From positions 1 through 62,764 of the forward strand of contig CAMWTJ010000010.1 of assembly GCA_947177185.1 (NCBI GenBank): 62,764 bases of DNA, read 5' to 3'. Below the pieces are notes generated by a model that worked only from the letters and a program-made list of their open reading frames with translations, did not search any database and was not told the DNA's origin. Of the stretch, positions 1 to 62,764 are shown one piece after another (position 1 is the first letter of the stretch; every line of letters begins with the position of its first letter). This DNA is from an uncultured Porphyromonadaceae bacterium. Lineage in GTDB: Bacteria > Bacteroidota > Bacteroidia > Bacteroidales > Muribaculaceae. A program made the translations under genes and the position numbers.

Positions 1-528
1 CTGCATGGCTACGTCGCGGCCCACCTGATAGTCTACACCTTCCTGATTGAAACCAACGATGGTGGCGAGCTTGTTGCCGAGGTGGTTGTAGCTCATTGTG
101 GAAGCAGCCTCAAGGCTCTCGTAGGCGCCTATTTCGGTTTTTTCGCCGGTTTTGCCGGTTTCCTCCACTACGAGGTCGGCCACGGTGCGTCCGCCGATTT
201 CAAGAGCCTTGACGTCGTCGAGGGTCTTGCAGCGTGCAGCTACAGCAGCGTCGAGTATTTCCTGTGTAAGAGCAACGAAGCCTGCGTTTTTGGCCACGAA
301 GTCGGTTTCACACTTGAGGGCGAGCACAGCTGCGAAAGTGCCTTCGTTCTTGGCGAGAACGCAGCCTTCGGCAGCCTCGCGGTCTTCGCGCTTGGCAGCT
401 ACGGCCTGGCCTTTCTTGCGAAGGATTTCAACAGCAGCTTCGATGTCGCCGTTGGTTTCGGCCAGAGCTTTTTTGCAGTCCATCAGGCCGGCGCTTGTGA
501 GGTGGCGCAGCTTGGTGATATCTGCCAT
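1..528 (-). CDS. tsf: Elongation factor Ts, N-terminal part (runs off window)
   Basis: Guanine-nucleotide exchange factor for EF-Tu in translation. The minus strand reads without a stop from an ATG at 528 to the window edge, 176 codons. The N-terminus is the usual EF-Ts UBA-like domain (MADITKLRHLTSAGLMDCKK), and the last residues before the edge are the conserved VGRDVAMQ. An in-frame ATG four codons upstream (540) is possible, but MADITKLR is the usual start. It follows rpsB by about 70 nt, the standard rpsB-tsf pairing. The C-terminal part is outside the window. Confidence 0.95.
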   Translation of the reverse strand, partial: MADITKLRHLTSAGLMDCKKALAETNGDIEAAVEILRKKGQAVAAKREDREAAEGCVLAKNEGTFAAVLALKCETDFVAKNAGFVALTQEILDAAVAARCKTLDDVKALEIGGRTVADLVVEETGKTGEKTEIGAYESLEAASTMSYNHLGNKLATIVGFNQEGVDYQVGRDVAMQ

Positions 529-597
529 GGATGGTGCCATATCTGTGAATATTTGAGAGGTTTATACTATGATAAATTCGGTGGAAACAGGTCAGGA

Positions 598-1434
598 TTA
601 TTCTGCTTCGGGAGCTTCTTCGGCTGCAGCGGGGGCTTCTTCGGCCACAACGGCTTCGCCTTCTACGTCGGCACGACGCACGCGGCGGCGTTCGCGACGG
701 GGAGCAGCTTCAGCGGATGCATCCTTGTCGGTGTCTACTTTTTCGACTTTGCGCTCTTCAAGACCTTCGGCCATAGCGGCTACGATGGTGTCGAGCACGA
801 GCTCGATGCTCTTGCTTGCGTCGTCGTTGCAGGGGATCACGTAGTCCACGCCGTTGGGGTCGCTGTTGGTGTCGACCATAGCGAACACGGGGATACCGAG
901 GCGGTTTGCCTCAGCCACGGCGATGCGCTCTTTGAGCACGTCGACCACGAAGAGTGCGCTGGGAAGACGGTTGAGGTCGGCGATGGAGCCGAGGGTCTTC
1001 TCAAGTTTGGCGCGCTGACGCGAAATCTGCAGACGTTCGCGCTTGGAGAGGTTGTCGAAAGTGCCGTCCTTAGCCATGCGGTCGATGGTGGTCATCTTCT
1101 TCACAGCCTTGCGGATGGTGGGGAAGTTGGTGAGCATGCCGCCGGGCCAGCGCTCGATCACGTAGGGCATGTTGATGGTCGAAGCCTTGTCTGCAACGAC
1201 CTGTTTGGCCTGTTTCTTGGTTGCCACGAAGAGCACTTTCTTGCCCTGTCTGGCGATGTTTTTGAGAGCTGCGGCAGCTTCGTCGAGCTTGGCAGCTGTC
1301 TTATAGAGGTCAATGATGTGGATACCGTTGCGCTCCATGAAGATGTAAGGAGCCATGGCGGGATTCCATTTGCGTTTGAGGTGGCCGAAATGGCATCCTG
1401 CCTCGAGGAGTTGTTCAAAAGTGGGTGTTGCCAT
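598..1434 (-). CDS. rpsB: 30S ribosomal protein S2
   Basis: Small-subunit ribosomal protein S2. The start is placed at the ATG at 1434 (MATPTFEQLLEAGCHFGH), which matches S2 N-termini; the open frame extends 22 codons further upstream, but those residues do not look like S2. Typical blocks are visible (HLKRKWNPAMAPYIF, RWPGGMLTNF). The last roughly 45 residues are an acidic, Ala/Glu-rich tail with an Arg-rich patch, as in many Bacteroidetes S2 proteins. The 145 nt between rpsI and this start carry no gene I can see. It lies in the rplM-rpsI-rpsB-tsf operon. Confidence 0.97.
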   Translation of the reverse strand: MATPTFEQLLEAGCHFGHLKRKWNPAMAPYIFMERNGIHIIDLYKTAAKLDEAAAALKNIARQGKKVLFVATKKQAKQVVADKASTINMPYVIERWPGGMLTNFPTIRKAVKKMTTIDRMAKDGTFDNLSKRERLQISRQRAKLEKTLGSIADLNRLPSALFVVDVLKERIAVAEANRLGIPVFAMVDTNSDPNGVDYVIPCNDDASKSIELVLDTIVAAMAEGLEERKVEKVDTDKDASAEAAPRRERRRVRRADVEGEAVVAEEAPAAAEEAPEAE

Positions 1435-1579
1435 ACTTTTAAAAAGAGTTGGTTTACGTTCTTGTGGGAATTGCAACCGTGCGGTAGGGAACGTGTCCAT
1501 CCACGCGGTTTAGATACTAAACACTGATTATAGTGCAAGACTGCGCTGTCAGGCCGCCATGCGGCCGACGGGCGAAATC

Positions 1580-1966
1580 TTAACGCTTGCTGAACTGGAA
1601 GCGCTTGCGGGCTTTGGGCTGACCGGGCTTTTTGCGTTCTACGGCGCGGGCGTCGCGGGTCATGAAGCCTGCTTTGCGGAGCACAGCCTTGTCGTCGGGG
1701 TTGATTTTGACGAGGGCGCGTGCGATACCGAGGCGGAGGGCCTCAGCCTGGCCTTTGTAGCCACCGCCGTCAAGATTGACGTGGATGTCGTACTTCTCGG
1801 CAGCGTCGATGGTGGTCAGGGGCTGCTTTACGATGAACTGGAGAATCGAAGAGGGGAAATACACTTCGAGGGGACGCTTGTTGATGGTGATGACGCCGGT
1901 ACCTTCCTTGAGGATTACGCGTGCCACGGCGGCCTTACGACGGCCTACTGCATTGATATTTTCCAT
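1580..1966 (-). CDS. rpsI: 30S ribosomal protein S9
   Basis: S9, 128 aa, whose C-terminal tail reaches the P site of the 30S subunit. The N-terminus [17 protein letters not shown] and the basic C-terminus ending in KRFQFSKR are diagnostic. It starts 8 nt after the rplM stop, so the two are co-transcribed and probably coupled, the near-universal L13-S9 pair. Confidence 0.98.
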
Positions 1967-1974
1967 TCTTTCGA

Positions 1975-2454
1975 TTATTTCAGGGTGTTAACATCAACAA
2001 CGACGGGGTTCTGAGCTGCATGGGGATGCTCGGGACCGTTGTACACGTGCATGTTCTCGATGAGGCGACGGCCCAGACGGTTTTTGGGCAGCATGCCTTT
2101 CATTACACGGATAAAGAGGGGGTGCATGCCGGGCTTGAGGTGCTTGTTGAAGCTCTTTTTCATGAGCACCTCGGGGGTGAGCTCGCGCTGACCGCCGGGA
2201 TAGCCGGTGTAGTTGAGGTAGATGCGGTCGGTCATTTTTTTGCCGGTGAGGCGCACCTTGTCGGCATTGATGATGATAACGTTGTCGCCGCACTCCACGT
2301 TGGGGGAGTAGCTGGGCTTGTTCTTGCCGCGGAGCAGGATGGCGACTTTCGAGCACAGACGGCCAAGGGGCTGGTCGGTTGCGTCGATCACCACCCACTG
2401 GTGTTCAACGCTCTGTGCGTTGGGTGAAAGGGTTTTGTAGCTTAAAGTATCCAC
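1975..2454 (-). CDS. rplM: 50S ribosomal protein L13
   Basis: L13, 159 aa, an early-assembling large-subunit protein. It shows the family blocks [33 protein letters not shown] and [10 protein letters not shown], then [21 protein letters not shown]. It is the first gene of the operon, with a clear promoter upstream. Between GGQRE and GMLPKN the sequence ([20 protein letters not shown]) looks a little longer than in Bacteroides L13, a lineage feature I cannot verify here. Confidence 0.97.
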
Positions 2455-2568
2455 TTTGGTTAATTTCTTGATTAGTTGTTAATTAAATGCCGCACGCACA
2501 GACCCGGCTCGGCCAAAAGCACAAAGCCCGATTGCCGGCAAAACTTTAATTTGGACATAATCGGCCTG

Positions 2569-2598
2569 CAAAGGTACAATTTTTTTCTCACATAACAA
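2569..2598 (-). promoter_or_regulatory. Promoter of the rplM operon
   Basis: On the minus strand TACCTTTG (2576-2569) matches the Bacteroidetes -7 consensus TAnnTTTG, with TTG at 2598-2596, 19 nt upstream, as the -33 box. Transcription would start near 2562, giving a leader of about 108 nt before rplM. The leader has room for autogenous control, but I see no specific structure. Confidence 0.75.
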
Positions 2599-2654
2599 TG
2601 CGCAATGCAGAAATTTATTTAACGGATGTTCAATAATCATTGTAAAACACCCGG

Positions 2655-2670
2655 CAGCAATGATTTGCTG
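2655..2670 (-). terminator. Weak hairpin at the end of cluster A
   Basis: A perfect 6-bp stem with a 4-nt loop (CAGCAA-ATCA-TTGCTG on the minus strand) starts 2 nt after the stop of the last cluster A gene. No U-run follows directly, so termination may be incomplete and could read into the rplM promoter region. Nothing else resembling a terminator is seen here. Confidence 0.35.
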
Positions 2671-2671
2671 T

Positions 2672-3690
2672 TCAGGGAAACAGGAAGCGGTGCACGGGTC
2701 CGGCATAGCGGCCGGCAAGCCTGTCGAAGCCTACGCACGCCCACGCTATCAGCACCGATACGGCTATGAGCACGGGAAACTCTATGTACACCGGCCCCAC
2801 GATGCTCTGCAGACCTTCCGACAGGTCGATGGCAGCGATGGTGAATATGATGAAATAGTGAAACAGGTATATTGGCAGCGTGTTTTTACCGAAGGTGATG
2901 AGCATGGTGCTCAGGCGGCTCTCGCCGCTCCAGAAGTCGCGCATATAGTAAAAGACTCCCAGCACCGTGACTATGCCGGCGAAGCTCGTAAGACGGCACA
3001 CCATGCTCGAGTCGGACAGATAGGAGAGGCCGAACAGCAGCACCACCGCCGCGAAGCACCATTTGTTGCGTATCACGTACAGAAATTCGTCGTAATACAG
3101 CCTGACAGCGGCGCCGAAGAAAAAGTAAGGCGCGAGCGAGATAGTCTGCGTGAGCGAGAGGAAGCCGCCTATGGGGCCGGTCATGAAATCGCGGGCGAAA
3201 CGCATGGCCACCGACCCCATGGCGAAGAGGACTATCGTTGCGGCCGCGTACACCACGAGCTGCGTGCGGCGTGAGGCTCCGGCAGCCGTCATGGCATAAG
3301 ACGCCACGGCAAACACCAGAAACGTCTGCACGAGGCTGTAGGTGAACCAGTAGCCGCCCTTGTGGGCGTCAAAAAGCGTATTTTCTACCCCCCCCTGTAT
3401 ATTTCACTGAATATCAAGAATATAGCCACCGTAGGCCACAATTGCTTGAGCAAGCGGTTTTTCACGCGCTTTTTCAGGAGGGCGGCGTCGTAGCAACCGT
3501 AGGCGAAAAATCCGCTCACAAAAAAGAACAGCGGCATCCTCACCCGCGAGAACACATACAGCACGCCGCTGTCGTCGCCGGGATTGTGCATGCTGCGTAT
3601 CACAAAGTGAAAGTATATAACGAGCAGAATCGTGAAACCGCGCATGGCGTCGATATAGTCCAGGCGCGGGCGTGATAATTTATCGGTCAT
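2672..3690 (-). CDS. Acyltransferase family 3 membrane protein, phase-OFF by frameshift at a G8 tract
   Basis: OafA/YrhL-type multi-pass O-acyltransferase that would add acetyl or another acyl group to the cluster A glycan in the inner membrane. The N-terminal part (from ATG 3690) has RLDYIDAMRGFTILLVIYFH and SRVRMPLFFFVSGFF, the family's catalytic-His and Arg region. Translation then runs into G8 at 3395-3388 and stops at TAG (3387-3385) after 101 aa. The rest of the protein (4-6 membrane segments, ending FLFP) continues in another frame. One more G gives EIYRGGVENTLFDAHKGGYWFT and a continuous 339-aa protein, normal for the family. It is the last gene of cluster A. A sequencing error in the run is the alternative. 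Confidence 0.85.
3388..3395 (-). repeat. Homopolymer tract G8-TA (gene OFF; G9 restores)
   Basis: Eight C on the plus strand, G8 followed by TAG on the coding strand, in an AT-rich stretch of an otherwise GC-rich gene. The present length puts TAG in frame directly after the tract. Confidence 0.9.
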
Positions 3691-3720
3691 TTTATTACTA
3701 TTTTTATTTTCTTTTACGTT

Positions 3721-4779
3721 TTATTTTCTTTTACGGGCAAACAGCGGCAACAGACGCGTCAGCGCCAGCGAAAGAGGCACAAACACGGCCAGCGCCGTGA
3801 GCAGTATCACCACCGGCTCGGAACTGGCGTATATCAGCTTCTGCAGGTGGCACGAGCCGGTATAGGCCAGGCCGTGCACAAACCACAGCGTCATGCTTAT
3901 GCCGCCGAAAAACAGCAGCACGCTGTCGAGCATGCGCGAATCAAACAAGTTCAGGAGCTTGACAGTGAAATAAATGAAGCCTGCGGCTATACAAGCCTCC
4001 ATCATGTACACCGCGGCCTCGGCCGCTCCATTGCCGTGGAAGCGCATGGCCAGGGCCAGCACAAGCGTGCGCGCCGCGAGCATGAGCAATAAGCCGCTGA
4101 GCATCAAAATCTTACCCCCCCCCATTAATTTTGTGGTATTTTCCGCTTTCGCAAACAGGTCGTACTTGGCCACACATATGCCCAGCACTCCCGACAGCAG
4201 CGGCACGAAATAGCCGCCGAGCCAGACGGTGTTGGCACACATAAGCAGCGCCACCGCGCCCACCACGGCAGTATCCTGCAGCGGGCCCCGCTGCATGGCG
4301 CGGTACAGCACGGGGCTTACGATTACGAACACTATATAATAGAACACGTACCATGCGAACACCACGTTGACTTCCGGGCGGTGCACAGTCGTGCCGAGCC
4401 CGAAGGCATTGGCCAGCGCGGTGCGCGGGGCCGGCAGAGTGTCGCCGCTCAGCCACGCCACGGCCAGGAACAGCACGCACACCACCCAGTAGCCTGTAAG
4501 AAAATCGAGGATGCGCCTCAGGCGCTTGCCCCAAGTGTCGAAAAGGTTCCACCGCCGCCACAGCACATATCCGCTTGAGAAAGCGAACACGTAGATGCAG
4601 ATATTTCCCAGCCGGCCTATGAGCCACACGGCCTTGTTGACGAGCGGACCAAACACAGAGTCGACCACGCAGCCGTCCACAAGCCAGTCGGCGTACGTGA
4701 ACAGATGGTGAATCAACATCAGCAGGATCGCTACGCCGGCCACCTTTTTGGCCTCCTGCGCGCCGTAGAACTCTTTCAT
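3721..4779 (-). CDS. Acyltransferase family 3 membrane protein, phase-variable, ON at G9
   Basis: 352-aa multi-pass membrane acyltransferase, probably an O-acylating enzyme of cluster A. It starts MKEFYGAQEAKKVAGVAILL, then has the His-containing LMLIHHLFTY and about ten hydrophobic segments, and ends in a basic KRK. The family call rests on topology and the N-terminal His motif; sequence similarity to OafA looks modest. A G9 tract (4123-4115) encodes MGGGK near residue 219, in frame. Gain or loss of one G would truncate the protein at about two thirds. The start overlaps the preceding GT4 stop by 4 nt, so the two are translationally coupled. Confidence 0.8.
   Translation of the reverse strand: MKEFYGAQEAKKVAGVAILLMLIHHLFTYADWLVDGCVVDSVFGPLVNKAVWLIGRLGNICIYVFAFSSGYVLWRRWNLFDTWGKRLRRILDFLTGYWVVCVLFLAVAWLSGDTLPAPRTALANAFGLGTTVHRPEVNVVFAWYVFYYIVFVIVSPVLYRAMQRGPLQDTAVVGAVALLMCANTVWLGGYFVPLLSGVLGICVAKYDLFAKAENTTKLMGGGKILMLSGLLLMLAARTLVLALAMRFHGNGAAEAAVYMMEACIAAGFIYFTVKLLNLFDSRMLDSVLLFFGGISMTLWFVHGLAYTGSCHLQKLIYASSEPVVILLTALAVFVPLSLALTRLLPLFARKRK
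4115..4123 (-). repeat. Homopolymer tract G9-TA (gene ON)
   Basis: Nine C on the plus strand; the coding strand reads ATG GGG GGG GGT AAG. Both flanks are AT-rich (ACAAAATTAAT before, TAAGATTTTGATG after). Confidence 0.9.
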
Positions 4780-6062
4780 CGCTTTAGTTTTCGTTTCAGT
4801 ACTGCCTTAAAACGCGCCAGCGTGTCGCCGAGCAGCCCCACCGGCGGGACAAACGGCAGATAGCGGCGCAAGCGCGCGTTTCGCTGCCGGCGGCGGAACT
4901 CGCGCGGTATGTCGATGTGCTCCTCCATAGGCACGCCGTCGCGCACCGACTCGAAAATGGCTATCCACTTGCTTCCCACGCTGTCCATCGAGAAATTGCG
5001 CCCGATGTGGTCTATGACGGGCGTGCAGTCGAAGGAGTCGTCGAGCAGCGCGTCGGCTATGCGCTGCGCCAGCTCACCGCGCTTGCGCACCAGCACGTTG
5101 GGAGCCGGCACGGTGTCTATGTAGCCGGAGCTCCACGACGTGACCACGCGGCAGCCGCACAGCTCCATCTCCACGGCGCAGATGCAGAACGTTTCGGTGG
5201 CGCCGTCGGGGTTGGGCACGCCCACGCGGCAGCGGGCCATCACGTCGTATTTCTCCTGAGCCAGCTGCCCGTGAAGGATTATCGAAGGGTGCAGGCCGCC
5301 GTCGGGGCCCTTTATGTGGTCGGCGAACGTGGCTTCGTAATCCTCGGCGGCAATGCCGAGCGGGCCCATGTGGGCGTCGGCGCCGTACAGGTTGGCCGAG
5401 CCTATCACGTGCAGGCGTGCGTCGGGCACAGCCTTGAGCACCTCCGGCCACGCCTTGGCCAGCACATGGAAGCCTTTGGACTCGTCGAGCGCGCCCATGA
5501 ACACCACATCGTGCGGACGCTTGGCAAACGGCACGGCCTCGCGGAGGCGGTCCACAGCCTTGTCGTGCGACACCGCATTGAACGCATACGTCGATTTGGC
5601 CGCCACGGGATTGTCGATAAAGCCCAGCATGTGGCCGCGGCTCACAAACACCACCTTGCGCACGCCGGGGTGGCGCGCATACAGCAGATGGCGATACATC
5701 GAGCCCACGCAGTGGCACCACGCCACCACAGCCGTGGATGTGCCGTCGAACGCCTTGATATGGCCCAGCGGCCAGCGCGAGTCGAGCACGAGCACGTCGA
5801 TGCCGCGCCGGCGGCACTGCTCGGGCATCTCGGCCATGGACGCGCCCACCACCATGTCGTAGCCGTCGCCCATGTCGTAGCGGCCGCCCTGAAACACCGT
5901 GAGCTTCCAGCCCGGATGCGACTCGGCATAGCGCCGCAGCCATGTGGCCAGCATGATAAACTCATATTCCGTGCCACCGATGCCGGGATTGCCGGCCGTG
6001 AGCACCTTCGTGCAGTCGAACACCCGCGAGGGCGTGCCGCCTATGTATATTCCTATGTGCAT
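4776..6062 (-). CDS. Glycosyltransferase group 1 (GT4-like)
   Basis: 428-aa retaining GT-B glycosyltransferase, presumably cytoplasmic and acting on the lipid-linked repeat unit of cluster A. The N-terminus MHIGIYIGG with GNPGIGGTEYEF is the Gly-rich acceptor-side loop. The donor-side block VGVPNPDGATETFCICAVEMELCGCRVV carries the E-x7-E type motif. The C-terminus is basic (LKRKLKR). It resembles the cluster A gene at 15632-16918 in length and motifs ([31 protein letters not shown]), so the two are probably paralogues. It overlaps the following acyltransferase by 4 nt. The sugar is unknown. Confidence 0.85.
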   Translation of the reverse strand: MHIGIYIGGTPSRVFDCTKVLTAGNPGIGGTEYEFIMLATWLRRYAESHPGWKLTVFQGGRYDMGDGYDMVVGASMAEMPEQCRRRGIDVLVLDSRWPLGHIKAFDGTSTAVVAWCHCVGSMYRHLLYARHPGVRKVVFVSRGHMLGFIDNPVAAKSTYAFNAVSHDKAVDRLREAVPFAKRPHDVVFMGALDESKGFHVLAKAWPEVLKAVPDARLHVIGSANLYGADAHMGPLGIAAEDYEATFADHIKGPDGGLHPSIILHGQLAQEKYDVMARCRVGVPNPDGATETFCICAVEMELCGCRVVTSWSSGYIDTVPAPNVLVRKRGELAQRIADALLDDSFDCTPVIDHIGRNFSMDSVGSKWIAIFESVRDGVPMEEHIDIPREFRRRQRNARLRRYLPFVPPVGLLGDTLARFKAVLKRKLKR

Positions 6063-6063
6063 G

Positions 6064-7143
6064 TCAGTATGAAATTTTCAGTCCCAGACGGTCCACGAGC
6101 CAAAACATCGCGTACAGCGCCCTGCCGGCTCTCATTTTCAGCAGCAGATGCGGCAGCAGGGCCTTCTTGTTGCCCGCACGCAGGCGGCTGCGGCGCACCG
6201 ACTCCCTCACCACCGGCAGCGTCAGATAGCCGTGCAGGGTCTTGTAGCCGGCGCGGGTGCGCGACAGCAGCATGGCGAGCTCGAAGCAGCTCATCACGCA
6301 CGAGCCGCCGTACAGTGGCAGCGCCTCGCGGCCCGTGCTCGCCTCGTAAAGCCGGCCCACACGCTCGCGCTCGCTTATCATGTCGAGCTTGTTGCGCAGC
6401 GAGTCAAGCCCTTTTATGTTGGAATACATCAGTCCGTCCTTGCGCGGGAAATAATTGTACAGACAGTCGCGGATGCTCTTCATGGACGCTGCCGCCAGCA
6501 GACACTCGGCGTTGAACACCATGTCCTCGCCCACCTTGACGGGCCTGAATCTGATGCCGTTGTCGTCGACGAGCGCTTTGCGGTAGATCCAGCGCCATAT
6601 CTGGCCTGTTTCTTTAAGAGGCATAAGTACCCCCCCCCTCAGCCAATTATCGAGCTGCTCGAGGCCGAGGCCGAACAGACGCGGAAAAAACACGTCCAGG
6701 ATTTCGCGGTTCGTGCGCAGGTCGTAGTCCTCGACGGGGAGTGCGGGCTCGAAACGCCCGGTCCAGTCGGTGTTGAAACCGAACAGCACCATGTCGTAGC
6801 CGCCGGCGGCTATGGCCTCCACGGCCGTGCTCATGAAGTCGCGCTCCACGCAGTCGTCCGGGTCGCAGAACATCAGGTATTCTCCCGACGCCGCGTCGAG
6901 GCCGGCGTTGCGGGCCGACGACACGCCTCCGTTGGGTTTGTGCACCACGGTTATGCGTCCGTCGCGCGCAGCGTGGCGGTCGAGGGCCTCCGACGTGCCG
7001 TCGGTGCTGCCGTCGTCCACAAATATCAGTTCCTTGTTGGTCCAGTCGGTGTCCAGCAGCGAGTCTACGCAGCGGTCGAGATACTTGCCCACATTGTAGC
7101 ACGGCACAATGACACTGACTTTAGGCTGCTTGTCCATATTCAT
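6064..7143 (-). CDS. Glycosyltransferase family 2, phase-variable, ON at G9
   Basis: 359-aa inverting GT-A glycosyltransferase. It has KVSVIVPCYNVGKYLDRCVDSLL (about 8-30), the nucleotide-binding [22 protein letters not shown], and the DxD-type metal motif in MFCDPDDCVE. A G9 tract (6638-6630) encodes Arg-Gly-Gly-Val (NWLRGGVLMP) at residues 169-172, in frame. It is paralogous to the gene at 8389-9452, which has the same tract at the same codons but in the OFF state. The start overlaps the upstream GT4 stop by 4 nt (7140-7143). Confidence 0.9.
   Translation of the reverse strand: MNMDKQPKVSVIVPCYNVGKYLDRCVDSLLDTDWTNKELIFVDDGSTDGTSEALDRHAARDGRITVVHKPNGGVSSARNAGLDAASGEYLMFCDPDDCVERDFMSTAVEAIAAGGYDMVLFGFNTDWTGRFEPALPVEDYDLRTNREILDVFFPRLFGLGLEQLDNWLRGGVLMPLKETGQIWRWIYRKALVDDNGIRFRPVKVGEDMVFNAECLLAAASMKSIRDCLYNYFPRKDGLMYSNIKGLDSLRNKLDMISERERVGRLYEASTGREALPLYGGSCVMSCFELAMLLSRTRAGYKTLHGYLTLPVVRESVRRSRLRAGNKKALLPHLLLKMRAGRALYAMFWLVDRLGLKISY
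6630..6638 (-). repeat. Homopolymer tract G9-TA (gene ON)
   Basis: Nine C on the plus strand; the coding strand reads AGG GGG GGG GTA. AT-rich flanks on both sides. Its position matches the tract in the paralogue at 8952-8959. Confidence 0.9.
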
Positions 7144-8375
7144 TCAATGGTTTTTGTTATCTGTTTGTACAGCTCCACGGCGGCGCGGGCCTTGGCGTCG
7201 TATGTGAGCGAGCCGCGCGAGGCCGCGATGCGCGCGCTTATGTCGTCGAGCAGAGAGCGGTCGGCATGCACGCGCAGCAGCGCCGCCGCAAAGTCCTGCA
7301 CCGAGCGGTCGGGGTCCGACAGCTCCACCGTGATGCCGGCGAAGTCCTTCACTATCGGACCGAAGCCGCAGGTGTTGAAACACAACACCGGCAGCCCCAC
7401 CGATATGGCTTCGAGCACCACGGTGCTCGTGGCCTCCATGATCGATGTGAACAGCATGATGTCTGATTGCGCCATGAGGCTGAGTATGCGGTCGTGGGGC
7501 ACATTGCCGTGCCACACACACTGCGCGGCCACACCGCCGCACTCGGCCATGCGGTGCATCTCGTCGACCACGGCGGGCGATGCCGTGCCGCACACATGCA
7601 GCTCTATGTCCTTCAGGCCGGTGGCCGCCACAGCGCGCAGGGCCAGGGGCAGCTGCTTGCGGAAATCGAACTTGCCCACCCACACCACACGCAGCGGGCC
7701 GCCGGCGCGGGGCTCGCGCGCAATGTCAGAGGCCCCTACCCCGGTTTCGTTTATCAGCACACTGTCGCGGCCGTAGACCTGCCGGAACACATCGCTCACG
7801 CCCTTCACGGCCGAGATGAGCGCGTCGGCACGCCGCACGGCCGCACGCACGCGCGCCGAGTGGCGATACTGATAGCGGTTGATGGTGTTCTTGAGCATGT
7901 TGAAGAGTCGCTGCCGCGCGGGCGCTCCGCGCAGATACGCCATGGGCATAAGCTCCATGCCGCCCACGGGCCCCCACACGAAGGGCACGTCGGGCAGCTT
8001 CCACAGATAGCCCGGCTCGCGGAAGCCTATCATATTGAGCTGATGCACCACATCTATGCGCCGGGCAGCCATTATCTCCCGCGCCTTGTCCAGCGCGCGG
8101 CGCTGCCAGCGCTCGTAGTGGTAGTAGAAGCGCCAGTCGCCCTGATTCCAGCACATGCGGCGCACGCGGTCCGTCACGGGCAGGTAGTGGAAGGTGATGT
8201 TCGGCGCCTGCGGCAGCATGGCCACGGCAGCCTCTATTTCGTCCTTCCACTGTCCTTCGGTGATCACATCCACATGGCAATACCGGGCCAGGGCCGTCGC
8301 CCAGTTCCACCCCATGCCCTGCTCGCTGCCCCAGTTCGGAGAAACGGCATAGGCGTTCACTAATACATTAAGCAT
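7140..8375 (-). CDS. Glycosyltransferase group 1 (GT4)
   Basis: 411-aa GT-B glycosyltransferase. Visible are NAYAVSPNWGSEQGMGWNWA at the N-terminus (acceptor-domain Gly-rich loop), VWVGKFDFRKQLPLALRAV at the start of the donor domain, and MEATSTVVLEAISVGLPVLC with the catalytic E-x7-E arrangement near the C-terminus. It sits between two GT2 genes and overlaps the next by 4 nt. The sugar is unknown. Confidence 0.88.
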   Translation of the reverse strand: MLNVLVNAYAVSPNWGSEQGMGWNWATALARYCHVDVITEGQWKDEIEAAVAMLPQAPNITFHYLPVTDRVRRMCWNQGDWRFYYHYERWQRRALDKAREIMAARRIDVVHQLNMIGFREPGYLWKLPDVPFVWGPVGGMELMPMAYLRGAPARQRLFNMLKNTINRYQYRHSARVRAAVRRADALISAVKGVSDVFRQVYGRDSVLINETGVGASDIAREPRAGGPLRVVWVGKFDFRKQLPLALRAVAATGLKDIELHVCGTASPAVVDEMHRMAECGGVAAQCVWHGNVPHDRILSLMAQSDIMLFTSIMEATSTVVLEAISVGLPVLCFNTCGFGPIVKDFAGITVELSDPDRSVQDFAAALLRVHADRSLLDDISARIAASRGSLTYDAKARAAVELYKQITKTIE

Positions 8376-8388
8376 CTATATCCGCTGT

Positions 8389-9452
8389 TTAAAAAGAACT
8401 CTTTATTCCAAGTCTTGTCGCAAGCCTCAGCATGGTAAACAACAGGTTGCCCATTCTCAATTTAAGCATCACCGCGGGCACGGCACCTTTAAGATTTTTG
8501 TAATGCAGGGGCGCCTTTTTTATGGCAAGCTGCACCGACGGCTGACTGAGATATTGCCTGTAATGCGTGTATGCGCCGGGGCCGTCAAGGCATGCCGCCA
8601 ACTGAAACACACTCATAATCAGAGAGCCGCCGAACAGGTCGATTGCCTCACGCCCTGTCTTTGCCTCGTAGGTTTTGCCCAGGCGTTCGCGCTCGCGCAG
8701 AAAGTCGTACTTGTTTTTCAGTATCTTGGAAATATCATTATTCGTATTCATCAGGCCGTCGGGGCGCGGCAGATAAGCGTACAGAGGCTCCATGAGCGCT
8801 TTCATGGACGATGCCTCAAGCAGACACTCCGCATTGAACACGGTGTCTTCGTTCGCTATTCCGGGCCGAAAACGTATGCCGTGTTTTTCTATCAGGCTGC
8901 GACGATAAATCCATCGCCAAACCTGACCTGTTTCTCGTTCGTGTATAAATACCCCCCCCTCAGCCAGTTAGCAAACTGGTCGATTCGCAGGCCGTAAAAC
9001 CTTGGAAAAAACGTTTCAAGAATCTGCTCATTGGTGCCAAGGTCGTAGTTTTCAATAGGCAACTCGTTGCGGCCCCCTCCCCAGCTGGCCCAGAAGCCGA
9101 ACACTACCATATCGCAGCCCCCTTGATGTATCGCCTCCACAGGATGCGAAATATAGTCGGGAAGCACGTAGTCGTCGGGGTCGGGAAACATCACATACTC
9201 GCCCGCAGCGACCTTCAGCCCTGCATTGCGTGCCTCGGAAACACCCGCGTTGCTCTGATGCACGACAATCACGCACTCGTTTTCCGCCGCATATCCGTCG
9301 AGTATCTCGCCTGTTGAATCCGTAGAGCCGTCATCCACTAAAATTATTTCTTTATTCGGATACTCCTGCGCCAACAAAGAGTCGACACAGCGGGAAATGT
9401 ATTTCTCGACATTGTAGCACGGTACAATAACGCTGACTTTCGGAGTTTCCAT
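8389..9452 (-). CDS. Glycosyltransferase family 2, phase-OFF by frameshift at a G8 tract
   Basis: The start is ATG 9452 (METPKVSVIVPCYNVEKYI). The GT-A core is intact: ILVDDGSTDS, NAGVSEARNAGL, MFPDPDDYV. At G8 (8959-8952) the reading frame is lost; the present product continues out of frame to a stop at 8892, 186 aa in all. The original frame resumes as TGQVWRWIYRRSL and runs to 8389. One more G gives NWLRGGVFIHERETGQVWRW and a 354-aa protein collinear with the ON paralogue at 6064-7143. The catalytic core is upstream of the break, so the truncated product may be partly folded but lacks the C-terminal third. Confidence 0.87.
8952..8959 (-). repeat. Homopolymer tract G8-TA (gene OFF; G9 restores)
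   Basis: Eight C on the plus strand. Coding strand AGG GGG GGG TAT; a ninth G would give AGG GGG GGG GTA as in the paralogue. AT-rich downstream flank. Confidence 0.9.
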
Positions 9453-9456
9453 AATA

Positions 9457-10038
9457 TTATAGTGTTGAAAGGTATTCCTGATGTATCGCCGCATCTTTTT
9501 CCGATTCGAAGCGCTTGCGGATCACCCGCGCGGGATTGCCGCCGACAATGGTCATGGGCGGCACGTCTTTGGTGACCACCGCTCCGGCCGCCACCACAGC
9601 GCCGTCGCCTATGCGCACGCCGCCCATTATGATGGCTCCGTGGCCTATCCACACGTCGTTGCCCACCACGGTGGCTTCGTCGTGGCCGCGTGGTGCCTCC
9701 CACACAGTCTGTCCGGGATAGTGGTAGCTGTGTTCGTTCTTGCCCACAAACGACACGTGCGCGGCGCAAAGCACATAGTTGCCGAAATGGATGTCGGCCG
9801 ACACATGGCAGTGCGGTCCGAGCTGCACGTGGTGGCCCATGGTCATGATGCGGTGCGGCGCGTTGAGGTGCACGGTGGAGTGTATGCGCGTCATGCCCGA
9901 TGTCTTTATCCAGCGCTGACGGATGCGGAAGCGCACAAAGCTGCGTGCGCTGTTGGCTATGCCGCGCAGGCGGTGCACCCACCCGGCGCGGCCTATGCTC
10001 ACGTTGTGGTCTACTGCTTGCGCGTTATTTCCTGACAT
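9457..10038 (-). CDS. Hexapeptide-repeat acetyltransferase (CatB/LacA type)
   Basis: 193-aa left-handed beta-helix acyltransferase, expected to transfer acetyl from acetyl-CoA to a sugar. Hexapeptide repeats run from about residue 50 to 170. The typical last coils are [38 protein letters not shown] and the closing [14 protein letters not shown]. The His in [16 protein letters not shown] is a candidate catalytic region. It overlaps the upstream GT4 by 28 nt and precedes the OFF GT2 by 4 nt. Confidence 0.9.
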
Positions 10039-11165
10039 AGCTTATAGATGCTTTCTGCAGCGGTTCGGGGTGTGTATCGGGCCACTATTTCCGCCGAGCG
10101 GCGGCCCATGGCCTCAAGGTCGTGGTGGTGGAAGGCGTCGAGCATGCGCAGTGTGCTTTCCTGCTGCAGGGGGTCGAACACGTGGCCGTTGACGCCCTCG
10201 TCTATCAGCTCCACGTGGCAGCCGTTGTAGGGCGTGGTGGCCACGGGCTTGCCGCAGGCCATGGCTTCGGGCACCACGAGGCTCCAGTTGTCCTCAAGCG
10301 TGGGCATCACCGACACATCGGCTATGGCCAGATACTCGTGTATGCAGTCGTAGGACACCTGCCCCACGAACTTCACCGACGGGTTGTGGCCGTGGGCCTC
10401 CTTGAGCTGCTGCTCGAGCACACCCTGGCCTGCCACAATGATAGTGTCGGCCGGATATCGCACGGAGTGCTTTTCCCAGGCCTCGAGCAGCTCTTTTATG
10501 CCCTTGCGCTCCACCAGCTGCCCCACGAAAAGATACACCAGTCCGCCCGGCTCTATGCCCAGGCGGGCGCGCAGTGCGCTCTTGTCGGCATCGGTGCAGG
10601 CGGTCACCGCGCGGCTCAGGCCCTCGCAGTCGGCCACCATGCATCCCTCGGCCTTGGGACGCGACGCGAAGCCCATGCTGTCGAGATACTGTCGCGTGAG
10701 CGAACCGTTGATGAGGAAAGCGTCGACGAAGCGGCCCACCAGTTTTCGGTAGTATGTGCGCCAGCGCGGGGCGTTGCGCTCCACAAACGCCGTGCGCTCG
10801 TAGAACACGCACACCTTGCGGCGGCGCGACTTCAGCACGGCGGCAAATGTCCACTGAAAGAAGCCGTCGCTGATGATTACGTCGGGGTCGACGCTGCTTA
10901 TGGCTTTCAGAAGCCCTTTCTGATAGGGTATGTCGATGTAGCTGTTGGCAAAGTTGCTGTCGGGCTTGCCTATCACTATGTGTTTTTCCTTTTCGAGCGC
11001 TATGGCGTTGGCGCCGAGCGCTTCCTGCATCTGACTGTGCACAAGCGGCGACACCGCGTCGCGCGAATATGCCATATAGAAATTGCCGCCGGAGAGCTCA
11101 TTGAGCGCGGCATACACAGGTATTCGATAGTTGCCGAACCATCGGCACAACCATAGGATTTTCAT
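10011..11165 (-). CDS. Glycosyltransferase group 1 (GT4)
   Basis: 384-aa GT-B glycosyltransferase. The N-terminus is [21 protein letters not shown]. The donor domain starts at [22 protein letters not shown], and the late motif is [21 protein letters not shown], with the E-x7-E type Glu pair. It lies downstream of another GT4 gene with a 27-nt gap and overlaps the acetyltransferase gene. Sugar specificity cannot be told. Confidence 0.9.
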
Positions 11166-11192
11166 ATAAAATAAGTGACTGATTGGATGTTG

Positions 11193-12413
11193 CTAATGCT
11201 TTGCGGACTGACGTATGGCGTCGCGAAAGACCTGCTCGGTGCTGTCGAGTATGGAGTCGAGAGAAAACACGCTGCTGATGCGCGCACGCGCGGCCTCCGA
11301 GATGCTCGCGCGCTGTTCGGCCGTCAGCGCCATTGCCTCGCGTATTTTCGCGGCCCATGCCTCGGGGCGCTTCGGGGGCAGCAGATAGCCGCTTTTTCCG
11401 TCCTCGATTATTTCGGCCATGCCTCCCGAGTCGCTGCCCACCACTATCGCTCCCAGCGACATGGCCTCGAGGCACACCATGGGCATGTTTTCCCACCACG
11501 AGGGGAAGCACACCACCGCTGCGCCGCGATAGAGCGCCTTCAGCTGCTGCTGCGGCAGCTTTCCGAGTATGTGCAGCCAGCCGTCCGAGGCGTGTTCCGC
11601 TGCCAGCCGCTCGCCGAAAGCGCCGGTCTTGCCCGCCATGCGCAGGTCCACGGACAGGCCTTCGCGGTTCAGAAGCCCTACGGCCTCCACGAGGTCGGCC
11701 GCGCCCTTCCAGTCGCATATGGTGCCGGCGAAGAACACATAGGGCCGCTCGGGTGCCTCAGCGGGCTGCACGGAGGCATCGTGGTGGAAGAAATCGGGCT
11801 GCAGCGGGTTGTATATCACCTGCACACGCGATGCGTCGAGGCCCGCATGGCGCACGGCCCACTCGCGCAGCGATGACGAGCACGAGGTCACGAAGCGCGC
11901 GTGGCGGCGCAGTATGTCGAGCTCCTTGCGGCCGGCGTAGTAGTAGAGCGCATTGGCCGTCGAGAGCTTCGAAAGCGAGAAATCGGAGTGGTCGAGCAAC
12001 GCCGGGGTGTGAAGGCGGTAGACCACCGGCACTCCCCGGTCGTTGAGATACAAGCCTTCGGCACCGTACTCCGCCACCTCTACCACATCGGCATCGGGTA
12101 TGCGGCGCAGCTCGGCGGCCACGCGGCGGCGATAGGAGTGGAAGCGATACAGAAAGCGCAGACGGGCCATGCGCGATGCCGACGGCTCGGCGCCGGGTAT
12201 CAGGAAATCGCCGCCGGCGAGGCGCACCACCTCTACGCCGTTGGACACCTCGCGCTGCTCGCATGAGGTGTCGTCGTTGGCGGCAATCACCGTGACTTTG
12301 TGCCCGCGCGCCGCAAAACCTTCGGCCACAATTTTCAGATACGTGGCAATGCCGCCCGCACGGCGCGACGGCGGGTACTCACGGCTTACGTAGACTATAT
12401 GCATATGCGACAA
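11193..12413 (-). CDS. Glycosyltransferase group 1 (GT4)
   Basis: 406-aa GT-B enzyme. It has IVYVSREYPPSRRAGGIATYL (Gly-rich acceptor loop), PYVFFAGTICDWKGAADLVEAV and WWENMPMVCLEAMSLGAIVVG with the catalytic Glu pair. The start may be M1 or M4 (MSHMHIVYVSR). It follows the EpsG-like gene by 6 nt. Confidence 0.9.
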   Translation of the reverse strand: MSHMHIVYVSREYPPSRRAGGIATYLKIVAEGFAARGHKVTVIAANDDTSCEQREVSNGVEVVRLAGGDFLIPGAEPSASRMARLRFLYRFHSYRRRVAAELRRIPDADVVEVAEYGAEGLYLNDRGVPVVYRLHTPALLDHSDFSLSKLSTANALYYYAGRKELDILRRHARFVTSCSSSLREWAVRHAGLDASRVQVIYNPLQPDFFHHDASVQPAEAPERPYVFFAGTICDWKGAADLVEAVGLLNREGLSVDLRMAGKTGAFGERLAAEHASDGWLHILGKLPQQQLKALYRGAAVVCFPSWWENMPMVCLEAMSLGAIVVGSDSGGMAEIIEDGKSGYLLPPKRPEAWAAKIREAMALTAEQRASISEAARARISSVFSLDSILDSTEQVFRDAIRQSAKH

Positions 12414-12419
12414 GATTGG

Positions 12420-13697
12420 TTACATGAAATAATACGGGCTGAAATCGCCTGTAAAATAGTAAGTGATGGGCTGAACGAACAAATCGAGAGTCGGAGCATA
12501 GTCCCATGCGGAGGACTGATGCATAACAAAGAAACGCACTATAAAAAACGCAGAAGCCACAAAACAGTAAAAGCCAGCCTCGGGCCTTTTGCGTATAAGC
12601 AGCGGAATCAGCAACGGAATAAACGAATACGAGTAGTAGAAAAAGCGGTATTGTATGAGTGGCGCTTTGGAAAACATCAGCACGAACAGCATCAGAAACA
12701 ACGCCATATATGATATGGGCAAAATAGCGCGCTGCACGTCTATTTCCTCAGTATTGTCGCTGCTGATGGCCTTGCGGTAGCTCACCAGCGACACTATCAC
12801 CGACAGAGTGAGCGGCACGAAAACCATTGCCATTATTCCGATGCTTATAAAGCCGCCGTCGCTGTAGGTTTCATTGCCATACATGCTCAGGCCGTAGTCG
12901 AGGGCCGAAACGCCTGTGGAGCCGCCCAGGGCGTTGCCTATCGCGCTGCTGAACACCACCACGGGCACAAAGCAGGCCAGCACAATGGCCCAGCGCTTGG
13001 GAGTGAGCCAGCTGTAGAACCACGGCACGAGCGACAGCAGGGCGAGATAGGCCGACGAGGTGTGAATCAGCACCGCCGCCACAAGCCAGCACCAATGGTT
13101 TTTGCCGTCCTCGGCCCTGCAGGCTATGGCGTAGATTACCACTCCCGCCGCGAGCATCTGGCGCACGAGCTGAAGCGTCATCACAAAGTACTGCGTGAAA
13201 AACGTGAGCACCAGTATGCCGCATATGAGCGAATATTTGGGGGCGTCGATCTTGCGCGCCACCTTGTAGGCCGCCAGGAAATGCAGCACGTACATGGCAA
13301 ACGACAGGTCGAAATAAAACAGCCGCACGCTGCCGCCGGTCAGATAGTACAGCAGCCAGGTGATAAAGCTGTAGAAGGGCTCCTTGCCGGATCCGCCCCA
13401 CGAGTCGAACACGGTGCCGTGCAGGCCGTTTACGGGCACGTTGATAAACATGCGCGTGTACACCACCTGGTCGCCGGTGATGGTCTTGGTGATGTTCACC
13501 AGGCTTATCCACGCCGCCGCGGTCACGGCAAACAGGAGTATCTCGCGCCGGTTGGCCGAATAGTCGTTGGGGGAATTCAGCACCACGAGCAGCGCCAGGA
13601 CCAGTCCCAGCAGCGGGTTTATCAGAAACAGGATGCCGGTGGCCACCATCTGGCCGTTGAAGCTGCTGCTCGGCCGGGCATTAATGGCTGTCAACAT
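12420..13697 (-). CDS. EpsG-like polysaccharide polymerase (Wzy role)
   Basis: 425-aa polytopic membrane protein with about ten hydrophobic segments. The block TGDQVVYTRMFINVP followed by GSGKEPFYSFITWLLYYLTG fits the EpsG family, whose members polymerise repeat units at the periplasmic face of the inner membrane. It is the only polymerase candidate in cluster A. Its start overlaps the preceding GT2 by 7 nt. Chain-length partner: the Wzc at 21871-24282. Confidence 0.8.
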   Translation of the reverse strand: MLTAINARPSSSFNGQMVATGILFLINPLLGLVLALLVVLNSPNDYSANRREILLFAVTAAAWISLVNITKTITGDQVVYTRMFINVPVNGLHGTVFDSWGGSGKEPFYSFITWLLYYLTGGSVRLFYFDLSFAMYVLHFLAAYKVARKIDAPKYSLICGILVLTFFTQYFVMTLQLVRQMLAAGVVIYAIACRAEDGKNHWCWLVAAVLIHTSSAYLALLSLVPWFYSWLTPKRWAIVLACFVPVVVFSSAIGNALGGSTGVSALDYGLSMYGNETYSDGGFISIGIMAMVFVPLTLSVIVSLVSYRKAISSDNTEEIDVQRAILPISYMALFLMLFVLMFSKAPLIQYRFFYYSYSFIPLLIPLLIRKRPEAGFYCFVASAFFIVRFFVMHQSSAWDYAPTLDLFVQPITYYFTGDFSPYYFM

Positions 13698-14725
13698 AAG
13701 CTAAGTAATTTATTGAAAATGCGTCGCGGAAGCGACACGCACGCGCGCCACAGGCGCCGGCGTCGGTACAGGCGTGCGAAGGCGGCGTAGTCGGCCCGCG
13801 CCAGGGCGGCGTCGGCCCGCGAATGGCCGCACACGCCGGCACACAGAGCCGCCACGGCGGGTGCCTGCACGGCTTCGGCGGCTTCGGCCATGCCGTCGGG
13901 GCCGGCTGAGAAGACGTAGCCCTGAAGCACCTCCATGCAGAAGCGCGCGGTGGCGCGCATGTATGCGTCGAGGGCAGCGGGCGCGCCGCCGCCATCGGCC
14001 ACGAGGCCGCATACGCGGCGTATTATGGCGCACACGTCGGCGGCTTTCCCGGCCGTGAGGCGCGCGGAGGCGGCTTCGGAGTATTTGCGGTAGAGGTAGA
14101 GGCGGCCCGAGGTGTAGGCGCAGCGCCCTGCGGCAGGCGCGAGCCGCAGGAGAAACTCGGCGTCCTCCATGAAGGCGCGCCCGGCCACGAAGCGCAGCGT
14201 GCCTATGCACTCGCGCCGCACCCACAGCAGCCACAGGAAGAACTCGCTGCGCACGCAGCGCCGGTAGAAGGCCACGCTGTCCATGGCCACGAAGCCGCCG
14301 CGGGTGTTCATGGCCGCCTTGGAGGCGAAGAGCGGGGCTCCGGCGGCATCCACGGCCGTGTATTCGCAGCGCAGCATGTCGGGGGCGCCGAGCGCGCGCA
14401 CGGCATCGGCGTAGGCCGACAGAGCGCCGGGGGGCAGCACGTCGTCGGCGTCGACAAACATCACGTAGCGCCCGCGGGCCTCGTCGAGAGCGCGGTTGCG
14501 CGCGGCCGACACGCCGCTGTTGGGCTGGCTGAGCAGGCGCAGGCGCCCGCCGGCCGCGGCCATGCGCGCTGCCACTATGGCGGCGGAGTCGTCGGTGCTG
14601 CCGTCGTCCACCACGAGCAGCTCCCAGTCGGGCATATCCTGCGCGAGAACGCTGTCGACGCACTCGCCCACGAAGCGGCCGGCGTTGTACACCGGCATGA
14701 TTATCGACACCAGAGGTGTGTTCAT
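13691..14725 (-). CDS. Glycosyltransferase family 2
   Basis: 344 aa from ATG 14725 ([20 protein letters not shown]). GT-A motifs are [30 protein letters not shown] and [10 protein letters not shown] (DxD). The C-terminal half is Ala/Arg-rich and the gene is strikingly GC-rich. The open frame extends far upstream, but that part lies out of frame inside the previous GT2, and the ATGA overlap at 14722-14725 fixes this start. It resembles the preceding GT2, so tandem duplication is plausible. Confidence 0.88.
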   Translation of the reverse strand: MNTPLVSIIMPVYNAGRFVGECVDSVLAQDMPDWELLVVDDGSTDDSAAIVAARMAAAGGRLRLLSQPNSGVSAARNRALDEARGRYVMFVDADDVLPPGALSAYADAVRALGAPDMLRCEYTAVDAAGAPLFASKAAMNTRGGFVAMDSVAFYRRCVRSEFFLWLLWVRRECIGTLRFVAGRAFMEDAEFLLRLAPAAGRCAYTSGRLYLYRKYSEAASARLTAGKAADVCAIIRRVCGLVADGGGAPAALDAYMRATARFCMEVLQGYVFSAGPDGMAEAAEAVQAPAVAALCAGVCGHSRADAALARADYAAFARLYRRRRLWRACVSLPRRIFNKLLSLC

Positions 14726-15635
14726 CCAAACAGTTTTTCTTTTATAATTCTTAGCGGGCGTATGGTGTGCGGGCCCGCGAGGTTCATGACCGTCCACTGC
14801 CACAGCGTGCGCCGGTAGCCGGCGGCCTTGATGTCGGCCTGCAGAGTCCTGTACCACGCCGAGCGGCGGAAGCCCGTGTCGGCCGTGCGGCGCAGCCCGA
14901 GCAGTATGAGCTCGACGGCGCTTATGCGGTTTTCGATAAGGGCGGTGGTGTAGCGCGCGATGTCGCCCGCCGGAAACGAGCGGAGCAGCTGCGCGTAAAA
15001 CATCTGCTCGAAAGCGCTCGATGTGGCGAAGGTGCGTGTCACCTGTGCGTCGTTCATGCGATAGTTGTAGAATGAATCCTTGAGCAGCCGTATCCGGCCT
15101 TTGACCTCGTAGGAGAGGCGCAGCAGCATGAGCATGTCCTCGCCGCGCACTATCTCGCGGGGGATGTCGAGCACGTGGCTGCTGCCGAACAGCGAGCGGC
15201 GTATGAGCTTGCCCACGGGCCCCGTGGGGAACAGCCCAGTGGAGAGAATGGACCGTCGGCAGGTGTCGGGCGTGATGTCGCCGTCGATGCGGCTGTCGCT
15301 TATCACCATATCGGTGTCGGGCGTGGCGCGCGCCATGAGCATGCCGAGCGCGTCGGGCTCTATGGTGTCGTCGGCGTCGACAAACATCACCCACTCTCCG
15401 CGGGCGCATGCCACTCCGGCGCGCCGTGCGGCGGTCACACCGCCATTGGGCTGAGATACAAGTCTAACGCCTTGAATATCAGCAACTATTACCCCCCCCC
15501 GTCGGTTGAGCCGTCGTCCACCACGATTATCTCGTAGTCGGCGAAGCTCTGTGCCTGCACGCTGGCCACGCAATCGGCTATGAAGCGCTCGGCATTGTAC
15601 ATCGGTATTACCACCGACACTGCTATCTGATTCAT
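14722..15635 (-). CDS. Glycosyltransferase family 2, phase-OFF by frameshift at a G9 tract
   Basis: The start is ATG 15635 ([19 protein letters not shown]), overlapping the upstream stop as ATGA. The frame reaches [13 protein letters not shown] at G9 (15500-15492) and stops at TAA directly after, 48 aa. The remaining frame resumes as [26 protein letters not shown], passes [11 protein letters not shown] (DxD) and ends at 14722. G10 (or G7) would join them into a 304-aa GT2. The segment between GSTDG and the NGGV loop is a few residues shorter than in the neighbouring GT2s, as though the tract replaced local sequence. Confidence 0.87.
15492..15500 (-). repeat. Homopolymer tract G9-TA (gene OFF; G10 or G7 restores)
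   Basis: Nine C on the plus strand. It falls inside the codons of the conserved DDGSTDG nucleotide-binding motif, GAC GGG GGG GGG TAA on the coding strand. The downstream flank is AT-rich, the upstream one GC-rich. Confidence 0.9.
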
Positions 15636-16918
15636 CTGTTGAAAATATTTATTCTGTTGAGCAGGCTGCTGTAGAACATGGCCGATGGCAGCAGGCGCCC
15701 GAACGGCAGCAGGCGCTTGAGCCGCCTGTTGAATTCTTTGCGGGCGTGTGCGCGCGGCACTGCCGCGGGTTTCAGCACACGCTCCAGCGGCTCGCCGGCG
15801 GCGAGGGCGTCAAACAGCCGTAGCCAGTCGAGGGCCACCGCCTCAAAGTCGAAGCGGCGCGCGAAGTCCACGAAGGCTTCGTAGGCGTTGTCGGTGCGAC
15901 GCAGCTGCCGTATGATGGCGTCGGCCAGTTCGGCGGGCGTGCGGTACAGCACGCCCGTGGCGCCCACGGTGTCGCGGAAGCCGCCATAGTCTATGGTGGC
16001 TATCACGGCGCCCCAGAGCTGCAGCTCCAGGGCCGCGATGCAGAAGGTTTCGCTCACGCCCGAGGGGTTGGGCACACCCACGCGCGTGCGGTTGAGGATG
16101 GCGTCTTTCTCGTTGCCGAGCACGCCGTGGAAGGTGACCGACGGCAGTATCTTGCCGTCGCTGCCCACGAGGGCCGGCATGAAGCGCTCCTCATAGATCT
16201 TCTCGGCTATGCCGTAGGGGCCGAGCGACTGCGAGCGGTCGTAGAGGCGCGCGCCGCCTATCACGTTGAGGTGCGCGTCGGGCACAGCGGCCACCACCTG
16301 CGGCCACGCGTCGGCCAGCAGGTGAAAGCCCTTGAAGTCGACTATATTGCCCAGGAAGGTGACCTCATGGCCGCGCGAGGCGAAGGGCGACACGCCGGGG
16401 GCCACGTGGTCGGCGAAATGCCTTACGGGATAGCCGTTGAATATCACCACCGACTTAGCGTAGGCGCTGTGGTCGCGGTAGAAATGCAGCTGCTCGGTGC
16501 CCACGCACACTATGGCCTTGACGTAGGGCGCGCGTGCCAGCTGCGTGAGCTCGGCGCGCGGCACGAAATTGTGGGTCCAGTACACCGCGGAGCACGCGGC
16601 GGGCAGCGCGGCGCCGAGCCGGAGGTTGGCGGCGCTGTAGCGTATCACCACGGCGTCGAGGCCGAGGCGTGCGGCGGTGGCGCCGAGCGTGTCGTCGGTG
16701 GCGCATGCCGTGGCGAGGCCCTCGGGCAGACGCGCCGTGCTGTTGGCCAGCAGCACTATCTCGTGCGGCGAGCCTGACGCCTGCACAGCCTGCTGCAGGG
16801 CGTAGGGTATGGCGGCGAACATGTACTCGGTGCCGCCCACACCGGGGTTGCCGTCGAGCGGATGCGAGAGGTCGGCCTCCGCCACATTTGCGTTTTGAAG
16901 ATAAAAGCCGATTTTCAT
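15632..16918 (-). CDS. Glycosyltransferase group 1 (GT4-like)
   Basis: 428 aa, the same length and motif layout as the cluster A gene at 4776-6062: [69 protein letters not shown] fold with the acceptor Gly-rich loop at about 28-35. It is coupled on both sides by 4-nt overlaps (16915-16918 and 15632-15635). The sugar is unknown. Confidence 0.87.
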
Positions 16919-17988
16919 CGTAATGCCTTGTCGATATATTCCATTGAGCGTGCGCGCATGCGCTCGAGCTCGGGGCGCACGGCCGCGTAGTCGATGTCGG
17001 CGGCGGCCACGCTGTCGCAGAGCTCGGGCGTGGTGAGCCGATGCTCGAGGCCGAACATGCCGAGCAGGTTGTGGAAGCGCGAGTTGCCGCGTTTTTCGTT
17101 GCCGAAGGCCACGAAGCGCTTCTCGAAGAGAATCGAGAACACGGTGCCGTGGAACGAGTCAGTGACCACCATGGCCGCCTCGTCGATTTTCCTGAGCCAG
17201 TTTTCCACCGAGGGATAGCGCAGCGCCCTGAGGCGTCCCAGCACGGGCACGCCGTTGTCCACGGGCTTGTTGATGCTCACGGGCTTCAGGCCGTGGGCTG
17301 CGGCCAGGCGCTCCACCGCGGCCTGCTTTTCGGGGCTGTGATCAAGCAGGTAATAGGCCAGCGTGCGCGTTCGGCGCGCGCGCCGAACGCCGGCCAGGCG
17401 CCGGTAGTAGTCGGCATCATGGAGCATGGTGGGGTCGAGCACCCGCTCGGCGCCCTCGATGCCAAACACCGTGCGGAGCAGCTCCAGGCCGTCGGCCTCG
17501 CGCACCGACAGCGCGCGGCATCGCTGCAGATGCGCCTTGAGGGTGCCGATGCACCCGGCGTCGGCGTCGAAGCGCTTGTGGCCGAAGCTCGGGGCGTAGG
17601 CCACCACCTTCTCCGGCGCCGCGTGGCAGCCGAAGTAGTAGAGCCCCATGGTCGGGACGCACGCGCTGTTCCAGATCTGGTCGCTGCCGGTTATCACCCT
17701 GTCGTAGCTGTCGAGCAGTCGGGCTATGTCGGCGTCGGCCTGCACCTTGCGCGAGAGAGTCCAGTGGCGGCGCTTGAAGCCCTCGAGCGCCCGCAGCGAA
17801 TAATACTTGCCCACCAATTTACTAATACTCAGTCTATTATTACATTGGGGGGGGGTAATTCCCCACCCTCTGTCCACAATCTCCACGGCATATCCGTGCG
17901 AGCGCACCACGTCGGCCAGCGCTGTGGCCTGCAGTATGGCGCCGTAGTTGTAGTTGAATTCAAATGTTATGATGCCTGCTTTCTTCAT
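16915..17988 (-). CDS. Polysaccharide pyruvyltransferase-family protein, phase-variable, ON at C9
   Basis: 357 aa from ATG 17988 (MKKAGIITFEFNYNYGAILQ), a typical N-terminus for the PS_pyruv_trans family, which includes ketal pyruvyltransferases but has many members of unproven reaction. Other visible motifs are VITGSDQIWNSA, YAPSFGH, LSVREADG and VTDSFHGTVFSIL. A longer upstream frame exists but overlaps the preceding paralogue. C9 on the coding strand (positions 17855-17847) encodes Thr-Pro-Pro-Gln at about residue 45 and is in frame. The run lies in an AT-rich island. It overlaps the upstream paralogue by ATGA. Confidence 0.88.
   Translation of the reverse strand: MKKAGIITFEFNYNYGAILQATALADVVRSHGYAVEIVDRGWGITPPQCNNRLSISKLVGKYYSLRALEGFKRRHWTLSRKVQADADIARLLDSYDRVITGSDQIWNSACVPTMGLYYFGCHAAPEKVVAYAPSFGHKRFDADAGCIGTLKAHLQRCRALSVREADGLELLRTVFGIEGAERVLDPTMLHDADYYRRLAGVRRARRTRTLAYYLLDHSPEKQAAVERLAAAHGLKPVSINKPVDNGVPVLGRLRALRYPSVENWLRKIDEAAMVVTDSFHGTVFSILFEKRFVAFGNEKRGNSRFHNLLGMFGLEHRLTTPELCDSVAAADIDYAAVRPELERMRARSMEYIDKALR
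17847..17855 (+). repeat. Homopolymer tract G9-TA on the antisense strand (gene ON)
   Basis: Nine G on the plus strand followed by TAATT. The gene is on the minus strand, so the coding strand reads ATT ACC CCC CCC CAA. The TA is still 3' of the G-run although here it cannot serve as an in-frame stop. Confidence 0.9.
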
Positions 17989-19097
17989 GGCTGCTTTTCT
18001 TTGGTTACGCCCGCCAGGGCTGCGTCGAGCCAGGCGGCGGAGTGTGCCTGCCACCGGCGTATCTCGGCCTCGGCACGGGCATAGTCTATGGGTGTGAGCA
18101 GCACGTCGGTATAGCAGTCGGAATCCTTGGCCACCAGGCGGCTTTCGAGCCCGAACATGCCGAGCAGCGACTTGAAGCGCGCCGCTCCGCGCTCGTTGTT
18201 CATGAACACAACGAACTGCTTGCGGAAGATGATGGCGAACACCATGCCGTGGAAGGAGTTGGTGACCACGTATTGCGCCGAGGCTATGCGCCGCACCCAC
18301 TCCGTGACCGGCGTCATGCAGCGGAAGCGGTTGAGCAGCACCGACGCTGCGCCCGAGGGCGACTTCACGCCTATGGTGCTCACGGGCATGCCCGTGGCGT
18401 GGGCCGTGTGGTCGAGTATGGCGGCATAGTCGGCGTCGTAGTCGAGTATGTAGGCGGCCACGCGGCGGCGCGGCGTGGTGTCGATGCCGAGTATGCGCGT
18501 GTAGTCCGCAGCGTCGAGCAGCAGCGTGGGGTCGACCACGGCGGTGGCCTCCACCCCGAACTTGTCGCGGAGTATGGGCACACTCGTGTGCTCGCGCACC
18601 GAAATGGCGCTGAACTTGTGCAGCAGCTGCCGCACCCGCGCCTCACGCTCGGGCGTGGAGTTCCAGCTTTCCTTGCCCAGCGACGGCGCGTAGGCTATGC
18701 GCCGCAGCTGCGGGCAGCGGTCGGCAAAGTCGAGAAACATATTGTAGCCGAACGACGTGAACGCGTAGTCGTCGCGCCACACCTGGTCGCTGCCCACCAC
18801 CACGGCGTCGAGCCCGAACGCGGGCAGCTGCTCCCAGTCGGCCTCATGCACCACGGGCGCCGTCTGCGGCTGCAGAAAGCGCCGCTCGAAAGCGCCGAAG
18901 CTGCGGCGCTTCGACAGCACCTCGAGCCGGCGGGCCATACGGCCCGACAGCGACGGTATGGCGCAGTGGTAGGCCGGGCGGCGGTTGAGTATCACGGCGT
19001 CGTGGCCGCGCGAGCGCAGATGTGTCTTCAGGGCAAATGCCTGTAGCACCGCACCATAGTTGTAGGCATAGTGCGGCGACAACAATCCTATTCTCAT
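17985..19097 (-). CDS. Polysaccharide pyruvyltransferase-family protein
   Basis: 370-aa paralogue of the next gene. The N-terminus is MRIGLLSPHYAYNYGAVLQAFALKTHL; further motifs are VVGSDQVWRDD, YAPSLGKESW, ISVREHTSVPIL and VVTNSFHGMVFAIIF. It lacks a homopolymer tract. It overlaps the FrhB-like gene (19094-19097) and the following paralogue (17985-17988) by 4 nt each, so these three form one translational unit. Whether it transfers pyruvate or another group is not evident from sequence. Confidence 0.9.
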   Translation of the reverse strand: MRIGLLSPHYAYNYGAVLQAFALKTHLRSRGHDAVILNRRPAYHCAIPSLSGRMARRLEVLSKRRSFGAFERRFLQPQTAPVVHEADWEQLPAFGLDAVVVGSDQVWRDDYAFTSFGYNMFLDFADRCPQLRRIAYAPSLGKESWNSTPEREARVRQLLHKFSAISVREHTSVPILRDKFGVEATAVVDPTLLLDAADYTRILGIDTTPRRRVAAYILDYDADYAAILDHTAHATGMPVSTIGVKSPSGAASVLLNRFRCMTPVTEWVRRIASAQYVVTNSFHGMVFAIIFRKQFVVFMNNERGAARFKSLLGMFGLESRLVAKDSDCYTDVLLTPIDYARAEAEIRRWQAHSAAWLDAALAGVTKEKQP

Positions 19098-20242
19098 TTC
19101 GAATGTAATTTTCTATAGACAAGATTCATAGCCCTCTGCAGGCGCGTCGGGCTTGCGCAGCGGCGCATGAGCGCCGCCACATCGGAGCTTTTGTTCAGGC
19201 GGCTGAAAAACAGGCGCCGGTTGCCGTTGGGCGTGGCTGCGCGGAAATACGAGCCGTTGTAGCGGGCCACCGCGTCGGCGGATTCCTCCTTCAGCGTCAG
19301 GCCGCCCGCTGCGGCTGCGGCCGCCTCGGCGTCGTGCGCTATGATCATGCTCGTGCCGAGGTCGTCGTGCATAGCGGGGTCCACGTGCTGTATGCCCCAG
19401 AAATCGGCCAGCGTGAAAGCGCTGCCGCTGCAGCCGCCCTTGAAGGGGCACACGTAGCATATGGGGCGCAGCGACACGTCGTGCAGAAACACCTTCATGT
19501 ATGGGTTCTCCGCACGCGGCACGCACAGGGAGCCTTGCCGCGTGTCGATGCGCATGCAGTATTGCAGCCATCCGTGCGGCTTGGCGCGGAAATTTATGGC
19601 CGTGATGTCGGCGGCATTTCCGCCGGCGAGGCCTTGCTCGAGCAGCTGCCGCAGATACAGGCGCCACACGCGCGCGCTGGGCACGCCGTGGCATATCACA
19701 TCCACAGCCGTCAGCCCGGGATAGTCCTTGCGCAGAAAGCCGCGCAGACCGGCTATCTGACACGGTGTGCCCGTAAACAGCACCTCGCGGCCCTGCTTCA
19801 GAAAACCCTCGGCGCGGGCGTAGCAGTCGCCCATGCGGCTCTGCATATACTTGGAGCTGCGAAACGCCTCCAGGGCGTCGGGAGTTTCGGCACTGTCGTG
19901 GCACACCTCCCAGTTTTCGTCGAAACGGGCACCGAACACCACGCCGCCACGCTCCAGCACTCCGCGCGCAATCGCTCCGAACACACCGCCCGACGAGCTC
20001 TCGCGCCGCACATCCGCATCGGGGTTGACGGCGGCGTACACGCGCTTTATGTCGCGCGCGGGCGGAACGTTTATCACCGGGCACACGCGCTCGCAAAGGT
20101 CGCAGTGTATGCACCTCGTCGGGTCTACCTCGGGATAGCGGAATCCCTCGGAGTCCTCGTTGAAAGAAATGCACTGCTTCGGACAGCGCTGCACGCACGC
20201 GCCGCAACCGCAGCACTCGCGCGCATCCTTTATATCAATCAT
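19094..20242 (-). CDS. FrhB/FdhB-like coenzyme F420-type flavo-iron-sulfur protein
   Basis: 382 aa. The N-terminus has two 4Fe-4S ferredoxin motifs: C10-x2-C13-x2-C16-x3-C20-P and C44-x2-C47-x2-C50-x3-C54-P. The FrhB_FdhB core follows (RESSSGGVFGAIAR, FTGTPCQIAGLRGFL, DVICHGVPSARVWRLYL, PICYVCPFKGGCSGSAFTLADFWGI). The family binds flavin and passes electrons. In polysaccharide loci such genes recur next to pyruvyltransferase-family genes, as here, but the reaction is not established. It overlaps wzx by 8 nt. Confidence 0.9.
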   Translation of the reverse strand: MIDIKDARECCGCGACVQRCPKQCISFNEDSEGFRYPEVDPTRCIHCDLCERVCPVINVPPARDIKRVYAAVNPDADVRRESSSGGVFGAIARGVLERGGVVFGARFDENWEVCHDSAETPDALEAFRSSKYMQSRMGDCYARAEGFLKQGREVLFTGTPCQIAGLRGFLRKDYPGLTAVDVICHGVPSARVWRLYLRQLLEQGLAGGNAADITAINFRAKPHGWLQYCMRIDTRQGSLCVPRAENPYMKVFLHDVSLRPICYVCPFKGGCSGSAFTLADFWGIQHVDPAMHDDLGTSMIIAHDAEAAAAAAGGLTLKEESADAVARYNGSYFRAATPNGNRRLFFSRLNKSSDVAALMRRCASPTRLQRAMNLVYRKLHSK

Positions 20243-21770
20243 GCTTCAGTCGGAATATTCGTGAAAGCAACTGCCGTACAAAAGATTTTTCATTGCCGCT
20301 CAAACCTACAGAATACGCGCATCCGCATACCGATACTACCGCAGCCGCCATAACTGCAAAGGCGCCATACGCGGTATCAGGAAGAAAGATATACAGCAGC
20401 AAAGGCAACACTAACGCAAGCAATCCTGCCGCAATGCACGACACCACAACGTTTTTAAAAAACACCGATGGCGAAAGCATCGTAAGCGGTTTCACAATAT
20501 AAAGTCGTGCGACAAATGCTATAATACAGATAATCAGATGCACGACAAACACAGCTTCGGGCGGGGCGCCTAACTTAAGCGCCACATAGGCCACAGGCAG
20601 AATAGCTATCAGCAGGCCGCCCACCACACTCTGGTATTTCTTGATACGCCCGGTGGCCGCAGCCGCCACCATGAGCGGATTCGCAACCGAATCTATTATT
20701 GTTATCCATAATATTATGCGCAGAAACTGCACTGTGTGGGCGGGCACTTCCTCAAGCCACAGCCCGAGAACAAACGGCGCCTCAAACAATATCGGCAAAG
20801 CCAGGGCGTACAAAAGAAAGAATGTGAACTTTGCGCTGCGGAATATCAACGAGTGCATAGTCGCATAGTCTTCGGCAGCATAACTCTTGGTGATCTGAGG
20901 ATTGATTGCGGTCTGAAAATTCATGGAGAACTGCCCCACCGCAGCCTGCACCTGCACGGCCACACCTCGGGCCGCGTTCACCACCGGCCCGAAAAACACG
21001 TTCAGTATTATATTGATTCCTTGCGTGGAGCATATTGATGCAAGCTGCCCCCAAAGACTCCATCCGGCAAATACCGACATTTCCTTAAACAGTACTTTAT
21101 CGAACATGCGACGGAGTTTGACAGCAGCGAAATGCCGATGGCAATAGATGCCGTAGATAATGCGTATAATGAGCGGCGACAAAAACATAAGCACCGCAAA
21201 CAGCTTAAGTTTGTCAAACGGCGCTACCACAAGCAGAAACGCGATTCCGAGTTTAAGCAACACCTCGAAAATCGATATATAAGCGAACGCGCTCATGCGC
21301 TCGTACGCTATGATAACCGCAGTGTATGGAACGTTCAGGAACGATATTATCATAGACAATATCGAAAACTGAAACACCCAATAAGCGGCATCCAAGCGTT
21401 CGGGCGGAATCTGCATTTTATGATTCATGAACCACAAGCCTCCCACCTCAGTAACGACTGCGACGACTACTGCAATAAGGATATGAATATGAAGACTTGT
21501 GTTGAACGTCCTGTTCAGTTTCTCTTCATTGCCCCTACCCAGTTCGATAGTGAGAAAACGCTGTGTGCTGCTGGCCATTGACGAGTTCAAGAAAGCGAAC
21601 ATCATGACCACACCTCCTACTACATTATATATACCGTAGTCCTCAATGCCCAACTGCGCGAGCACGATTCTGCTGGTGTACAAGCCGATAGCCATAGCCA
21701 AAAACATCCTGAAATAAAGCAGGATAGTATTTTTTGCTATGCGGCGGCTTTTGTCGTGGGATGTTTCCAA
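20235..21770 (-). CDS. Wzx-type lipid-linked oligosaccharide flippase (MATE/MOP)
   Basis: About 511 aa with 12-14 hydrophobic segments. SRRIAKNTILLYFRMFLAMAIGLYT and LAQLGIEDYGIYNVVGGVVMM are typical of Bacteroidales O-antigen flippases. I place the start at TTG 21770 (LETSHDKSRR); the open frame reaches another TTG at 21791, but that codon lies within the 3' arm of a strong hairpin, which makes it an unlikely initiator. Role: flips the completed lipid-linked repeat unit of cluster A across the inner membrane. It is separated from wzc by a hairpin. Confidence 0.85.
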   Translation of the reverse strand: METSHDKSRRIAKNTILLYFRMFLAMAIGLYTSRIVLAQLGIEDYGIYNVVGGVVMMFAFLNSSMASSTQRFLTIELGRGNEEKLNRTFNTSLHIHILIAVVVAVVTEVGGLWFMNHKMQIPPERLDAAYWVFQFSILSMIISFLNVPYTAVIIAYERMSAFAYISIFEVLLKLGIAFLLVVAPFDKLKLFAVLMFLSPLIIRIIYGIYCHRHFAAVKLRRMFDKVLFKEMSVFAGWSLWGQLASICSTQGINIILNVFFGPVVNAARGVAVQVQAAVGQFSMNFQTAINPQITKSYAAEDYATMHSLIFRSAKFTFFLLYALALPILFEAPFVLGLWLEEVPAHTVQFLRIILWITIIDSVANPLMVAAAATGRIKKYQSVVGGLLIAILPVAYVALKLGAPPEAVFVVHLIICIIAFVARLYIVKPLTMLSPSVFFKNVVVSCIAAGLLALVLPLLLYIFLPDTAYGAFAVMAAAVVSVCGCAYSVGLSGNEKSFVRQLLSRIFRLKHD

Positions 21771-21775
21771 AGCGA

Positions 21776-21839
21776 TAAATAAAAATGGCAAAGGGAGCGA
21801 GTGGCTACAGGCAGGTGTTTCCGGTTCGTTCCCTTTGCC
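21776..21839 (-). terminator. Terminator or attenuator hairpin between wzc and wzx of cluster A
   Basis: On the minus strand a 14-nt arm (21839-21826) pairs with 21800-21787 with one mismatch (GGCAAAGGGA core) around a 25-nt loop, followed by ATTTTTATTTA. It sits 31 nt after the wzc stop, before the rest of the operon. Some polymerase must pass it for wzx and downstream genes to be made, so it probably attenuates rather than ends transcription. Confidence 0.65.
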
Positions 21840-21870
21840 TTTTATCTAAAATCAAGGATAAGGCGGAGGA

Positions 21871-24282
21871 TCAGTTGGAGTTGCCGCTCCCGTAGGAGGC
21901 GGCAGTGCCATAGCCGTAGCCATAGCGGTAGGCAGTGGAGGAGGCATAGCGGCCGCCGTCCATAGATGTGCCGTTGAGTATGTACGACATGTTGCGGTAG
22001 CGTTTTTCGTCGTACAGATGCTCGAGTTCGGGCAGCATGGCGCGCTCAAACAGTCCGGCGCGGAGCACAAACACGGTGCGGTCGGCATAGCGGGCCACAA
22101 TCTGCGTGTCGGCCACCACCTCGATGGGGGGACAGTCTATGAATATGTAGTCGTACTGCGCGCGCAGCGTGGTCAGCATCTTTTCGAAAAGCGGACTTTC
22201 GAGCAGCTCGGTGGGGTTGGGCGGCACTACGCCCACGGGGAGCACCGACAGCTTGCCGTCGGTGTCGGGCACGTGGCATACCAGACTTTCGAGATCGCTG
22301 TTCGCACCGCTCAGGTAGTTGGCGAGGCCCTGGCGCGGCGAGCCTACGAAGGCCGATGTGGACGCCTTGCGCATGTCGCCGTCGACCACCAGCACGCGCT
22401 TGTTTTTGAGCGCGAGCGCCATGGCTATGTTGAGCGTGACGAACGATTTGCCCGAACCGGGATTGAACGAGGTGACCACCACCACATCGGCTTTGTCGTG
22501 GTTGATGCGCATGAACTCCACGTTGGTGCGCACCACGCGGAAGGCTTCGTTGATGACATCGCGCGTGGAGGGCTTCACCACGAGCGTGTGCACGTCCTTG
22601 TCCTCGCTTCGGCTGGAGATTTTGCCACCCTTGCCGTGCTGCGGGATTTCGCCGAGGAAAGGCAGCGAGAGGCCTTCCACGTCCTTGCGGCCGCGCACGC
22701 GGGTGTTGAGTGTTTCGCGGAGGTAGACCACGCCGAAGGGTATCACGAAGCCTATCACGAAGGCTATCATGAGTATGTTGCGGCGGTTGGGCACGGGGGG
22801 CACGCCTGAGGGTCCGGGGCGGTTTATCACCTTGGTGTTGTAGGCGGTGAAGGCCTGCGAGAGCTCGTTTTCCTCGCGTTTCTGAAGCAGGAACAGGTAG
22901 AGCGACTCCTTGACCTTCTGCTGGCGCTCCACGCTCAGCAGGTATTTGGCCTGCGAGGGGTTGGAGGCTATGCGCGAGGTGGTCTGCGCCTCGCTGTGGC
23001 GGAGTGTGGAGAGCTGCGAGTTGAGGGCCACGATGTGGTTGTCAATGGTGGCAATGATGGCCGAGCGCTGCGCGTCGAGCTGCTCGTCGAGGGCCACCAC
23101 GAGGGGGTTTTTCTCCGACGATTTGGCTATGAGGGCGTTGCGCTGCAGTATGTTGGCGTTGTATTCGCCTATCTGCGAGTTGATGTCGGCGTTGGTGATG
23201 CCGGAGTTGGAGGGCAGCAGCTTGTCGCGCGCGTCGTCGGCGGTAAGGTACGAGCGCACGTAGCGGGTCATTTGCAGCTGGTTGTTGAGTGCGAGCATCT
23301 CCTGCGCTATCTGCTGGTTCTGATTCATGTAGAGCGACGACGCAGCCTCGAGGTTGGGAATCAGGTGCTGGCTTTTGTAGGACGAGATGTCGTTGTCGAC
23401 ATTGCCAAGCTCGCTCTCGATCACGCCGAGGCGGTCGTTGATGAAATTGCTTGTGGACACGGCTATCTGGTTGCGGTCGCGGAGCCAGTATTCGTTGTAC
23501 ACGCCTATGATGGTGTTGAGCACATCGTCGGCGCGCTGCACCGACTGGTCGGAAAAGCGCAGGGTGAGCACGGTGCCCTTGTCGCGGTCTTTTTTCTCGG
23601 CCGAGAAGCGCGCGGAGTAGGATGCCTGTGCGGCCGTGGTGGGAATCTTGCTCACGTGGAGCGTCACGGCTTCGCCCTCGGTATAGGCGTTGGATTTCTC
23701 CACCACCACGGGGCCGGCTATGGTGCTTATGGTGTCGCCGAAGGCCGCGTTGATTTTTTCTTTAGACTCCCGGCCGTCGCACTCGAAGTGCGAGAGCGTG
23801 AGCGCGCCGTTCTTGGCCACGTCGAGGTCGAAGGTAGCGGCGGCTTCGGCCGGCATGTCGACGAAATGCACCGCCACGGGTAGGTTGTCGCCGTAGGCCA
23901 CGGTCTTGTGAAGGCGTCCGTCGCGGAAATAGTTCACGTTGAGGTTCAGACGCTGCACCACCTCGAGCATGAGGTCTTTGGACTTGAGGGTGCTGATTTC
24001 GTTGGAGATGTTGCTCTTGGTGCTGAAGAGGCCGTAGTCGGCAAAATCGGCTGCGCCGGAGGATTTGCCGCTGCTGCTGTCCTTGATCATGAGTTCGGCC
24101 GAACGCGTGTACACGTCGGGGGTCTTCATCAGGTAGAGCATGGCAAGGCCTGTGCACACTGCCACAGACAGCAGCAGCCAGGGCCAGTGCCGCAGCGTCA
24201 TCAACAATATGTCGGTAATGGGCAGCGACGCGCCGGCCGCAGCCGCGGGTCGGGTCTTGCCGTAGGCGTTGGTTTGTGCCAT
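21871..24282 (-). CDS. wzc: Wzc: polysaccharide co-polymerase with BY-type tyrosine kinase domain
   Basis: 803-aa inner-membrane protein controlling chain length and export. It has a cytoplasmic N-terminus, TM1 at about 35-52, a Wzz-type periplasmic domain with a coiled-coil region (about 280-490), TM2 at about 502-521 (preceded by a Pro-rich segment), then the kinase: Walker A GSGKS at 609-613, Walker A' VLVVDGDM at 630-637, Walker B YIFIDCPP at 712-719. The Tyr-rich tail (779-797, seven Tyr) is the autophosphorylation cluster. It is paralogous to the cluster B Wzc with long near-identical stretches. It follows wza by 16 nt. Confidence 0.95.
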   Translation of the reverse strand: MAQTNAYGKTRPAAAAGASLPITDILLMTLRHWPWLLLSVAVCTGLAMLYLMKTPDVYTRSAELMIKDSSSGKSSGAADFADYGLFSTKSNISNEISTLKSKDLMLEVVQRLNLNVNYFRDGRLHKTVAYGDNLPVAVHFVDMPAEAAATFDLDVAKNGALTLSHFECDGRESKEKINAAFGDTISTIAGPVVVEKSNAYTEGEAVTLHVSKIPTTAAQASYSARFSAEKKDRDKGTVLTLRFSDQSVQRADDVLNTIIGVYNEYWLRDRNQIAVSTSNFINDRLGVIESELGNVDNDISSYKSQHLIPNLEAASSLYMNQNQQIAQEMLALNNQLQMTRYVRSYLTADDARDKLLPSNSGITNADINSQIGEYNANILQRNALIAKSSEKNPLVVALDEQLDAQRSAIIATIDNHIVALNSQLSTLRHSEAQTTSRIASNPSQAKYLLSVERQQKVKESLYLFLLQKREENELSQAFTAYNTKVINRPGPSGVPPVPNRRNILMIAFVIGFVIPFGVVYLRETLNTRVRGRKDVEGLSLPFLGEIPQHGKGGKISSRSEDKDVHTLVVKPSTRDVINEAFRVVRTNVEFMRINHDKADVVVVTSFNPGSGKSFVTLNIAMALALKNKRVLVVDGDMRKASTSAFVGSPRQGLANYLSGANSDLESLVCHVPDTDGKLSVLPVGVVPPNPTELLESPLFEKMLTTLRAQYDYIFIDCPPIEVVADTQIVARYADRTVFVLRAGLFERAMLPELEHLYDEKRYRNMSYILNGTSMDGGRYASSTAYRYGYGYGTAASYGSGNSN

Positions 24283-24298
24283 TATAATAGTGGTATTA

Positions 24299-25108
24299 TT
24301 ATTTGCTGAGGGTGATTACGAGAGTGGCGATAGTGATGGCAAACGAGCCGAGCGACACCCAGAACGAGGGCGTGTAGGGTGTGTTGCCGTTGGGGGTGGT
24401 GTTGCGCTTCTCCTTGTCGTTGGGCTCGACGTATATCACGTCGTTCTGCTGCAGGTAGTAGGCGGGCGATGCCATCACCTGCGCGGCGTCGGTGAGGTCG
24501 ACGCGGTACACCTCGGTGCCGCCGTCGTCGAGGCGGCGCATCACCATCACGTTTTCGCGCATGCCGTTGAGCTGAAGGTCACCTGCCAGGGCAATGCCGT
24601 CGATCAGCGTAAGGCGGTCTTTGTTGAACTCGTAGCGTCCGGGGCTGGCCACGGCGCCTATCACGTCGATGCCCGTGTTGGCGAATTCCACGTTGACTAT
24701 GGGGTCTTTGACGAGGTCGTGGCTCACGAGCTCGCCGGCTATATAGGCCGCCACCTCCTCGCGGTTCATGCCGGCGATGTGAAGACGTCCGAGCACGGGA
24801 AATATGATGTCGCCCTGCGAGTCGACGGTGTAGAGCGATGTCTGCGCGTTGCTGCTGCCGTTGCCCGACTGCCCGAGGCGGTTCTGCACGGTCACGAGGT
24901 TGAACAGCATGGAGAGCGAGGGGTCCTGAGTGCTCACCGTGATGGACATCTTGTCCTCGGGTTTCACACGTATCTCAAGCTCGCGCTGCGCGCGCACCAC
25001 GGCTCCGTTGTCGAGATTCTGGAAATACGTTACATTTTTCGGAGTGGAGCATGAGCTTGCGAGAGCTGCGGCTGCAATCAGAGGGAGGGCTATTCTTTTG
25101 AAGGCCAT
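24299..25108 (-). CDS. wza: Wza-like polysaccharide export lipoprotein
   Basis: 269 aa. Signal peptide and lipobox ASSC put the mature Cys at about residue 20. The Poly_export domain starts at about 30 (VRAQRELEIRVKPEDKMSI), an SLBB domain is at about 140-205 (VIGAVASPGRYEFNKDRL), and a hydrophobic C-terminal segment (WVSLGSFAITIATLVITLS) could span the outer membrane. It forms the export pore with Wzc. It is the first gene of cluster A, with a roughly 200-nt leader from the invertible promoter. The last 160 bp are nearly identical to the cluster B wza. Confidence 0.93.
   Translation of the reverse strand: MAFKRIALPLIAAAALASSCSTPKNVTYFQNLDNGAVVRAQRELEIRVKPEDKMSITVSTQDPSLSMLFNLVTVQNRLGQSGNGSSNAQTSLYTVDSQGDIIFPVLGRLHIAGMNREEVAAYIAGELVSHDLVKDPIVNVEFANTGIDVIGAVASPGRYEFNKDRLTLIDGIALAGDLQLNGMRENVMVMRRLDDGGTEVYRVDLTDAAQVMASPAYYLQQNDVIYVEPNDKEKRNTTPNGNTPYTPSFWVSLGSFAITIATLVITLSK
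24310..24469 (-). repeat. Long inverted repeat, copy in cluster A wza
   Basis: This stretch at the 3' end of wza matches 26329-26488 in inverted orientation with two mismatches in 160 bp by eye; the longest perfect run is about 89 bp. It is long enough for RecA-dependent recombination, which would invert the roughly 2.2 kb between, including the small promoter switch. Confidence 0.85.
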
Positions 25109-25275
25109 TCGAGTGTTGGATTTTGAGTTTCGTTACATTAGATAAAGGCCATATCTCCTAATCCTGCCGGAATCTACAACAAAGTATCAATCAGGCAGTT
25201 TAAACAAATGTGGCGATAAATTCGGGCGGCGGGCGCCCGCATTATTCCGAACATGTCGGGATGTCTGTTTTTTAT

Positions 25276-25294
25276 GTATCTCTTGTCAAGAGAT
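25276..25294 (+). repeat. Left 19-bp inverted repeat of the switch
   Basis: Sequence GTATCTCTTGTCAAGAGAT. Its reverse complement is identical to the right repeat. It is also a near-perfect dyad (ATCTCTTG, one central base, CAAGAGAT), so orientation is set only by the central base and the outer two or three bases. Homology outside is slight. Confidence 0.88.
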
Positions 25295-25308
25295 ATTTAT
25301 TCCGCATG

Positions 25309-25341
25309 CAAAGGTACGAAAAAATGCTGCAATTCTGCAAA
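25309..25341 (-). promoter_or_regulatory. Promoter inside the invertible segment, directed to cluster A
   Basis: On the minus strand TACCTTTG lies at 25316-25309 with TTTG at 25341-25338, 21 nt upstream: the Bacteroidetes -7 and -33 boxes at canonical spacing. Transcription would start near 25302, pass through the left repeat and reach wza at 25108 after a leader of about 195 nt. Confidence 0.75.
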
Positions 25342-25455
25342 TATGCGGGCTCTTTTGTTGTCGGCTTAGGGTCGGAATGTTAAATATGTTGAGCTATCCG
25401 GCAGAGTGGCGGCTGCATAAACATCATGCTTTAAGGCACATAAATGCCCACCCAA

Positions 25456-25474
25456 ATCTCTTGACAAGAGATAC
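25456..25474 (-). repeat. Right 19-bp inverted repeat of the switch
   Basis: Sequence ATCTCTTGACAAGAGATAC on the plus strand, the exact reverse complement of the left repeat. The distance to the cluster B wza start is 194 nt, close to the 167 nt between the left repeat and the cluster A wza. Confidence 0.88.
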
Positions 25475-25668
25475 TTACCCGCACCGTCGAATCAGCAACC
25501 ATTAACAAACGTTTTGGAACTCGCTGTTTTTTGGAATCATACTCACATAATAGCTTGTCGGTCTTTATTTTAACACACCCGGCAGGAATAAGAGTCACGA
25601 CCATATCCAAAGTCTTAACCACCCAAAACCCACACACCCTTCCATCAGCTAATCCATCTCAACTATTT

Positions 25669-26499
25669 ATGAAAAAGAGATTGCTTCTGGCCTCGATTGT
25701 GGCCACCATGCTTGCATCTTCATGCTCGACACCCCGCGACATAACCTACTTTCAAGACCTCGACAACGGAGCCGTGGTGCGCGCGCAGCGCGAGCTTGAG
25801 ATACGTGTGAAACCCGAGGACAAACTCACCATAATGGTCAGCACGCAGGACCCCTCGCTGTCGGCGCTGTTCAATCTCGTGCAGGTACAGAACCGCCTGA
25901 CCAACACCACCACCTCCACCAAAACCGTGGGCACGTCGACCAGCTCCGACGGCCGCGTGTCGTTCTACACCGTCGACTCGCAGGGCGACATCATGTTTCC
26001 CGTGCTCGGCAAGCTGCACGTGGCCGGCATGAACCGCGAGGAGCTCGTCAACTATATAGCCGGCGAGCTCGTGAGCCACGACCTCGTCAAGGACCCCATA
26101 GTTACCGTGGAGTTCGCCAACACGGGCATCTCGGTGATAGGCCAGGTGAAAATGCCCGGACGCTATGAGTTCAACAAAGACCATGTGACCATCATCGACG
26201 CCATAGCCATGGCCGGCGACCTCGACATCAACGGCATGCGCGAAAACGTCATGGTGATGCGCCAGCTGCCCGACGGGAGCTCCGAAGTGCATCGCGTCAA
26301 CCTCACCGACGCCGCGCAGGTGCTGAACTCGCCCGCCTACTACCTGCAGCAGAACGACGTGATATACGTCGAGCCCAACGACAAGGAGAAGCGCAACACC
26401 ACCCCCAACGGCAACACGCCCTACACGCCCTCGTTCTGGGTGTCGCTCGGCTCGTTCGCCATCACTATCGCCACTCTCGTAATCACCCTCTCCAAATAA
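25669..26499 (+). CDS. wza: Wza-like polysaccharide export lipoprotein (cluster B)
   Basis: 276 aa from ATG 25669 (MKKRLLLASIVATMLASSCSTP); the open frame extends 46 codons upstream but the lipoprotein signal with lipobox ASSC fixes the start. Poly_export domain from about 30 (VRAQRELEIRVKPEDKLTI), SLBB domain with VIGQVKMPGRYEFNKDHV, and a C-terminal hydrophobic segment identical to the cluster A copy. A Thr/Ser-rich insert (TTTSTKTVGTSTSSDG) distinguishes it. First gene of cluster B. No promoter of the usual type is seen directly upstream in the present orientation. Confidence 0.93.
   Translation: MKKRLLLASIVATMLASSCSTPRDITYFQDLDNGAVVRAQRELEIRVKPEDKLTIMVSTQDPSLSALFNLVQVQNRLTNTTTSTKTVGTSTSSDGRVSFYTVDSQGDIMFPVLGKLHVAGMNREELVNYIAGELVSHDLVKDPIVTVEFANTGISVIGQVKMPGRYEFNKDHVTIIDAIAMAGDLDINGMRENVMVMRQLPDGSSEVHRVNLTDAAQVLNSPAYYLQQNDVIYVEPNDKEKRNTTPNGNTPYTPSFWVSLGSFAITIATLVITLSK
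26329..26488 (+). repeat. Long inverted repeat, copy in cluster B wza
   Basis: Partner of 24310-24469, inverted, with two mismatches in 160 bp by eye. The 5' parts of the two genes are clearly more diverged, which suggests gene conversion or strong constraint at the 3' end. Confidence 0.85.
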
Positions 26500-26520
26500 A
26501 TATAAACACGCACACCACAC

Positions 26521-28926
26521 ATGGCTGAAATAATTGCAGCGAACGCCACGGCAGCAAAACGCCCGGCAGCTCACAACAACGGTGTTTCCATAACCGACAT
26601 CCTACTGCGCACACTCCATTTCTGGCCCTGGATACTGCTCTCGCTCGCAGTGTTCACCGGTGCCGCGGTGTTCTACCTGCTGCGCACCCCCAACGTCTAC
26701 ACCACCACTGCATCGATGCTGATCAAAGACCAGTCGGCGGGCAAAACGGCCGGCGAGGACTTCGGCAGCTACGGATTGTTCCAGAGCAAGAGCAACATAC
26801 AGAACGAAATCACCACCATGAAATCCATCGACATCATGGAGGAAGTGGTGCGCCGACTCGACCTCGACATCAACTACTTCCTGCCCGGACGTTTCCACGA
26901 CCGCGTGGCCTACGGCACCGGCCTTCCGGCACGCGTGGCTCTGCCCGGATTTCCCGAGCAGAGCGCCGCGTCGATGCGCCTTACAGTCAGCGCCGACAGC
27001 ACGGCCACAATCAGCCACCTGCACTCGGCCGACATCGACGACGAGCAGTCCTACACCGCACGGCTCGGCGACACCATAGCCACCGCCATAGGCCAAGTGG
27101 TGGTGACGGCAGGTCCGGCCTTCCCGGCCCCCGGAACGAAAGACGTGCAGCTCAAGGTGAGCAAGATGCCCGTCAGCGCCGCCGCCGGCAGCTACGAGGG
27201 GCGCTTCGCAGTGTCGCGCAACGAAAAGAAAGGCACCGTGGTGGACCTCACCATCACCGACCGCTCGACGCAGCGCGCGCAGGACGTGCTCAACACTCTG
27301 ATAGCCGTGTACAACGAATACTGGATACGCGACAAAAACATGATTGCCGTGTCGACGTCCAACTTCATCAAAGACCGCCTCGGGGTGATTGAAAACGAAC
27401 TCGGCAACGTCGACTCCGACATATCGTCGTACAAAAGCCAGCATCTGATTCCCAACGTGGAAGCGGCATCGTCTATGTACATGAGCCAGAACCAGCAGAT
27501 AGCGCAGGAGATACTAAGCCTCAACAACCAGCTGCAAATGACGCGCTACATACGCTCGTATCTCATCGACGACGGCAAGCGCGACCAACTGCTGCCCTCG
27601 AACTCCGGCATATCCAACGCCGACGTCAACTCCCTGATAGCCGAATACAACGACAAGATACTGCAGCGCAACGCGCTCATCGCCAAATCGTCGGAAAAGA
27701 ACCCGCTGGTGGCCGCTCTTGACGAGCAGCTCAGCGCACAGCGCTCCGCGATAGTGGCGTCGGTGGACAATGCCATCATAGGCCTCAACACCCAGATTAA
27801 AAACCTGCAGGGCTCGCAGGCTGCCACCACCAGCAAAATCGCCTCCAACCCCTCGCAGGCCAAATACCTGCTCAGCGTGGAGCGCCAGCAGAAAGTCAAG
27901 GAGTCGCTCTATCTGTTCCTGCTTCAGAAGCGCGAGGAAAACGAGCTCTCGCAGGCCTTCACCGCCTACAACACCCGCATCGTCAACCGCCCGTCGAGCT
28001 ACGGCCCCACGGCGCCAAACCGCAGCATGATACTCATGGTGGCCATAGCGGTGGGCCTCCTGCTGCCGTTCGTGGTGGTGTACCTATTAGAAATGAACAA
28101 CACCAAGGTGCGCGGCCGTAAGGACGTGGAAGGCCTCTCGCTGCCCTTCCTGGGCGAAATACCCACCAACGCGGCCAAAAACGCAGCCGGCAAAGCCACA
28201 CCCGCCAACGCCGGCAACCGCATCCTCGTCACCTCGGGCAGCCGCGACACCATCAACGAGGCTTTCCGAGTGCTGCGCACCAACGTGGAATTCATGCGCA
28301 ACCACGACCGCGCCGGCGCCAACGTCGTGGTAATGACATCGTTCAACCCCGGCTCGGGCAAATCGTTCATCACCATGAACCTGGCCGCCGCACTGGCCAT
28401 CAAGGGCCGCCGCGTGCTCGTAATCGACGGCGACATGCGCCACGGCTCCGCATCGGACTACGTGGGCTCGCCGCGCCAGGGCCTCGCTGCCTACCTCAGC
28501 GGCGCCATCACCTCGTCGAAGAGCATCATCTTCCCCGTGGCCGACAACGAAGGCCTGAAAGTGCTGCCCGTGGGCATCATGCCCCCCAACCCCGCCGAGC
28601 TGCTCGAAAGCCCCCGCTTCACGGCCCTTATCGACGAGCTGCGCTCGGAGTTCGACTACATACTCATCGACTGTCCGCCCGTGGAGGTGGTGGCCGACAC
28701 GCAGATCATCGACCAGGTGGCCGACCGCACCATTTTCGTGGTGCGCGCCGGACTGCTCGAACGCGCCATGCTCGACGAACTCGAGAAATTCTATGCCGAG
28801 AAGAAGTACCACAACATGGCCTTCATACTCAACGGCACCGTCACCGGCAACGGCCTCCACGGCTATACCTACAGCTACGGCTACGGATATGCCCAGGGCT
28901 ACGACTACGGCAACGCACAGGAATAA
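26521..28926 (+). CDS. wzc: Wzc: polysaccharide co-polymerase with BY-type tyrosine kinase domain (cluster B)
   Basis: 801-aa paralogue of the cluster A Wzc. TM1 at about 36-53, Wzz-type periplasmic region with coiled coils, TM2 at about 503-523, kinase domain with Walker A GSGKS at 611-615, Walker A' VLVIDGDM near 633-640, Walker B YILIDCPP near 713-720, and a Tyr tail (782-796) with YTYSYGYGYAQGYDYG. Regions such as NPSQAKYLLSVERQQKVKES are identical to the cluster A protein, with only a few DNA differences. It lies 21 nt after wza. Role: chain length and export of polymer B. Confidence 0.95.
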   Translation: MAEIIAANATAAKRPAAHNNGVSITDILLRTLHFWPWILLSLAVFTGAAVFYLLRTPNVYTTTASMLIKDQSAGKTAGEDFGSYGLFQSKSNIQNEITTMKSIDIMEEVVRRLDLDINYFLPGRFHDRVAYGTGLPARVALPGFPEQSAASMRLTVSADSTATISHLHSADIDDEQSYTARLGDTIATAIGQVVVTAGPAFPAPGTKDVQLKVSKMPVSAAAGSYEGRFAVSRNEKKGTVVDLTITDRSTQRAQDVLNTLIAVYNEYWIRDKNMIAVSTSNFIKDRLGVIENELGNVDSDISSYKSQHLIPNVEAASSMYMSQNQQIAQEILSLNNQLQMTRYIRSYLIDDGKRDQLLPSNSGISNADVNSLIAEYNDKILQRNALIAKSSEKNPLVAALDEQLSAQRSAIVASVDNAIIGLNTQIKNLQGSQAATTSKIASNPSQAKYLLSVERQQKVKESLYLFLLQKREENELSQAFTAYNTRIVNRPSSYGPTAPNRSMILMVAIAVGLLLPFVVVYLLEMNNTKVRGRKDVEGLSLPFLGEIPTNAAKNAAGKATPANAGNRILVTSGSRDTINEAFRVLRTNVEFMRNHDRAGANVVVMTSFNPGSGKSFITMNLAAALAIKGRRVLVIDGDMRHGSASDYVGSPRQGLAAYLSGAITSSKSIIFPVADNEGLKVLPVGIMPPNPAELLESPRFTALIDELRSEFDYILIDCPPVEVVADTQIIDQVADRTIFVVRAGLLERAMLDELEKFYAEKKYHNMAFILNGTVTGNGLHGYTYSYGYGYAQGYDYGNAQE

Positions 28927-28942
28927 TCCCACCCCACCCCCA

Positions 28943-28979
28943 CGCCGGGGCGGAAAGCGACAGTCTTCCCGCCCCGGCG
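28943..28979 (+). terminator. Hairpin after wzc of cluster B
   Basis: A perfect 11-bp GC stem (28943-28953 with 28969-28979) around a 15-nt loop, 17 nt after the wzc stop and before wzx. No U-run follows, so it may be an attenuator or mRNA-stabilising structure. It occupies the same position as the hairpin in cluster A but has unrelated sequence. Confidence 0.5.
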
Positions 28980-29010
28980 CAGCATCATAATCCCCCGCAC
29001 CGCTACGGCC

Positions 29011-30558
29011 ATGGCCGAATCCCGCGTAAAGAAAACACTGCTCAACGCACGCGTCAATCTCATATTCTATTTCCTGACGCTGCTGCTCAGTTTTTTCTCC
29101 CGCAAGATTTTCCTCGACTGCCTCGGAGCCGACTTCGTGGGCCTCACAGGCACACTGCAGAACCTGCTCGGCTTTCTCAACCTTGCCGAACTCGGCATAG
29201 GAAGCGCCATCGGCTATGTGCTCTACAAACCCCTCTTCGACAACGACCGCGACAGCATCAACGAAATAATATCCGTGATGGGCTATCTCTATCGATGGAT
29301 AGGCATGCTCATACTCGGCGCCGGTCTTATACTCGCGTGCTTCCTTCCCCTGATATTTCCCGACAGCGACACCGGATTCAGCCTCCCCCTGATTTACTTT
29401 GTCTATTTTGCATTTCTGACCTCTTCACTTATTGGCTATTTCATCAACTACCGGCAGAATCTGCTCGGCGCCGACCAGCGCAACTACGTTGTCACAGGGT
29501 ATTTCCAAAGCGTCAACATTCTCAAGACCGTCGTACAGATGGCGGCCGCATACTACACGCGGTCGTACTATCTGTGGGCGGCCATCGAGATTACGTTCGG
29601 AATCACCTACTCCTTCATCCTCAACTGGAAAATAAACCAGACCTATCCCTGGCTCCGCGCGGAAATAGCCCTCGGGCGCGCGGTGTTCAAAAAGTACCCC
29701 GAGGTAATGCGCTACACCCGCCAGCTCTTCATACAGAAAATCAGCTATATCGTTCAGTATCAGACTGTGCCTTTCCTCATTTACGCTTTCGTAAATCTGA
29801 AGATTGTAGCGTTTTATGGCAACTATACTATCGTTACCGATAAGCTCGCCAACCTCGTAAACACGTTTCTTGAGAGTTCCGGCGCAAGTATAGGCAACCT
29901 TATAGCCGAAGGCAATCAGAACAAAATCAAAAAATTGTTTTGGGAGCTTATCAGCATGCGATATTTCGTCGGCGGCGTGCTCTCGTATGCGGTCTACACG
30001 CTTATCAACCCTTTTATCTGCCTGTGGCTCGGAGCTGAATATCTTCTGCCCGACATTGTAGTAATATTGATTGTCGTAAACATATTCATCAGCTACACAC
30101 GCGGGGGCGTAATGCAGTTTTTGTTCGGCTACGGACTGTTTTATGATGTGTGGGCGCCTATCGCCGAGATAGTGATTAATCTGTCGGTAGCCACAGTAGG
30201 AGGCCATCTTTACGGACTCCCGGGCGTAATCATGGGAGGCATCACAAGTCAGATACTCATAGTGTGCATATGGAAACCGTATTTCCTGTTCCGAAAAGGC
30301 TTCAATCAGAGCGTAATCGTGTATTGGCGCGGCATACTGCTGCGGATGCTATGCATAGCGATTCCGATACTGACCACAAATGCTTTGATACGACATTTGT
30401 TTCCTGAATCCGTGACCTCCTTCACCGCCTGGATTATGCTGGCCATAACAGCCGTTGGCTCCTACGTGGCCCAGGAACTGGTGCTCACGCTTTCGCTCAC
30501 CAAAGGAATGAGAGATTTTGTTTCACGATTTATACCAAAACGATTCAAGACCAACTAA
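29011..30558 (+). CDS. Wzx-type lipid-linked oligosaccharide flippase (cluster B)
   Basis: 515-aa polytopic membrane protein with 12-14 hydrophobic segments. N-terminus VKKTLLNARVNLIFYFLTLLLSFFSRKIFLDCLGADFVGLTGTLQ and a LAELGIGSAIGYVLYKPL block, typical of a second Bacteroidales flippase subfamily. It is not close to the cluster A flippase, so wza-wzc are shared in origin but wzx is not. Role: flips the repeat unit of polymer B. Confidence 0.88.
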   Translation: MAESRVKKTLLNARVNLIFYFLTLLLSFFSRKIFLDCLGADFVGLTGTLQNLLGFLNLAELGIGSAIGYVLYKPLFDNDRDSINEIISVMGYLYRWIGMLILGAGLILACFLPLIFPDSDTGFSLPLIYFVYFAFLTSSLIGYFINYRQNLLGADQRNYVVTGYFQSVNILKTVVQMAAAYYTRSYYLWAAIEITFGITYSFILNWKINQTYPWLRAEIALGRAVFKKYPEVMRYTRQLFIQKISYIVQYQTVPFLIYAFVNLKIVAFYGNYTIVTDKLANLVNTFLESSGASIGNLIAEGNQNKIKKLFWELISMRYFVGGVLSYAVYTLINPFICLWLGAEYLLPDIVVILIVVNIFISYTRGGVMQFLFGYGLFYDVWAPIAEIVINLSVATVGGHLYGLPGVIMGGITSQILIVCIWKPYFLFRKGFNQSVIVYWRGILLRMLCIAIPILTTNALIRHLFPESVTSFTAWIMLAITAVGSYVAQELVLTLSLTKGMRDFVSRFIPKRFKTN

Positions 30559-30560
30559 AC

Positions 30561-31478
30561 ATGTCCCTCAAATCGACCATATCAGGCTTCTTGAAAAAAT
30601 GCCTGCCGTTGCGCTACTACAAACTCATAGCCAACGGCTGCATCGTCGTGCCCGCCTATTATCGCAACATCATACGCGAGGAAGAGGCCTGTATGAATCT
30701 TGCCGCCGAAAATTCGCTTGAAAAAGACCTGCTGCTGTTGCGCAAATATGCTCATATCATTGACAAAGGATTGCATCGCAAGGATGTGACGCCGGGCCAC
30801 AGCAAATCAATCTACAATGCCTTGTGCGAAACAGCATCGCGGCTGAAAGACTCGAAATACGCCGGCGATCCCACATACCTATGGGCGCTCGACAAAATAA
30901 ACGCGTACGAGCGACTGCAGGAATCCTCGGGCAGTTTCACCCCACTGGAAGCCACCGCTCCGACGCCCTCGGTAAGCTACGAGGAGCTGTTTTCACTTAT
31001 ACGCCAGCGGCGCTCAAACCGCGATTTCAAGCAGCTCAACGTCGAGGACTCCACTATAGAGCAGCTGATAGACACGGCCAACTGGGCTTCGTCAAGCTGC
31101 AACAAACAGCCGATTGAGATATTTTATACCACCAATCCCGACAAGGCCGCACAGTGCCTCAGATGTTGCAAGGGTGGCACCGGCTTCAGCCGGTTTGTGC
31201 CCGCATTTGTGGTATTCACAGCCAACATCCGCGGCTACGTCTATCCCGGCGAAATGAGCCTGCCGTATGTCGACACAAGCCTCGGCGCTCAGAATTTCTT
31301 CCTGGCCGCCACCACTCTCGGCCTGTCGGGCACCATATTGTCGTGGGCGCAGAAAAACCGGCAGGAAGAAGAAGACCTGCGCCGCTTGCTTGATATTCCG
31401 TCTGATTGCAAAATAATATTCTGTGCGGCCATCGGATATGCAAACACCCAGTTCTGTACTCCGGCCAGAAAAAGATAA
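30561..31478 (+). CDS. Nitroreductase-family flavoprotein
   Basis: 305 aa. An N-terminal extension of about 140 residues (basic, helical-looking) precedes the nitroreductase domain. FMN-binding-type motifs are LIRQRRSNRDFKQLNVE, NWASSSCNKQP and YVDTSLGAQNFFLAATTLGL. Nitroreductase-like genes recur beside pyruvyltransferase-family genes in Bacteroidales polysaccharide loci, and the next gene here is one. The substrate is unknown. It starts 2 nt after the flippase stop. Confidence 0.87.
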   Translation: MSLKSTISGFLKKCLPLRYYKLIANGCIVVPAYYRNIIREEEACMNLAAENSLEKDLLLLRKYAHIIDKGLHRKDVTPGHSKSIYNALCETASRLKDSKYAGDPTYLWALDKINAYERLQESSGSFTPLEATAPTPSVSYEELFSLIRQRRSNRDFKQLNVEDSTIEQLIDTANWASSSCNKQPIEIFYTTNPDKAAQCLRCCKGGTGFSRFVPAFVVFTANIRGYVYPGEMSLPYVDTSLGAQNFFLAATTLGLSGTILSWAQKNRQEEEDLRRLLDIPSDCKIIFCAAIGYANTQFCTPARKR

Positions 31479-31482
31479 TCGT

Positions 31483-32703
31483 ATGCAGTTTTTACTTATT
31501 CACCAATATGCGGGCAACAAAGGCGACCGTGCGGTATTGCTGGCCATGGTCACCATGTTGAGAAAACAGTTTGAGAATTGTAAGATTGTTGTGTCCACCT
31601 CTCATCCTGAACTATGGACAGAGAGGGATTTTTCAGGCACAGACGTAAGCTTTGTGCCCTCCGCCTGGGATTTCAAACGCGCGAAAGGGCCCTGGTTCAA
31701 GTTTCTGCAGTCTGTGCATAAATACACTTTCACCATACTGCGGGAGTGCTACCTGAAAAACATACGCATGGGACGGCTGCTGGCTAACCCGAAATTTTTC
31801 AAAGCACTTAAAGCAAGCGACATCGTGCTAAGCGTGGGAGGCCACCATTTCACGACCATCCTTTCGAAAGATCTTGTCTGCTCAATCAACTACGACGCTG
31901 CTGTGGCTACATCGTATCGCCCTACGGTATGTTTCTCCCAGTCGTTCGGCCCCTTCGAATTCACCAATCCGAAAAACCGACTGTTCACGCAGCGTATCCT
32001 CAACAAATGCCGCCTGCTTATGCCGCGTGAAGACAATTCCCGACGCGAGCTGGACGCTTTCGGCGCCGACGGAATCATGCCGACAAACGAGTCCGTAATA
32101 ACTCTTGGAAATGTAGTTCCCGAGTTCACTCCCGCCGACGAAAGAGCTGCCCGAATCGGCATAGCCATATATTGCGCACAGCGTCGCGAACCCGACGAAC
32201 GCGAAAAATACATACAGTGCATTGCTGACTTTTGCGACCACGCCACCAAGCTCGGATATGAGATTTCCTTCTTCCCCATGGAAATCAAAGGCACCCCACC
32301 CGACGACCGCGGTATGATACGCGAGATTATCCAACGCACACGCGACGGCCGCAAAGTATCTTTCCACGACGAAGACATGACCTCTGCCGACCACATACGC
32401 GAAGTCGCCAAATGTCGTGTTTTCGTAGGGCATAAGACACACTCCACGATATTTGCCCTCGCCACGGGCACCCCCCTTGTGGGCATAGCCTACCATCCCA
32501 AAACGCAGGAATTCATGGAGCAGTTCGGCGTGGGGCAGTATGCGATAGACGATAAAAAGCTCACGTCTGATATACTTATCGCGACGTTCGACCGCCTTGA
32601 TGCAAACGTGTCGGATGTAAGCCGCAGTCTGCACCGCCGGGCCGAGGAACTTTCCGCCAGGATTCAAAACGATTTGCACAACGCAATAGCACAGACTATA
32701 TAA
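31483..32703 (+). CDS. Polysaccharide pyruvyltransferase-family protein (cluster B)
   Basis: 406 aa from ATG 31483 (MQFLLIHQYAGNKGDRAVLLAMVTML); 20 upstream codons overlap the nitroreductase gene and do not look coding. Family motifs are SVGGHHFTTI, VCFSQSFGPF and the C-terminal FVGHKTHSTIFALATGTPLVGIAYH with its His. It starts 4 nt after the nitroreductase, so the two are probably functional partners. It belongs to a different subgroup from the two cluster A members. Confidence 0.85.
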   Translation: MQFLLIHQYAGNKGDRAVLLAMVTMLRKQFENCKIVVSTSHPELWTERDFSGTDVSFVPSAWDFKRAKGPWFKFLQSVHKYTFTILRECYLKNIRMGRLLANPKFFKALKASDIVLSVGGHHFTTILSKDLVCSINYDAAVATSYRPTVCFSQSFGPFEFTNPKNRLFTQRILNKCRLLMPREDNSRRELDAFGADGIMPTNESVITLGNVVPEFTPADERAARIGIAIYCAQRREPDEREKYIQCIADFCDHATKLGYEISFFPMEIKGTPPDDRGMIREIIQRTRDGRKVSFHDEDMTSADHIREVAKCRVFVGHKTHSTIFALATGTPLVGIAYHPKTQEFMEQFGVGQYAIDDKKLTSDILIATFDRLDANVSDVSRSLHRRAEELSARIQNDLHNAIAQTI

Positions 32704-32724
32704 CCCTACATTCACTTTTCGGAA

Positions 32725-33876
32725 ATGAAAAAGATTATGCTCGTCTTCGGCACGCGTCCCGAGGCAATCAAAATGGCACCGCTTGTAAAAGAGTTTCAAA
32801 AGCGCCCTGAAAGCTTCCAGACCATAGTATGCGTGACGGGACAACACCGCGAGATGCTGGATCAGGTGCTTGAGATATTCGACATAAAACCTGATTTCGA
32901 CCTCAACATAATGAAACAGGGACAGGACCTTTACGATGTCACGGCCCGCGTGCTGCTCGGCATGCGCGATGTTCTGAAGGAGGCCGCTCCCGATGTAGTG
33001 CTTGTGCACGGCGACACCACCACCTCTACGGCGGCGGCTCTCGCGGCGTTCTACCAGCAGATACCTGTAGGGCATGTGGAGGCCGGCCTCCGCACACACG
33101 ATATCTATTCGCCATGGCCCGAAGAAATGAACCGGCAGATTACAGGCCGTATAGCCACTTACGACTTCGCCCCCACCCCTTTGAGCCGCGAGAATCTGCT
33201 CGCCGAGGGAGTGGCGCAGGAAGCCATAAGCGTAACGGGCAACACCGTTATCGACGCGCTGTATTGGGTTGTGGACAAAATCAAAAACGACGCCGGCCTG
33301 CGCACATCTTTGGCAGCCGAACTCGCAAATGCAGGATTCGACACCTCACGCACCGACTCGGGACGGCCGCTCGTGCTGATTACAGGCCACCGCCGCGAAA
33401 ATTTCGGCGACGGATTCATTTCGATGTGCAGCGCGATCAAAGCACTCACAGAGAAATATCCCGATGTGGATTTCGTATATCCGATGCATCTCAACCCCAA
33501 CGTGCGCCGGCCTATACATGAGGTGTTCGGAGAAAACCTGAACGGCCTCTCCAACATGTTCTTTATCGAGCCGTTAAGCTATCTGCCATTCGTGTATCTG
33601 ATGGAAAAATCCACCATCGTGCTCACAGACAGCGGCGGCATACAGGAAGAAGCACCCGGCCTGGGCAAGCCTGTGCTCGTGATGCGCGACACTACCGAAC
33701 GGCCCGAAGCCCTCGACGCCGGCACAGTGAAACTCGTCGGTACCGACTACGACCGCATACTGTCGGAAGTGTCCGAGCTCCTTGACTCGCCCGAAGCCTA
33801 CGCACGCATGAGCCATGCAGTCAACCCCTATGGCGACGGCCTCGCCTGCTCACGAATCGTCAACACGCTTGCCTGA
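32725..33876 (+). CDS. wecB: UDP-N-acetylglucosamine 2-epimerase (non-hydrolysing)
   Basis: 383 aa, full length for the family. It interconverts UDP-GlcNAc and UDP-ManNAc in the cytoplasm. Motifs are VFGTRPEAIKMAPL (about 7-20), VTGQHREML, HGDTTTS (95-101), HVEAGLRTHD (117-126), PEEMNRQ (132-138), TGHRRENFG and DSGGIQEEAPGLGKPVLVMR. No UDP-ManNAc dehydrogenase (wecC) is in the window, so ManNAc itself is the likely sugar donor for cluster B. It overlaps the next gene by 1 nt (TGATG). Confidence 0.95.
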   Translation: MKKIMLVFGTRPEAIKMAPLVKEFQKRPESFQTIVCVTGQHREMLDQVLEIFDIKPDFDLNIMKQGQDLYDVTARVLLGMRDVLKEAAPDVVLVHGDTTTSTAAALAAFYQQIPVGHVEAGLRTHDIYSPWPEEMNRQITGRIATYDFAPTPLSRENLLAEGVAQEAISVTGNTVIDALYWVVDKIKNDAGLRTSLAAELANAGFDTSRTDSGRPLVLITGHRRENFGDGFISMCSAIKALTEKYPDVDFVYPMHLNPNVRRPIHEVFGENLNGLSNMFFIEPLSYLPFVYLMEKSTIVLTDSGGIQEEAPGLGKPVLVMRDTTERPEALDAGTVKLVGTDYDRILSEVSELLDSPEAYARMSHAVNPYGDGLACSRIVNTLA

Positions 33877-35114
33877 TGAAACTACTGATGATAGCTACGG
33901 GCTATCTGCCCTACACTTTTTCCGAAAACCTCTGCAACGGCAAGCTCGTGCTGGCGCTCGAACGCGCCGGCCACCATGTAGATGTGATTTCGCGCGTGGA
34001 CGAAGGTCCTACCTATGGCAGCGACTGGCACGAGCCGTGGACAAAGCTGAAGGATTCCACCACACTTATCACCTACCCGACCGGCAACCGAATACAGCGC
34101 ATTGCCGACGTCGCATACTCAGGGCTCCGCATGGGTGGCGCCGTTCCCGGCGTACGCTGGGCTAGACGCGCTTATGAAACAGCACTGCGCATGCTTCGCA
34201 ATGGCGACTACGACGCGCTTCTGACCCGTTCGCCTAACGACACAGCCCACCTCATAGGCCATAAGCTTAAGCGGCGCATCCCCGGCATTACGTGGATTGC
34301 CAACTGGAACGACCCGGCAGACCCGATATGGCCGGAGCCGTACACACATCGCTATTCGCCCGCACAGCAGCGCCGACACATGGAAGCCACGCGCCGACTG
34401 CTGCATGCGGCCGATGTAAACACATTTCCTTCGGAATCGCTGTACAGGCATTTTGCGGCGCACTTTCCCGAGCTGGAATCAATGCCTACACGCGTGATTC
34501 CGCACATCGGCCTTATAGACGACGTGTATTCAGGCATACACCACGCCACTCCTGCATCGAAGCGCCTCACGCTCCTACATTCAGGCAATCTCTCGCAAGA
34601 GCGGAACCCCGAAAACACATTCAAAGCCATGCGCGCGCTCTTAGACGCCGGCGAAAACGGCTTTGAGATGCACATCATGGGACATGTCAACGACTTTACA
34701 AACGAGCTTATCGAGAAGTACGGGCTGGCAGACCACGTGCGGTGCATCGGCAGCTTTGACTACTTCGGTGCCTTGAAGCGCATGCACGACTACGACGTGC
34801 TCGTGCTGCTTGAGGCGATGCTCGACAACGGCATATTCTTTGCAAGCAAATTCACCGACTATGCTCAGACAGGCAGACCCATTCTGGCCATATCGCCGGC
34901 CAAAGGTTTTGCTGCCGACATGATCTCGGCCAATGGCGGAGGCATCCTTGCCGACAACACTTCGCCAGAATCCATAGCCGACGCTCTCGGACGCCTTATA
35001 GCACTGAAACGCGAGAACAGGCTTTCAACTCTCGGTTCCAGCACCATTTACGAGCATTTCTCGCCTGCAACCGTTGTCGACCTCTACACACAGCTCATAA
35101 GCACATCGAACTAA
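33876..35114 (+). CDS. Glycosyltransferase, GT-B fold (GT4-like)
   Basis: 412 aa. The N-terminus MKLLMIATGYLPYTFSENLCNGKL and the mid-protein LTLLHSGNLSQERNPENTFKAM followed by IGSFDYFGALKRMHDYDVLVLLEA match GT4-like enzymes, although the usual E-x7-E motif is replaced by ASKFTDYAQTGRPILAIS. An Asn/Trp-rich block (IANWNDPADPIWPEPY) is unusual. It is coupled to wecB, so ManNAc transfer is possible but unproven. It ends sharing a base with the next start (35114). Confidence 0.75.
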   Translation: MKLLMIATGYLPYTFSENLCNGKLVLALERAGHHVDVISRVDEGPTYGSDWHEPWTKLKDSTTLITYPTGNRIQRIADVAYSGLRMGGAVPGVRWARRAYETALRMLRNGDYDALLTRSPNDTAHLIGHKLKRRIPGITWIANWNDPADPIWPEPYTHRYSPAQQRRHMEATRRLLHAADVNTFPSESLYRHFAAHFPELESMPTRVIPHIGLIDDVYSGIHHATPASKRLTLLHSGNLSQERNPENTFKAMRALLDAGENGFEMHIMGHVNDFTNELIEKYGLADHVRCIGSFDYFGALKRMHDYDVLVLLEAMLDNGIFFASKFTDYAQTGRPILAISPAKGFAADMISANGGGILADNTSPESIADALGRLIALKRENRLSTLGSSTIYEHFSPATVVDLYTQLISTSN

Positions 35115-36139
35115 TGAACAAACCACAGAAGCGGCTTGATATAGCTGTGATGCGGCTGTTTTGCATCGCAGTGGTAGTATTCTTTCATGCCTATGGCATG
35201 ATGTACGCCACAGGACATTTCGACGCCGACGTATATACGAAATACGAGCAGATGTACAAAGCCTTCAATCAGGGGCCGGTAATAAATCTCGCTATGGCGA
35301 TATTTACGTTCATTGCGGGCTTCCTTTTCGGACGCCAGCTGCTCGGCAAGCGCTACAGCCTGACACGTGAGGGATGTGCCGCCGTATTTTCCGGCAAAGG
35401 CATGCGTGTGCTGTTGCCATTTTTTGTATTCACGATAATATTTATGTTCACGACAAACAGCGCTTCCTGGGCACCGTTCTACCAGTGGACATACTCCCAT
35501 CTATGGTATCTGCCGATGCTATTTTGGTGTTTTGTTTTTACGTGGATATTACAGAACATCGTATTATCATCGAAGCCGGCCATATCAGTCGCTCTGCTCG
35601 CAATACTACTGGTTGTTTCGTGCCTGGATAAATTCGTACCGCTCTTTTTGGGGCTTCACAGCGTGTCGTGCTGGCTGTATTGGTTTGTGCTCGGTGCTGT
35701 TGTCAGCAAATGGGAGTCTGCGATATTTTCGGCCATAAAACGCTACCATCTGTTCTGGGGACTTGTGGCCGCATACGTCGTGTTCACCATACTGTTTCCG
35801 CCCGACTACGGTCACAATACATTTATAGGCCAAATTACAATAACATGCGGCGTTTACGCCGCATGGCATGCATGCCGCGAAATTCCGTGGCAGAATTTCG
35901 CTGTCACCAAATTTCTCGTGTGGCTGAGCACTTTCAGCTTCGGCATATATATTTTCCATAATTGGCTTGAAGCGTTTATCGTATCGTCGTCGGCACAGCG
36001 ACTGCTGCCTCTACGCGACTGGGCTATCAATCATATGGTTTTGTTTCCTCTCGTTTTTTCGCTACTCGCGTTTGTTCTTTCGTTCCTGCTCACGTGGGCG
36101 GTAACACGAACACGCATCGGACGAAAACTCATAGGCTGA
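35114..36139 (+). CDS. Acyltransferase family 3 membrane protein
   Basis: 341-aa multi-pass membrane acyltransferase. RLDIAVMRLFCIAVVVFFHAYG carries the Arg and His of the family, then AIFTFIAGFLFGRQLL, YSHLWYLPMLFWC and WLSTFSFGIYIFHNWLEAF follow. It has no homopolymer tract, so unlike the last gene of cluster B it should be constitutively in frame when the operon is on. Expected role: O-acylation of polymer B on the membrane. Confidence 0.88.
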   Translation: MNKPQKRLDIAVMRLFCIAVVVFFHAYGMMYATGHFDADVYTKYEQMYKAFNQGPVINLAMAIFTFIAGFLFGRQLLGKRYSLTREGCAAVFSGKGMRVLLPFFVFTIIFMFTTNSASWAPFYQWTYSHLWYLPMLFWCFVFTWILQNIVLSSKPAISVALLAILLVVSCLDKFVPLFLGLHSVSCWLYWFVLGAVVSKWESAIFSAIKRYHLFWGLVAAYVVFTILFPPDYGHNTFIGQITITCGVYAAWHACREIPWQNFAVTKFLVWLSTFSFGIYIFHNWLEAFIVSSSAQRLLPLRDWAINHMVLFPLVFSLLAFVLSFLLTWAVTRTRIGRKLIG

Positions 36140-36140
36140 C

Positions 36141-36893
36141 ATGAAGCAGACAATAGCCGGCATGGTCCGGCGCGCACACATATCGTGGCTTCGCCGGCGC
36201 GCCCGCCGAAGCCGCCCGCTTGAGCTGCCGGAGGGCACGGTGGCCATAATAGCGCCCCACCCCGACGACGAAACCATAGGCTGCGGAGGTCTTATCAAGC
36301 GGCTCACGGCAGCCGGCCGCATGCCGCACATCATTATACTCACAGGCGGCGAGGCATCGCACGCGGCGTGCTGCGCGACGGCGGCCGATGCGATAATCGA
36401 CGCACGCAGCAAGCTCACCGACCGCTCGGCCGCCATACTCGGCGTGTCGCCGGACCACATACACCGCCTGCGCTTTCCCGACGGCCGCGTATCTGCTGCC
36501 GATTCCGAAGCTGAAAGGCTCAGGCAGCTCCTGCAGGCGCTTTCGCCCTCGGCTGTTCTTGTGCCCCACAGCGGCGAAGGATGGAACGACCACGTGTGCG
36601 CAGGCCCCATGGTGCGCGCCATTGCTCCCGCGCACACGTGCGTGGTGGAATACTGCGTGTGGATGTGGTACTACAACGTGTGGCGCGGCCTCGACTGGCA
36701 GGCGGCTCGCTCGCTGCGCCTCACTCCCGCAGAAATGGCGGCCAAACAGGCGGCAGTCGACGCCTACACCCTGCCGGCCGCTCCCTGCGGAACACCGTGG
36801 AGCGGCAATCTGCCCCAGCAGTTTCTCGCCGCTCACCGCTCGCCCGTCGAGCTGTACTTTATGCCGGCCATATCACATGTGCCCGAACAATAA
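36141..36893 (+). CDS. PIG-L/LmbE-family deacetylase
   Basis: 250 aa, a zinc-dependent N-acetyl-sugar deacetylase fold. AIIAPHPDDETIGCGG supplies the His40 and Asp43 metal ligands and Asp42; the distal His is in SGEGWNDHV (His151). The N-terminus is basic with no clear signal peptide, so it probably acts in the cytoplasm on a precursor sugar. It starts 1 nt after the acyltransferase stop. It may deacetylate a HexNAc derived from the wecB product. Confidence 0.88.
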   Translation: MKQTIAGMVRRAHISWLRRRARRSRPLELPEGTVAIIAPHPDDETIGCGGLIKRLTAAGRMPHIIILTGGEASHAACCATAADAIIDARSKLTDRSAAILGVSPDHIHRLRFPDGRVSAADSEAERLRQLLQALSPSAVLVPHSGEGWNDHVCAGPMVRAIAPAHTCVVEYCVWMWYYNVWRGLDWQAARSLRLTPAEMAAKQAAVDAYTLPAAPCGTPWSGNLPQQFLAAHRSPVELYFMPAISHVPEQ

Positions 36894-36905
36894 TACAATA
36901 TTAAT

Positions 36906-37991
36906 ATGTCCTGGTCATTTACAATATTGTCTGATTATGCGCGCATTGTCGCCCCTGACCATTTGAAACGATGGCAGGCGCATGTAGACGATGCCGAGAG
37001 TACACACGTGTTTTTCCATCCTCTGCTTGTGACATCGTGGATGGAAACATATCTGCCGATCCGAAATTTAACTCCTATATTTGTGTGGGCGCAAGGTCCT
37101 CGGGGCATTGTGGCCATGCTGCCGCTCGTGCTTTGGAAGCGCAATTGGAAGAACGCCTTCGAACGATTGATTGTGCCGATGGGGTTCAGCGATTTCGACT
37201 ATCACGACCCTATCTTTTCTCGCGAGCCCGACTCGGCGGAAAGAAGCTGCTTTTGGAAGGAACTCACCGACACCCTTGCAGCCAATTATCGTTTTGACAG
37301 AATCACACTCGACGGCATGGCCCATGAAAGCGGAGAAGCCTGGGAACCCGGAGAAATGTGTCCGTATCTGAAACTTGACAATCTTGACTCGGGGGAATCT
37401 TTACTGGCGTTCCTTAAAACATCGCTCCGAGGCGATATACGCCGGCAAATAAGGCGCATAAACGAAATTGGCGAAATGAAGCTCGTGAGCTACACCGATG
37501 CCGAAATGCTGCGGGCGGAAACGTTCGGACGCTTTATGCACGCACACTCGCAGCGCTGGCCCAACGCATATAAGGCGCCGCAGTTTCACGCAAACATGAT
37601 TAAAGCCGGACTGGCGGCGGGTGTGGTGGATTTCACCGCCCTTATGGCCGGCGAAACAGAGCTTGCGTGGCATCTCGGCTTTAGCTACAAAGGCAGATAT
37701 TACTACTATATGCCTGCCGGCAACCCTGAATTCCTGAAATATTCGCCGGTAAAGATTCATTTGTTCAAACTCATAGAACGCGCTATTCTTAACGGCATTG
37801 AGATATACGACCACTTGCGCGGCGAGGAAAACTATAAGGACGGGTGGAGCGACGGCCATCAGACCGTGCACGCGCAAAGCATAATTTCCGGATCGGCATC
37901 AACCGCAGCAAAGCGTAAGTTACTGAAACTAAGGGCAATTCTACCCCCCCCCGCACCTAACAGGCAAGGCCACAGCCGCTTAGCTGCATAA
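36906..37991 (+). CDS. GNAT/FemAB-like acyltransferase (CelD/BcsL type), tract at the C-terminus
   Basis: 361 aa. The double-GNAT architecture is suggested by FFHPLLVTSWMETYLP, FVWAQGPRGIVAMLPLVLWKRN, LKTSLRGDIRRQIRRINEIG, and LAWHLGFSYKGRYYYYMPAGNPEFLKYSPVKIHLFKLIERAI. Members add aminoacyl or acyl groups. C9 at 37944-37952 encodes three Pro 15 codons before the stop; other tract lengths would only swap the last few residues (about 3 or 10 in place of 13 after the prolines), so the tract does not switch the enzyme off. Confidence 0.82.
   Translation: MSWSFTILSDYARIVAPDHLKRWQAHVDDAESTHVFFHPLLVTSWMETYLPIRNLTPIFVWAQGPRGIVAMLPLVLWKRNWKNAFERLIVPMGFSDFDYHDPIFSREPDSAERSCFWKELTDTLAANYRFDRITLDGMAHESGEAWEPGEMCPYLKLDNLDSGESLLAFLKTSLRGDIRRQIRRINEIGEMKLVSYTDAEMLRAETFGRFMHAHSQRWPNAYKAPQFHANMIKAGLAAGVVDFTALMAGETELAWHLGFSYKGRYYYYMPAGNPEFLKYSPVKIHLFKLIERAILNGIEIYDHLRGEENYKDGWSDGHQTVHAQSIISGSASTAAKRKLLKLRAILPPPAPNRQGHSRLAA
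37944..37952 (-). repeat. Homopolymer tract G9-TA on the antisense strand (3' end of gene)
   Basis: Nine C on the plus (coding) strand preceded by TA, so the antisense strand reads G9-TAGAATTG. It lies 39 bp before the stop of the GNAT gene and 50 bp before the next start. Confidence 0.9.
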
Positions 37992-38001
37992 ACAAACCGA
38001 T

Positions 38002-39105
38002 ATGCAGCTATCATCGCACAAAAAATACAGCGGCGCAATCGTGCTCGGCGATTCGTTCAACAATACACTTGGTCTTATCCGTAGCATTGGCGAAGCACAT
38101 GTGCCCGTATGCCTTATCCTTGAAGGTAATGACCGGCTTTTCATATCTCACAGCCGATATGTTACTGAGTGTTACCACATAAACACTCTTGACGACGCTC
38201 CAGCTCTTCTCGCTGATTTATATAATACTCACCAAAACTATGCCCTGATCTGCAGCAATGATAAAGCAGCTTTGCTTGTCGACTCAAACGAGGCAACCTT
38301 AAGCGCTCTATATCATACACCCATGCGGGGCAAAGCGTTGCACCACTTATTCGACAAGGATGCGCAATGCGCGCTCGCTGAAAAATGCGGATTCACGGTG
38401 CCTCAATCTGCAATCTACACTCGCGGAAATTCCTTTCCGACTGAAATACAATACCCGCTGCTCATAAAGCCGGCCAACAGTAATTGCGGTGAGAAATCCG
38501 ACATACATATTTGCCGCGACACGACCGACTTAAACAAAGCCCTCTCTGCCAATTCTATATGCGAAACTTTTATAGTCCAAGAGTTTATAGAGAAAGACTA
38601 TGAAATCAACATGATTGGCATTTCCACTGACCGGGAAGTGATTGTGCCCGGGGGAATCAAGAAACTGCGCCACTATCCGAATATCAACGGTCCATGCTCT
38701 TTCGGACGGTTTATGCCTGCAGAAAGTCTTGGTGTAGATATAGAACCAATACGACGTTTCATAACGGAATCCGAATATCGCGGCCCCTTCAGCGTAGAAC
38801 TTTTGCGAAAAGGCAATAACGATTATTTCATGGAATTCAATTTCCGCCACGACGGATTGGCTTATTCTGCTACGGCCTCAGGGGCTAACCTTATGAAAGG
38901 ATTTTTCGGTACAGCTCCTATAGGTAAAGTCCGACCGACGTATATGATGGACCTTTCCGTAGATTTCATGCATGTAAAACACAAACACATATCTTTTGTG
39001 CGTTGGATTGGCGATTTCATCCGCACCGGCTGTCAATTAAATTTCAACATAAAAGACCCGCGTCCTACACTAAATTACTACAAAGCCAAACTCTTAAGAA
39101 ACTGA
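38002..39105 (+). CDS. ATP-grasp ligase-like protein
   Basis: 367 aa of carbamoyl-phosphate-synthase-like ATP-grasp fold. An N-terminal Rossmann part (AIVLGDSFNNTLGLIRSIG), the ATP-binding YPLLIKPANSNCGEKSDIHI and FIVQEFIEKDYEINMIGIS, and the Mg-binding block GPFSVELLRKGNNDYFMEFNFRHDG. Such enzymes join a carboxylate to an amine, so it might attach an amino acid to a sugar amine exposed by the PIG-L deacetylase. The substrate is inference. Its GC content is visibly lower than that of its 5' neighbours. Confidence 0.82.
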   Translation: MQLSSHKKYSGAIVLGDSFNNTLGLIRSIGEAHVPVCLILEGNDRLFISHSRYVTECYHINTLDDAPALLADLYNTHQNYALICSNDKAALLVDSNEATLSALYHTPMRGKALHHLFDKDAQCALAEKCGFTVPQSAIYTRGNSFPTEIQYPLLIKPANSNCGEKSDIHICRDTTDLNKALSANSICETFIVQEFIEKDYEINMIGISTDREVIVPGGIKKLRHYPNINGPCSFGRFMPAESLGVDIEPIRRFITESEYRGPFSVELLRKGNNDYFMEFNFRHDGLAYSATASGANLMKGFFGTAPIGKVRPTYMMDLSVDFMHVKHKHISFVRWIGDFIRTGCQLNFNIKDPRPTLNYYKAKLLRN

Positions 39106-39114
39106 ACAATTAGC

Positions 39115-40242
39115 ATGCGCGTACTTGTATGCATACCATGCCTGCTGACCGGGGGCACTGAAATCCAGACCCTCAGCCTCGTGGAGGCTCTTGTGGCGGC
39201 CGGCCACGAGCCGGTGGTGGCCTGCTATTTCGAACACACCGACGCCATGGTGGCGCGCTACCGCGGCGCCGGCGCCGACGTGCGCCTGCTTTCTCCCGCG
39301 GGCACCCGCCCGCGCGGTGTAGCCGCCACGACCGCGATGCTATGGCGCGGCTTGCGCGACATAGTGCGCGCCACACATCCGCACGCAGCCCACGTGCAGT
39401 ACATGGCCCCCGGTGCGCTGCCCATACTGATACTGCGGGCTTTGGGCGTGCGGCGGATAGTAGCTACAGCCCACACCGACGGCGACATATACTCGCCGCG
39501 CGGCCTGAAAATAATACGCCTGCTCTCTCGTCACGTACTCTCCGCGTTTCAATGCATCACCGAACGCGCCGAACGCTCGTTTTTCGGCTCCTCGGCCCTG
39601 CTCTCGCCCGAAGCTCCGGCCAAACGGCACGGGCATTTCACCATCTACAACAACATCCCCTCCCACATAGCCCTGCGCACGACTCCCCGCGCCAAGGACC
39701 ATGCGGAGCCCGTCACAGTGGGCGTCGTGAGCCGGCTCGAGCACATAAAGGGCATGGACCTCGTAGTGCCGGCGTTCGCCGAAGCGCTCCGCTCCCGGCC
39801 CGGCCTGCGGCTGCTTGTCGTGGGCGACGGCTCGCAGCGCTCTCTCATGGAGCGTCAGGCAGCCGAAGCCGGCATAGCCGACGCAGTCGCCTTCGCCGGC
39901 CGCAAAAGCCAGGAGCAGCTCTCCGACTGCTACGACCGCATCGACATCCTTCTGATGCCCTCGCGCAGCGAAGGCTTCGGCCTTACGGCCGTGGAAGGCA
40001 TGGCACGCGGCTGTGTGCCCGTCGTGGCCGACACCGGCGGCCTGCCCGAGGTGGTTCGCGACGGCGTGAGCGGGCTGCTCCACCGCCCCGGCGACGCCTC
40101 CGACATTGCCGCAAAAATATTGATACTAACAGACACACCATCACTGCTCTCCTCCATGAGCGACGCCGCCCTCTCCCGCGCAGCCGCCTTCACCCTCGAC
40201 GCCTACGCCCGAAAAATCCGCGCCCTCTATGAGAGCCTATAA
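39115..40242 (+). CDS. Glycosyltransferase group 1 (GT4)
   Basis: 375 aa. MRVLVCIPCLLTGGTEIQTLSLVEAL (Gly-rich acceptor loop), VTVGVVSRLEHIKGMDLVVPAF, LLMPSRSEGFGLTAVEGMARGCVPVV (E-x7-E). A high-GC gene between lower-GC neighbours, so its origin may differ from theirs. It follows the ATP-grasp gene by 9 nt. Confidence 0.92.
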   Translation: MRVLVCIPCLLTGGTEIQTLSLVEALVAAGHEPVVACYFEHTDAMVARYRGAGADVRLLSPAGTRPRGVAATTAMLWRGLRDIVRATHPHAAHVQYMAPGALPILILRALGVRRIVATAHTDGDIYSPRGLKIIRLLSRHVLSAFQCITERAERSFFGSSALLSPEAPAKRHGHFTIYNNIPSHIALRTTPRAKDHAEPVTVGVVSRLEHIKGMDLVVPAFAEALRSRPGLRLLVVGDGSQRSLMERQAAEAGIADAVAFAGRKSQEQLSDCYDRIDILLMPSRSEGFGLTAVEGMARGCVPVVADTGGLPEVVRDGVSGLLHRPGDASDIAAKILILTDTPSLLSSMSDAALSRAAAFTLDAYARKIRALYESL

Positions 40243-40252
40243 TTTTTTTGAA

Positions 40253-41563
40253 ATGCCATTAATAGTCAACATATTCGTCGCAATCGTCCTGTTTGCGATA
40301 CCTCTTATCGTATATAAGAAAGGATTCCGCGAGGTGCCTCATCCCTACCTGCGCGACACACGCATACGCATATCGCCCGACCTGTTCTTCCTCACCTACA
40401 GTGTGGCTACCGCCATGATATTCCTGAATCCCATATCATTGGTGAAATACGGGTATTGGATTATTGTGCTGATATTTTTGGCGTTTTCCAGACTGAAAAT
40501 AAAGGTTGAGGCCATCGTGGGTGTGTACATGGTCTTTCTCGCATTGTGTCTGTTTTCAGAGATATTTGTCACCTCCACAAAATTCGATGGCCTTATGATG
40601 CTGATAAAGTACGCCTTGCCATTGTTTTATCTGTGGCTTGCGTACACAGCCATTGAAGACAGCACCGACTTGATATTTTTCCTCAAAGTCACAGCCATAG
40701 CAATGTGCATATACGCACTCGTTATCGGAGGCTTTACTGAAAAATATGTTCCCATCATTCCCAAAATAGTGTTAGGTCTGCTGCCTGCTGTATTTACAAA
40801 ATATGCAGCGTTGGCCGACCTGTATTCGTCCACTATAGTCGTGCCTGTGGCTCTATATCTGATAACGAAGAATAAAATATGGATAGTGGCAGCTCTGTGG
40901 GTGGCGCTGTCCACTTTCGCCGATGTGGTCCGTACGGGCATCGGCGGCATCTGCCTTGCATTGTCCTTTTTTGCGTTCGTGGTCTATAAATTCAAATCTG
41001 TGCCTTGGATTGCCGGTTTCGGACTGGCAGCAGCCGTTATCCTTTTCACGGTACCGGCGTTCCGCGACAAAATGTTCACTGAAGGCAATGAAATATCGCT
41101 ATCGGATTTCAGCACCAGCGATGCTAATTTCGAGAATATCGACAGCCATATGCGCAGCTACGTGTGGGAGCTGAATATGGAGCGTTTTTATGAGCCTTCG
41201 CCTGTCTTCGGCTCGGGAATCGGCGAGGCCGGCGCATTTACCAAGACTTTGCCGACCATAGCCTTGATGCACAGCGACTATGTGCAGATGCTCTGCGAAA
41301 TAGGCATATTGGGAGTTGTATTGTTCGGGGTGTTTGTTCTGACCGCATTATTGAAAATCATAACCGTCACATGGCGCCCGCGCACACCGTTTTACCTGAA
41401 ATTGTGCGGCGCGATGGCGCTCGGCAGTTGCGCGGGCACATTCTTTTCCATGACTTACGACAACGTGGTCACCTATGCGCAGCAGTCGTTTGTGCTGCCG
41501 TTTGTGTTCATCGGCATATTTCTTAAAGTAAACGATTTGTACAAGCAAGGACTCTGGAAATGA
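40253..41563 (+). CDS. O-antigen polymerase/ligase-like membrane protein (Wzy)
   Basis: 436 aa from ATG 40253 (MPLIVNIFVAIVLF); an in-frame ATG at 40229 inside the previous gene is an alternative. It has ten to twelve hydrophobic segments with a large loop near residue 285-330 (SLSDFSTSDANFENIDSHMRSYVWELNMERF then SPVFGSGIGEAGAF), the layout of O-antigen ligase/polymerase proteins. It is the only polymerase candidate of cluster B. It overlaps the next start by 4 nt. Confidence 0.82.
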   Translation: MPLIVNIFVAIVLFAIPLIVYKKGFREVPHPYLRDTRIRISPDLFFLTYSVATAMIFLNPISLVKYGYWIIVLIFLAFSRLKIKVEAIVGVYMVFLALCLFSEIFVTSTKFDGLMMLIKYALPLFYLWLAYTAIEDSTDLIFFLKVTAIAMCIYALVIGGFTEKYVPIIPKIVLGLLPAVFTKYAALADLYSSTIVVPVALYLITKNKIWIVAALWVALSTFADVVRTGIGGICLALSFFAFVVYKFKSVPWIAGFGLAAAVILFTVPAFRDKMFTEGNEISLSDFSTSDANFENIDSHMRSYVWELNMERFYEPSPVFGSGIGEAGAFTKTLPTIALMHSDYVQMLCEIGILGVVLFGVFVLTALLKIITVTWRPRTPFYLKLCGAMALGSCAGTFFSMTYDNVVTYAQQSFVLPFVFIGIFLKVNDLYKQGLWK

Positions 41564-42228
41564 ACCGTCACTTGAAAATCTTACTTGCCCTGCCCCGCAC
41601 TCTGTGGTTTTGCTTCCGCTATCTGCCGCTGCGCCAGGCGTTAAGGCTACCTGTGTGGCTCGCGCCCAACGTACGCGTCAAGCACATGTGGCGTGGCGGC
41701 ATACGACTCGGCAAATGCTCTGTAGGCATAGTGCGCATCGGGTTTCACGAAGCCGATGCTGTGGACGTATATTCGGCACACACCATACTCGACATATACC
41801 CTGACGGTGTGGTTGAGTTTGAAGCCGATGTCCACATCGGCCAGGGAGCCATCGTGTGCGTCAAGCAAAACGCGAAGCTCGCAACAGGACGTAATTTCGC
41901 CATATCAGGCACCACAAGTATCGTATGCTCTAAAAGCATCTCAATCGGCCACGACGTACAATTCAGCTGGGACACTCTCGTGATGGACTCAGACGCCCAC
42001 CACATACTCGGCGCAGACCATACTCCTATGCAGAATACTGCGCCGGTAAGCATTGGCAACCACGTATGGATTGCAGCCGGATGCACACTGCTTAAGGGCA
42101 CCGGCATCGGCAATGAGTGCGTAGTTGCCGGCAACTCCTTGCTCAACAAAAAATACGATTCCGACAATGTCCTTATTGCCGGCGCTCCGGCACGAATAAT
42201 CAAGACCATAGGCGGCTGGAAATTATGA
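41560..42228 (+). CDS. Hexapeptide-repeat acyltransferase
   Basis: 222-aa left-handed beta-helix protein. Repeats cover about 75-205; DVQFSWDTLVMDSDAHHI is the catalytic-His region and VSIGNHVWIAAGCTLLKGT, IGNECVVAGNSLL, LIAGAPARIIKTIGGW the closing coils. The N-terminal 40 residues are a hydrophobic/basic extension. It probably O-acetylates a sugar. It overlaps both neighbours by 4 nt. Confidence 0.88.
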   Translation: MNRHLKILLALPRTLWFCFRYLPLRQALRLPVWLAPNVRVKHMWRGGIRLGKCSVGIVRIGFHEADAVDVYSAHTILDIYPDGVVEFEADVHIGQGAIVCVKQNAKLATGRNFAISGTTSIVCSKSISIGHDVQFSWDTLVMDSDAHHILGADHTPMQNTAPVSIGNHVWIAAGCTLLKGTGIGNECVVAGNSLLNKKYDSDNVLIAGAPARIIKTIGGWKL

Positions 42229-43145
42229 TATCCGTAGTAATTCCTCTTTACAACAAGGCGCAGCTGATAGAGGCCACACTTCGCTCCGTGCTCCGACAGA
42301 CCTGTCAGGACTTTGAGATTGTGGTGGTCGATGACGGCTCAACCGACGGCTCCGCACAAGCAGCGGCGCGGGTTTCCGACCCGCGGATACGCATCATAAC
42401 ACAAGACAACGCCGGAGTTTCGGCAGCGCGCAACCGAGGCATTGCAGAAGCACGGGGAGAATTCATAGCGCTGCTCGATGCCGACGACGAGTGGTATCCC
42501 GACTATCTTGAAACGCAGGTCGGGATGAGCGAGAAATACCCCTCCTGCGGTGTGTTCGCTACCAACTATTTGTTCCGATATCCCGACGGAACGTCGAAAG
42601 CATCTCATATAACGCATTTGCCATTTGCCGGCACTACGGGCATATTATCCAATTATTTTCAGGTAGCGGCGAATTCCAATCCTCCGTTGTGGACATCAAG
42701 CATAATGGCCCGGAAATCGGCGTTGCAAAAAGTCGGAGGCTTCCCGACAGGTGTACGCTCGGGCGAAGACCTTATCACATGGGCCCGGCTTGCCTGTCAG
42801 TTCAGTATAGCCTACTGCACGTCCGAGAAAGCCATTTACAATATTCCTGTCTACGACAAGAACAATCCGCCTAAAAGACGGATGGAGAAGCAAGACATAG
42901 TCGGCGACTACTTATCCGAATTGCGCGCTTCGTATCCCGACGTGCCGTTCCTTGACCTCTACATTTCGCACTGGCACAAAATGCGTGCATCCGTGGCAAT
43001 GCGCCACGGAGAGGTCAGGGAAACTTTTTCTGAAATTCTCAAATGCCTGCGGGCGAATTATAAGAACCTCAAACCAATCGCATTTGGTCTGATTGTGATT
43101 TTACCTGCTTCTGTCAGACGTCACATACTTGGCCGATATCTTTAA
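42225..43145 (+). CDS. Glycosyltransferase family 2
   Basis: 306 aa from ATG 42225 (MISVVIPLYNKAQLIEATLRSVL); upstream in-frame codons overlap the acetyltransferase gene in another frame. GT-A motifs are [47 protein letters not shown] (DxD), and GVRSGEDLITWARLA with the catalytic-base type ED. Sugar unknown. From here to about 48.7 kb base composition is clearly more AT-rich than in cluster A. Confidence 0.92.
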   Translation: MISVVIPLYNKAQLIEATLRSVLRQTCQDFEIVVVDDGSTDGSAQAAARVSDPRIRIITQDNAGVSAARNRGIAEARGEFIALLDADDEWYPDYLETQVGMSEKYPSCGVFATNYLFRYPDGTSKASHITHLPFAGTTGILSNYFQVAANSNPPLWTSSIMARKSALQKVGGFPTGVRSGEDLITWARLACQFSIAYCTSEKAIYNIPVYDKNNPPKRRMEKQDIVGDYLSELRASYPDVPFLDLYISHWHKMRASVAMRHGEVRETFSEILKCLRANYKNLKPIAFGLIVILPASVRRHILGRYL

Positions 43146-43163
43146 AGCTTTGCCTATACGGAC

Positions 43164-44447
43164 ATGAAACAGTATCGCAAACCCGACAAGCTACGGGCAC
43201 TCCTGCAGCGCATATATTATAGTCCGAAACTCAAGAATTTGAGAACGCGCTATTATTATGCCCGATATCACAATAAAAACATGGAGCGCATAAGGCAGCA
43301 GAAACAAATCCACATACTATTCTTTATACAGAATATCGGCATGTGGAAATATGAATCTCTTGTGAAAATATTACTTCAGGATGAGCGCTTCAAAGTTTCC
43401 ATAATGCCGTTTCCATATCCGTGGCACACCAAAGAGCAGCAGCACACCTTCCAGAACGCTATAATAGAATATTGCAAAAAACACGAATTCCCGCTTAGCA
43501 TCGGATTTGATATTGACACGCAAAAATATATCCCGGCAAACAAACTTAATGCCGATATAGTGGTCTATACCCAGCACTACAATGGCGGATATGTGTTCTG
43601 GAAACTGGAGAAATTCTGGAAACACTCGATTTTCTTCACGACACCCTATGGAATTCCGATAGACGACAACCCAGTGTTTAACAACACCTTGCTTCAAAAC
43701 GTATCCTGGAAGATTTTCTACCCTACGGCAATGTCGGAGCATGTTTATAAATCCAACCCGATTACGCACGGCAAGAATTTTATGGTCGTAGGAAATCCGA
43801 TATTCGACAGCATAATGAAAGAGAATCGTTCCTGCGACAACTGGAAAATACCCGGCCCCGGGCTGAAACGCGTCATATGGGCCCCGCATCACTCCATTTC
43901 GCCTGACGATTTATTGCCCTTCTCCACTTTTCTCACCGTGTGCCACGACATGGTAACTCTTGCCAAACGGTATTCCGACAGAGTTCAGTTCGTGTTTAAG
44001 CCACATCCATACCTGTACGAACGCCTCGTGAAGATATGGGGCAAACAAGAAACCGACCGATATTACGACGAATGGCGCAACATGCCCAACTCTGCTGTCG
44101 CGCTCGGAGATTACCACGATCTGTTCTTCACATCAGACGCGATGATTCATGATTGCGCAAGTTTTTCGCTGGAGTATCTGTTTACGAAAAAACCTGTCCT
44201 GTACCTGAGCAAGTCCGGGCACGAGCGATATTTGAGCGGCTATTCTCTTGAGTGCTACAACATGCATTACAAAGGAGAAGTAATCCGCGACGTCGAAAAA
44301 TTCATAACCGATGTGGTACTGGACGGAAACGACAGCATGCAAGCAAGGCGCAACGAATTTTACGACCGCGAACTGTTGCCGCCGAACAACCGCACTGTAG
44401 CAGAAAACATGTATGAAGCAATCAAACACGATCTGCTTGCAGACTAA
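43164..44447 (+). CDS. CDP-glycerol:glycerophosphotransferase-like (TagB/TagF type)
   Basis: 427 aa. A basic N-terminus is followed by HILFFIQNIGMWKYESLVK, then the GT-B C-half typical of poly(glycerol-phosphate) transferases: VIWAPHHSISPDDLLPFSTF, VQFVFKPHPYLYERL and FFTSDAMIHDCASFSLEYLFTKKPVLYL. The family transfers polyol-phosphate from a CDP-polyol. With the cytidylyltransferase at 46626-47969 it predicts a phosphodiester-linked polyol in polymer B. Teichoic-acid-like enzymes do occur in Gram-negative capsules. Confidence 0.82.
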   Translation: MKQYRKPDKLRALLQRIYYSPKLKNLRTRYYYARYHNKNMERIRQQKQIHILFFIQNIGMWKYESLVKILLQDERFKVSIMPFPYPWHTKEQQHTFQNAIIEYCKKHEFPLSIGFDIDTQKYIPANKLNADIVVYTQHYNGGYVFWKLEKFWKHSIFFTTPYGIPIDDNPVFNNTLLQNVSWKIFYPTAMSEHVYKSNPITHGKNFMVVGNPIFDSIMKENRSCDNWKIPGPGLKRVIWAPHHSISPDDLLPFSTFLTVCHDMVTLAKRYSDRVQFVFKPHPYLYERLVKIWGKQETDRYYDEWRNMPNSAVALGDYHDLFFTSDAMIHDCASFSLEYLFTKKPVLYLSKSGHERYLSGYSLECYNMHYKGEVIRDVEKFITDVVLDGNDSMQARRNEFYDRELLPPNNRTVAENMYEAIKHDLLAD

Positions 44448-44467
44448 CCGCCACAACAAACCTATGT

Positions 44468-45538
44468 ATGAACACATTATCACCACACACCGCCATGGCG
44501 ACCAAGCCCCGCAGACAAAGCAATCTTGAGCTTCTGCGCTTTTTGTCCATGTTTTTTGTACTGACGCTGCATTATATCCCTACTCGCGATATCATAGCTC
44601 CGTTGTCGAAAGACTCTGCACTGATTGACAATCTGATTAACATCGAATTACGCAGTCTTGCTTTCGTAGGTGTAAATTGCTTTATTCTCATATCCGGGTA
44701 TTTCGGCATAAAATGGAAATTGAAATCCATCGGTAACCTGATATACAAAATACTGCTGTGGAGCCTCGTTTCGTTCTTATTCGCCAAACTGCTCACTCCT
44801 GTAATGTATGGACGAGAGTACCTTTATACATATGGCAATCCGCTCAGCAACATATTTGTTTTAAGATGGTTTATCGGAGCATATCTGTGTCTGTACATCA
44901 TATCGCCGTTGCTTAATGCCTTTATTGAAAAAAGCACCAAGCAGGAAACCCTCCGCTATATTATCATTTTTTATATCTGCTCAACTTTCCTGGGATGGAT
45001 TTTAAAATCCTCCGAATTCAACGAGGGTATGAGCGCACTGCACCTTTCAGGTCTGTATCTCGTAGGCGCTTACCTTCGCAAATACCACGACAGATTCACC
45101 GGCTTCACTGCGGCTAAAGATTTGCTGATATATCTCGCTTTAGGCTTGCTGCTGTTGGTAGTCAACCTATTTTGTCTGCAGATAAACTTTACGAAAAGTC
45201 CTTTTGGATATCTGAATCCGATTGTGATAATCCAGTCCGTATATTTGTTCCTGTTCTTCAGCAAATTGAAGATTAATTATTCCTGGCTGATAAATCTGTT
45301 TGCGGCGTCGGCATTTTCAGTTTACCTATTCCATACCGATATCTGCTCGCGCCCGATATGGTACGATCTCTGCGCTCAGATTAATCAATGCGGCAGGTTC
45401 GCATCGCTGCTGCTGTTCCCGCTCTTCTTTATAGCGATATTTATATTCTGTATCATAGTCGACGCTTTCGGAAATCGGATTTACGAAAAGTGCACCGATT
45501 GTATTGCCCGCAAAAAAACCGTTTCCGCTCAGCAATGA
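44468..45538 (+). CDS. Acyltransferase family 3 membrane protein
   Basis: 356-aa multi-pass membrane protein. RRQSNLELLRFLSMFFVLTLHYIP carries the Arg and His motif; VGVNCFILISGYFG, FVLRWFIGAYLCLYIISPLL and FSVYLFHTD follow, with about ten hydrophobic segments. O-acylation of polymer B is the likely role. No homopolymer tract. It overlaps the next start by 4 nt. Confidence 0.88.
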   Translation: MNTLSPHTAMATKPRRQSNLELLRFLSMFFVLTLHYIPTRDIIAPLSKDSALIDNLINIELRSLAFVGVNCFILISGYFGIKWKLKSIGNLIYKILLWSLVSFLFAKLLTPVMYGREYLYTYGNPLSNIFVLRWFIGAYLCLYIISPLLNAFIEKSTKQETLRYIIIFYICSTFLGWILKSSEFNEGMSALHLSGLYLVGAYLRKYHDRFTGFTAAKDLLIYLALGLLLLVVNLFCLQINFTKSPFGYLNPIVIIQSVYLFLFFSKLKINYSWLINLFAASAFSVYLFHTDICSRPIWYDLCAQINQCGRFASLLLFPLFFIAIFIFCIIVDAFGNRIYEKCTDCIARKKTVSAQQ

Positions 45539-46629
45539 AATCAGTCTTATTTTTTGCGTCAGACTACAAGATTGGTCTGGCAGCTCTGCTTACAGACCAG
45601 CTGCTGTCGCTCTGCGAAGAAGGAGTGCCGGTTTATGCCGTTGCGGGTGAAAACGAACAGGAACCCGGCTTGTCTGACAAACTCGCAGAAAAGGCAGTCA
45701 CGATAGAACGGATACCGGGCCTTGACGCGCATGCGCGATTTCTTCATTTGGCCGCACGTATCGAACGAATCGTAAAGGAGCGGAATATCGATATTGTTCA
45801 CGTGCAGAACAATTGGCAATTAGCAATAGTGGCCTATGTAAAAAACAAGCTGCGTTTCCGAAAAAAGCTCAAGGTAGTATATACCATACATGGGTTTAGA
45901 AACAACAATGCCAGGAAGGCTGTTGTAGCTCAGATAGTTATCGGCACTGCTCTGTTTCTGTTCGCCGACAGAGTATTGTGCATGACGCAGTATCTTAAAA
46001 GCAAGTTCAGGCTGCTGTCGTATAAAATACGGATTCTGCCGCTTGGCATCAACGACGGTTTTTACATTTCCGAGTTTGACAAGCCGGATGTCGCAGACCT
46101 TAAACTGATATTTCCTGCTCAGTTCCGGCAAGGTAAGAATCAAGATGTTATAATACGTGCCCTGCACGCTTATATAAAACGGACAGGACGCTACAATATC
46201 CACCTTACACTTCCCGGCGGAGGCGAACGCATGGAGCAAATGCAGCAACTTGCACGCGATCTGAACGTGTCGGAGCACGTGTCGTTTCCCGGCCTTCTGC
46301 CCAAGCAGCAGATAAAGGATGCCTACATAGCCCATAACATCGCCGTTATAGCGAGTGACAGCGAAACGTTCGGGCAAAGCATCGTCGAGCCATATGTGCT
46401 CGGCCGTTGTGTGATTTCAACGCCTGTGGGGATAGCCCCGGAAATTATAAAGGCCGGTGAAAGCGGCTATCTGTTCGATACTGAAGACGAGCTCACCGAC
46501 ATACTGGTCAGTCTGTCCGAATCGCCGGAACTATTGCAGACCATCGCACGCAACAATTTTAAATCCCGCGATGCCTTCAGATGGAGCAATATTTCACAAA
46601 AGTATATCTCACATCTTGATATAGAATGA
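45535..46629 (+). CDS. Glycosyltransferase group 1 (GT4)
   Basis: 364 aa from ATG 45535 (MKSVLFFASDYKIGLAALLTDQLL); 49 upstream codons lie in the previous gene out of frame. NIDIVHVQNNWQLAIVAYV, LIFPAQFRQGKNQDVIIRAL and DSETFGQSIVEPYVLGRCVIST (E-x7-E) mark a GT-B enzyme. AT-rich composition. It is coupled to both neighbours by 4-nt overlaps. Confidence 0.9.
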   Translation: MKSVLFFASDYKIGLAALLTDQLLSLCEEGVPVYAVAGENEQEPGLSDKLAEKAVTIERIPGLDAHARFLHLAARIERIVKERNIDIVHVQNNWQLAIVAYVKNKLRFRKKLKVVYTIHGFRNNNARKAVVAQIVIGTALFLFADRVLCMTQYLKSKFRLLSYKIRILPLGINDGFYISEFDKPDVADLKLIFPAQFRQGKNQDVIIRALHAYIKRTGRYNIHLTLPGGGERMEQMQQLARDLNVSEHVSFPGLLPKQQIKDAYIAHNIAVIASDSETFGQSIVEPYVLGRCVISTPVGIAPEIIKAGESGYLFDTEDELTDILVSLSESPELLQTIARNNFKSRDAFRWSNISQKYISHLDIE

Positions 46630-47969
46630 AAAAGGTCATAACATACGGCACTTACGATTTGCTTCACGAAGGCCACCTTAATCTTTTGCGAAGAGCCAAG
46701 GAGTTGGGCGATTATCTGATAGTCGGAGTCACCAGCGACCGTTTTGACCGTGAACGCGGCAAATTAAATGTCCGAAACAATGTTTTGGAACGTGTAGAAG
46801 CTGTCCGTCGAACGGGATTTGCCGACGAAATAATCATTGAAGATTACGTCGGACAGAAAATTGACGATATACAACGATACGATGTGGATATTTTCGCGAT
46901 AGGCTCGGACTGGGAAGGCAAGTTCGACTATCTTGACGAGTTCTGCAAAGTGGTGTATCTGCCCCGCACAGAGGGTATTTCGTCCACTATGCTGAGAGAA
47001 GAATCGCAGGAAATCGTAAAATTAGGCATAGTCGGAACAGGACGAATCGCAAACCGATTCATTCCCGAGGCATCCTTTGTCAGCGGAGTTCAAATATGCG
47101 GGGCCTACAATCCGTTAATTGCCGAAACTACAGCTTTTGCAGAAAGGCACGGAATCGGATTAGCGACAGACGACTACGGCACACTGCTGAACCACGTGGA
47201 CGCGGTCTATATAGCGTCGCCCCATTTGTCGCACTACGACTATATCAAAGAAGCCATCATGGCCGGCAAGCACGTATTGTGCGAGATTCCAATGGTGCTG
47301 AGCGGCACACAGGCCACAGAACTGTATGCGCTGGCCGAGCAACACGGCGTAGTGCTGCTCGAGGCAAGTAAAACCGCATTTTGTCCCGGTTTCAATCATA
47401 TGGTTACTCTTGTCAAAAGCGGTGTTATCGGCACCGTCGTCGACGTCAGGGCTTCTCTGTCAAAACTTATCTCGAGAAAAGACGTGCGCGAACTTGATGC
47501 CGGACAAGCCGGCGGATGCATGACAGAACTGTCGCCCTTCCCGTTGCTTTCCATCATTAAGATTCTTGGCCGGAATATACACGACATGCATTTTCATTCT
47601 AAAATTGAGAATGGAGTGGATGTGTTCACAAAAGGAGTCCTCAATTTCGACCACGCAGTATCTACCATCACGTTGGGACTCGGAGTCAAGACAGAGGGAA
47701 ATCTCGTTATTTCAGGCACAAAGGGCTATATCTATGTCCCCGCTCCGTGGTGGCTTACCAGTTACTTTGAGGTCAGATATGAGAATCAGACTGAAAACAA
47801 AAAATATTTCTATCCGTACGATGGCGATGGATTGAGATATGAGCTTCAAGAATTCATCTCTATGATTTTAAGCGGGCGGTTCAGCTCTCACAAATTAAGA
47901 AGACGCGAAAGCGCCCTTATAGCAAGTATCATTGAATATTACCGAAACGGCCACTACATCGCATTATGA
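46626..47969 (+). CDS. Fusion: TagD-like cytidylyltransferase + Gfo/Idh/MocA oxidoreductase
   Basis: 447 aa in two domains. Residues 1-128 are a glycerol-3-phosphate-cytidylyltransferase-like domain: YGTYDLLHEGH (7-17) and RTEGISST (114-121). Residues about 132-447 are an NAD(P)-dependent Gfo/Idh/MocA domain: GIVGTGRIANRF (134-145). Its usual EKP motif reads E220-I221-P222, so the normally catalytic Lys is absent. The fusion suggests a polyol-phosphate is made or remodelled and activated to a CDP-polyol for the 43164-44447 transferase. It overlaps the following SDR gene by 4 nt. The exact polyol is unknown. Confidence 0.88.
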   Translation: MKKVITYGTYDLLHEGHLNLLRRAKELGDYLIVGVTSDRFDRERGKLNVRNNVLERVEAVRRTGFADEIIIEDYVGQKIDDIQRYDVDIFAIGSDWEGKFDYLDEFCKVVYLPRTEGISSTMLREESQEIVKLGIVGTGRIANRFIPEASFVSGVQICGAYNPLIAETTAFAERHGIGLATDDYGTLLNHVDAVYIASPHLSHYDYIKEAIMAGKHVLCEIPMVLSGTQATELYALAEQHGVVLLEASKTAFCPGFNHMVTLVKSGVIGTVVDVRASLSKLISRKDVRELDAGQAGGCMTELSPFPLLSIIKILGRNIHDMHFHSKIENGVDVFTKGVLNFDHAVSTITLGLGVKTEGNLVISGTKGYIYVPAPWWLTSYFEVRYENQTENKKYFYPYDGDGLRYELQEFISMILSGRFSSHKLRRRESALIASIIEYYRNGHYIAL

Positions 47970-48700
47970 GCAAAGCATTAATCGTGGGCGGAGCAAACGG
48001 TATCGGACTGTCAATAGCCCATACACTCGCCACTGACGGGAAATATACCGAAATCTATATCGTCGACAGAGCAGCGGTATCCGCAGAAAACAATCACCCT
48101 AAGTTCAAAAGTATCCTCTTTGACCTGGAAGAGAGCAACTATGATGTATTCAATCAGTTCGCCGACATTGATACTTTAATAATCACGGCCGGGTTCGGAC
48201 GTCTGAACTTGTTTGAAAACATCGAAGAACAACACATCATTTCAAGTTTCAATGTCAATACCGTTGCTCCCATACGTATAATCCGACATTTCTACGAGCG
48301 CTTGCTCCATGATGCCGATTTCAAGTGTGCAGTGATGGTAAGCATTGCCGGCTACATGTCCTCGCCGTTTTTCAGCATCTACGCGGCCACCAAAGCTGCC
48401 TTACGCATATTTATAGAGAGTGTGAACGTAGAACTTGAAAAATCCGGGTCGGCCAACCGTATCCTCAACGTAAGCCCCGGCTCAATCAAGGGCACATCGT
48501 TCAATGCAGGAAAAACAGACCTTACTCTAACATCTGCCTTAGCAAAGGATATTGTGGAGCATCTCAACGACAAGAACGACCTGTTTATTCCGCAGTACGA
48601 CGAGATATTTAAAGAGGTGCTTGAGCGATACCACGCCGATTTCCGCGAAGAGGGACGCCACTCCTACGATTATAAGATTAAATCCGGCCGAATAAAGTAA
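47966..48700 (+). CDS. Short-chain dehydrogenase/reductase (SDR)
   Basis: 244 aa. NAD(P)-binding GGANGIGLS (8-16), TAGFG near 74-78, catalytic Ser126 and Y139-x3-K143 (SIYAATKAAL). The C-terminal tail (FREEGRHSYDYKIKSGRIK) is basic. Coupled to the TagD-Gfo fusion by overlap, it could reduce a keto- or aldo-sugar phosphate to the polyol-phosphate, like the dehydrogenases that accompany CDP-polyol synthesis in other bacteria. That role is inference. Confidence 0.88.
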   Translation: MSKALIVGGANGIGLSIAHTLATDGKYTEIYIVDRAAVSAENNHPKFKSILFDLEESNYDVFNQFADIDTLIITAGFGRLNLFENIEEQHIISSFNVNTVAPIRIIRHFYERLLHDADFKCAVMVSIAGYMSSPFFSIYAATKAALRIFIESVNVELEKSGSANRILNVSPGSIKGTSFNAGKTDLTLTSALAKDIVEHLNDKNDLFIPQYDEIFKEVLERYHADFREEGRHSYDYKIKSGRIK

Positions 48701-48706
48701 TCCGCT

Positions 48707-49864
48707 ATGAAAGTGCTGCTGGTTCACAACGACTATGGCAAGTACTCGGGTGAGGAGGCTGTGGTCGACAAGATGGCTGTGATGCTCGCTGAAATGGGAC
48801 ACGGGGTGGCGCAGTTGCGTCGCTCCACCGCCGGCGCGCGCGAAAGCCTCGCAGGCAAAGTACACGGCTTTCTCGCAGGCATATATTGCCCGGGCGGCGT
48901 CCGGGCCATGCGCGATGCCTTGCGTCGTGAAAGGCCCGATGTGGTGAACGTGCACAATCTCTACCCGTTCATATCGCCGGCTGCATTGCGCGAGTGCAAA
49001 AAAGCCGGGGTGCCGGTGGTGATGACCATACACAATTTCCGCCTGATGTGCCCCACGGGTCTGTTCATGCGCGACAACGCGCCTTGCGAGCTGTGTCTGC
49101 AGCGCGGAAACGAGTGGGGATGCGTGCGCCACAACTGCGAGCACTCCTTGCTCAAATCCGCCGGCTATGCCGCACGCAGCGCTGTGGCGCGTGTGCGGCG
49201 GCACTACGCCGACTGTGTGGACCGCTTCGCCTGCATCACCGACTTTCAGCGCCGCAAACTTATCGAGGCCGGCTTCCCGGCCGAAAAGCTGCTGGTGGTG
49301 CCCAACTCGGTCGACGCCGGAACGGATGTGGCGCCGACGCCCGGCGGCTACGTGGCCTACAGCGGACGCATCAGCCGCGAAAAAGGTGTCGACTTAATCA
49401 TTGAGGTGGCCCGGCGGCATCCCGACATACCGTTTCGCCTGGCGGGCGCCGTGCGCGACACAGAACTTGTGGCGCAGCTACCGCCGAACGTCGAGCTCAC
49501 GGGCTATCTCTCGGGCGAGGCACTCAGTGCCTTCTACGCCGGCGCGCGCTTTTTCGTTATGGCAAGCCGCTGGTATGAGGGTTTCCCCATGACCATACTC
49601 GAAGCTGCCCGCTGGGCCAAGCCCATGATAGCGCCCGACCACGGCGGCTTTACGGAAATCATAGGAAAAGGCGACAGCGCCATCGGGCGGCTCGTGGCGC
49701 CGGCCGACACCGATGCTCTTGAAAGCGCTGTCCGGCACCTGTGGGACTCGCCGGACGAAAGCATGCGCCTGGGCGCTGCCGCACGCAGCAGCCTCATCGC
49801 GCGCTACTCCACATCGGCCGTTTCGGCTCTCTGGAGCGACCTGTTAAAGCAGCTCACACAATAA
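48707..49864 (+). CDS. Glycosyltransferase group 1 (GT4)
   Basis: 385 aa. MKVLLVHNDYGKYSGEEAVVDKMAVML, VNVHNLYPFISPAALRECKKAGVPVVMTIHNFRL, a Cys-rich insert CELCLQRGNEWGCVRHNC typical of one GT4 subgroup, YVAYSGRISREKGVDLIIEV, and RWYEGFPMTILEAARWAKPMIAP (E-x7-E). GC content rises again here. It is 6 nt after the SDR gene and 11 nt before the phase-variable acyltransferase. Confidence 0.92.
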   Translation: MKVLLVHNDYGKYSGEEAVVDKMAVMLAEMGHGVAQLRRSTAGARESLAGKVHGFLAGIYCPGGVRAMRDALRRERPDVVNVHNLYPFISPAALRECKKAGVPVVMTIHNFRLMCPTGLFMRDNAPCELCLQRGNEWGCVRHNCEHSLLKSAGYAARSAVARVRRHYADCVDRFACITDFQRRKLIEAGFPAEKLLVVPNSVDAGTDVAPTPGGYVAYSGRISREKGVDLIIEVARRHPDIPFRLAGAVRDTELVAQLPPNVELTGYLSGEALSAFYAGARFFVMASRWYEGFPMTILEAARWAKPMIAPDHGGFTEIIGKGDSAIGRLVAPADTDALESAVRHLWDSPDESMRLGAAARSSLIARYSTSAVSALWSDLLKQLTQ

Positions 49865-49875
49865 CAATTCGCAAT

Positions 49876-50978
49876 ATGCTATCTATCAGTAAATTACTGG
49901 GGGGGGTAATTTAAGCGCCCCTGCTCATCAAGAAAACAAACGCTCGACGGGTCTTGACATCCTGCGCACCGTAGCCATTGTGGCCGTAGTGGCCGGGCAT
50001 TATTTTATGTATTCCGGCTTCAACAGTGCGCCGTTCAATACTCCGGCGATGTTTCTGCTCGGGATTCTGAATAGCATCACGGCTATCGGAGTCCCGATAT
50101 TTATGATGCTTACGGGCTATCTTACGTGCCGTAAAACCATCAGCCGCAGCTATTTCAAGGGCATCACCCGAGTGCTTGTATCCTATGTGGTCCTGTCTGT
50201 GGTAATGATTCTTTTTCGCGAGATGTATCTTGGAGAGCACATGTCGCCCGTAAAGTGGCTGCTGAAAATCACCGATTTCTCGGCCATACCCTATGCCTGG
50301 TATATCGAAATGTGGATAGGGCTGTTTTTACTCACTCCGTTTCTCAACATACTGTGGAGCGGAATCGCCGACAGAAACCATCGCAAGCTGCTGCTGTTCA
50401 TCCTGTTTTTGTGCTCGGCACTGCCCGATTTCTTCAACCGCTACGGCGTGCACCTCGCTCCCGGCTACTGGGAGAGCGCGGCCTATCCCCTGCTGTTCTT
50501 CTTCGCCGGGGCATATATCCGCGACTATCGTCCCGCCATCGACACACGCCGCGGCATACTGGCAGTGCTCGCACTGGCCTTGATTAATCCCCTGTTGAGC
50601 ATACTGCTGCAGCCCGGAGGCACCATGCTGCACCTCACGGGCGATCCCAACGGCATAATATCCACCCCGGTTGCAATACTGATATTTATCCTGCTGTACA
50701 CCCGCAATATCGGCAGCAGCATCGCACGCGGCGCCGTCACCAGGATATCGCTTCTGTCCCTCGATATCTACCTTATCAGCTACGTGTTCGACATGATAGT
50801 ATATCCATGCTTCGCTGACATGGCCGGCTCCGACGACGCCGCCGTGGGCTGGGCGTTTTTCCTGATAGTACCTGTGCTATTCGCGCTTGACTTTTCGGCG
50901 GCTTACGTCAAGGACGCGATATTCCGCGCGGTCGGCTTCATAGGCCAAAAAGCAAAAGCGGTGCAGCGGGCAGTCTGA
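49876..50978 (+). CDS. Acyltransferase family 3 membrane protein, phase-OFF by frameshift at a G8 tract
   Basis: From ATG 49876 the frame reads MLSISKLLGGVI and stops at TAA 49912. With one more G (G9) it reads LLGGGNLSAPAHQENKRSTGLDILRTVAIVAVVAGHYFMYSG and runs to 50978, 367 aa, which places the family's Arg-Asp-Arg and His motif at the expected N-terminal position. The body has about ten membrane segments (IFMMLTGYLTCRKT, YAWYIEMWIGLFLLTP). An internal GTG at 49980 would skip the first membrane motif and is an unlikely start. Last gene of cluster B. A sequencing error in the run is the alternative. Confidence 0.85.
49899..49906 (+). repeat. Homopolymer tract G8-TA (gene OFF; G9 restores)
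   Basis: Eight G in an AT-rich island, only eight codons after the start, followed by TAATTTAA. The switch thus decides whether any functional protein is made. Confidence 0.9.
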
Positions 50979-51004
50979 CACCACACGGCTACAGAACCGG
51001 CACT

Positions 51005-51038
51005 GCGGGGCTGCGGACACACACGTCTGCGGCCCCGC
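51005..51038. terminator. Bidirectional terminator between cluster B and the PAP2 gene
   Basis: A GC-rich inverted repeat (51005-51018 with 51025-51038, 12 of 14 pairs, 6-nt loop) lies between the convergent stops at 50978 and 51042. It has no long U-run on either side. Confidence 0.6.
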
Positions 51039-51041
51039 TCG

Positions 51042-51716
51042 CTATATGGCGGCAATGGCGATGCCGAGCACGGTGGCCGTACCGGCCAGGATCAGCACAT
51101 CCGACGGCGGCAGGAGCTTGCCGAACGCATGCATACGCACCTGCGGCAGCGCGCGCTCACGCAACAGAGCCGCACACAGGGCATAGCACAAAGCCCCGAA
51201 CAGCAGCCCGAAAGCCGTGCCGGCTATAAGGTCGCCCGGATAATGCACCCCGAGATACAGCCGCGAATAGCTGTTGGCCACGGCCCACAGCAATATGAAC
51301 CATGCGGCACGGCGCGAGCGCAGCAGCAGAGCGCAGAACATGGCCAGCGCAAACGAGTTGGCTGCGTGGCACGACGGAAAGCCGTAGGTGCCTCCACGGT
51401 AGCCGTTGACCAGCACAGACATAGCCGACAGTGGATTGTCGGGATGCGAAGGCCTCAGACGCCCTATGGCGGGGCGCAGCAAATGGCCGCAGAACTGGTC
51501 GGCGCAGACAACGGCGAGGACTATGCAGGCCACAATCACGGCCGCACGCCGCACACCGAACTGACGCACCACCACCCACAGCAGCGCCGCATACATAGGC
51601 ACCCACACGAAGCGCCCTGTAAAAATCATCCAGAAACGGTCGAAATAGGCCGTATGCATGCCATTGAGCAAGAGGTAGGCCTGCGAATCAATATCGTTAA
51701 GCAGTTCCAGCATCAC
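51042..51716 (-). CDS. PAP2-family membrane phosphatase
   Basis: 224-aa membrane protein with five or six hydrophobic segments. The three phosphatase motifs are RPAIGRLRP (first motif, Arg where Lys is common), FPSCHAANS (PSGH type, catalytic His) and SRLYLGVHYPGD (second His and Asp). It probably dephosphorylates undecaprenyl pyrophosphate or another lipid phosphate, which would recycle the carrier used by both polysaccharide clusters. It overlaps the LtaS-like gene by 4 nt. Confidence 0.9.
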   Translation of the reverse strand: MMLELLNDIDSQAYLLLNGMHTAYFDRFWMIFTGRFVWVPMYAALLWVVVRQFGVRRAAVIVACIVLAVVCADQFCGHLLRPAIGRLRPSHPDNPLSAMSVLVNGYRGGTYGFPSCHAANSFALAMFCALLLRSRRAAWFILLWAVANSYSRLYLGVHYPGDLIAGTAFGLLFGALCYALCAALLRERALPQVRMHAFGKLLPPSDVLILAGTATVLGIAIAAI

Positions 51717-53551
51717 AGGTCGTTGATATATTCATAAAGCACCTGAAGATAGGCCTTGCACTGCTCAGCGAGCTGCTGCGGGCCGGAAGTGGCTTCGGTG
51801 GGCACCTGATACACGGCCGCCTCCCCGTCGGGCAAAAGCAGCATGGCCGCCTCGCGCTCGCTCGCATAGGCGAAACCCGTGCGCGTGGTGTCCATGGCAT
51901 TGCAGCTGAACGGAAAGGCCTCCGCGCTCATGCCGAGCTGCGCCAGCAGCGTGGCTGCGATGTCGGGCTGAGCCGCCATGCGCGAGATGCGGCGGCCGGG
52001 AGCGGCGAGCGCGCCGCCGGCCAGCACCAGCGGGATATGGTGGCGCGCACGCATGCTGTCGAGAGGCGCCGGATAGCAGCCCCAGTGGTCGGCCACAGCC
52101 ACCACGAGCGTGCGTTCCCACGAAGGCAATGCGCGCAGGCTGTCGACAAAAGCGCCCAGGCAACTGTCGGCGTAGGCAAAAGCACGCACAGGCCCTTCGG
52201 CAAAACGCGGGGCATCGAACGGCACGTCGAACGGCTCGTGGCTGCTCGATGTCTGCACCACGAAGAAACGCGGGGCATCGTTGCCCTCCGCGTCCCGCAC
52301 GTCGGCCATGCAACGGTCGAACACAGGACCGTCTGGCACACCCCATTTGGATATACGCTTCGACAGCGGGAAATCCTTGTCGCTGACTATCCTGTCGAAG
52401 CCCTGCGCACGCAGATACGCCAGTCGGTTGGTAAAGTTGATGTCGCCGCCGAAGTAATAGCGGCAGTCATAGCCGGCGTCCCGCAGTTCATGCGCCAGCG
52501 AGGGCAGATGCTCGGCTTTGCCCACATATTTTGTGGCGCTCTCAGTGGGTTGGCCGGGAAGGCCGCTGTATATGGCGGCCAGACCGCGGTCGGTGCGGAA
52601 ACTCGACGCATAAAACCTGTCGAACAGCACTCCCTCGCGTGCCAGAGTGTCCAGGCGCATGGCTATGGCCTCGCCTCCGAGAGCCGGCATCAAATGCGCC
52701 GAGAAGCTCTCGAGCACCACCAGGTATATGTCGGGGCGCTCCACGCGCAGCAGACGTTCCGTGTGGTCGGTCGAAGCCCTGTCGGCCATAAAAGGAGCGG
52801 CGAGTTCGCGTGCACGCTTGCTGTCGAAAAAGCGGAACTGCGTGCGGTAGCGGTCGGGCTGCGTGAGCGAGTACAGCAGGCTGAACGCCGGGTTCACCGC
52901 CGCATGGTTCAGGCGCATGTTGTCGCTGAAATAAGCGCGGCTCACGTTCATTGTCGACACCGTGACGCCGCCGCGCATGGGCAGGAAAAGCAGAGCCGCC
53001 AGCACGAGCGCCACCGCCGCCCTACGCCAGCGGTCGAGGGTGATGGAGCGCGCAGGCGCGTACGGCAGCCGCACGGCCACATAATAGAAGCACGCATAAA
53101 ACAGCCCGCCGAGCACGGCCAATGCGAGCACTCCGCCCAGCATCTGCAGCGGTGTCACCGATGCAAGTGCAAGCGCAGGCGACGAGAAGAAATAGTAAAA
53201 TGGCATAGTGTCCAGCCGGAATCCCCAATAGCCGTACAGGCCGAAATCGAGTATCACAATGCCGGCAAGCACATAAGCCACCACCACATAGTACGTTTTT
53301 TCCAGGCGCCGAAGCCAGCGGCTCGGGCCGGCGAACTGCGCCACAACAAGCAGCAGCGCAGGCACCGCCGACAGATAGGCGGCCATGCTCAGGTCCATCG
53401 ACAGGCCGTGCCACACGGCAGCCAACTTCTGCGCAAAGCTCACTCCCTGAAAAAGGCTGCCATAGGCAAGCATAAACGCCGGCTTCAGCAGCACAAACAC
53501 TATCATGAACGCCGCCGGCGCAAGCAGATATTTCGCAAACAGCCGCTTCAT
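51713..53551 (-). CDS. LtaS-like sulfatase-family membrane protein
   Basis: 612 aa. About five N-terminal membrane segments (to roughly 190), then a periplasmic alkaline-phosphatase-fold domain: DIYLVVLESFSAH (metal-ligand Glu), FYASSFRTDRGLAAIYSG (Thr of RTDRG as the nucleophile candidate), FFVVQTSSSHEPFDVP and VAVADHWGCYP (Asp-His ligands). LtaS-type enzymes transfer glycerol-phosphate or phosphoethanolamine; the reaction in Bacteroidales is not settled. It is coupled to DUF4924 and PAP2 genes by 4-nt overlaps. Confidence 0.88.
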   Translation of the reverse strand: MKRLFAKYLLAPAAFMIVFVLLKPAFMLAYGSLFQGVSFAQKLAAVWHGLSMDLSMAAYLSAVPALLLVVAQFAGPSRWLRRLEKTYYVVVAYVLAGIVILDFGLYGYWGFRLDTMPFYYFFSSPALALASVTPLQMLGGVLALAVLGGLFYACFYYVAVRLPYAPARSITLDRWRRAAVALVLAALLFLPMRGGVTVSTMNVSRAYFSDNMRLNHAAVNPAFSLLYSLTQPDRYRTQFRFFDSKRARELAAPFMADRASTDHTERLLRVERPDIYLVVLESFSAHLMPALGGEAIAMRLDTLAREGVLFDRFYASSFRTDRGLAAIYSGLPGQPTESATKYVGKAEHLPSLAHELRDAGYDCRYYFGGDINFTNRLAYLRAQGFDRIVSDKDFPLSKRISKWGVPDGPVFDRCMADVRDAEGNDAPRFFVVQTSSSHEPFDVPFDAPRFAEGPVRAFAYADSCLGAFVDSLRALPSWERTLVVAVADHWGCYPAPLDSMRARHHIPLVLAGGALAAPGRRISRMAAQPDIAATLLAQLGMSAEAFPFSCNAMDTTRTGFAYASEREAAMLLLPDGEAAVYQVPTEATSGPQQLAEQCKAYLQVLYEYINDL

Positions 53552-54117
53552 TGCCCGTCAGAGTCTTCGTCTTTGCCGAACAGCTCACCGCGCTCGTCCT
53601 TGGCATAATATGCGGCAAGCAGCGCTGTCAGACGCGTGATTTTAGCCATGGCCTCCGAGGTGGCCTCGCTTATATCCTGCCGCTTCATGCGCATCAGCAA
53701 CACCGCATACAGAGCGTTGAAGCAGGTTTCTATCTCTCCTGCCGGATGGTCGCCTGCGCGCGCGCGCAACTCCACTATAGCCGGCAGAGCGTCGTAAAAC
53801 GCCCGCGTATAGTTGTCGTAGCGCCCGTCGGCCAGCAGTCGACGGTGCAGGTCGGCCAGTTCGCCGAGCGTGTTGCGGTTTATCTGCAGATGGCCCGACT
53901 CCACCACCTCCTCGCGGCGCATCATGTCGATTAGCGACTCATACCAGTCACGCACATCGCGCCGCTGCGCGTCGGACATATCGGGCACACTGTCTATCAG
54001 AGCCGCCGAGATGCGCTCCGCATCCAGGCCGAATGCGCGGATTATATCCTCTATCTGCCACATATACAGCAGATACTCGGCTATATTTTCCTTGCGTTTT
54101 TTAGAAGCTGTCAGCAT
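53548..54117 (-). CDS. DUF4924 family protein
   Basis: 189-aa, mostly helical, soluble-looking protein with no signal peptide. KKRKENIAEYLLYMWQIEDIIRA and LADLHRRLL are characteristic of DUF4924, a Bacteroidetes family of unknown function. First gene of a three-gene unit with the LtaS-like and PAP2 genes. Confidence 0.82.
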   Translation of the reverse strand: MLTASKKRKENIAEYLLYMWQIEDIIRAFGLDAERISAALIDSVPDMSDAQRRDVRDWYESLIDMMRREEVVESGHLQINRNTLGELADLHRRLLADGRYDNYTRAFYDALPAIVELRARAGDHPAGEIETCFNALYAVLLMRMKRQDISEATSEAMAKITRLTALLAAYYAKDERGELFGKDEDSDGQ

Positions 54118-54168
54118 AAAACTAAATTCTATAAAAAAGGTGAGAGAAGAATGAGAATTATACCGTGG

Positions 54169-54543
54169 TCAGCGTACGGCGATTACTTCCACCTCCACGA
54201 GCACACCTTTGGGCAGAGTGCGCACCGCAACGGCACTGCGTGCCGGATACGGAGCCTCGAAAGCCTCGGCATACACTTCGTTCATAGCGGCGAAATCGTC
54301 CATGTCGGCCAGAAACACAGTGGTTTTGACCACATTGGCGGTAGTGAGTCCGGCTGCCGCGAGTATAGCCTTCACATTGGCCATAGCCTGACGCGCCTGA
54401 GCTGTGATGCCTTCAGGAATCAGACCCGTGGCGGGATCGATAGGAATCTGTCCGCTTGCGAAAAGCATGGAACCTGTGTCGATAGCCTGGCTGTAGGGGC
54501 CAATGGCGCCGGGAGCGTTTGTGGTAGAGATAACGTTCTTCAT
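54169..54543 (-). CDS. RidA family enamine/imine deaminase
   Basis: 124 aa, full length. [35 protein letters not shown] and [24 protein letters not shown] contain the conserved Arg of the active site. RidA proteins hydrolyse reactive 2-aminoacrylate. Last gene of the HAD-recR-GNAT-RidA operon, 1 nt after the GNAT stop. Confidence 0.95.
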
Positions 54544-54544
54544 A

Positions 54545-55084
54545 TTATAATAACACTTGGTAAAGAATTATGTCGCAGAAACTGCGGCCACGTCGCAGAT
54601 ACGAGCGCACACGACCGCATGTGGAAAAACCGGCGGCGGCAAACAATGCGCGCGACGCTTCGTTGTCGACGGCCACAAGTGCCATCAGCATGTGCAGTCC
54701 GAGAGTCGAGGCCGCATAAGCCTTGGCCACCGACAGCACCCGCGAGGCAAGACCGCGCCGGCGGTAGGCCGGTGCGATAAATATGCCGACACGCGCATGG
54801 CGGTCGCGCGCGTCGCAATGCGTGAAATCAAGCGTGCCTACTGCCTCGCCCGTCGCCTCGAGCTCGACTATCATGCGCAACTGGCCGCAGCTGTATATAT
54901 CGCCGTCGTAGTTGTCGATATACTCCGCCAGCTGATGGCGGCTCACAGGCGCCACGCCGGTACCGCACTCCCATAGCCCGGGGTCGTTTTCCCACAGATA
55001 CATCATATCGGTATCCGACGGTTCGGGCGCACGCATACGCACAGTTCCGTCGGACAGCATAGGAGTGGAGAAACGCGGTGTCAT
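54545..55084 (-). CDS. GNAT family N-acetyltransferase (RimJ/RimL type)
   Basis: 179 aa. It starts [46 protein letters not shown] holds the acetyl-CoA pyrophosphate loop (RRRGLA), and [15 protein letters not shown] is motif B. The substrate is unknown. It overlaps recR by 4 nt. Confidence 0.9.
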
Positions 55085-55707
55085 AAGGCAAACGAGTCAG
55101 AAAACGGCGTGCGGTTGAGCAGCGAACGGCCGAGAGTGATTTCGTCGGTGAATTCTATCTCGTTGCCCACACTCACTCCGCGTGCCAGCTGTGTCACACG
55201 CACCCCCGCGTGCTGCGAGAGGCGGCGGTATATGTAAAAATTGGTGGTATCGCCCTCCATGGTCGCACTCAGGGCCAATATCACCTCGTCGACGTCGCCG
55301 GCCTCCACGCGCTCCACAAGCGAATCTATCTCGAGCATGTCGGGGCCTACGCCGTCCACCGGCGATATCAGGCCGCCCAACACATGGTAAAGCCCGTGGT
55401 ACTCGCCCGTAGACTCCACGCTCATCACATCGCGCACACTCTCCACCACACACACCGTGCGGCGGTCGCGCAGCGGCGACGCGCATATGGGACACAGCTC
55501 CGTATCGCTGATGTTGTGGCACACGTCGCAATAGCGGATGCCTTCGCGCATATCGATAATGGCACGCCCCAGCGCCGAGGCCTCGCGCGGCTCGCGGCGC
55601 AGCAGATGGAGCGCCAGGCGCAGCGCGGTCTTGCGCCCGATGCCCGGCAGACGCGACAGCTCGGTCACGGCGGATTCAAGCAGCGGCGATGCGAATTTCT
55701 GCTCCAT
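55081..55707 (-). CDS. recR: Recombination mediator protein RecR
   Basis: 208 aa from ATG 55707 ([22 protein letters not shown]); a GTG one codon earlier is also open. HhH region [17 protein letters not shown], zinc finger C60-x2-C63-x8-C72-x2-C75, and a TOPRIM domain ([35 protein letters not shown]). It loads RecA with RecF/RecO in gap repair. It overlaps the HAD gene stop by 1 nt. Confidence 0.96.
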
Positions 55708-56348
55708 CACACAAACAATGCTTCCATACGCTCGGGAGTGAATCCCTCGAAAGAGTCTATGACGATATCGCCGCGCCCCTCTATGTCGGACGGTTTCAGC
55801 GTAGTGGCCACAGCCACCACCTTGCCTCCCGCGCGTCGGCCGGCCTCAAGTCCGGCGCGGCTGTCCTCGAACACAACGCAGCGTTCGGGCGCCACTCCGA
55901 GTCTGGAAGCAGCCAGCAGATAGCCTTCGGGGTCGGGTTTGGAGTTGGCCACATCGGCATCGGTCACAACCACGTCCACCAACTCGCGCAACTGCGGAAG
56001 CTGGGCGAACAGCGCCTCCATCTTGTCGGTATTGCTGCTTGTGACTATTGCGCTCGGTATGCCATCCCGCCTTAGCGCCGACAGAAAGTCCGCAACACCC
56101 GGAAAAATCCTGTATCGGATGTTCTCCTCAAGATCCTTCAGGTGCACGCGCAGCTCGGCCTGCGCGGCCGGAGCCGGGAAATACGTGTCCAATATATCAG
56201 GCAGTGTGGTGCCCTTTATGGCGTAGGCAAAGTTTTCCACTCCCGTCGGAAACAGCGAGTCCATGCGTGTCCAGAACTCGGTGTATATGCTCTCGCTGTC
56301 TATCAGCACACCGTCCAGGTCAAACAGCGCCGCGATTTTTTTACTCAT
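55707..56348 (-). CDS. HAD-family phosphatase (beta-phosphoglucomutase-like)
   Basis: 213 aa from ATG 56348 ([19 protein letters not shown]); the frame extends 8 codons upstream into the promoter. HAD motif [11 protein letters not shown], motif II VTSSN, motif III around [14 protein letters not shown] and motif [17 protein letters not shown] are all present. Substrate probably a sugar phosphate. First gene of its operon. Confidence 0.92.
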
Positions 56349-56369
56349 AATCCGTGTAGTATTGTCACG

Positions 56370-56400
56370 CAAATTTAGCGATTTTCAGCGAAACATGCAA
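56370..56400 (-). promoter_or_regulatory. Promoter of the HAD-recR-GNAT-RidA operon
   Basis: TAAATTTG (56377-56370, minus strand) with TTG at 56400-56398, 20 nt upstream, matches the Bacteroidetes -7/-33 pattern. It lies between the helicase stop and the HAD start. Confidence 0.7.
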
Positions 56401-56402
56401 TT

Positions 56403-57725
56403 TCAGCGCGCCTCGCTTATGCGCACTTTACGCCCCTTGATTTTTTTGCCGCCGAGGTCAGCCAGCAGACGCGCGGCCACAGCGCGCGGCACAGCCACAT
56501 AGGCACAGCGGTCGCGCAGGTCGATTTTGCCTATTTGTCGGGCATCGATACCTCCCTGCTGACACAGGAAGCCCACAATGTCGCCTCGCGATATCTTGTC
56601 CTTCTTGCCTGCGTCAAAAAACAAAGTGGCCACAGCCTCGCGGCTCTCGGCCGGAACGGCTGCTGCGGGGTCGAAATCGCCGTCGGGCGTGCTCACGAAT
56701 TCGGGCACATCTTCCTTGGCCGATTCAATCACAAACACCTCGCCCGACGCGCCCATGCGCCCTGTGCGGCCGTTGCGGTGTGTCCACACCTCGGCCGTAG
56801 ATGGCATATGGTAATGCACCACCGCCTGCACAGTGTCTATATCAAGCCCACGCGAACCGAGGTCGGTCGACACGAGCAGCGGCGTAGTGCCGTTGTTGAA
56901 GCGCACAATCGCCTTGTCGCGGTCTATCTGGTCGAGGCCTCCGTGATACAGTCCTACGGGCAAGCCTGCGCGCTTCATGGCGCCAAACACGCGCTCCGCC
57001 GCATCGCGATAGTTCACGAACACTATGGTGCGTTCGCCGCCCATAGCGCGCAGCAGAGCCTCGAGTGTTTCCAGCTTGTCGGGCGACGGCGACAGCACAC
57101 GCCGCAGCGACACCGCGCCGCCGGCGCCCTCGTCCGTGCCTCTGAAGTCAACCGTGGCTGCACCGCCGAGGTCCACAAAATCCGGCAATTCGGACAGTTG
57201 TGTGGCCGACGTCAGCACCACAAGGCTCAACGAACGCATGCGCCGCACTATCGAGCGCATGTCGTCCTGAAAACCGAGCTCGAGCGACTTGTCGTACTCG
57301 TCGAGCACAAGCGCCCGCACAGCCGACACATCCACACGCCCGCGGCGCATATGGTCAAGCAGACGCCCCGGAGTGGCCACCACAATGTCGGGCGCCACCG
57401 ACAGCGTGGCTTTCTCCTCCTCTACGGAATGGCCGCCGTACAGCGCCGACACCTTCAGCACGCCCGCCGCTATGCGGCGCAGCACCTCCGCCGTCTGTAT
57501 CACAAGTTCTCGCGAAGGAGCTATCACTACCGCCTGCACACGGCCGTCGGGACGCCCCGTGGCACGCAGCAGCTGCAGAGCGAAGCCCACGGTCTTGCCC
57601 GAGCCGGTGGGCGCGAGCAGCACAATGTGTTTCGAGCTCTGTCGCTCCATGGCGCGCTGCATGGCATTGAGGTTCTCGATGCCAAGACGGCTGCGTATGT
57701 TGTCGGCTATCTCTTTTCGGGTCAT
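56403..57725 (-). CDS. dbpA: DEAD-box-type RNA helicase (DbpA-like)
   Basis: 440 aa. Q-motif region NLNAMQRAM, Walker A APTGSGKT (38-45), PSRELVIQ, TPGRLLDH, motif II as DEYD (142-145, not DEAD), SAT (173-175), motif VI HRNGRTGRMGASGE, and a C-terminal DbpA RNA-binding domain (GDIVGFLCQQGGIDARQIGKI). DbpA acts in 50S ribosome assembly by binding 23S rRNA. Single gene. Confidence 0.92.
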   Translation of the reverse strand: MTRKEIADNIRSRLGIENLNAMQRAMERQSSKHIVLLAPTGSGKTVGFALQLLRATGRPDGRVQAVVIAPSRELVIQTAEVLRRIAAGVLKVSALYGGHSVEEEKATLSVAPDIVVATPGRLLDHMRRGRVDVSAVRALVLDEYDKSLELGFQDDMRSIVRRMRSLSLVVLTSATQLSELPDFVDLGGAATVDFRGTDEGAGGAVSLRRVLSPSPDKLETLEALLRAMGGERTIVFVNYRDAAERVFGAMKRAGLPVGLYHGGLDQIDRDKAIVRFNNGTTPLLVSTDLGSRGLDIDTVQAVVHYHMPSTAEVWTHRNGRTGRMGASGEVFVIESAKEDVPEFVSTPDGDFDPAAAVPAESREAVATLFFDAGKKDKISRGDIVGFLCQQGGIDARQIGKIDLRDRCAYVAVPRAVAARLLADLGGKKIKGRKVRISEAR

Positions 57726-57758
57726 ACAATACTATGGGATGAAACTGTCGGTCCCGGT

Positions 57759-58265
57759 TCAGAGGTTGGCATTTACTATTGCCTCGAATTTCTCGGCAGG
57801 CAGCAGCTCATTGGTTCCCTCAAAGCGCACCGATGTGCCGTCGGGCTTCATAAGCACCACAGTAGGCACGGCGCGCACGCCGAAATTCTCTGCCGTAAGC
57901 GGGCATTTGTCCACATCCACCGACACGAAACGCACCTTGCCGTCGTACTTCTTGGCCGTGGCATCAAACACGGGCGCAAGCATCTTGCAGGGGCCGCACC
58001 ATGTGGCATTGAAATCAAGCACCGTGAGCACGCGCACCTTGGAGTTCTGCCTGTAGGCATTGTCGTCGGCGAGGTCTATCACTCCGCCTTCCACGCTCTG
58101 GATTTGGTCGTCGACAAAAGCCACGGTCTGCTCGGCAGCCTGTGCCGTTGCCTCCACGCTTTCCTTTACAGCGTCGTCGGCTTCCTTCGCGGCCTGCTGC
58201 GTCTTTGCGCAGGATGCTGTGAGCATTGCTGCCACCACAGCCACATAAATAGCTATTTTTTTCAT
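57759..58265 (-). CDS. Thioredoxin-fold lipoprotein
   Basis: 168 aa from ATG 58265 (MKKIAIYVAVVAAMLTASCAK). Lipobox LTASC, an Ala/Glu-rich linker, then a thioredoxin domain with FNATWCGPCKMLAPVF (active site WCGPC) and the cis-Pro in VRAVPTVVLM. It probably sits in the periplasm as a membrane-anchored disulfide reductase or oxidase. Confidence 0.92.
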   Translation of the reverse strand: MKKIAIYVAVVAAMLTASCAKTQQAAKEADDAVKESVEATAQAAEQTVAFVDDQIQSVEGGVIDLADDNAYRQNSKVRVLTVLDFNATWCGPCKMLAPVFDATAKKYDGKVRFVSVDVDKCPLTAENFGVRAVPTVVLMKPDGTSVRFEGTNELLPAEKFEAIVNANL

Positions 58266-58357
58266 ATTCCGTTGTTTGTATATTATATATAACAACGCCG
58301 GACTGCTTTTTACGCATCCGCGCGTCGTTTTTGAAAAAATCCTCAGACAAGAAACAA

Positions 58358-58382
58358 GGGGCGCACGGAGTCCGTGCGCCCC
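58358..58382 (-). terminator. Intrinsic terminator of mdh
   Basis: 12-bp GC-rich perfect stem (58358-58369 with 58371-58382) 30 nt after the mdh stop, followed on the minus strand by TTGTTTCTTG. Confidence 0.75.
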
Positions 58383-58412
58383 TGTATGCTTAATCCGGGA
58401 TGCGGTCTGCTA

Positions 58413-59348
58413 TCAGAGTGCGCCTGCCAGAGCGGCGTTGGTCTTGCGCACAGCCTCGGCGCTCTTTTCAAACAGAGCTTTTTCGGCGTCGTTGAGCTTG
58501 AACTCAACCACTTTTTCGATACCGTTGCGGCCGAGCACACAGGGCACGCCGATGCAGATGTCGCTCTGGCCATATTCGCCTTCGAGCAGAGCCGAGCAGG
58601 AAATCAGTTTCTTCTCGTCGTGCAGGATAGCCTCTACGAGCTGTGCTGCAGCTGCGCCGGGAGCGTACCATGCGCTGGTGCCGAGCAGTTTGGTCAGGGT
58701 GGCACCGCCCACCATGGTGTCGGCAGCTACCTTTTCCAGCACTTCGGCATCAAGGAGTTCGGATGCGGGGATGCCGCGGTGGGCGGCGTAGCGCACCAGA
58801 GGTATCATGGTTGTGTCGCCGTGGCCGCCGATCACGATGCCTTCCACTTCAGTGATGTTCACACCGAGAGCAAGGCTCAGGAAATAGCGGAAACGAGCGC
58901 TGTCGAGGGCGCCGCCCATGCCGATGATGCGTTCCTTGGGCAGACCGCTGGTCTTGTGAATCAGATAGGTCATGGTGTCCATGGGGTTCGACACGCATAT
59001 CACGATAGCGTTGGGCGAGTGCTTCAGCACGTTGTCCATAACGCTCTTCACGATACCGGCGTTCACACCGATCAGCTCTTCACGGGTCATACCGGGCTTG
59101 CGGGGAATACCGCTCGTGATCACCACCACGTCGCTGCCTTCGGTCTTGGCGTAATCGTTGGTCACGCCGGTCAGACGGGTGTTGATTCCCAGGATGCTGG
59201 CTGTCTGCATGATATCCATGGCCTTGCCTTCCGACACGCCTTCCTTGATATCAAGAAGAACCACCTCGTCTGCCACCTGATTGGTTACAAGCACATTAGC
59301 ACATGTTGCGCCTACGTTGCCGGCGCCTACGACTGTTACTTTAGACAT
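58413..59348 (-). CDS. mdh: Malate dehydrogenase
   Basis: 311 aa, NAD-dependent oxidation of malate to oxaloacetate. GAGNVG (8-13), the substrate-loop Arg83 and Arg89 in IPRKPGMTREEL, NPMDTMTYL (121-129), Asp149 and Arg152 region (LDSARFRYFL) and catalytic His176 in IGGHGDTTMIP. LDH-like malate dehydrogenase type. Monocistronic, with promoter and terminator. Confidence 0.97.
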   Translation of the reverse strand: MSKVTVVGAGNVGATCANVLVTNQVADEVVLLDIKEGVSEGKAMDIMQTASILGINTRLTGVTNDYAKTEGSDVVVITSGIPRKPGMTREELIGVNAGIVKSVMDNVLKHSPNAIVICVSNPMDTMTYLIHKTSGLPKERIIGMGGALDSARFRYFLSLALGVNITEVEGIVIGGHGDTTMIPLVRYAAHRGIPASELLDAEVLEKVAADTMVGGATLTKLLGTSAWYAPGAAAAQLVEAILHDEKKLISCSALLEGEYGQSDICIGVPCVLGRNGIEKVVEFKLNDAEKALFEKSAEAVRKTNAALAGAL

Positions 59349-59388
59349 ATTATTCGGTTTAAGAATGTTTGATTGGTTATGATAGGTG

Positions 59389-59396
59389 CAAAATTA
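59389..59396 (-). promoter_or_regulatory. Probable -7 box of mdh
   Basis: TAATTTTG on the minus strand fits TAnnTTTG, 41 nt upstream of the mdh start. The -33 region is T/A-rich without an unambiguous TTTG at ideal spacing. Confidence 0.5.
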
Positions 59397-59451
59397 GCTA
59401 TTTTTTTTATCAAAAAACATCCTTCCCCGATATTTTTCACGATGTTTTCAC

Positions 59452-59459
59452 TATTTTTG
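59452..59459 (+). promoter_or_regulatory. Probable -7 box of the gene at 59482
   Basis: TATTTTTG on the plus strand fits TAnnTTTG, with a T-rich element (TTTTTC) near 59432-59437. Transcription would start near 59466, giving a leader under 20 nt. Confidence 0.5.
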
Positions 59460-59481
59460 CAGGACAAAACCGAAAAGCTTC

Positions 59482-60015
59482 ATGAGAATGGCAAGTTTTC
59501 TGCGCACGGCGGCCGTGGCACTGCTCCTGATAATGGCCGCGTTCGGGTATTTCATGCTTCGCGACACCCGCGTCGCAGCATGGATTCCACTCGGCATATC
59601 CGCAACCGCCGGCCTCGCCTGCGGCATCGGCCTGCGCCGGTTCGCGCCCGCCATCACCGGCTTCAGCCGCACAGCGGCGGCATCCGTGACTGTCGGCGCC
59701 GCCGGGGCCATACTCATGTTCTTCGCCCTTTTGCTCACTAACACCTGCGGCGCCGACCGCGAGCACCCGCAGACAGTAAGCGGCACGGTGATAAGCAAAC
59801 ATGTGCGCACGGAAGCAGCCACACGGCGTGTCGGCAGGCGATATGTGCGCGACAGCTCCCGCAAGATTTACCACTACGAATACACTCTAATGCTGCCCGA
59901 CAGCACCACCGTAAGGCGCTCAACCGACGCCGCCGGCTACCGGCGTCTGCGCATCGGCGCGCACCGCAAAGTAGAGATATTGAGCGGAAAACTCGGATGG
60001 CCTGTGGTCAGATAG
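59482..60015 (+). CDS. Small membrane protein of unknown function
   Basis: 177 aa. Three hydrophobic segments (about 8-26, 31-50, 66-88) precede a basic C-terminal domain rich in Arg and beta-strand-like sequence (TVSGTVISKHVRTEA, YHYEYTLMLPDSTTV, KVEILSGKLGWPVV), the layout of DUF3592-like proteins; I do not recognise it with certainty. A second ATG at 59488 is possible. Confidence 0.7.
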   Translation: MRMASFLRTAAVALLLIMAAFGYFMLRDTRVAAWIPLGISATAGLACGIGLRRFAPAITGFSRTAAASVTVGAAGAILMFFALLLTNTCGADREHPQTVSGTVISKHVRTEAATRRVGRRYVRDSSRKIYHYEYTLMLPDSTTVRRSTDAAGYRRLRIGAHRKVEILSGKLGWPVVR

Positions 60016-60058
60016 GCCACGGCGGACAGTCAACAAACTATTAATACCCTACACTCCT

Positions 60059-60457
60059 ATGAACAGCATCGACAAGAATATTATCCGGGGCATACTCGAC
60101 GAGATGCACATATCCTCCACTATCGACGACGACGGCGATATCATGGTGATACAGTCGGCCGACGAGGATTTTGTCTACGACGTATTTATCTACATACTGG
60201 TCAACAACAACCGTCTGTCCTTTCTTGCGGCCGCACAGGGCTACGAACCGCAGGCCGATCTCCTTTTCCTTGCCAACCGCCACAACTGCCGCCGCAATCT
60301 CCCCACCGCGGTGGTGCGCGACGGAGCCATACGCATGGAGTACAGCTACATGCTCGACGAGGAAGTGAGCCGCGACTACATACGGGAGAACTGCATCGGC
60401 ATGACTCTCAGCGCCATATGGCACGGCTTCATGGAACTTGAGCGTGAATCCGACTGA
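60059..60457 (+). CDS. YbjN-domain protein
   Basis: 132 aa, acidic, soluble. ISSTIDDDGDIMVIQ, NNRLSFLAAAQGY, LANRHNCRRNLPTAVVR and YSYMLDEEVSRDYIREN fit the YbjN/type III chaperone-like fold. Function unknown in Bacteroidales. It is followed after 9 nt by the DUF2284 gene. Confidence 0.75.
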   Translation: MNSIDKNIIRGILDEMHISSTIDDDGDIMVIQSADEDFVYDVFIYILVNNNRLSFLAAAQGYEPQADLLFLANRHNCRRNLPTAVVRDGAIRMEYSYMLDEEVSRDYIRENCIGMTLSAIWHGFMELERESD

Positions 60458-60466
60458 TCCCTGCGC

Positions 60467-61003
60467 ATGACGCGACGGCTGGAGTGGCTTGAGGCCGTAA
60501 TTACTACCGACAGCGCGTTCGACGCCTTCCGCGATGCCGGGCGCATAGGCAGCTATTGTCTTTCGTGTCCGCAGCACGCTCGCTCGTGGCTGTGCCCGCC
60601 GCTCGACAGCGCCGTGATACAGCAGCTCGCCGGCTTCACTCACGTGCGCATGATCGGCCTGCAGATTTTCACCACAGCGACCGATGCAGCCACACCGGCA
60701 GAAGCCATACTCGCCGGCGAGCGCCGCGACTTCGAGGCGCAGCTGCTCAGACTTGAAAAAGAGCTCGGCGGACGCGCATGCGGCTTCAGCGGCCGGTGTC
60801 CGTATTGCGACCGCACACCATGCGCCCGCATCGCAGGGCAGCCCTGCCGCCACCCCGACCTGGCGCGCCCGTCGCTCGAAGCCTGCGGTTTCGACGTCGC
60901 AGCCATCGCGTCGCAATGCCTGCACAAGGAAATATTATGGGCCCGCGACGGCGTACACCCGCCCTACTATATGCTGGTGGGCGCAGTGTTCCACAATGCC
61001 TGA
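60467..61003 (+). CDS. DUF2284 family putative metal-binding protein
   Basis: 178 aa. Cys pattern CLSCPQHARSWLCPP and GRCPYCDRTPCARIAGQPCRHPDLARPSLEACGFDV is typical of DUF2284, thought to bind metal. About ten Cys in all. Co-transcribed with the YbjN-like gene. Confidence 0.8.
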   Translation: MTRRLEWLEAVITTDSAFDAFRDAGRIGSYCLSCPQHARSWLCPPLDSAVIQQLAGFTHVRMIGLQIFTTATDAATPAEAILAGERRDFEAQLLRLEKELGGRACGFSGRCPYCDRTPCARIAGQPCRHPDLARPSLEACGFDVAAIASQCLHKEILWARDGVHPPYYMLVGAVFHNA

Positions 61004-61036
61004 CAGCGCTTAACCCATAAAAATAATGAGGCTGTG

Positions 61037-61297
61037 TCAAAAGTGAACTGCCGCTTCGTCTTTCTCGACGAGCGCGAGCAAGTCGAACGACATTTGATTA
61101 TCTCCCATTCGGTCGATAATCTGAAGGTTGTCGCCGCCCCACGGAATATAAGAGAGATTTTCGTCAACGATGGTAGGCACAATGTCAACTTCCTCACGGA
61201 AGATTGTGGCCGAGTTGACAGTGAACGCGGCGCGGGCCTCGTAGCCCGGAAGCGTTTCGACGGAGTTGTAAATAAGGTCGGAAAAAGGAAAGTCCAT
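61037..61297 (-). CDS. Hypothetical protein (MDFxFS-type)
   Basis: 86 aa, starting MDFPFSDLIYNSVETLPGYE and ending KDEAAVHF. No domain recognised. It has a TAACTTTG box upstream (minus strand, about 61325-61318). Its N-terminus resembles the small ORF at 61902-62069. Just downstream the plus strand reads GAGGCTGTGTCAAAAG, which is reminiscent of insertion-sequence ends. Confidence 0.5.
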   Translation of the reverse strand: MDFPFSDLIYNSVETLPGYEARAAFTVNSATIFREEVDIVPTIVDENLSYIPWGGDNLQIIDRMGDNQMSFDLLALVEKDEAAVHF

Positions 61298-61355
61298 AAC
61301 GATGCTGATTTGTCAGCAAAGTTATGGACTCTATGGGCCGCGCGAAAAGACGCGT

Positions 61356-61823
61356 TTATTCTGTTGGATTTATCTCACCAAACGTTCTGTCTATAAAAAG
61401 GAACGTATTGCAAACGGCATCGCCATTAGAATTTGTTATAGTTATTTGGTCAGACATTTCAGGCGTTCCTGAAGCATTTTCGTTAAAATAGATTTTAAGC
61501 GTATTGCGGTCAACCGATGTTAAAGAAAAACCCATTTCGGGATTTGTATATGAATCATTCGGACCAACCAATGTATAATTGATGTCGTGATTAGAACACT
61601 TTAAAACGACATCTCCTTCTCGATAATTTGCTTCAATGTATATAATTGAAGAATTGGGAAAATCAGTAGCTGTGCGATTCCGAATTACGACTTTAATATC
61701 TTCTGCGTCAGATACTGAAACCAATTCCCAGTCCATATAATCTTCCGGCACGTCATGAGTACAAGATGCCATAGCGATTAATATGGAAACAATTAGTAGT
61801 ACTGAATGAATCTTAAATTTCAT
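61356..61823 (-). CDS. Hypothetical lipoprotein
   Basis: 155 aa from ATG 61823 (MKFKIHSVLLIVSILIAMASCTHD). Lipobox AMASC. The mature part looks like a single beta-sandwich (VSVSDAEDIKVVIRNRTA, SSIIYIEANYREGDVVLKC, NTLKIYFNENASGTPE). Function unknown. Lower GC than the housekeeping genes to its left. Confidence 0.75.
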   Translation of the reverse strand: MKFKIHSVLLIVSILIAMASCTHDVPEDYMDWELVSVSDAEDIKVVIRNRTATDFPNSSIIYIEANYREGDVVLKCSNHDINYTLVGPNDSYTNPEMGFSLTSVDRNTLKIYFNENASGTPEMSDQITITNSNGDAVCNTFLFIDRTFGEINPTE

Positions 61824-61843
61824 AATTACGATGCATTGATGAG

Positions 61844-61881
61844 ATTGCAAAGTTACGCATTTTCAGAGGAATATGCGTAAC
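61844..61881 (-). promoter_or_regulatory. Promoter with dyad operator upstream of the lipoprotein gene
   Basis: TAACTTTG (-7 type, minus strand, near 61854-61847) overlaps a perfect 9-bp inverted repeat, GTTACGCAT (61852-61860) and ATGCGTAAC (61873-61881). The dyad over the promoter could be a repressor site. Confidence 0.45.
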
Positions 61882-61901
61882 GATTGGGCTACAAAAATAC
61901 T

Positions 61902-62069
61902 TCAAGGTCGTTGACACGGAAGATGCAGCAGTCGCGAATCTTGCGGCACTCGCCGGAGGAAAAACACTGCATGAGCCTTGAAGCCGAGCAGGTTTTCTAT
62001 GCTTGGAAGCATAGCGACGTTGTCGATAACAACCGAGTTGAGATTGAGTTCGGAAAATGAAAAGTCCAT
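61902..62069 (-). pseudogene. Small MDFSFS-type ORF, probably a remnant
   Basis: 55 codons from ATG 62069 (MDFSFSELNLNSVVIDNVAM), N-terminally similar to the protein at 61037-61297. Near its 3' end an alternative frame reads a natural-looking Cys-rich sequence (QCFSSGECRKIRDCCIFRV), which suggests a frameshift. No domain recognised. Confidence 0.4.
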
Positions 62070-62200
62070 AACTTGCTGAATTGTTGTTTACAGCCAATCT
62101 CGGCTGCGTTCGGCATAGGTGGAGCAAGCTCCCCTCTGTTCTCACTGGCACGAGAAGTTTCAGCGAAGTTATGGACCTTATGACGGTTGCGAAAAGACGC

Positions 62201-62749
62201 TTATAAGGATTGTTTTGCGATGGTCGTGTAGTGGGTTATAAAATCCGATTTTGCATTAGTATAGCCGTCTCGATCATGCTCAAATGACTTCCACAAGGAT
62301 AGTTTGAGCTTTTCATAATCTTTGGCAACGTCTGAATGAGTATTTAAGTAGTCTCGGAAATATATTTCATCATTATTGCCATTCAATCTGATATGAATAT
62401 GAAATACTTTATCAGCAAAGCCGTTAGTAGTATAGCCTTTATTAAAATCAAGCCCTGTTTTATTTTCATTCATGCAAATATAACCGGCTTTCACAAGAAG
62501 ATTTTTTATGGCGGTGAAATTTGCAGTCTTGTCAGTTTCTACTAATATGTCTATTATGGGTTTTGCCCAGATACCTTTAATAGCAGTACTGCCAATATGA
62601 TTGATGCGAAAAATTAAATCACCAAGTACAGTTTGAAGATAGGATATTTCTTGTTTAGCCCAATCCGACCATTCGGGATTGGGTGCAGTCAGAATTATCG
62701 GGAATAATTGCCATAATTCTTCAAGAGTCATATCTTCAAGCTTTTTCAT
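62201..62749 (-). CDS. GrpB family protein (UPF0157)
   Basis: 182 aa. NHIGSTAIKGIWAKPIIDILVE is the GrpB nucleotidyltransferase-like signature; YFRDYLNTHSDVAKDYEKLKLSL follows. The gene is strongly AT-rich compared with the rest of the window, so it is probably acquired. A TAAATTTG box lies only 5 nt before the start (62761-62754), which would give a nearly leaderless mRNA. Confidence 0.88.
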   Translation of the reverse strand: MKKLEDMTLEELWQLFPIILTAPNPEWSDWAKQEISYLQTVLGDLIFRINHIGSTAIKGIWAKPIIDILVETDKTANFTAIKNLLVKAGYICMNENKTGLDFNKGYTTNGFADKVFHIHIRLNGNNDEIYFRDYLNTHSDVAKDYEKLKLSLWKSFEHDRDGYTNAKSDFITHYTTIAKQSL

Positions 62750-62764
62750 AGCGCAAATTTACGA

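Follow-up and report, generated by a model that had tools for sequence, protein, structure and literature searches.

Two polysaccharide operons point away from each other in the genome of an uncultured member of the Muribaculaceae, and the question that this locus raises is whether a single invertible promoter lying between them could serve both. The window (the whole stretch of DNA that was analysed, 62,764 nucleotides) carries a short predicted segment between inverted repeats at this position. In our assessment it is likely that this segment is a site-specific invertible promoter common to the two divergent operons, that a recombinase encoded on another contig of the same genome (C72) probably flips it, and that one operon is transcribed per cell.

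The intergenic segment and its two operons

The features of the locus are listed by their positions in the window.

3721-25108, minus strand: cluster A as assigned, with export genes, glycosyltransferases, and pyruvyl and acyl transferases
3721-4779, minus strand: acyltransferase, last gene assigned to cluster A
12420-13697, minus strand: EpsG-family protein, polymerase-like candidate of cluster A
20235-21791, minus strand: cluster A flippase, Wzx-like (MatE match; sub-threshold match to NCBIfam WZX_like)
21871-24282, minus strand: wzc of cluster A
24299-25108, minus strand: wza of cluster A (PF02563; NCBIfam matches all below cut-off)
24294-24838, minus strand: part of wza A, 87% identical, inverted, to 25960-26504
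25109-25275, minus strand: leader of cluster A, 167 nt, arm directly to wza
25276-25294, plus strand: left arm, GTATCTCTTGTCAAGAGAT, 19 bp
25295-25455, no strand: predicted invertible segment between the arms, 161 bp, 44% G+C against 57% for the window
25309-25316, minus strand: -7 box TACCTTTG, ending 14 nt from the left arm core and pointing to cluster A
25338-25341, minus strand: -33 box TTTG, with a 21-bp spacer to the -7 box
25354-25388, plus strand: weak promoter candidate toward cluster B, one to two mismatches, inside the segment
25456-25474, minus strand: right arm, matching the left arm in inverted orientation at 19/19 bp
25475-25668, plus strand: leader of cluster B, 194 nt, arm directly to wza
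25669-50978, plus strand: cluster B as assigned
25669-26499, plus strand: wza of cluster B, with its ATG at 25669, in line with the start of wza A
25960-26504, plus strand: section of wza B that pairs with 24294-24838
26521-28926, plus strand: wzc of cluster B
29011-30558, plus strand: cluster B protein, probably a flippase, with homologs in two other capsule operons at 53% and 60% identity
40229-41563, plus strand: Wzy_C protein, polymerase-like candidate of cluster B
49980-50978, plus strand: acyltransferase, last gene assigned to cluster B

The first-pass annotation had described perfect 19-bp inverted repeats around 161 bp, and this description was borne out. The arms match at 19/19 positions; when the 560-bp intergenic region was shuffled 500 times with its dinucleotides preserved, the longest inverted repeat (no more than 400 bp apart) was 12 bp. 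Each arm has the architecture ATCTCTTG-n-CAAGAGAT, a 17-bp palindrome except for its centre base. When the arms are compared as direct repeats, the 17-bp cores agree everywhere but at the centre; as inverted repeats, they agree at 19/19. In a scan of the window that allowed up to three mismatches, the arm sequence was found at the two arm sites only (0.01 expected), and the 19-base core pattern with up to two mismatches was likewise confined to these sites in the whole assembly, where the segment with its arms is present in a single copy. Since the arms are palindromic apart from the centre, a pair of regulator sites is a serious rival that needed testing, and it is weighed below.

Capsule invertons are marked by perfect or near-perfect inverted repeats around about 150-200 bp, by an outward Bacteroidetes promoter within the segment, and by an export and synthesis operon just downstream. 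All of these are present here, as the 19/19 bp arms around 161 bp, as TTTG-N21-TACCTTTG, and as wza-wzc on either side. No perfect TTTG-N19..21-TAnnTTTG besides this minus-strand promoter (25341 to 25309) is found in the 62.7-kb window, and shuffling the intergenic region 2000 times gave a perfect match in 35 cases. The earlier claim of a lone canonical promoter toward cluster A stands, and its companion, that nothing points to cluster B, has to be softened because of the weak candidate at 25354-25388, which reads TTTG-N23-TAAATATG or GTTG-N20-TAAATATG. As this candidate faces cluster B and promoter scans overlook unusual promoters, cluster B might be transcribed in the present orientation. 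A promoter pattern scan of leader B gave no perfect or one-mismatch promoter. Leaders A and B have a CCGGCAGGA stretch in common.

The two clusters had been called complete divergent operons. Each does encode Wza and Wzc as well as proteins resembling a flippase and a polymerase, but neither has a PF02397 initiating transferase, so that "complete" goes a little too far; the three such genes in the genome are all on contigs other than the window's. The protein encoded at 29011-30558 had no Pfam or NCBIfam match, and it is probably a flippase, judging by homology to other capsule-operon proteins and by manual reading. In inverted orientation, the DNA identity between clusters A and B is 84% in wza, dropping to 73% in wzc. 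The two Wza proteins are 80% identical, their best match in the 48 other genus genomes reaches 69%, and they are mutual closest relatives among the 49 genus genomes. Of the plus-strand ORFs at 82-3274, where the window begins, the four that were tested had no Pfam match.

A gene for an UpxY-like antiterminator at the head of the operon is a common trait of capsule invertons, which we do not take as required. A tblastn search of the window with four UpxY-like queries found no such gene. By Pfam, a NusG domain is present in the queries from L031 and L041, the query from L065 has none at E<=0.1, and the fourth query came from L039. UpxY is present in G090, L031, and L041, and L096 likewise has an inverton-like pair without an UpxY match. 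The other Wza loci of the genome (C22 and C27) gave no convincing inverton. In C27, two weakly matching repeats (87% over 15 nt) were discounted, since they contain -7-like letters themselves.

Relatives of the arms and a candidate recombinase

Exact arm pairs, with the centre base left free, were found in 12 of 397 family genomes (the present one included), representing 7 of 30 genera, and a reversed-pattern control gave 0. A scan of a one-genome-per-species collection returned 25 stretches with an arm pair. By title these belong to Bacteroidales (including Candidatus Pullibacteroides) save one titled Pseudoflavonifractor, in which the segment is the same as that of family member G057; the titles besides Candidatus Pullibacteroides are taken by us to be Bacteroidales. 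Pooling both searches and removing 10 duplicates gave 28 distinct pairs, the window included; G019 (L043), with a single exact arm, was excluded. The arms are 150-194 bp apart in these pairs. The centre bases are complementary in 28/28, for which the chance with a random centre is 0.25 to the 28th; several of the pairs are paralogous, so the effective number is smaller and the result is still extreme. A perfect outward TAnnTTTG box lies 12-15 nt from an arm in 27 pairs and 25 nt from it in the remaining pair, and in all 28 such a box is found within 8-27 nt of one arm alone. Viral contigs contained no exact pair of arms at a distance of 141-201 bp, and a phage-borne switch was rejected for this reason. 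A search for the arm letters in the accessible open literature gave 0 matches.

Alignment of relatives had been proposed as a way of finding both orientations. It succeeded in two comparisons within the arm class and not at the window locus, where the 581-bp region drew only 4 short partial matches from the other 48 genus genomes. In G383, two contigs have one flank in common (95%, 147 nt) and a 181-nt segment (91% identical) that is reversed; on the other flank the similarity stops roughly 20 nt beyond the arm, so the two contigs may be paralogous loci. In L038 and L068, which come from two species, both flanks are common (68% over 675 nt and 70% over 421 nt), the recombinase is on the same side, and the promoter points in opposite directions. 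Other homologous pairs, for example L058/L067, L053/L059, and L055/L056, have the same orientation.

The arm class also precedes genes unlike capsule genes (L038 10283-12560, L068 2325-3675, L036, and L042). In L038 and L068 these are a gene that we take, by manual reading, to be FHA-like, followed by one presumed to be caspase-like. The regulon of the arm class may be wider than capsules.

Tyrosine-recombinase domains (SAM-like, Phage_integrase) are encoded beside the arm pairs of L031, L038, L042, L065, L068, and L072, and one flank of L048, L053, L055, L056, L057, L058, L059, and L067 shows homology to the L072 flank. Inversion by a tyrosine recombinase calls for a related recombinase in the genome, and one is encoded on another contig (G000:C72:1223-2407). 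Its product is 62% identical to the L068 recombinase, has Phage_int_SAM_5 and Phage_integrase domains, and conserves the RHSW motif and the C-terminal tyrosine. The neighbouring gene is presumably mutL-like, as named by manual reading. On this homology, C72:1223-2407 is probably the recombinase for the window arms, acting in trans. A recombinase homolog at E<=1e-60 is present in 12/12 arm-pair genomes and in 207/385 others (p=0.0007), a comparison that covers the 12 arm-pair family genomes alone within the 397-genome set. The association is real but modest: the recombinase family is common (219/397 family genomes), so it lends support short of proof, and the link from C72 to the arms is one that we infer.

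Three genomes each hold two or three homologous recombinase-plus-inverton cassettes (L048, L053, L055-L059, L067, and L072). In seven of those nine loci, the recombinase-like gene stops 10-12 nt from the arm. The cassette looks like a spreading unit; the Pfam domains are known for L072 among the nine. Variant palindromic arms were seen at other capsule loci, namely L090, L096, L101, and L103 (TCTCTTGGTAAGAGA, ATCTCTTAGTAAGAGA, TCTCTCCGTAGGAGA, and CTCTTTTGAAGAGAT). The arms of L096 and L101 are near recombinases that are 55% and 46% identical to C72:1223-2407, and arm sequence and recombinase may co-vary.

A further group of proteins of about 470-485 aa combines a tyrosine-recombinase-like front half with a NusG/UpxY-like back half, and is encoded beside inverton-like segments or before wza at the following positions.

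L075 340-1794: fusion protein
L076 8631-10043: fusion protein
L077 612-2060: fusion protein
L033 8360-9775: fusion protein
L037 18252-19709: fusion protein
L087 1570-3009: fusion protein
L103 4410-5828: fusion protein

In a profile comparison of the first five (L075, L076, L077, L033, and L037), the back half matched UpxY-like proteins with 98.3% probability and the front half matched recombinases with 97.5%. The L103 fusion has a Phage_int_SAM_4 match and a weak NusG match below cut-off, and the L076 and L077 fusions taken alone had no Pfam match. By manual reading, the catalytic Arg I, His, and Tyr look to be lost. Perhaps these proteins are antiterminators that recognise the inverton arm. 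One query found no such fusion in the genome of the window, and the empty result of that search is uninformative. Two of the fusions belong to related capsule loci of G033, a genus member (L076 9951-10372 and L077 270-470). Ahead of its capsule operon, L077 carries two inverton-like repeats, CTCTTAACAAGAG, separated by 171 nt. L076 has a similar sequence, ATCTCTTATCAAGAG, as a single arm about 150 nt before the end of its contig; such an end could arise where both orientations coexist.

Probable sharing of one segment by two operons

Among the 28 pairs, that of the window alone was seen between two divergent polysaccharide operons; six of the pairs extend for less than 500 nt on one side. Within the 49 genus genomes, a close divergent Wza pair is present only in the genome of the window (G000), and the next opposite-strand pair is about 14 kb apart. 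The family was surveyed with two Wza queries against the 397 genomes, using the best 150 or so matches of each and picking pairs by eye. Among the matches listed, close divergent Wza pairs were found only in G000 and in G090:C3, each with a shared segment. The regions inspected after the first Wza survey were G090 and 19 of the best 30, several of which stop at contig ends; of the 11 others, two are the window itself and three were retrieved separately.

G090:C3 belongs to a different genus and has the same layout within a 131-kb contig. As in the window, a single perfect -7 box and perfect arms lie between divergent wza-wzc operons, with inverted paralogs near the switch. Its arms (perfect, 21 bp, 163 bp between them) read GTCTCTTAGTAGGAGACGGAT, unlike those of the window. 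The -7 box faces left and its -33 box is one base off; a one-mismatch promoter candidate lies left of the segment, outside it. On either side is upxY-wza-wzc with a flippase-like gene, so that, in contrast to the window, upxY is first in both operons. Its inverted copies are 84% identical over a block of 511 nt that surrounds upxY, and beyond it the values are mostly 67-77%. In this comparison the two Wza proteins are 77% identical to each other in the window and 67% in G090, and they are 45-48% identical to those of the other genome. Since Wza pairs are more alike within than between genomes, the two switches were probably built independently, each via an inverted duplication of the operon start. 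With a second shared segment in another genus, the layout is rare rather than unique: the first-pass annotation was right in calling it unusual (1 of the 28 pairs), and G090 keeps it from being the only case.

The element itself is of a known kind, and its sharing by two clusters looks rare in the survey. In B. intestinalis, according to the accessible text of PMC8375218, capsule invertons consist of a 183-186 bp promoter segment between inverted repeats with a capsule operon downstream, and transcription starts inside the proximal repeat. The -7 box of the window is 14 nt from the arm core, so the start would be near or in the arm, which fits this description. The window resembles the Mpi-type switches of Bacteroides fragilis and B. 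intestinalis, as described there, in its similar-sized promoter segment, inverted repeats, and downstream capsule operon. It differs from them in its palindromic arms and its tyrosine recombinase candidate. Their repeats, GTTCGTTTAA and ARACGTTCGTN (the latter tied to a serine recombinase), differ as well: ARACGTTCGTN-type repeats of the Mpi/serine-recombinase inverton are absent, and the arms are unlike the repeats printed in that text. The same source gives each capsule locus its own segment, in agreement with the earlier statement that known Bacteroides capsule switches have their own promoter per operon, whereas a single segment is common to two operons in the window and in G090.

A second comparison is offered by Tsr19 / BF2766 of B. 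fragilis. In the accessible parts of PMC4747536 and PMC3090145, this one tyrosine recombinase acts on two separate promoters, near its own gene and distant from it, and one flipped promoter controls a wbaP-wza-wzc operon. The proposal for C72 is similar in having a single tyrosine recombinase act away from its own gene, a likeness that leaves arm sequences aside. The Tsr19 segments differ in driving one side each, IVp-II being reported to have no role in the upstream groES/EL operon. No invertible promoter common to two capsule operons is described in the accessible text of the papers on such invertons (PMC3090145, PMC8375218, PMC11892184, PMC4747536, PMC5903667, PMC11868660, and PMC8748976), the catalogue of Jiang et al. 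2019 being outside that scope.

Proposed switch, rival explanations, and meaning

The geometry of one promoter and two operons, as first proposed, was upheld, and comparative evidence (28/28 complementary centres, both orientations, and recombinase genes alongside) indicates that the arms act as recombination sites. From this we infer the following course for the species. A tyrosine recombinase, probably C72:1223-2407 in trans, would recombine the palindromic arms and flip the 161-bp segment. In the assembled orientation, the promoter points leftward and would drive cluster A. In the flipped form, it would lie at 25409-25441, point rightward, end 14 nt from the right arm core, and drive cluster B. 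Each cell would transcribe A or B, and there would be no state with both off. In Salmonella, the Hin system uses one invertible promoter to choose between two alternative surface products, and the alternative is silenced indirectly via a repressor. Unlike this, the window promoter would face the second operon directly.

In an alternative view nothing would invert: the divergent promoter region would be fixed, and a dimeric regulator would use the two arms as its operators, perhaps by looping across about 178 bp. Palindromes with a one-base centre are frequent among dimer operators, and the region does lie between divergent operons; operators do not, however, require the complementary centres that every pair of the class has, and the reversed segments of relatives and the recombinase genes adjoining several pairs also speak against them. 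Regulator operators were rejected on the centre bases and orientation, and this explanation is very unlikely. It is less improbable, but still unlikely, that the segment is a plain ON/OFF inverton of cluster A and that cluster B is a mere neighbour transcribed from a separate promoter, fixed or regulated. Such an arrangement would suit the finding that none of the 27 further pairs was seen between two polysaccharide operons, and likewise the weak plus-strand candidate toward cluster B. Against it, leader B lacks a perfect or one-mismatch promoter, both leaders (167 and 194 nt) run directly from arm to wza with a stretch in common, and G090 has the same symmetry.

Switching could also proceed chiefly by homologous recombination between the inverted wza-wzc copies, with a larger block being flipped. 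The inverted DNA identity (wza 84%, wzc 73%) would permit this, but it leaves the 19-bp arms, the arm class, and the neighbouring recombinases unexplained, and as the main route it is extremely improbable. As a rare event, homologous recombination may still take place and so maintain the similarity of the wza copies. Finally, the halves of two inverton-bearing loci could have been joined in assembly. Invertible repeats can break or misjoin assemblies, and this genome (82 contigs, 91% complete) has the look of a metagenome assembly; a misjoin is therefore possible, though the segment has no second copy. G033 supplies a parallel, having two related loci on separate contigs, one of which apparently ends within an inverton-like segment. 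The artefact is nevertheless highly improbable given that the segment and arms are single-copy in the assembly, that Wza A and Wza B are closest to each other (80% identity, where the 48 other genus genomes offer 69% at most), and that G090 has the same layout inside a 131-kb contig.

An invertible promoter shared by the two operons would have consequences for the surface of the bacterium. Where each locus has its own promoter, as in the known Bacteroides switches of the accessible text of PMC8375218, loci can be turned on or off separately. A shared segment would couple the two operons, so that one flip swaps the coat and no orientation leaves both off, which bears on phage and immune escape. 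The two cases with an inverted duplication of the operon start suggest a simple evolutionary route to an A-or-B switch. The arm class, palindromic save for its centre, provides a sequence handle for finding switches and recombinases in uncultured Bacteroidales. On balance, we lean toward the view that this gut family, the Muribaculaceae, makes recurrent use of two-way capsule toggles and that these have arisen independently at least twice, a promoter-proximal inverted duplication turning an ON/OFF switch into an A-or-B switch without an off state.
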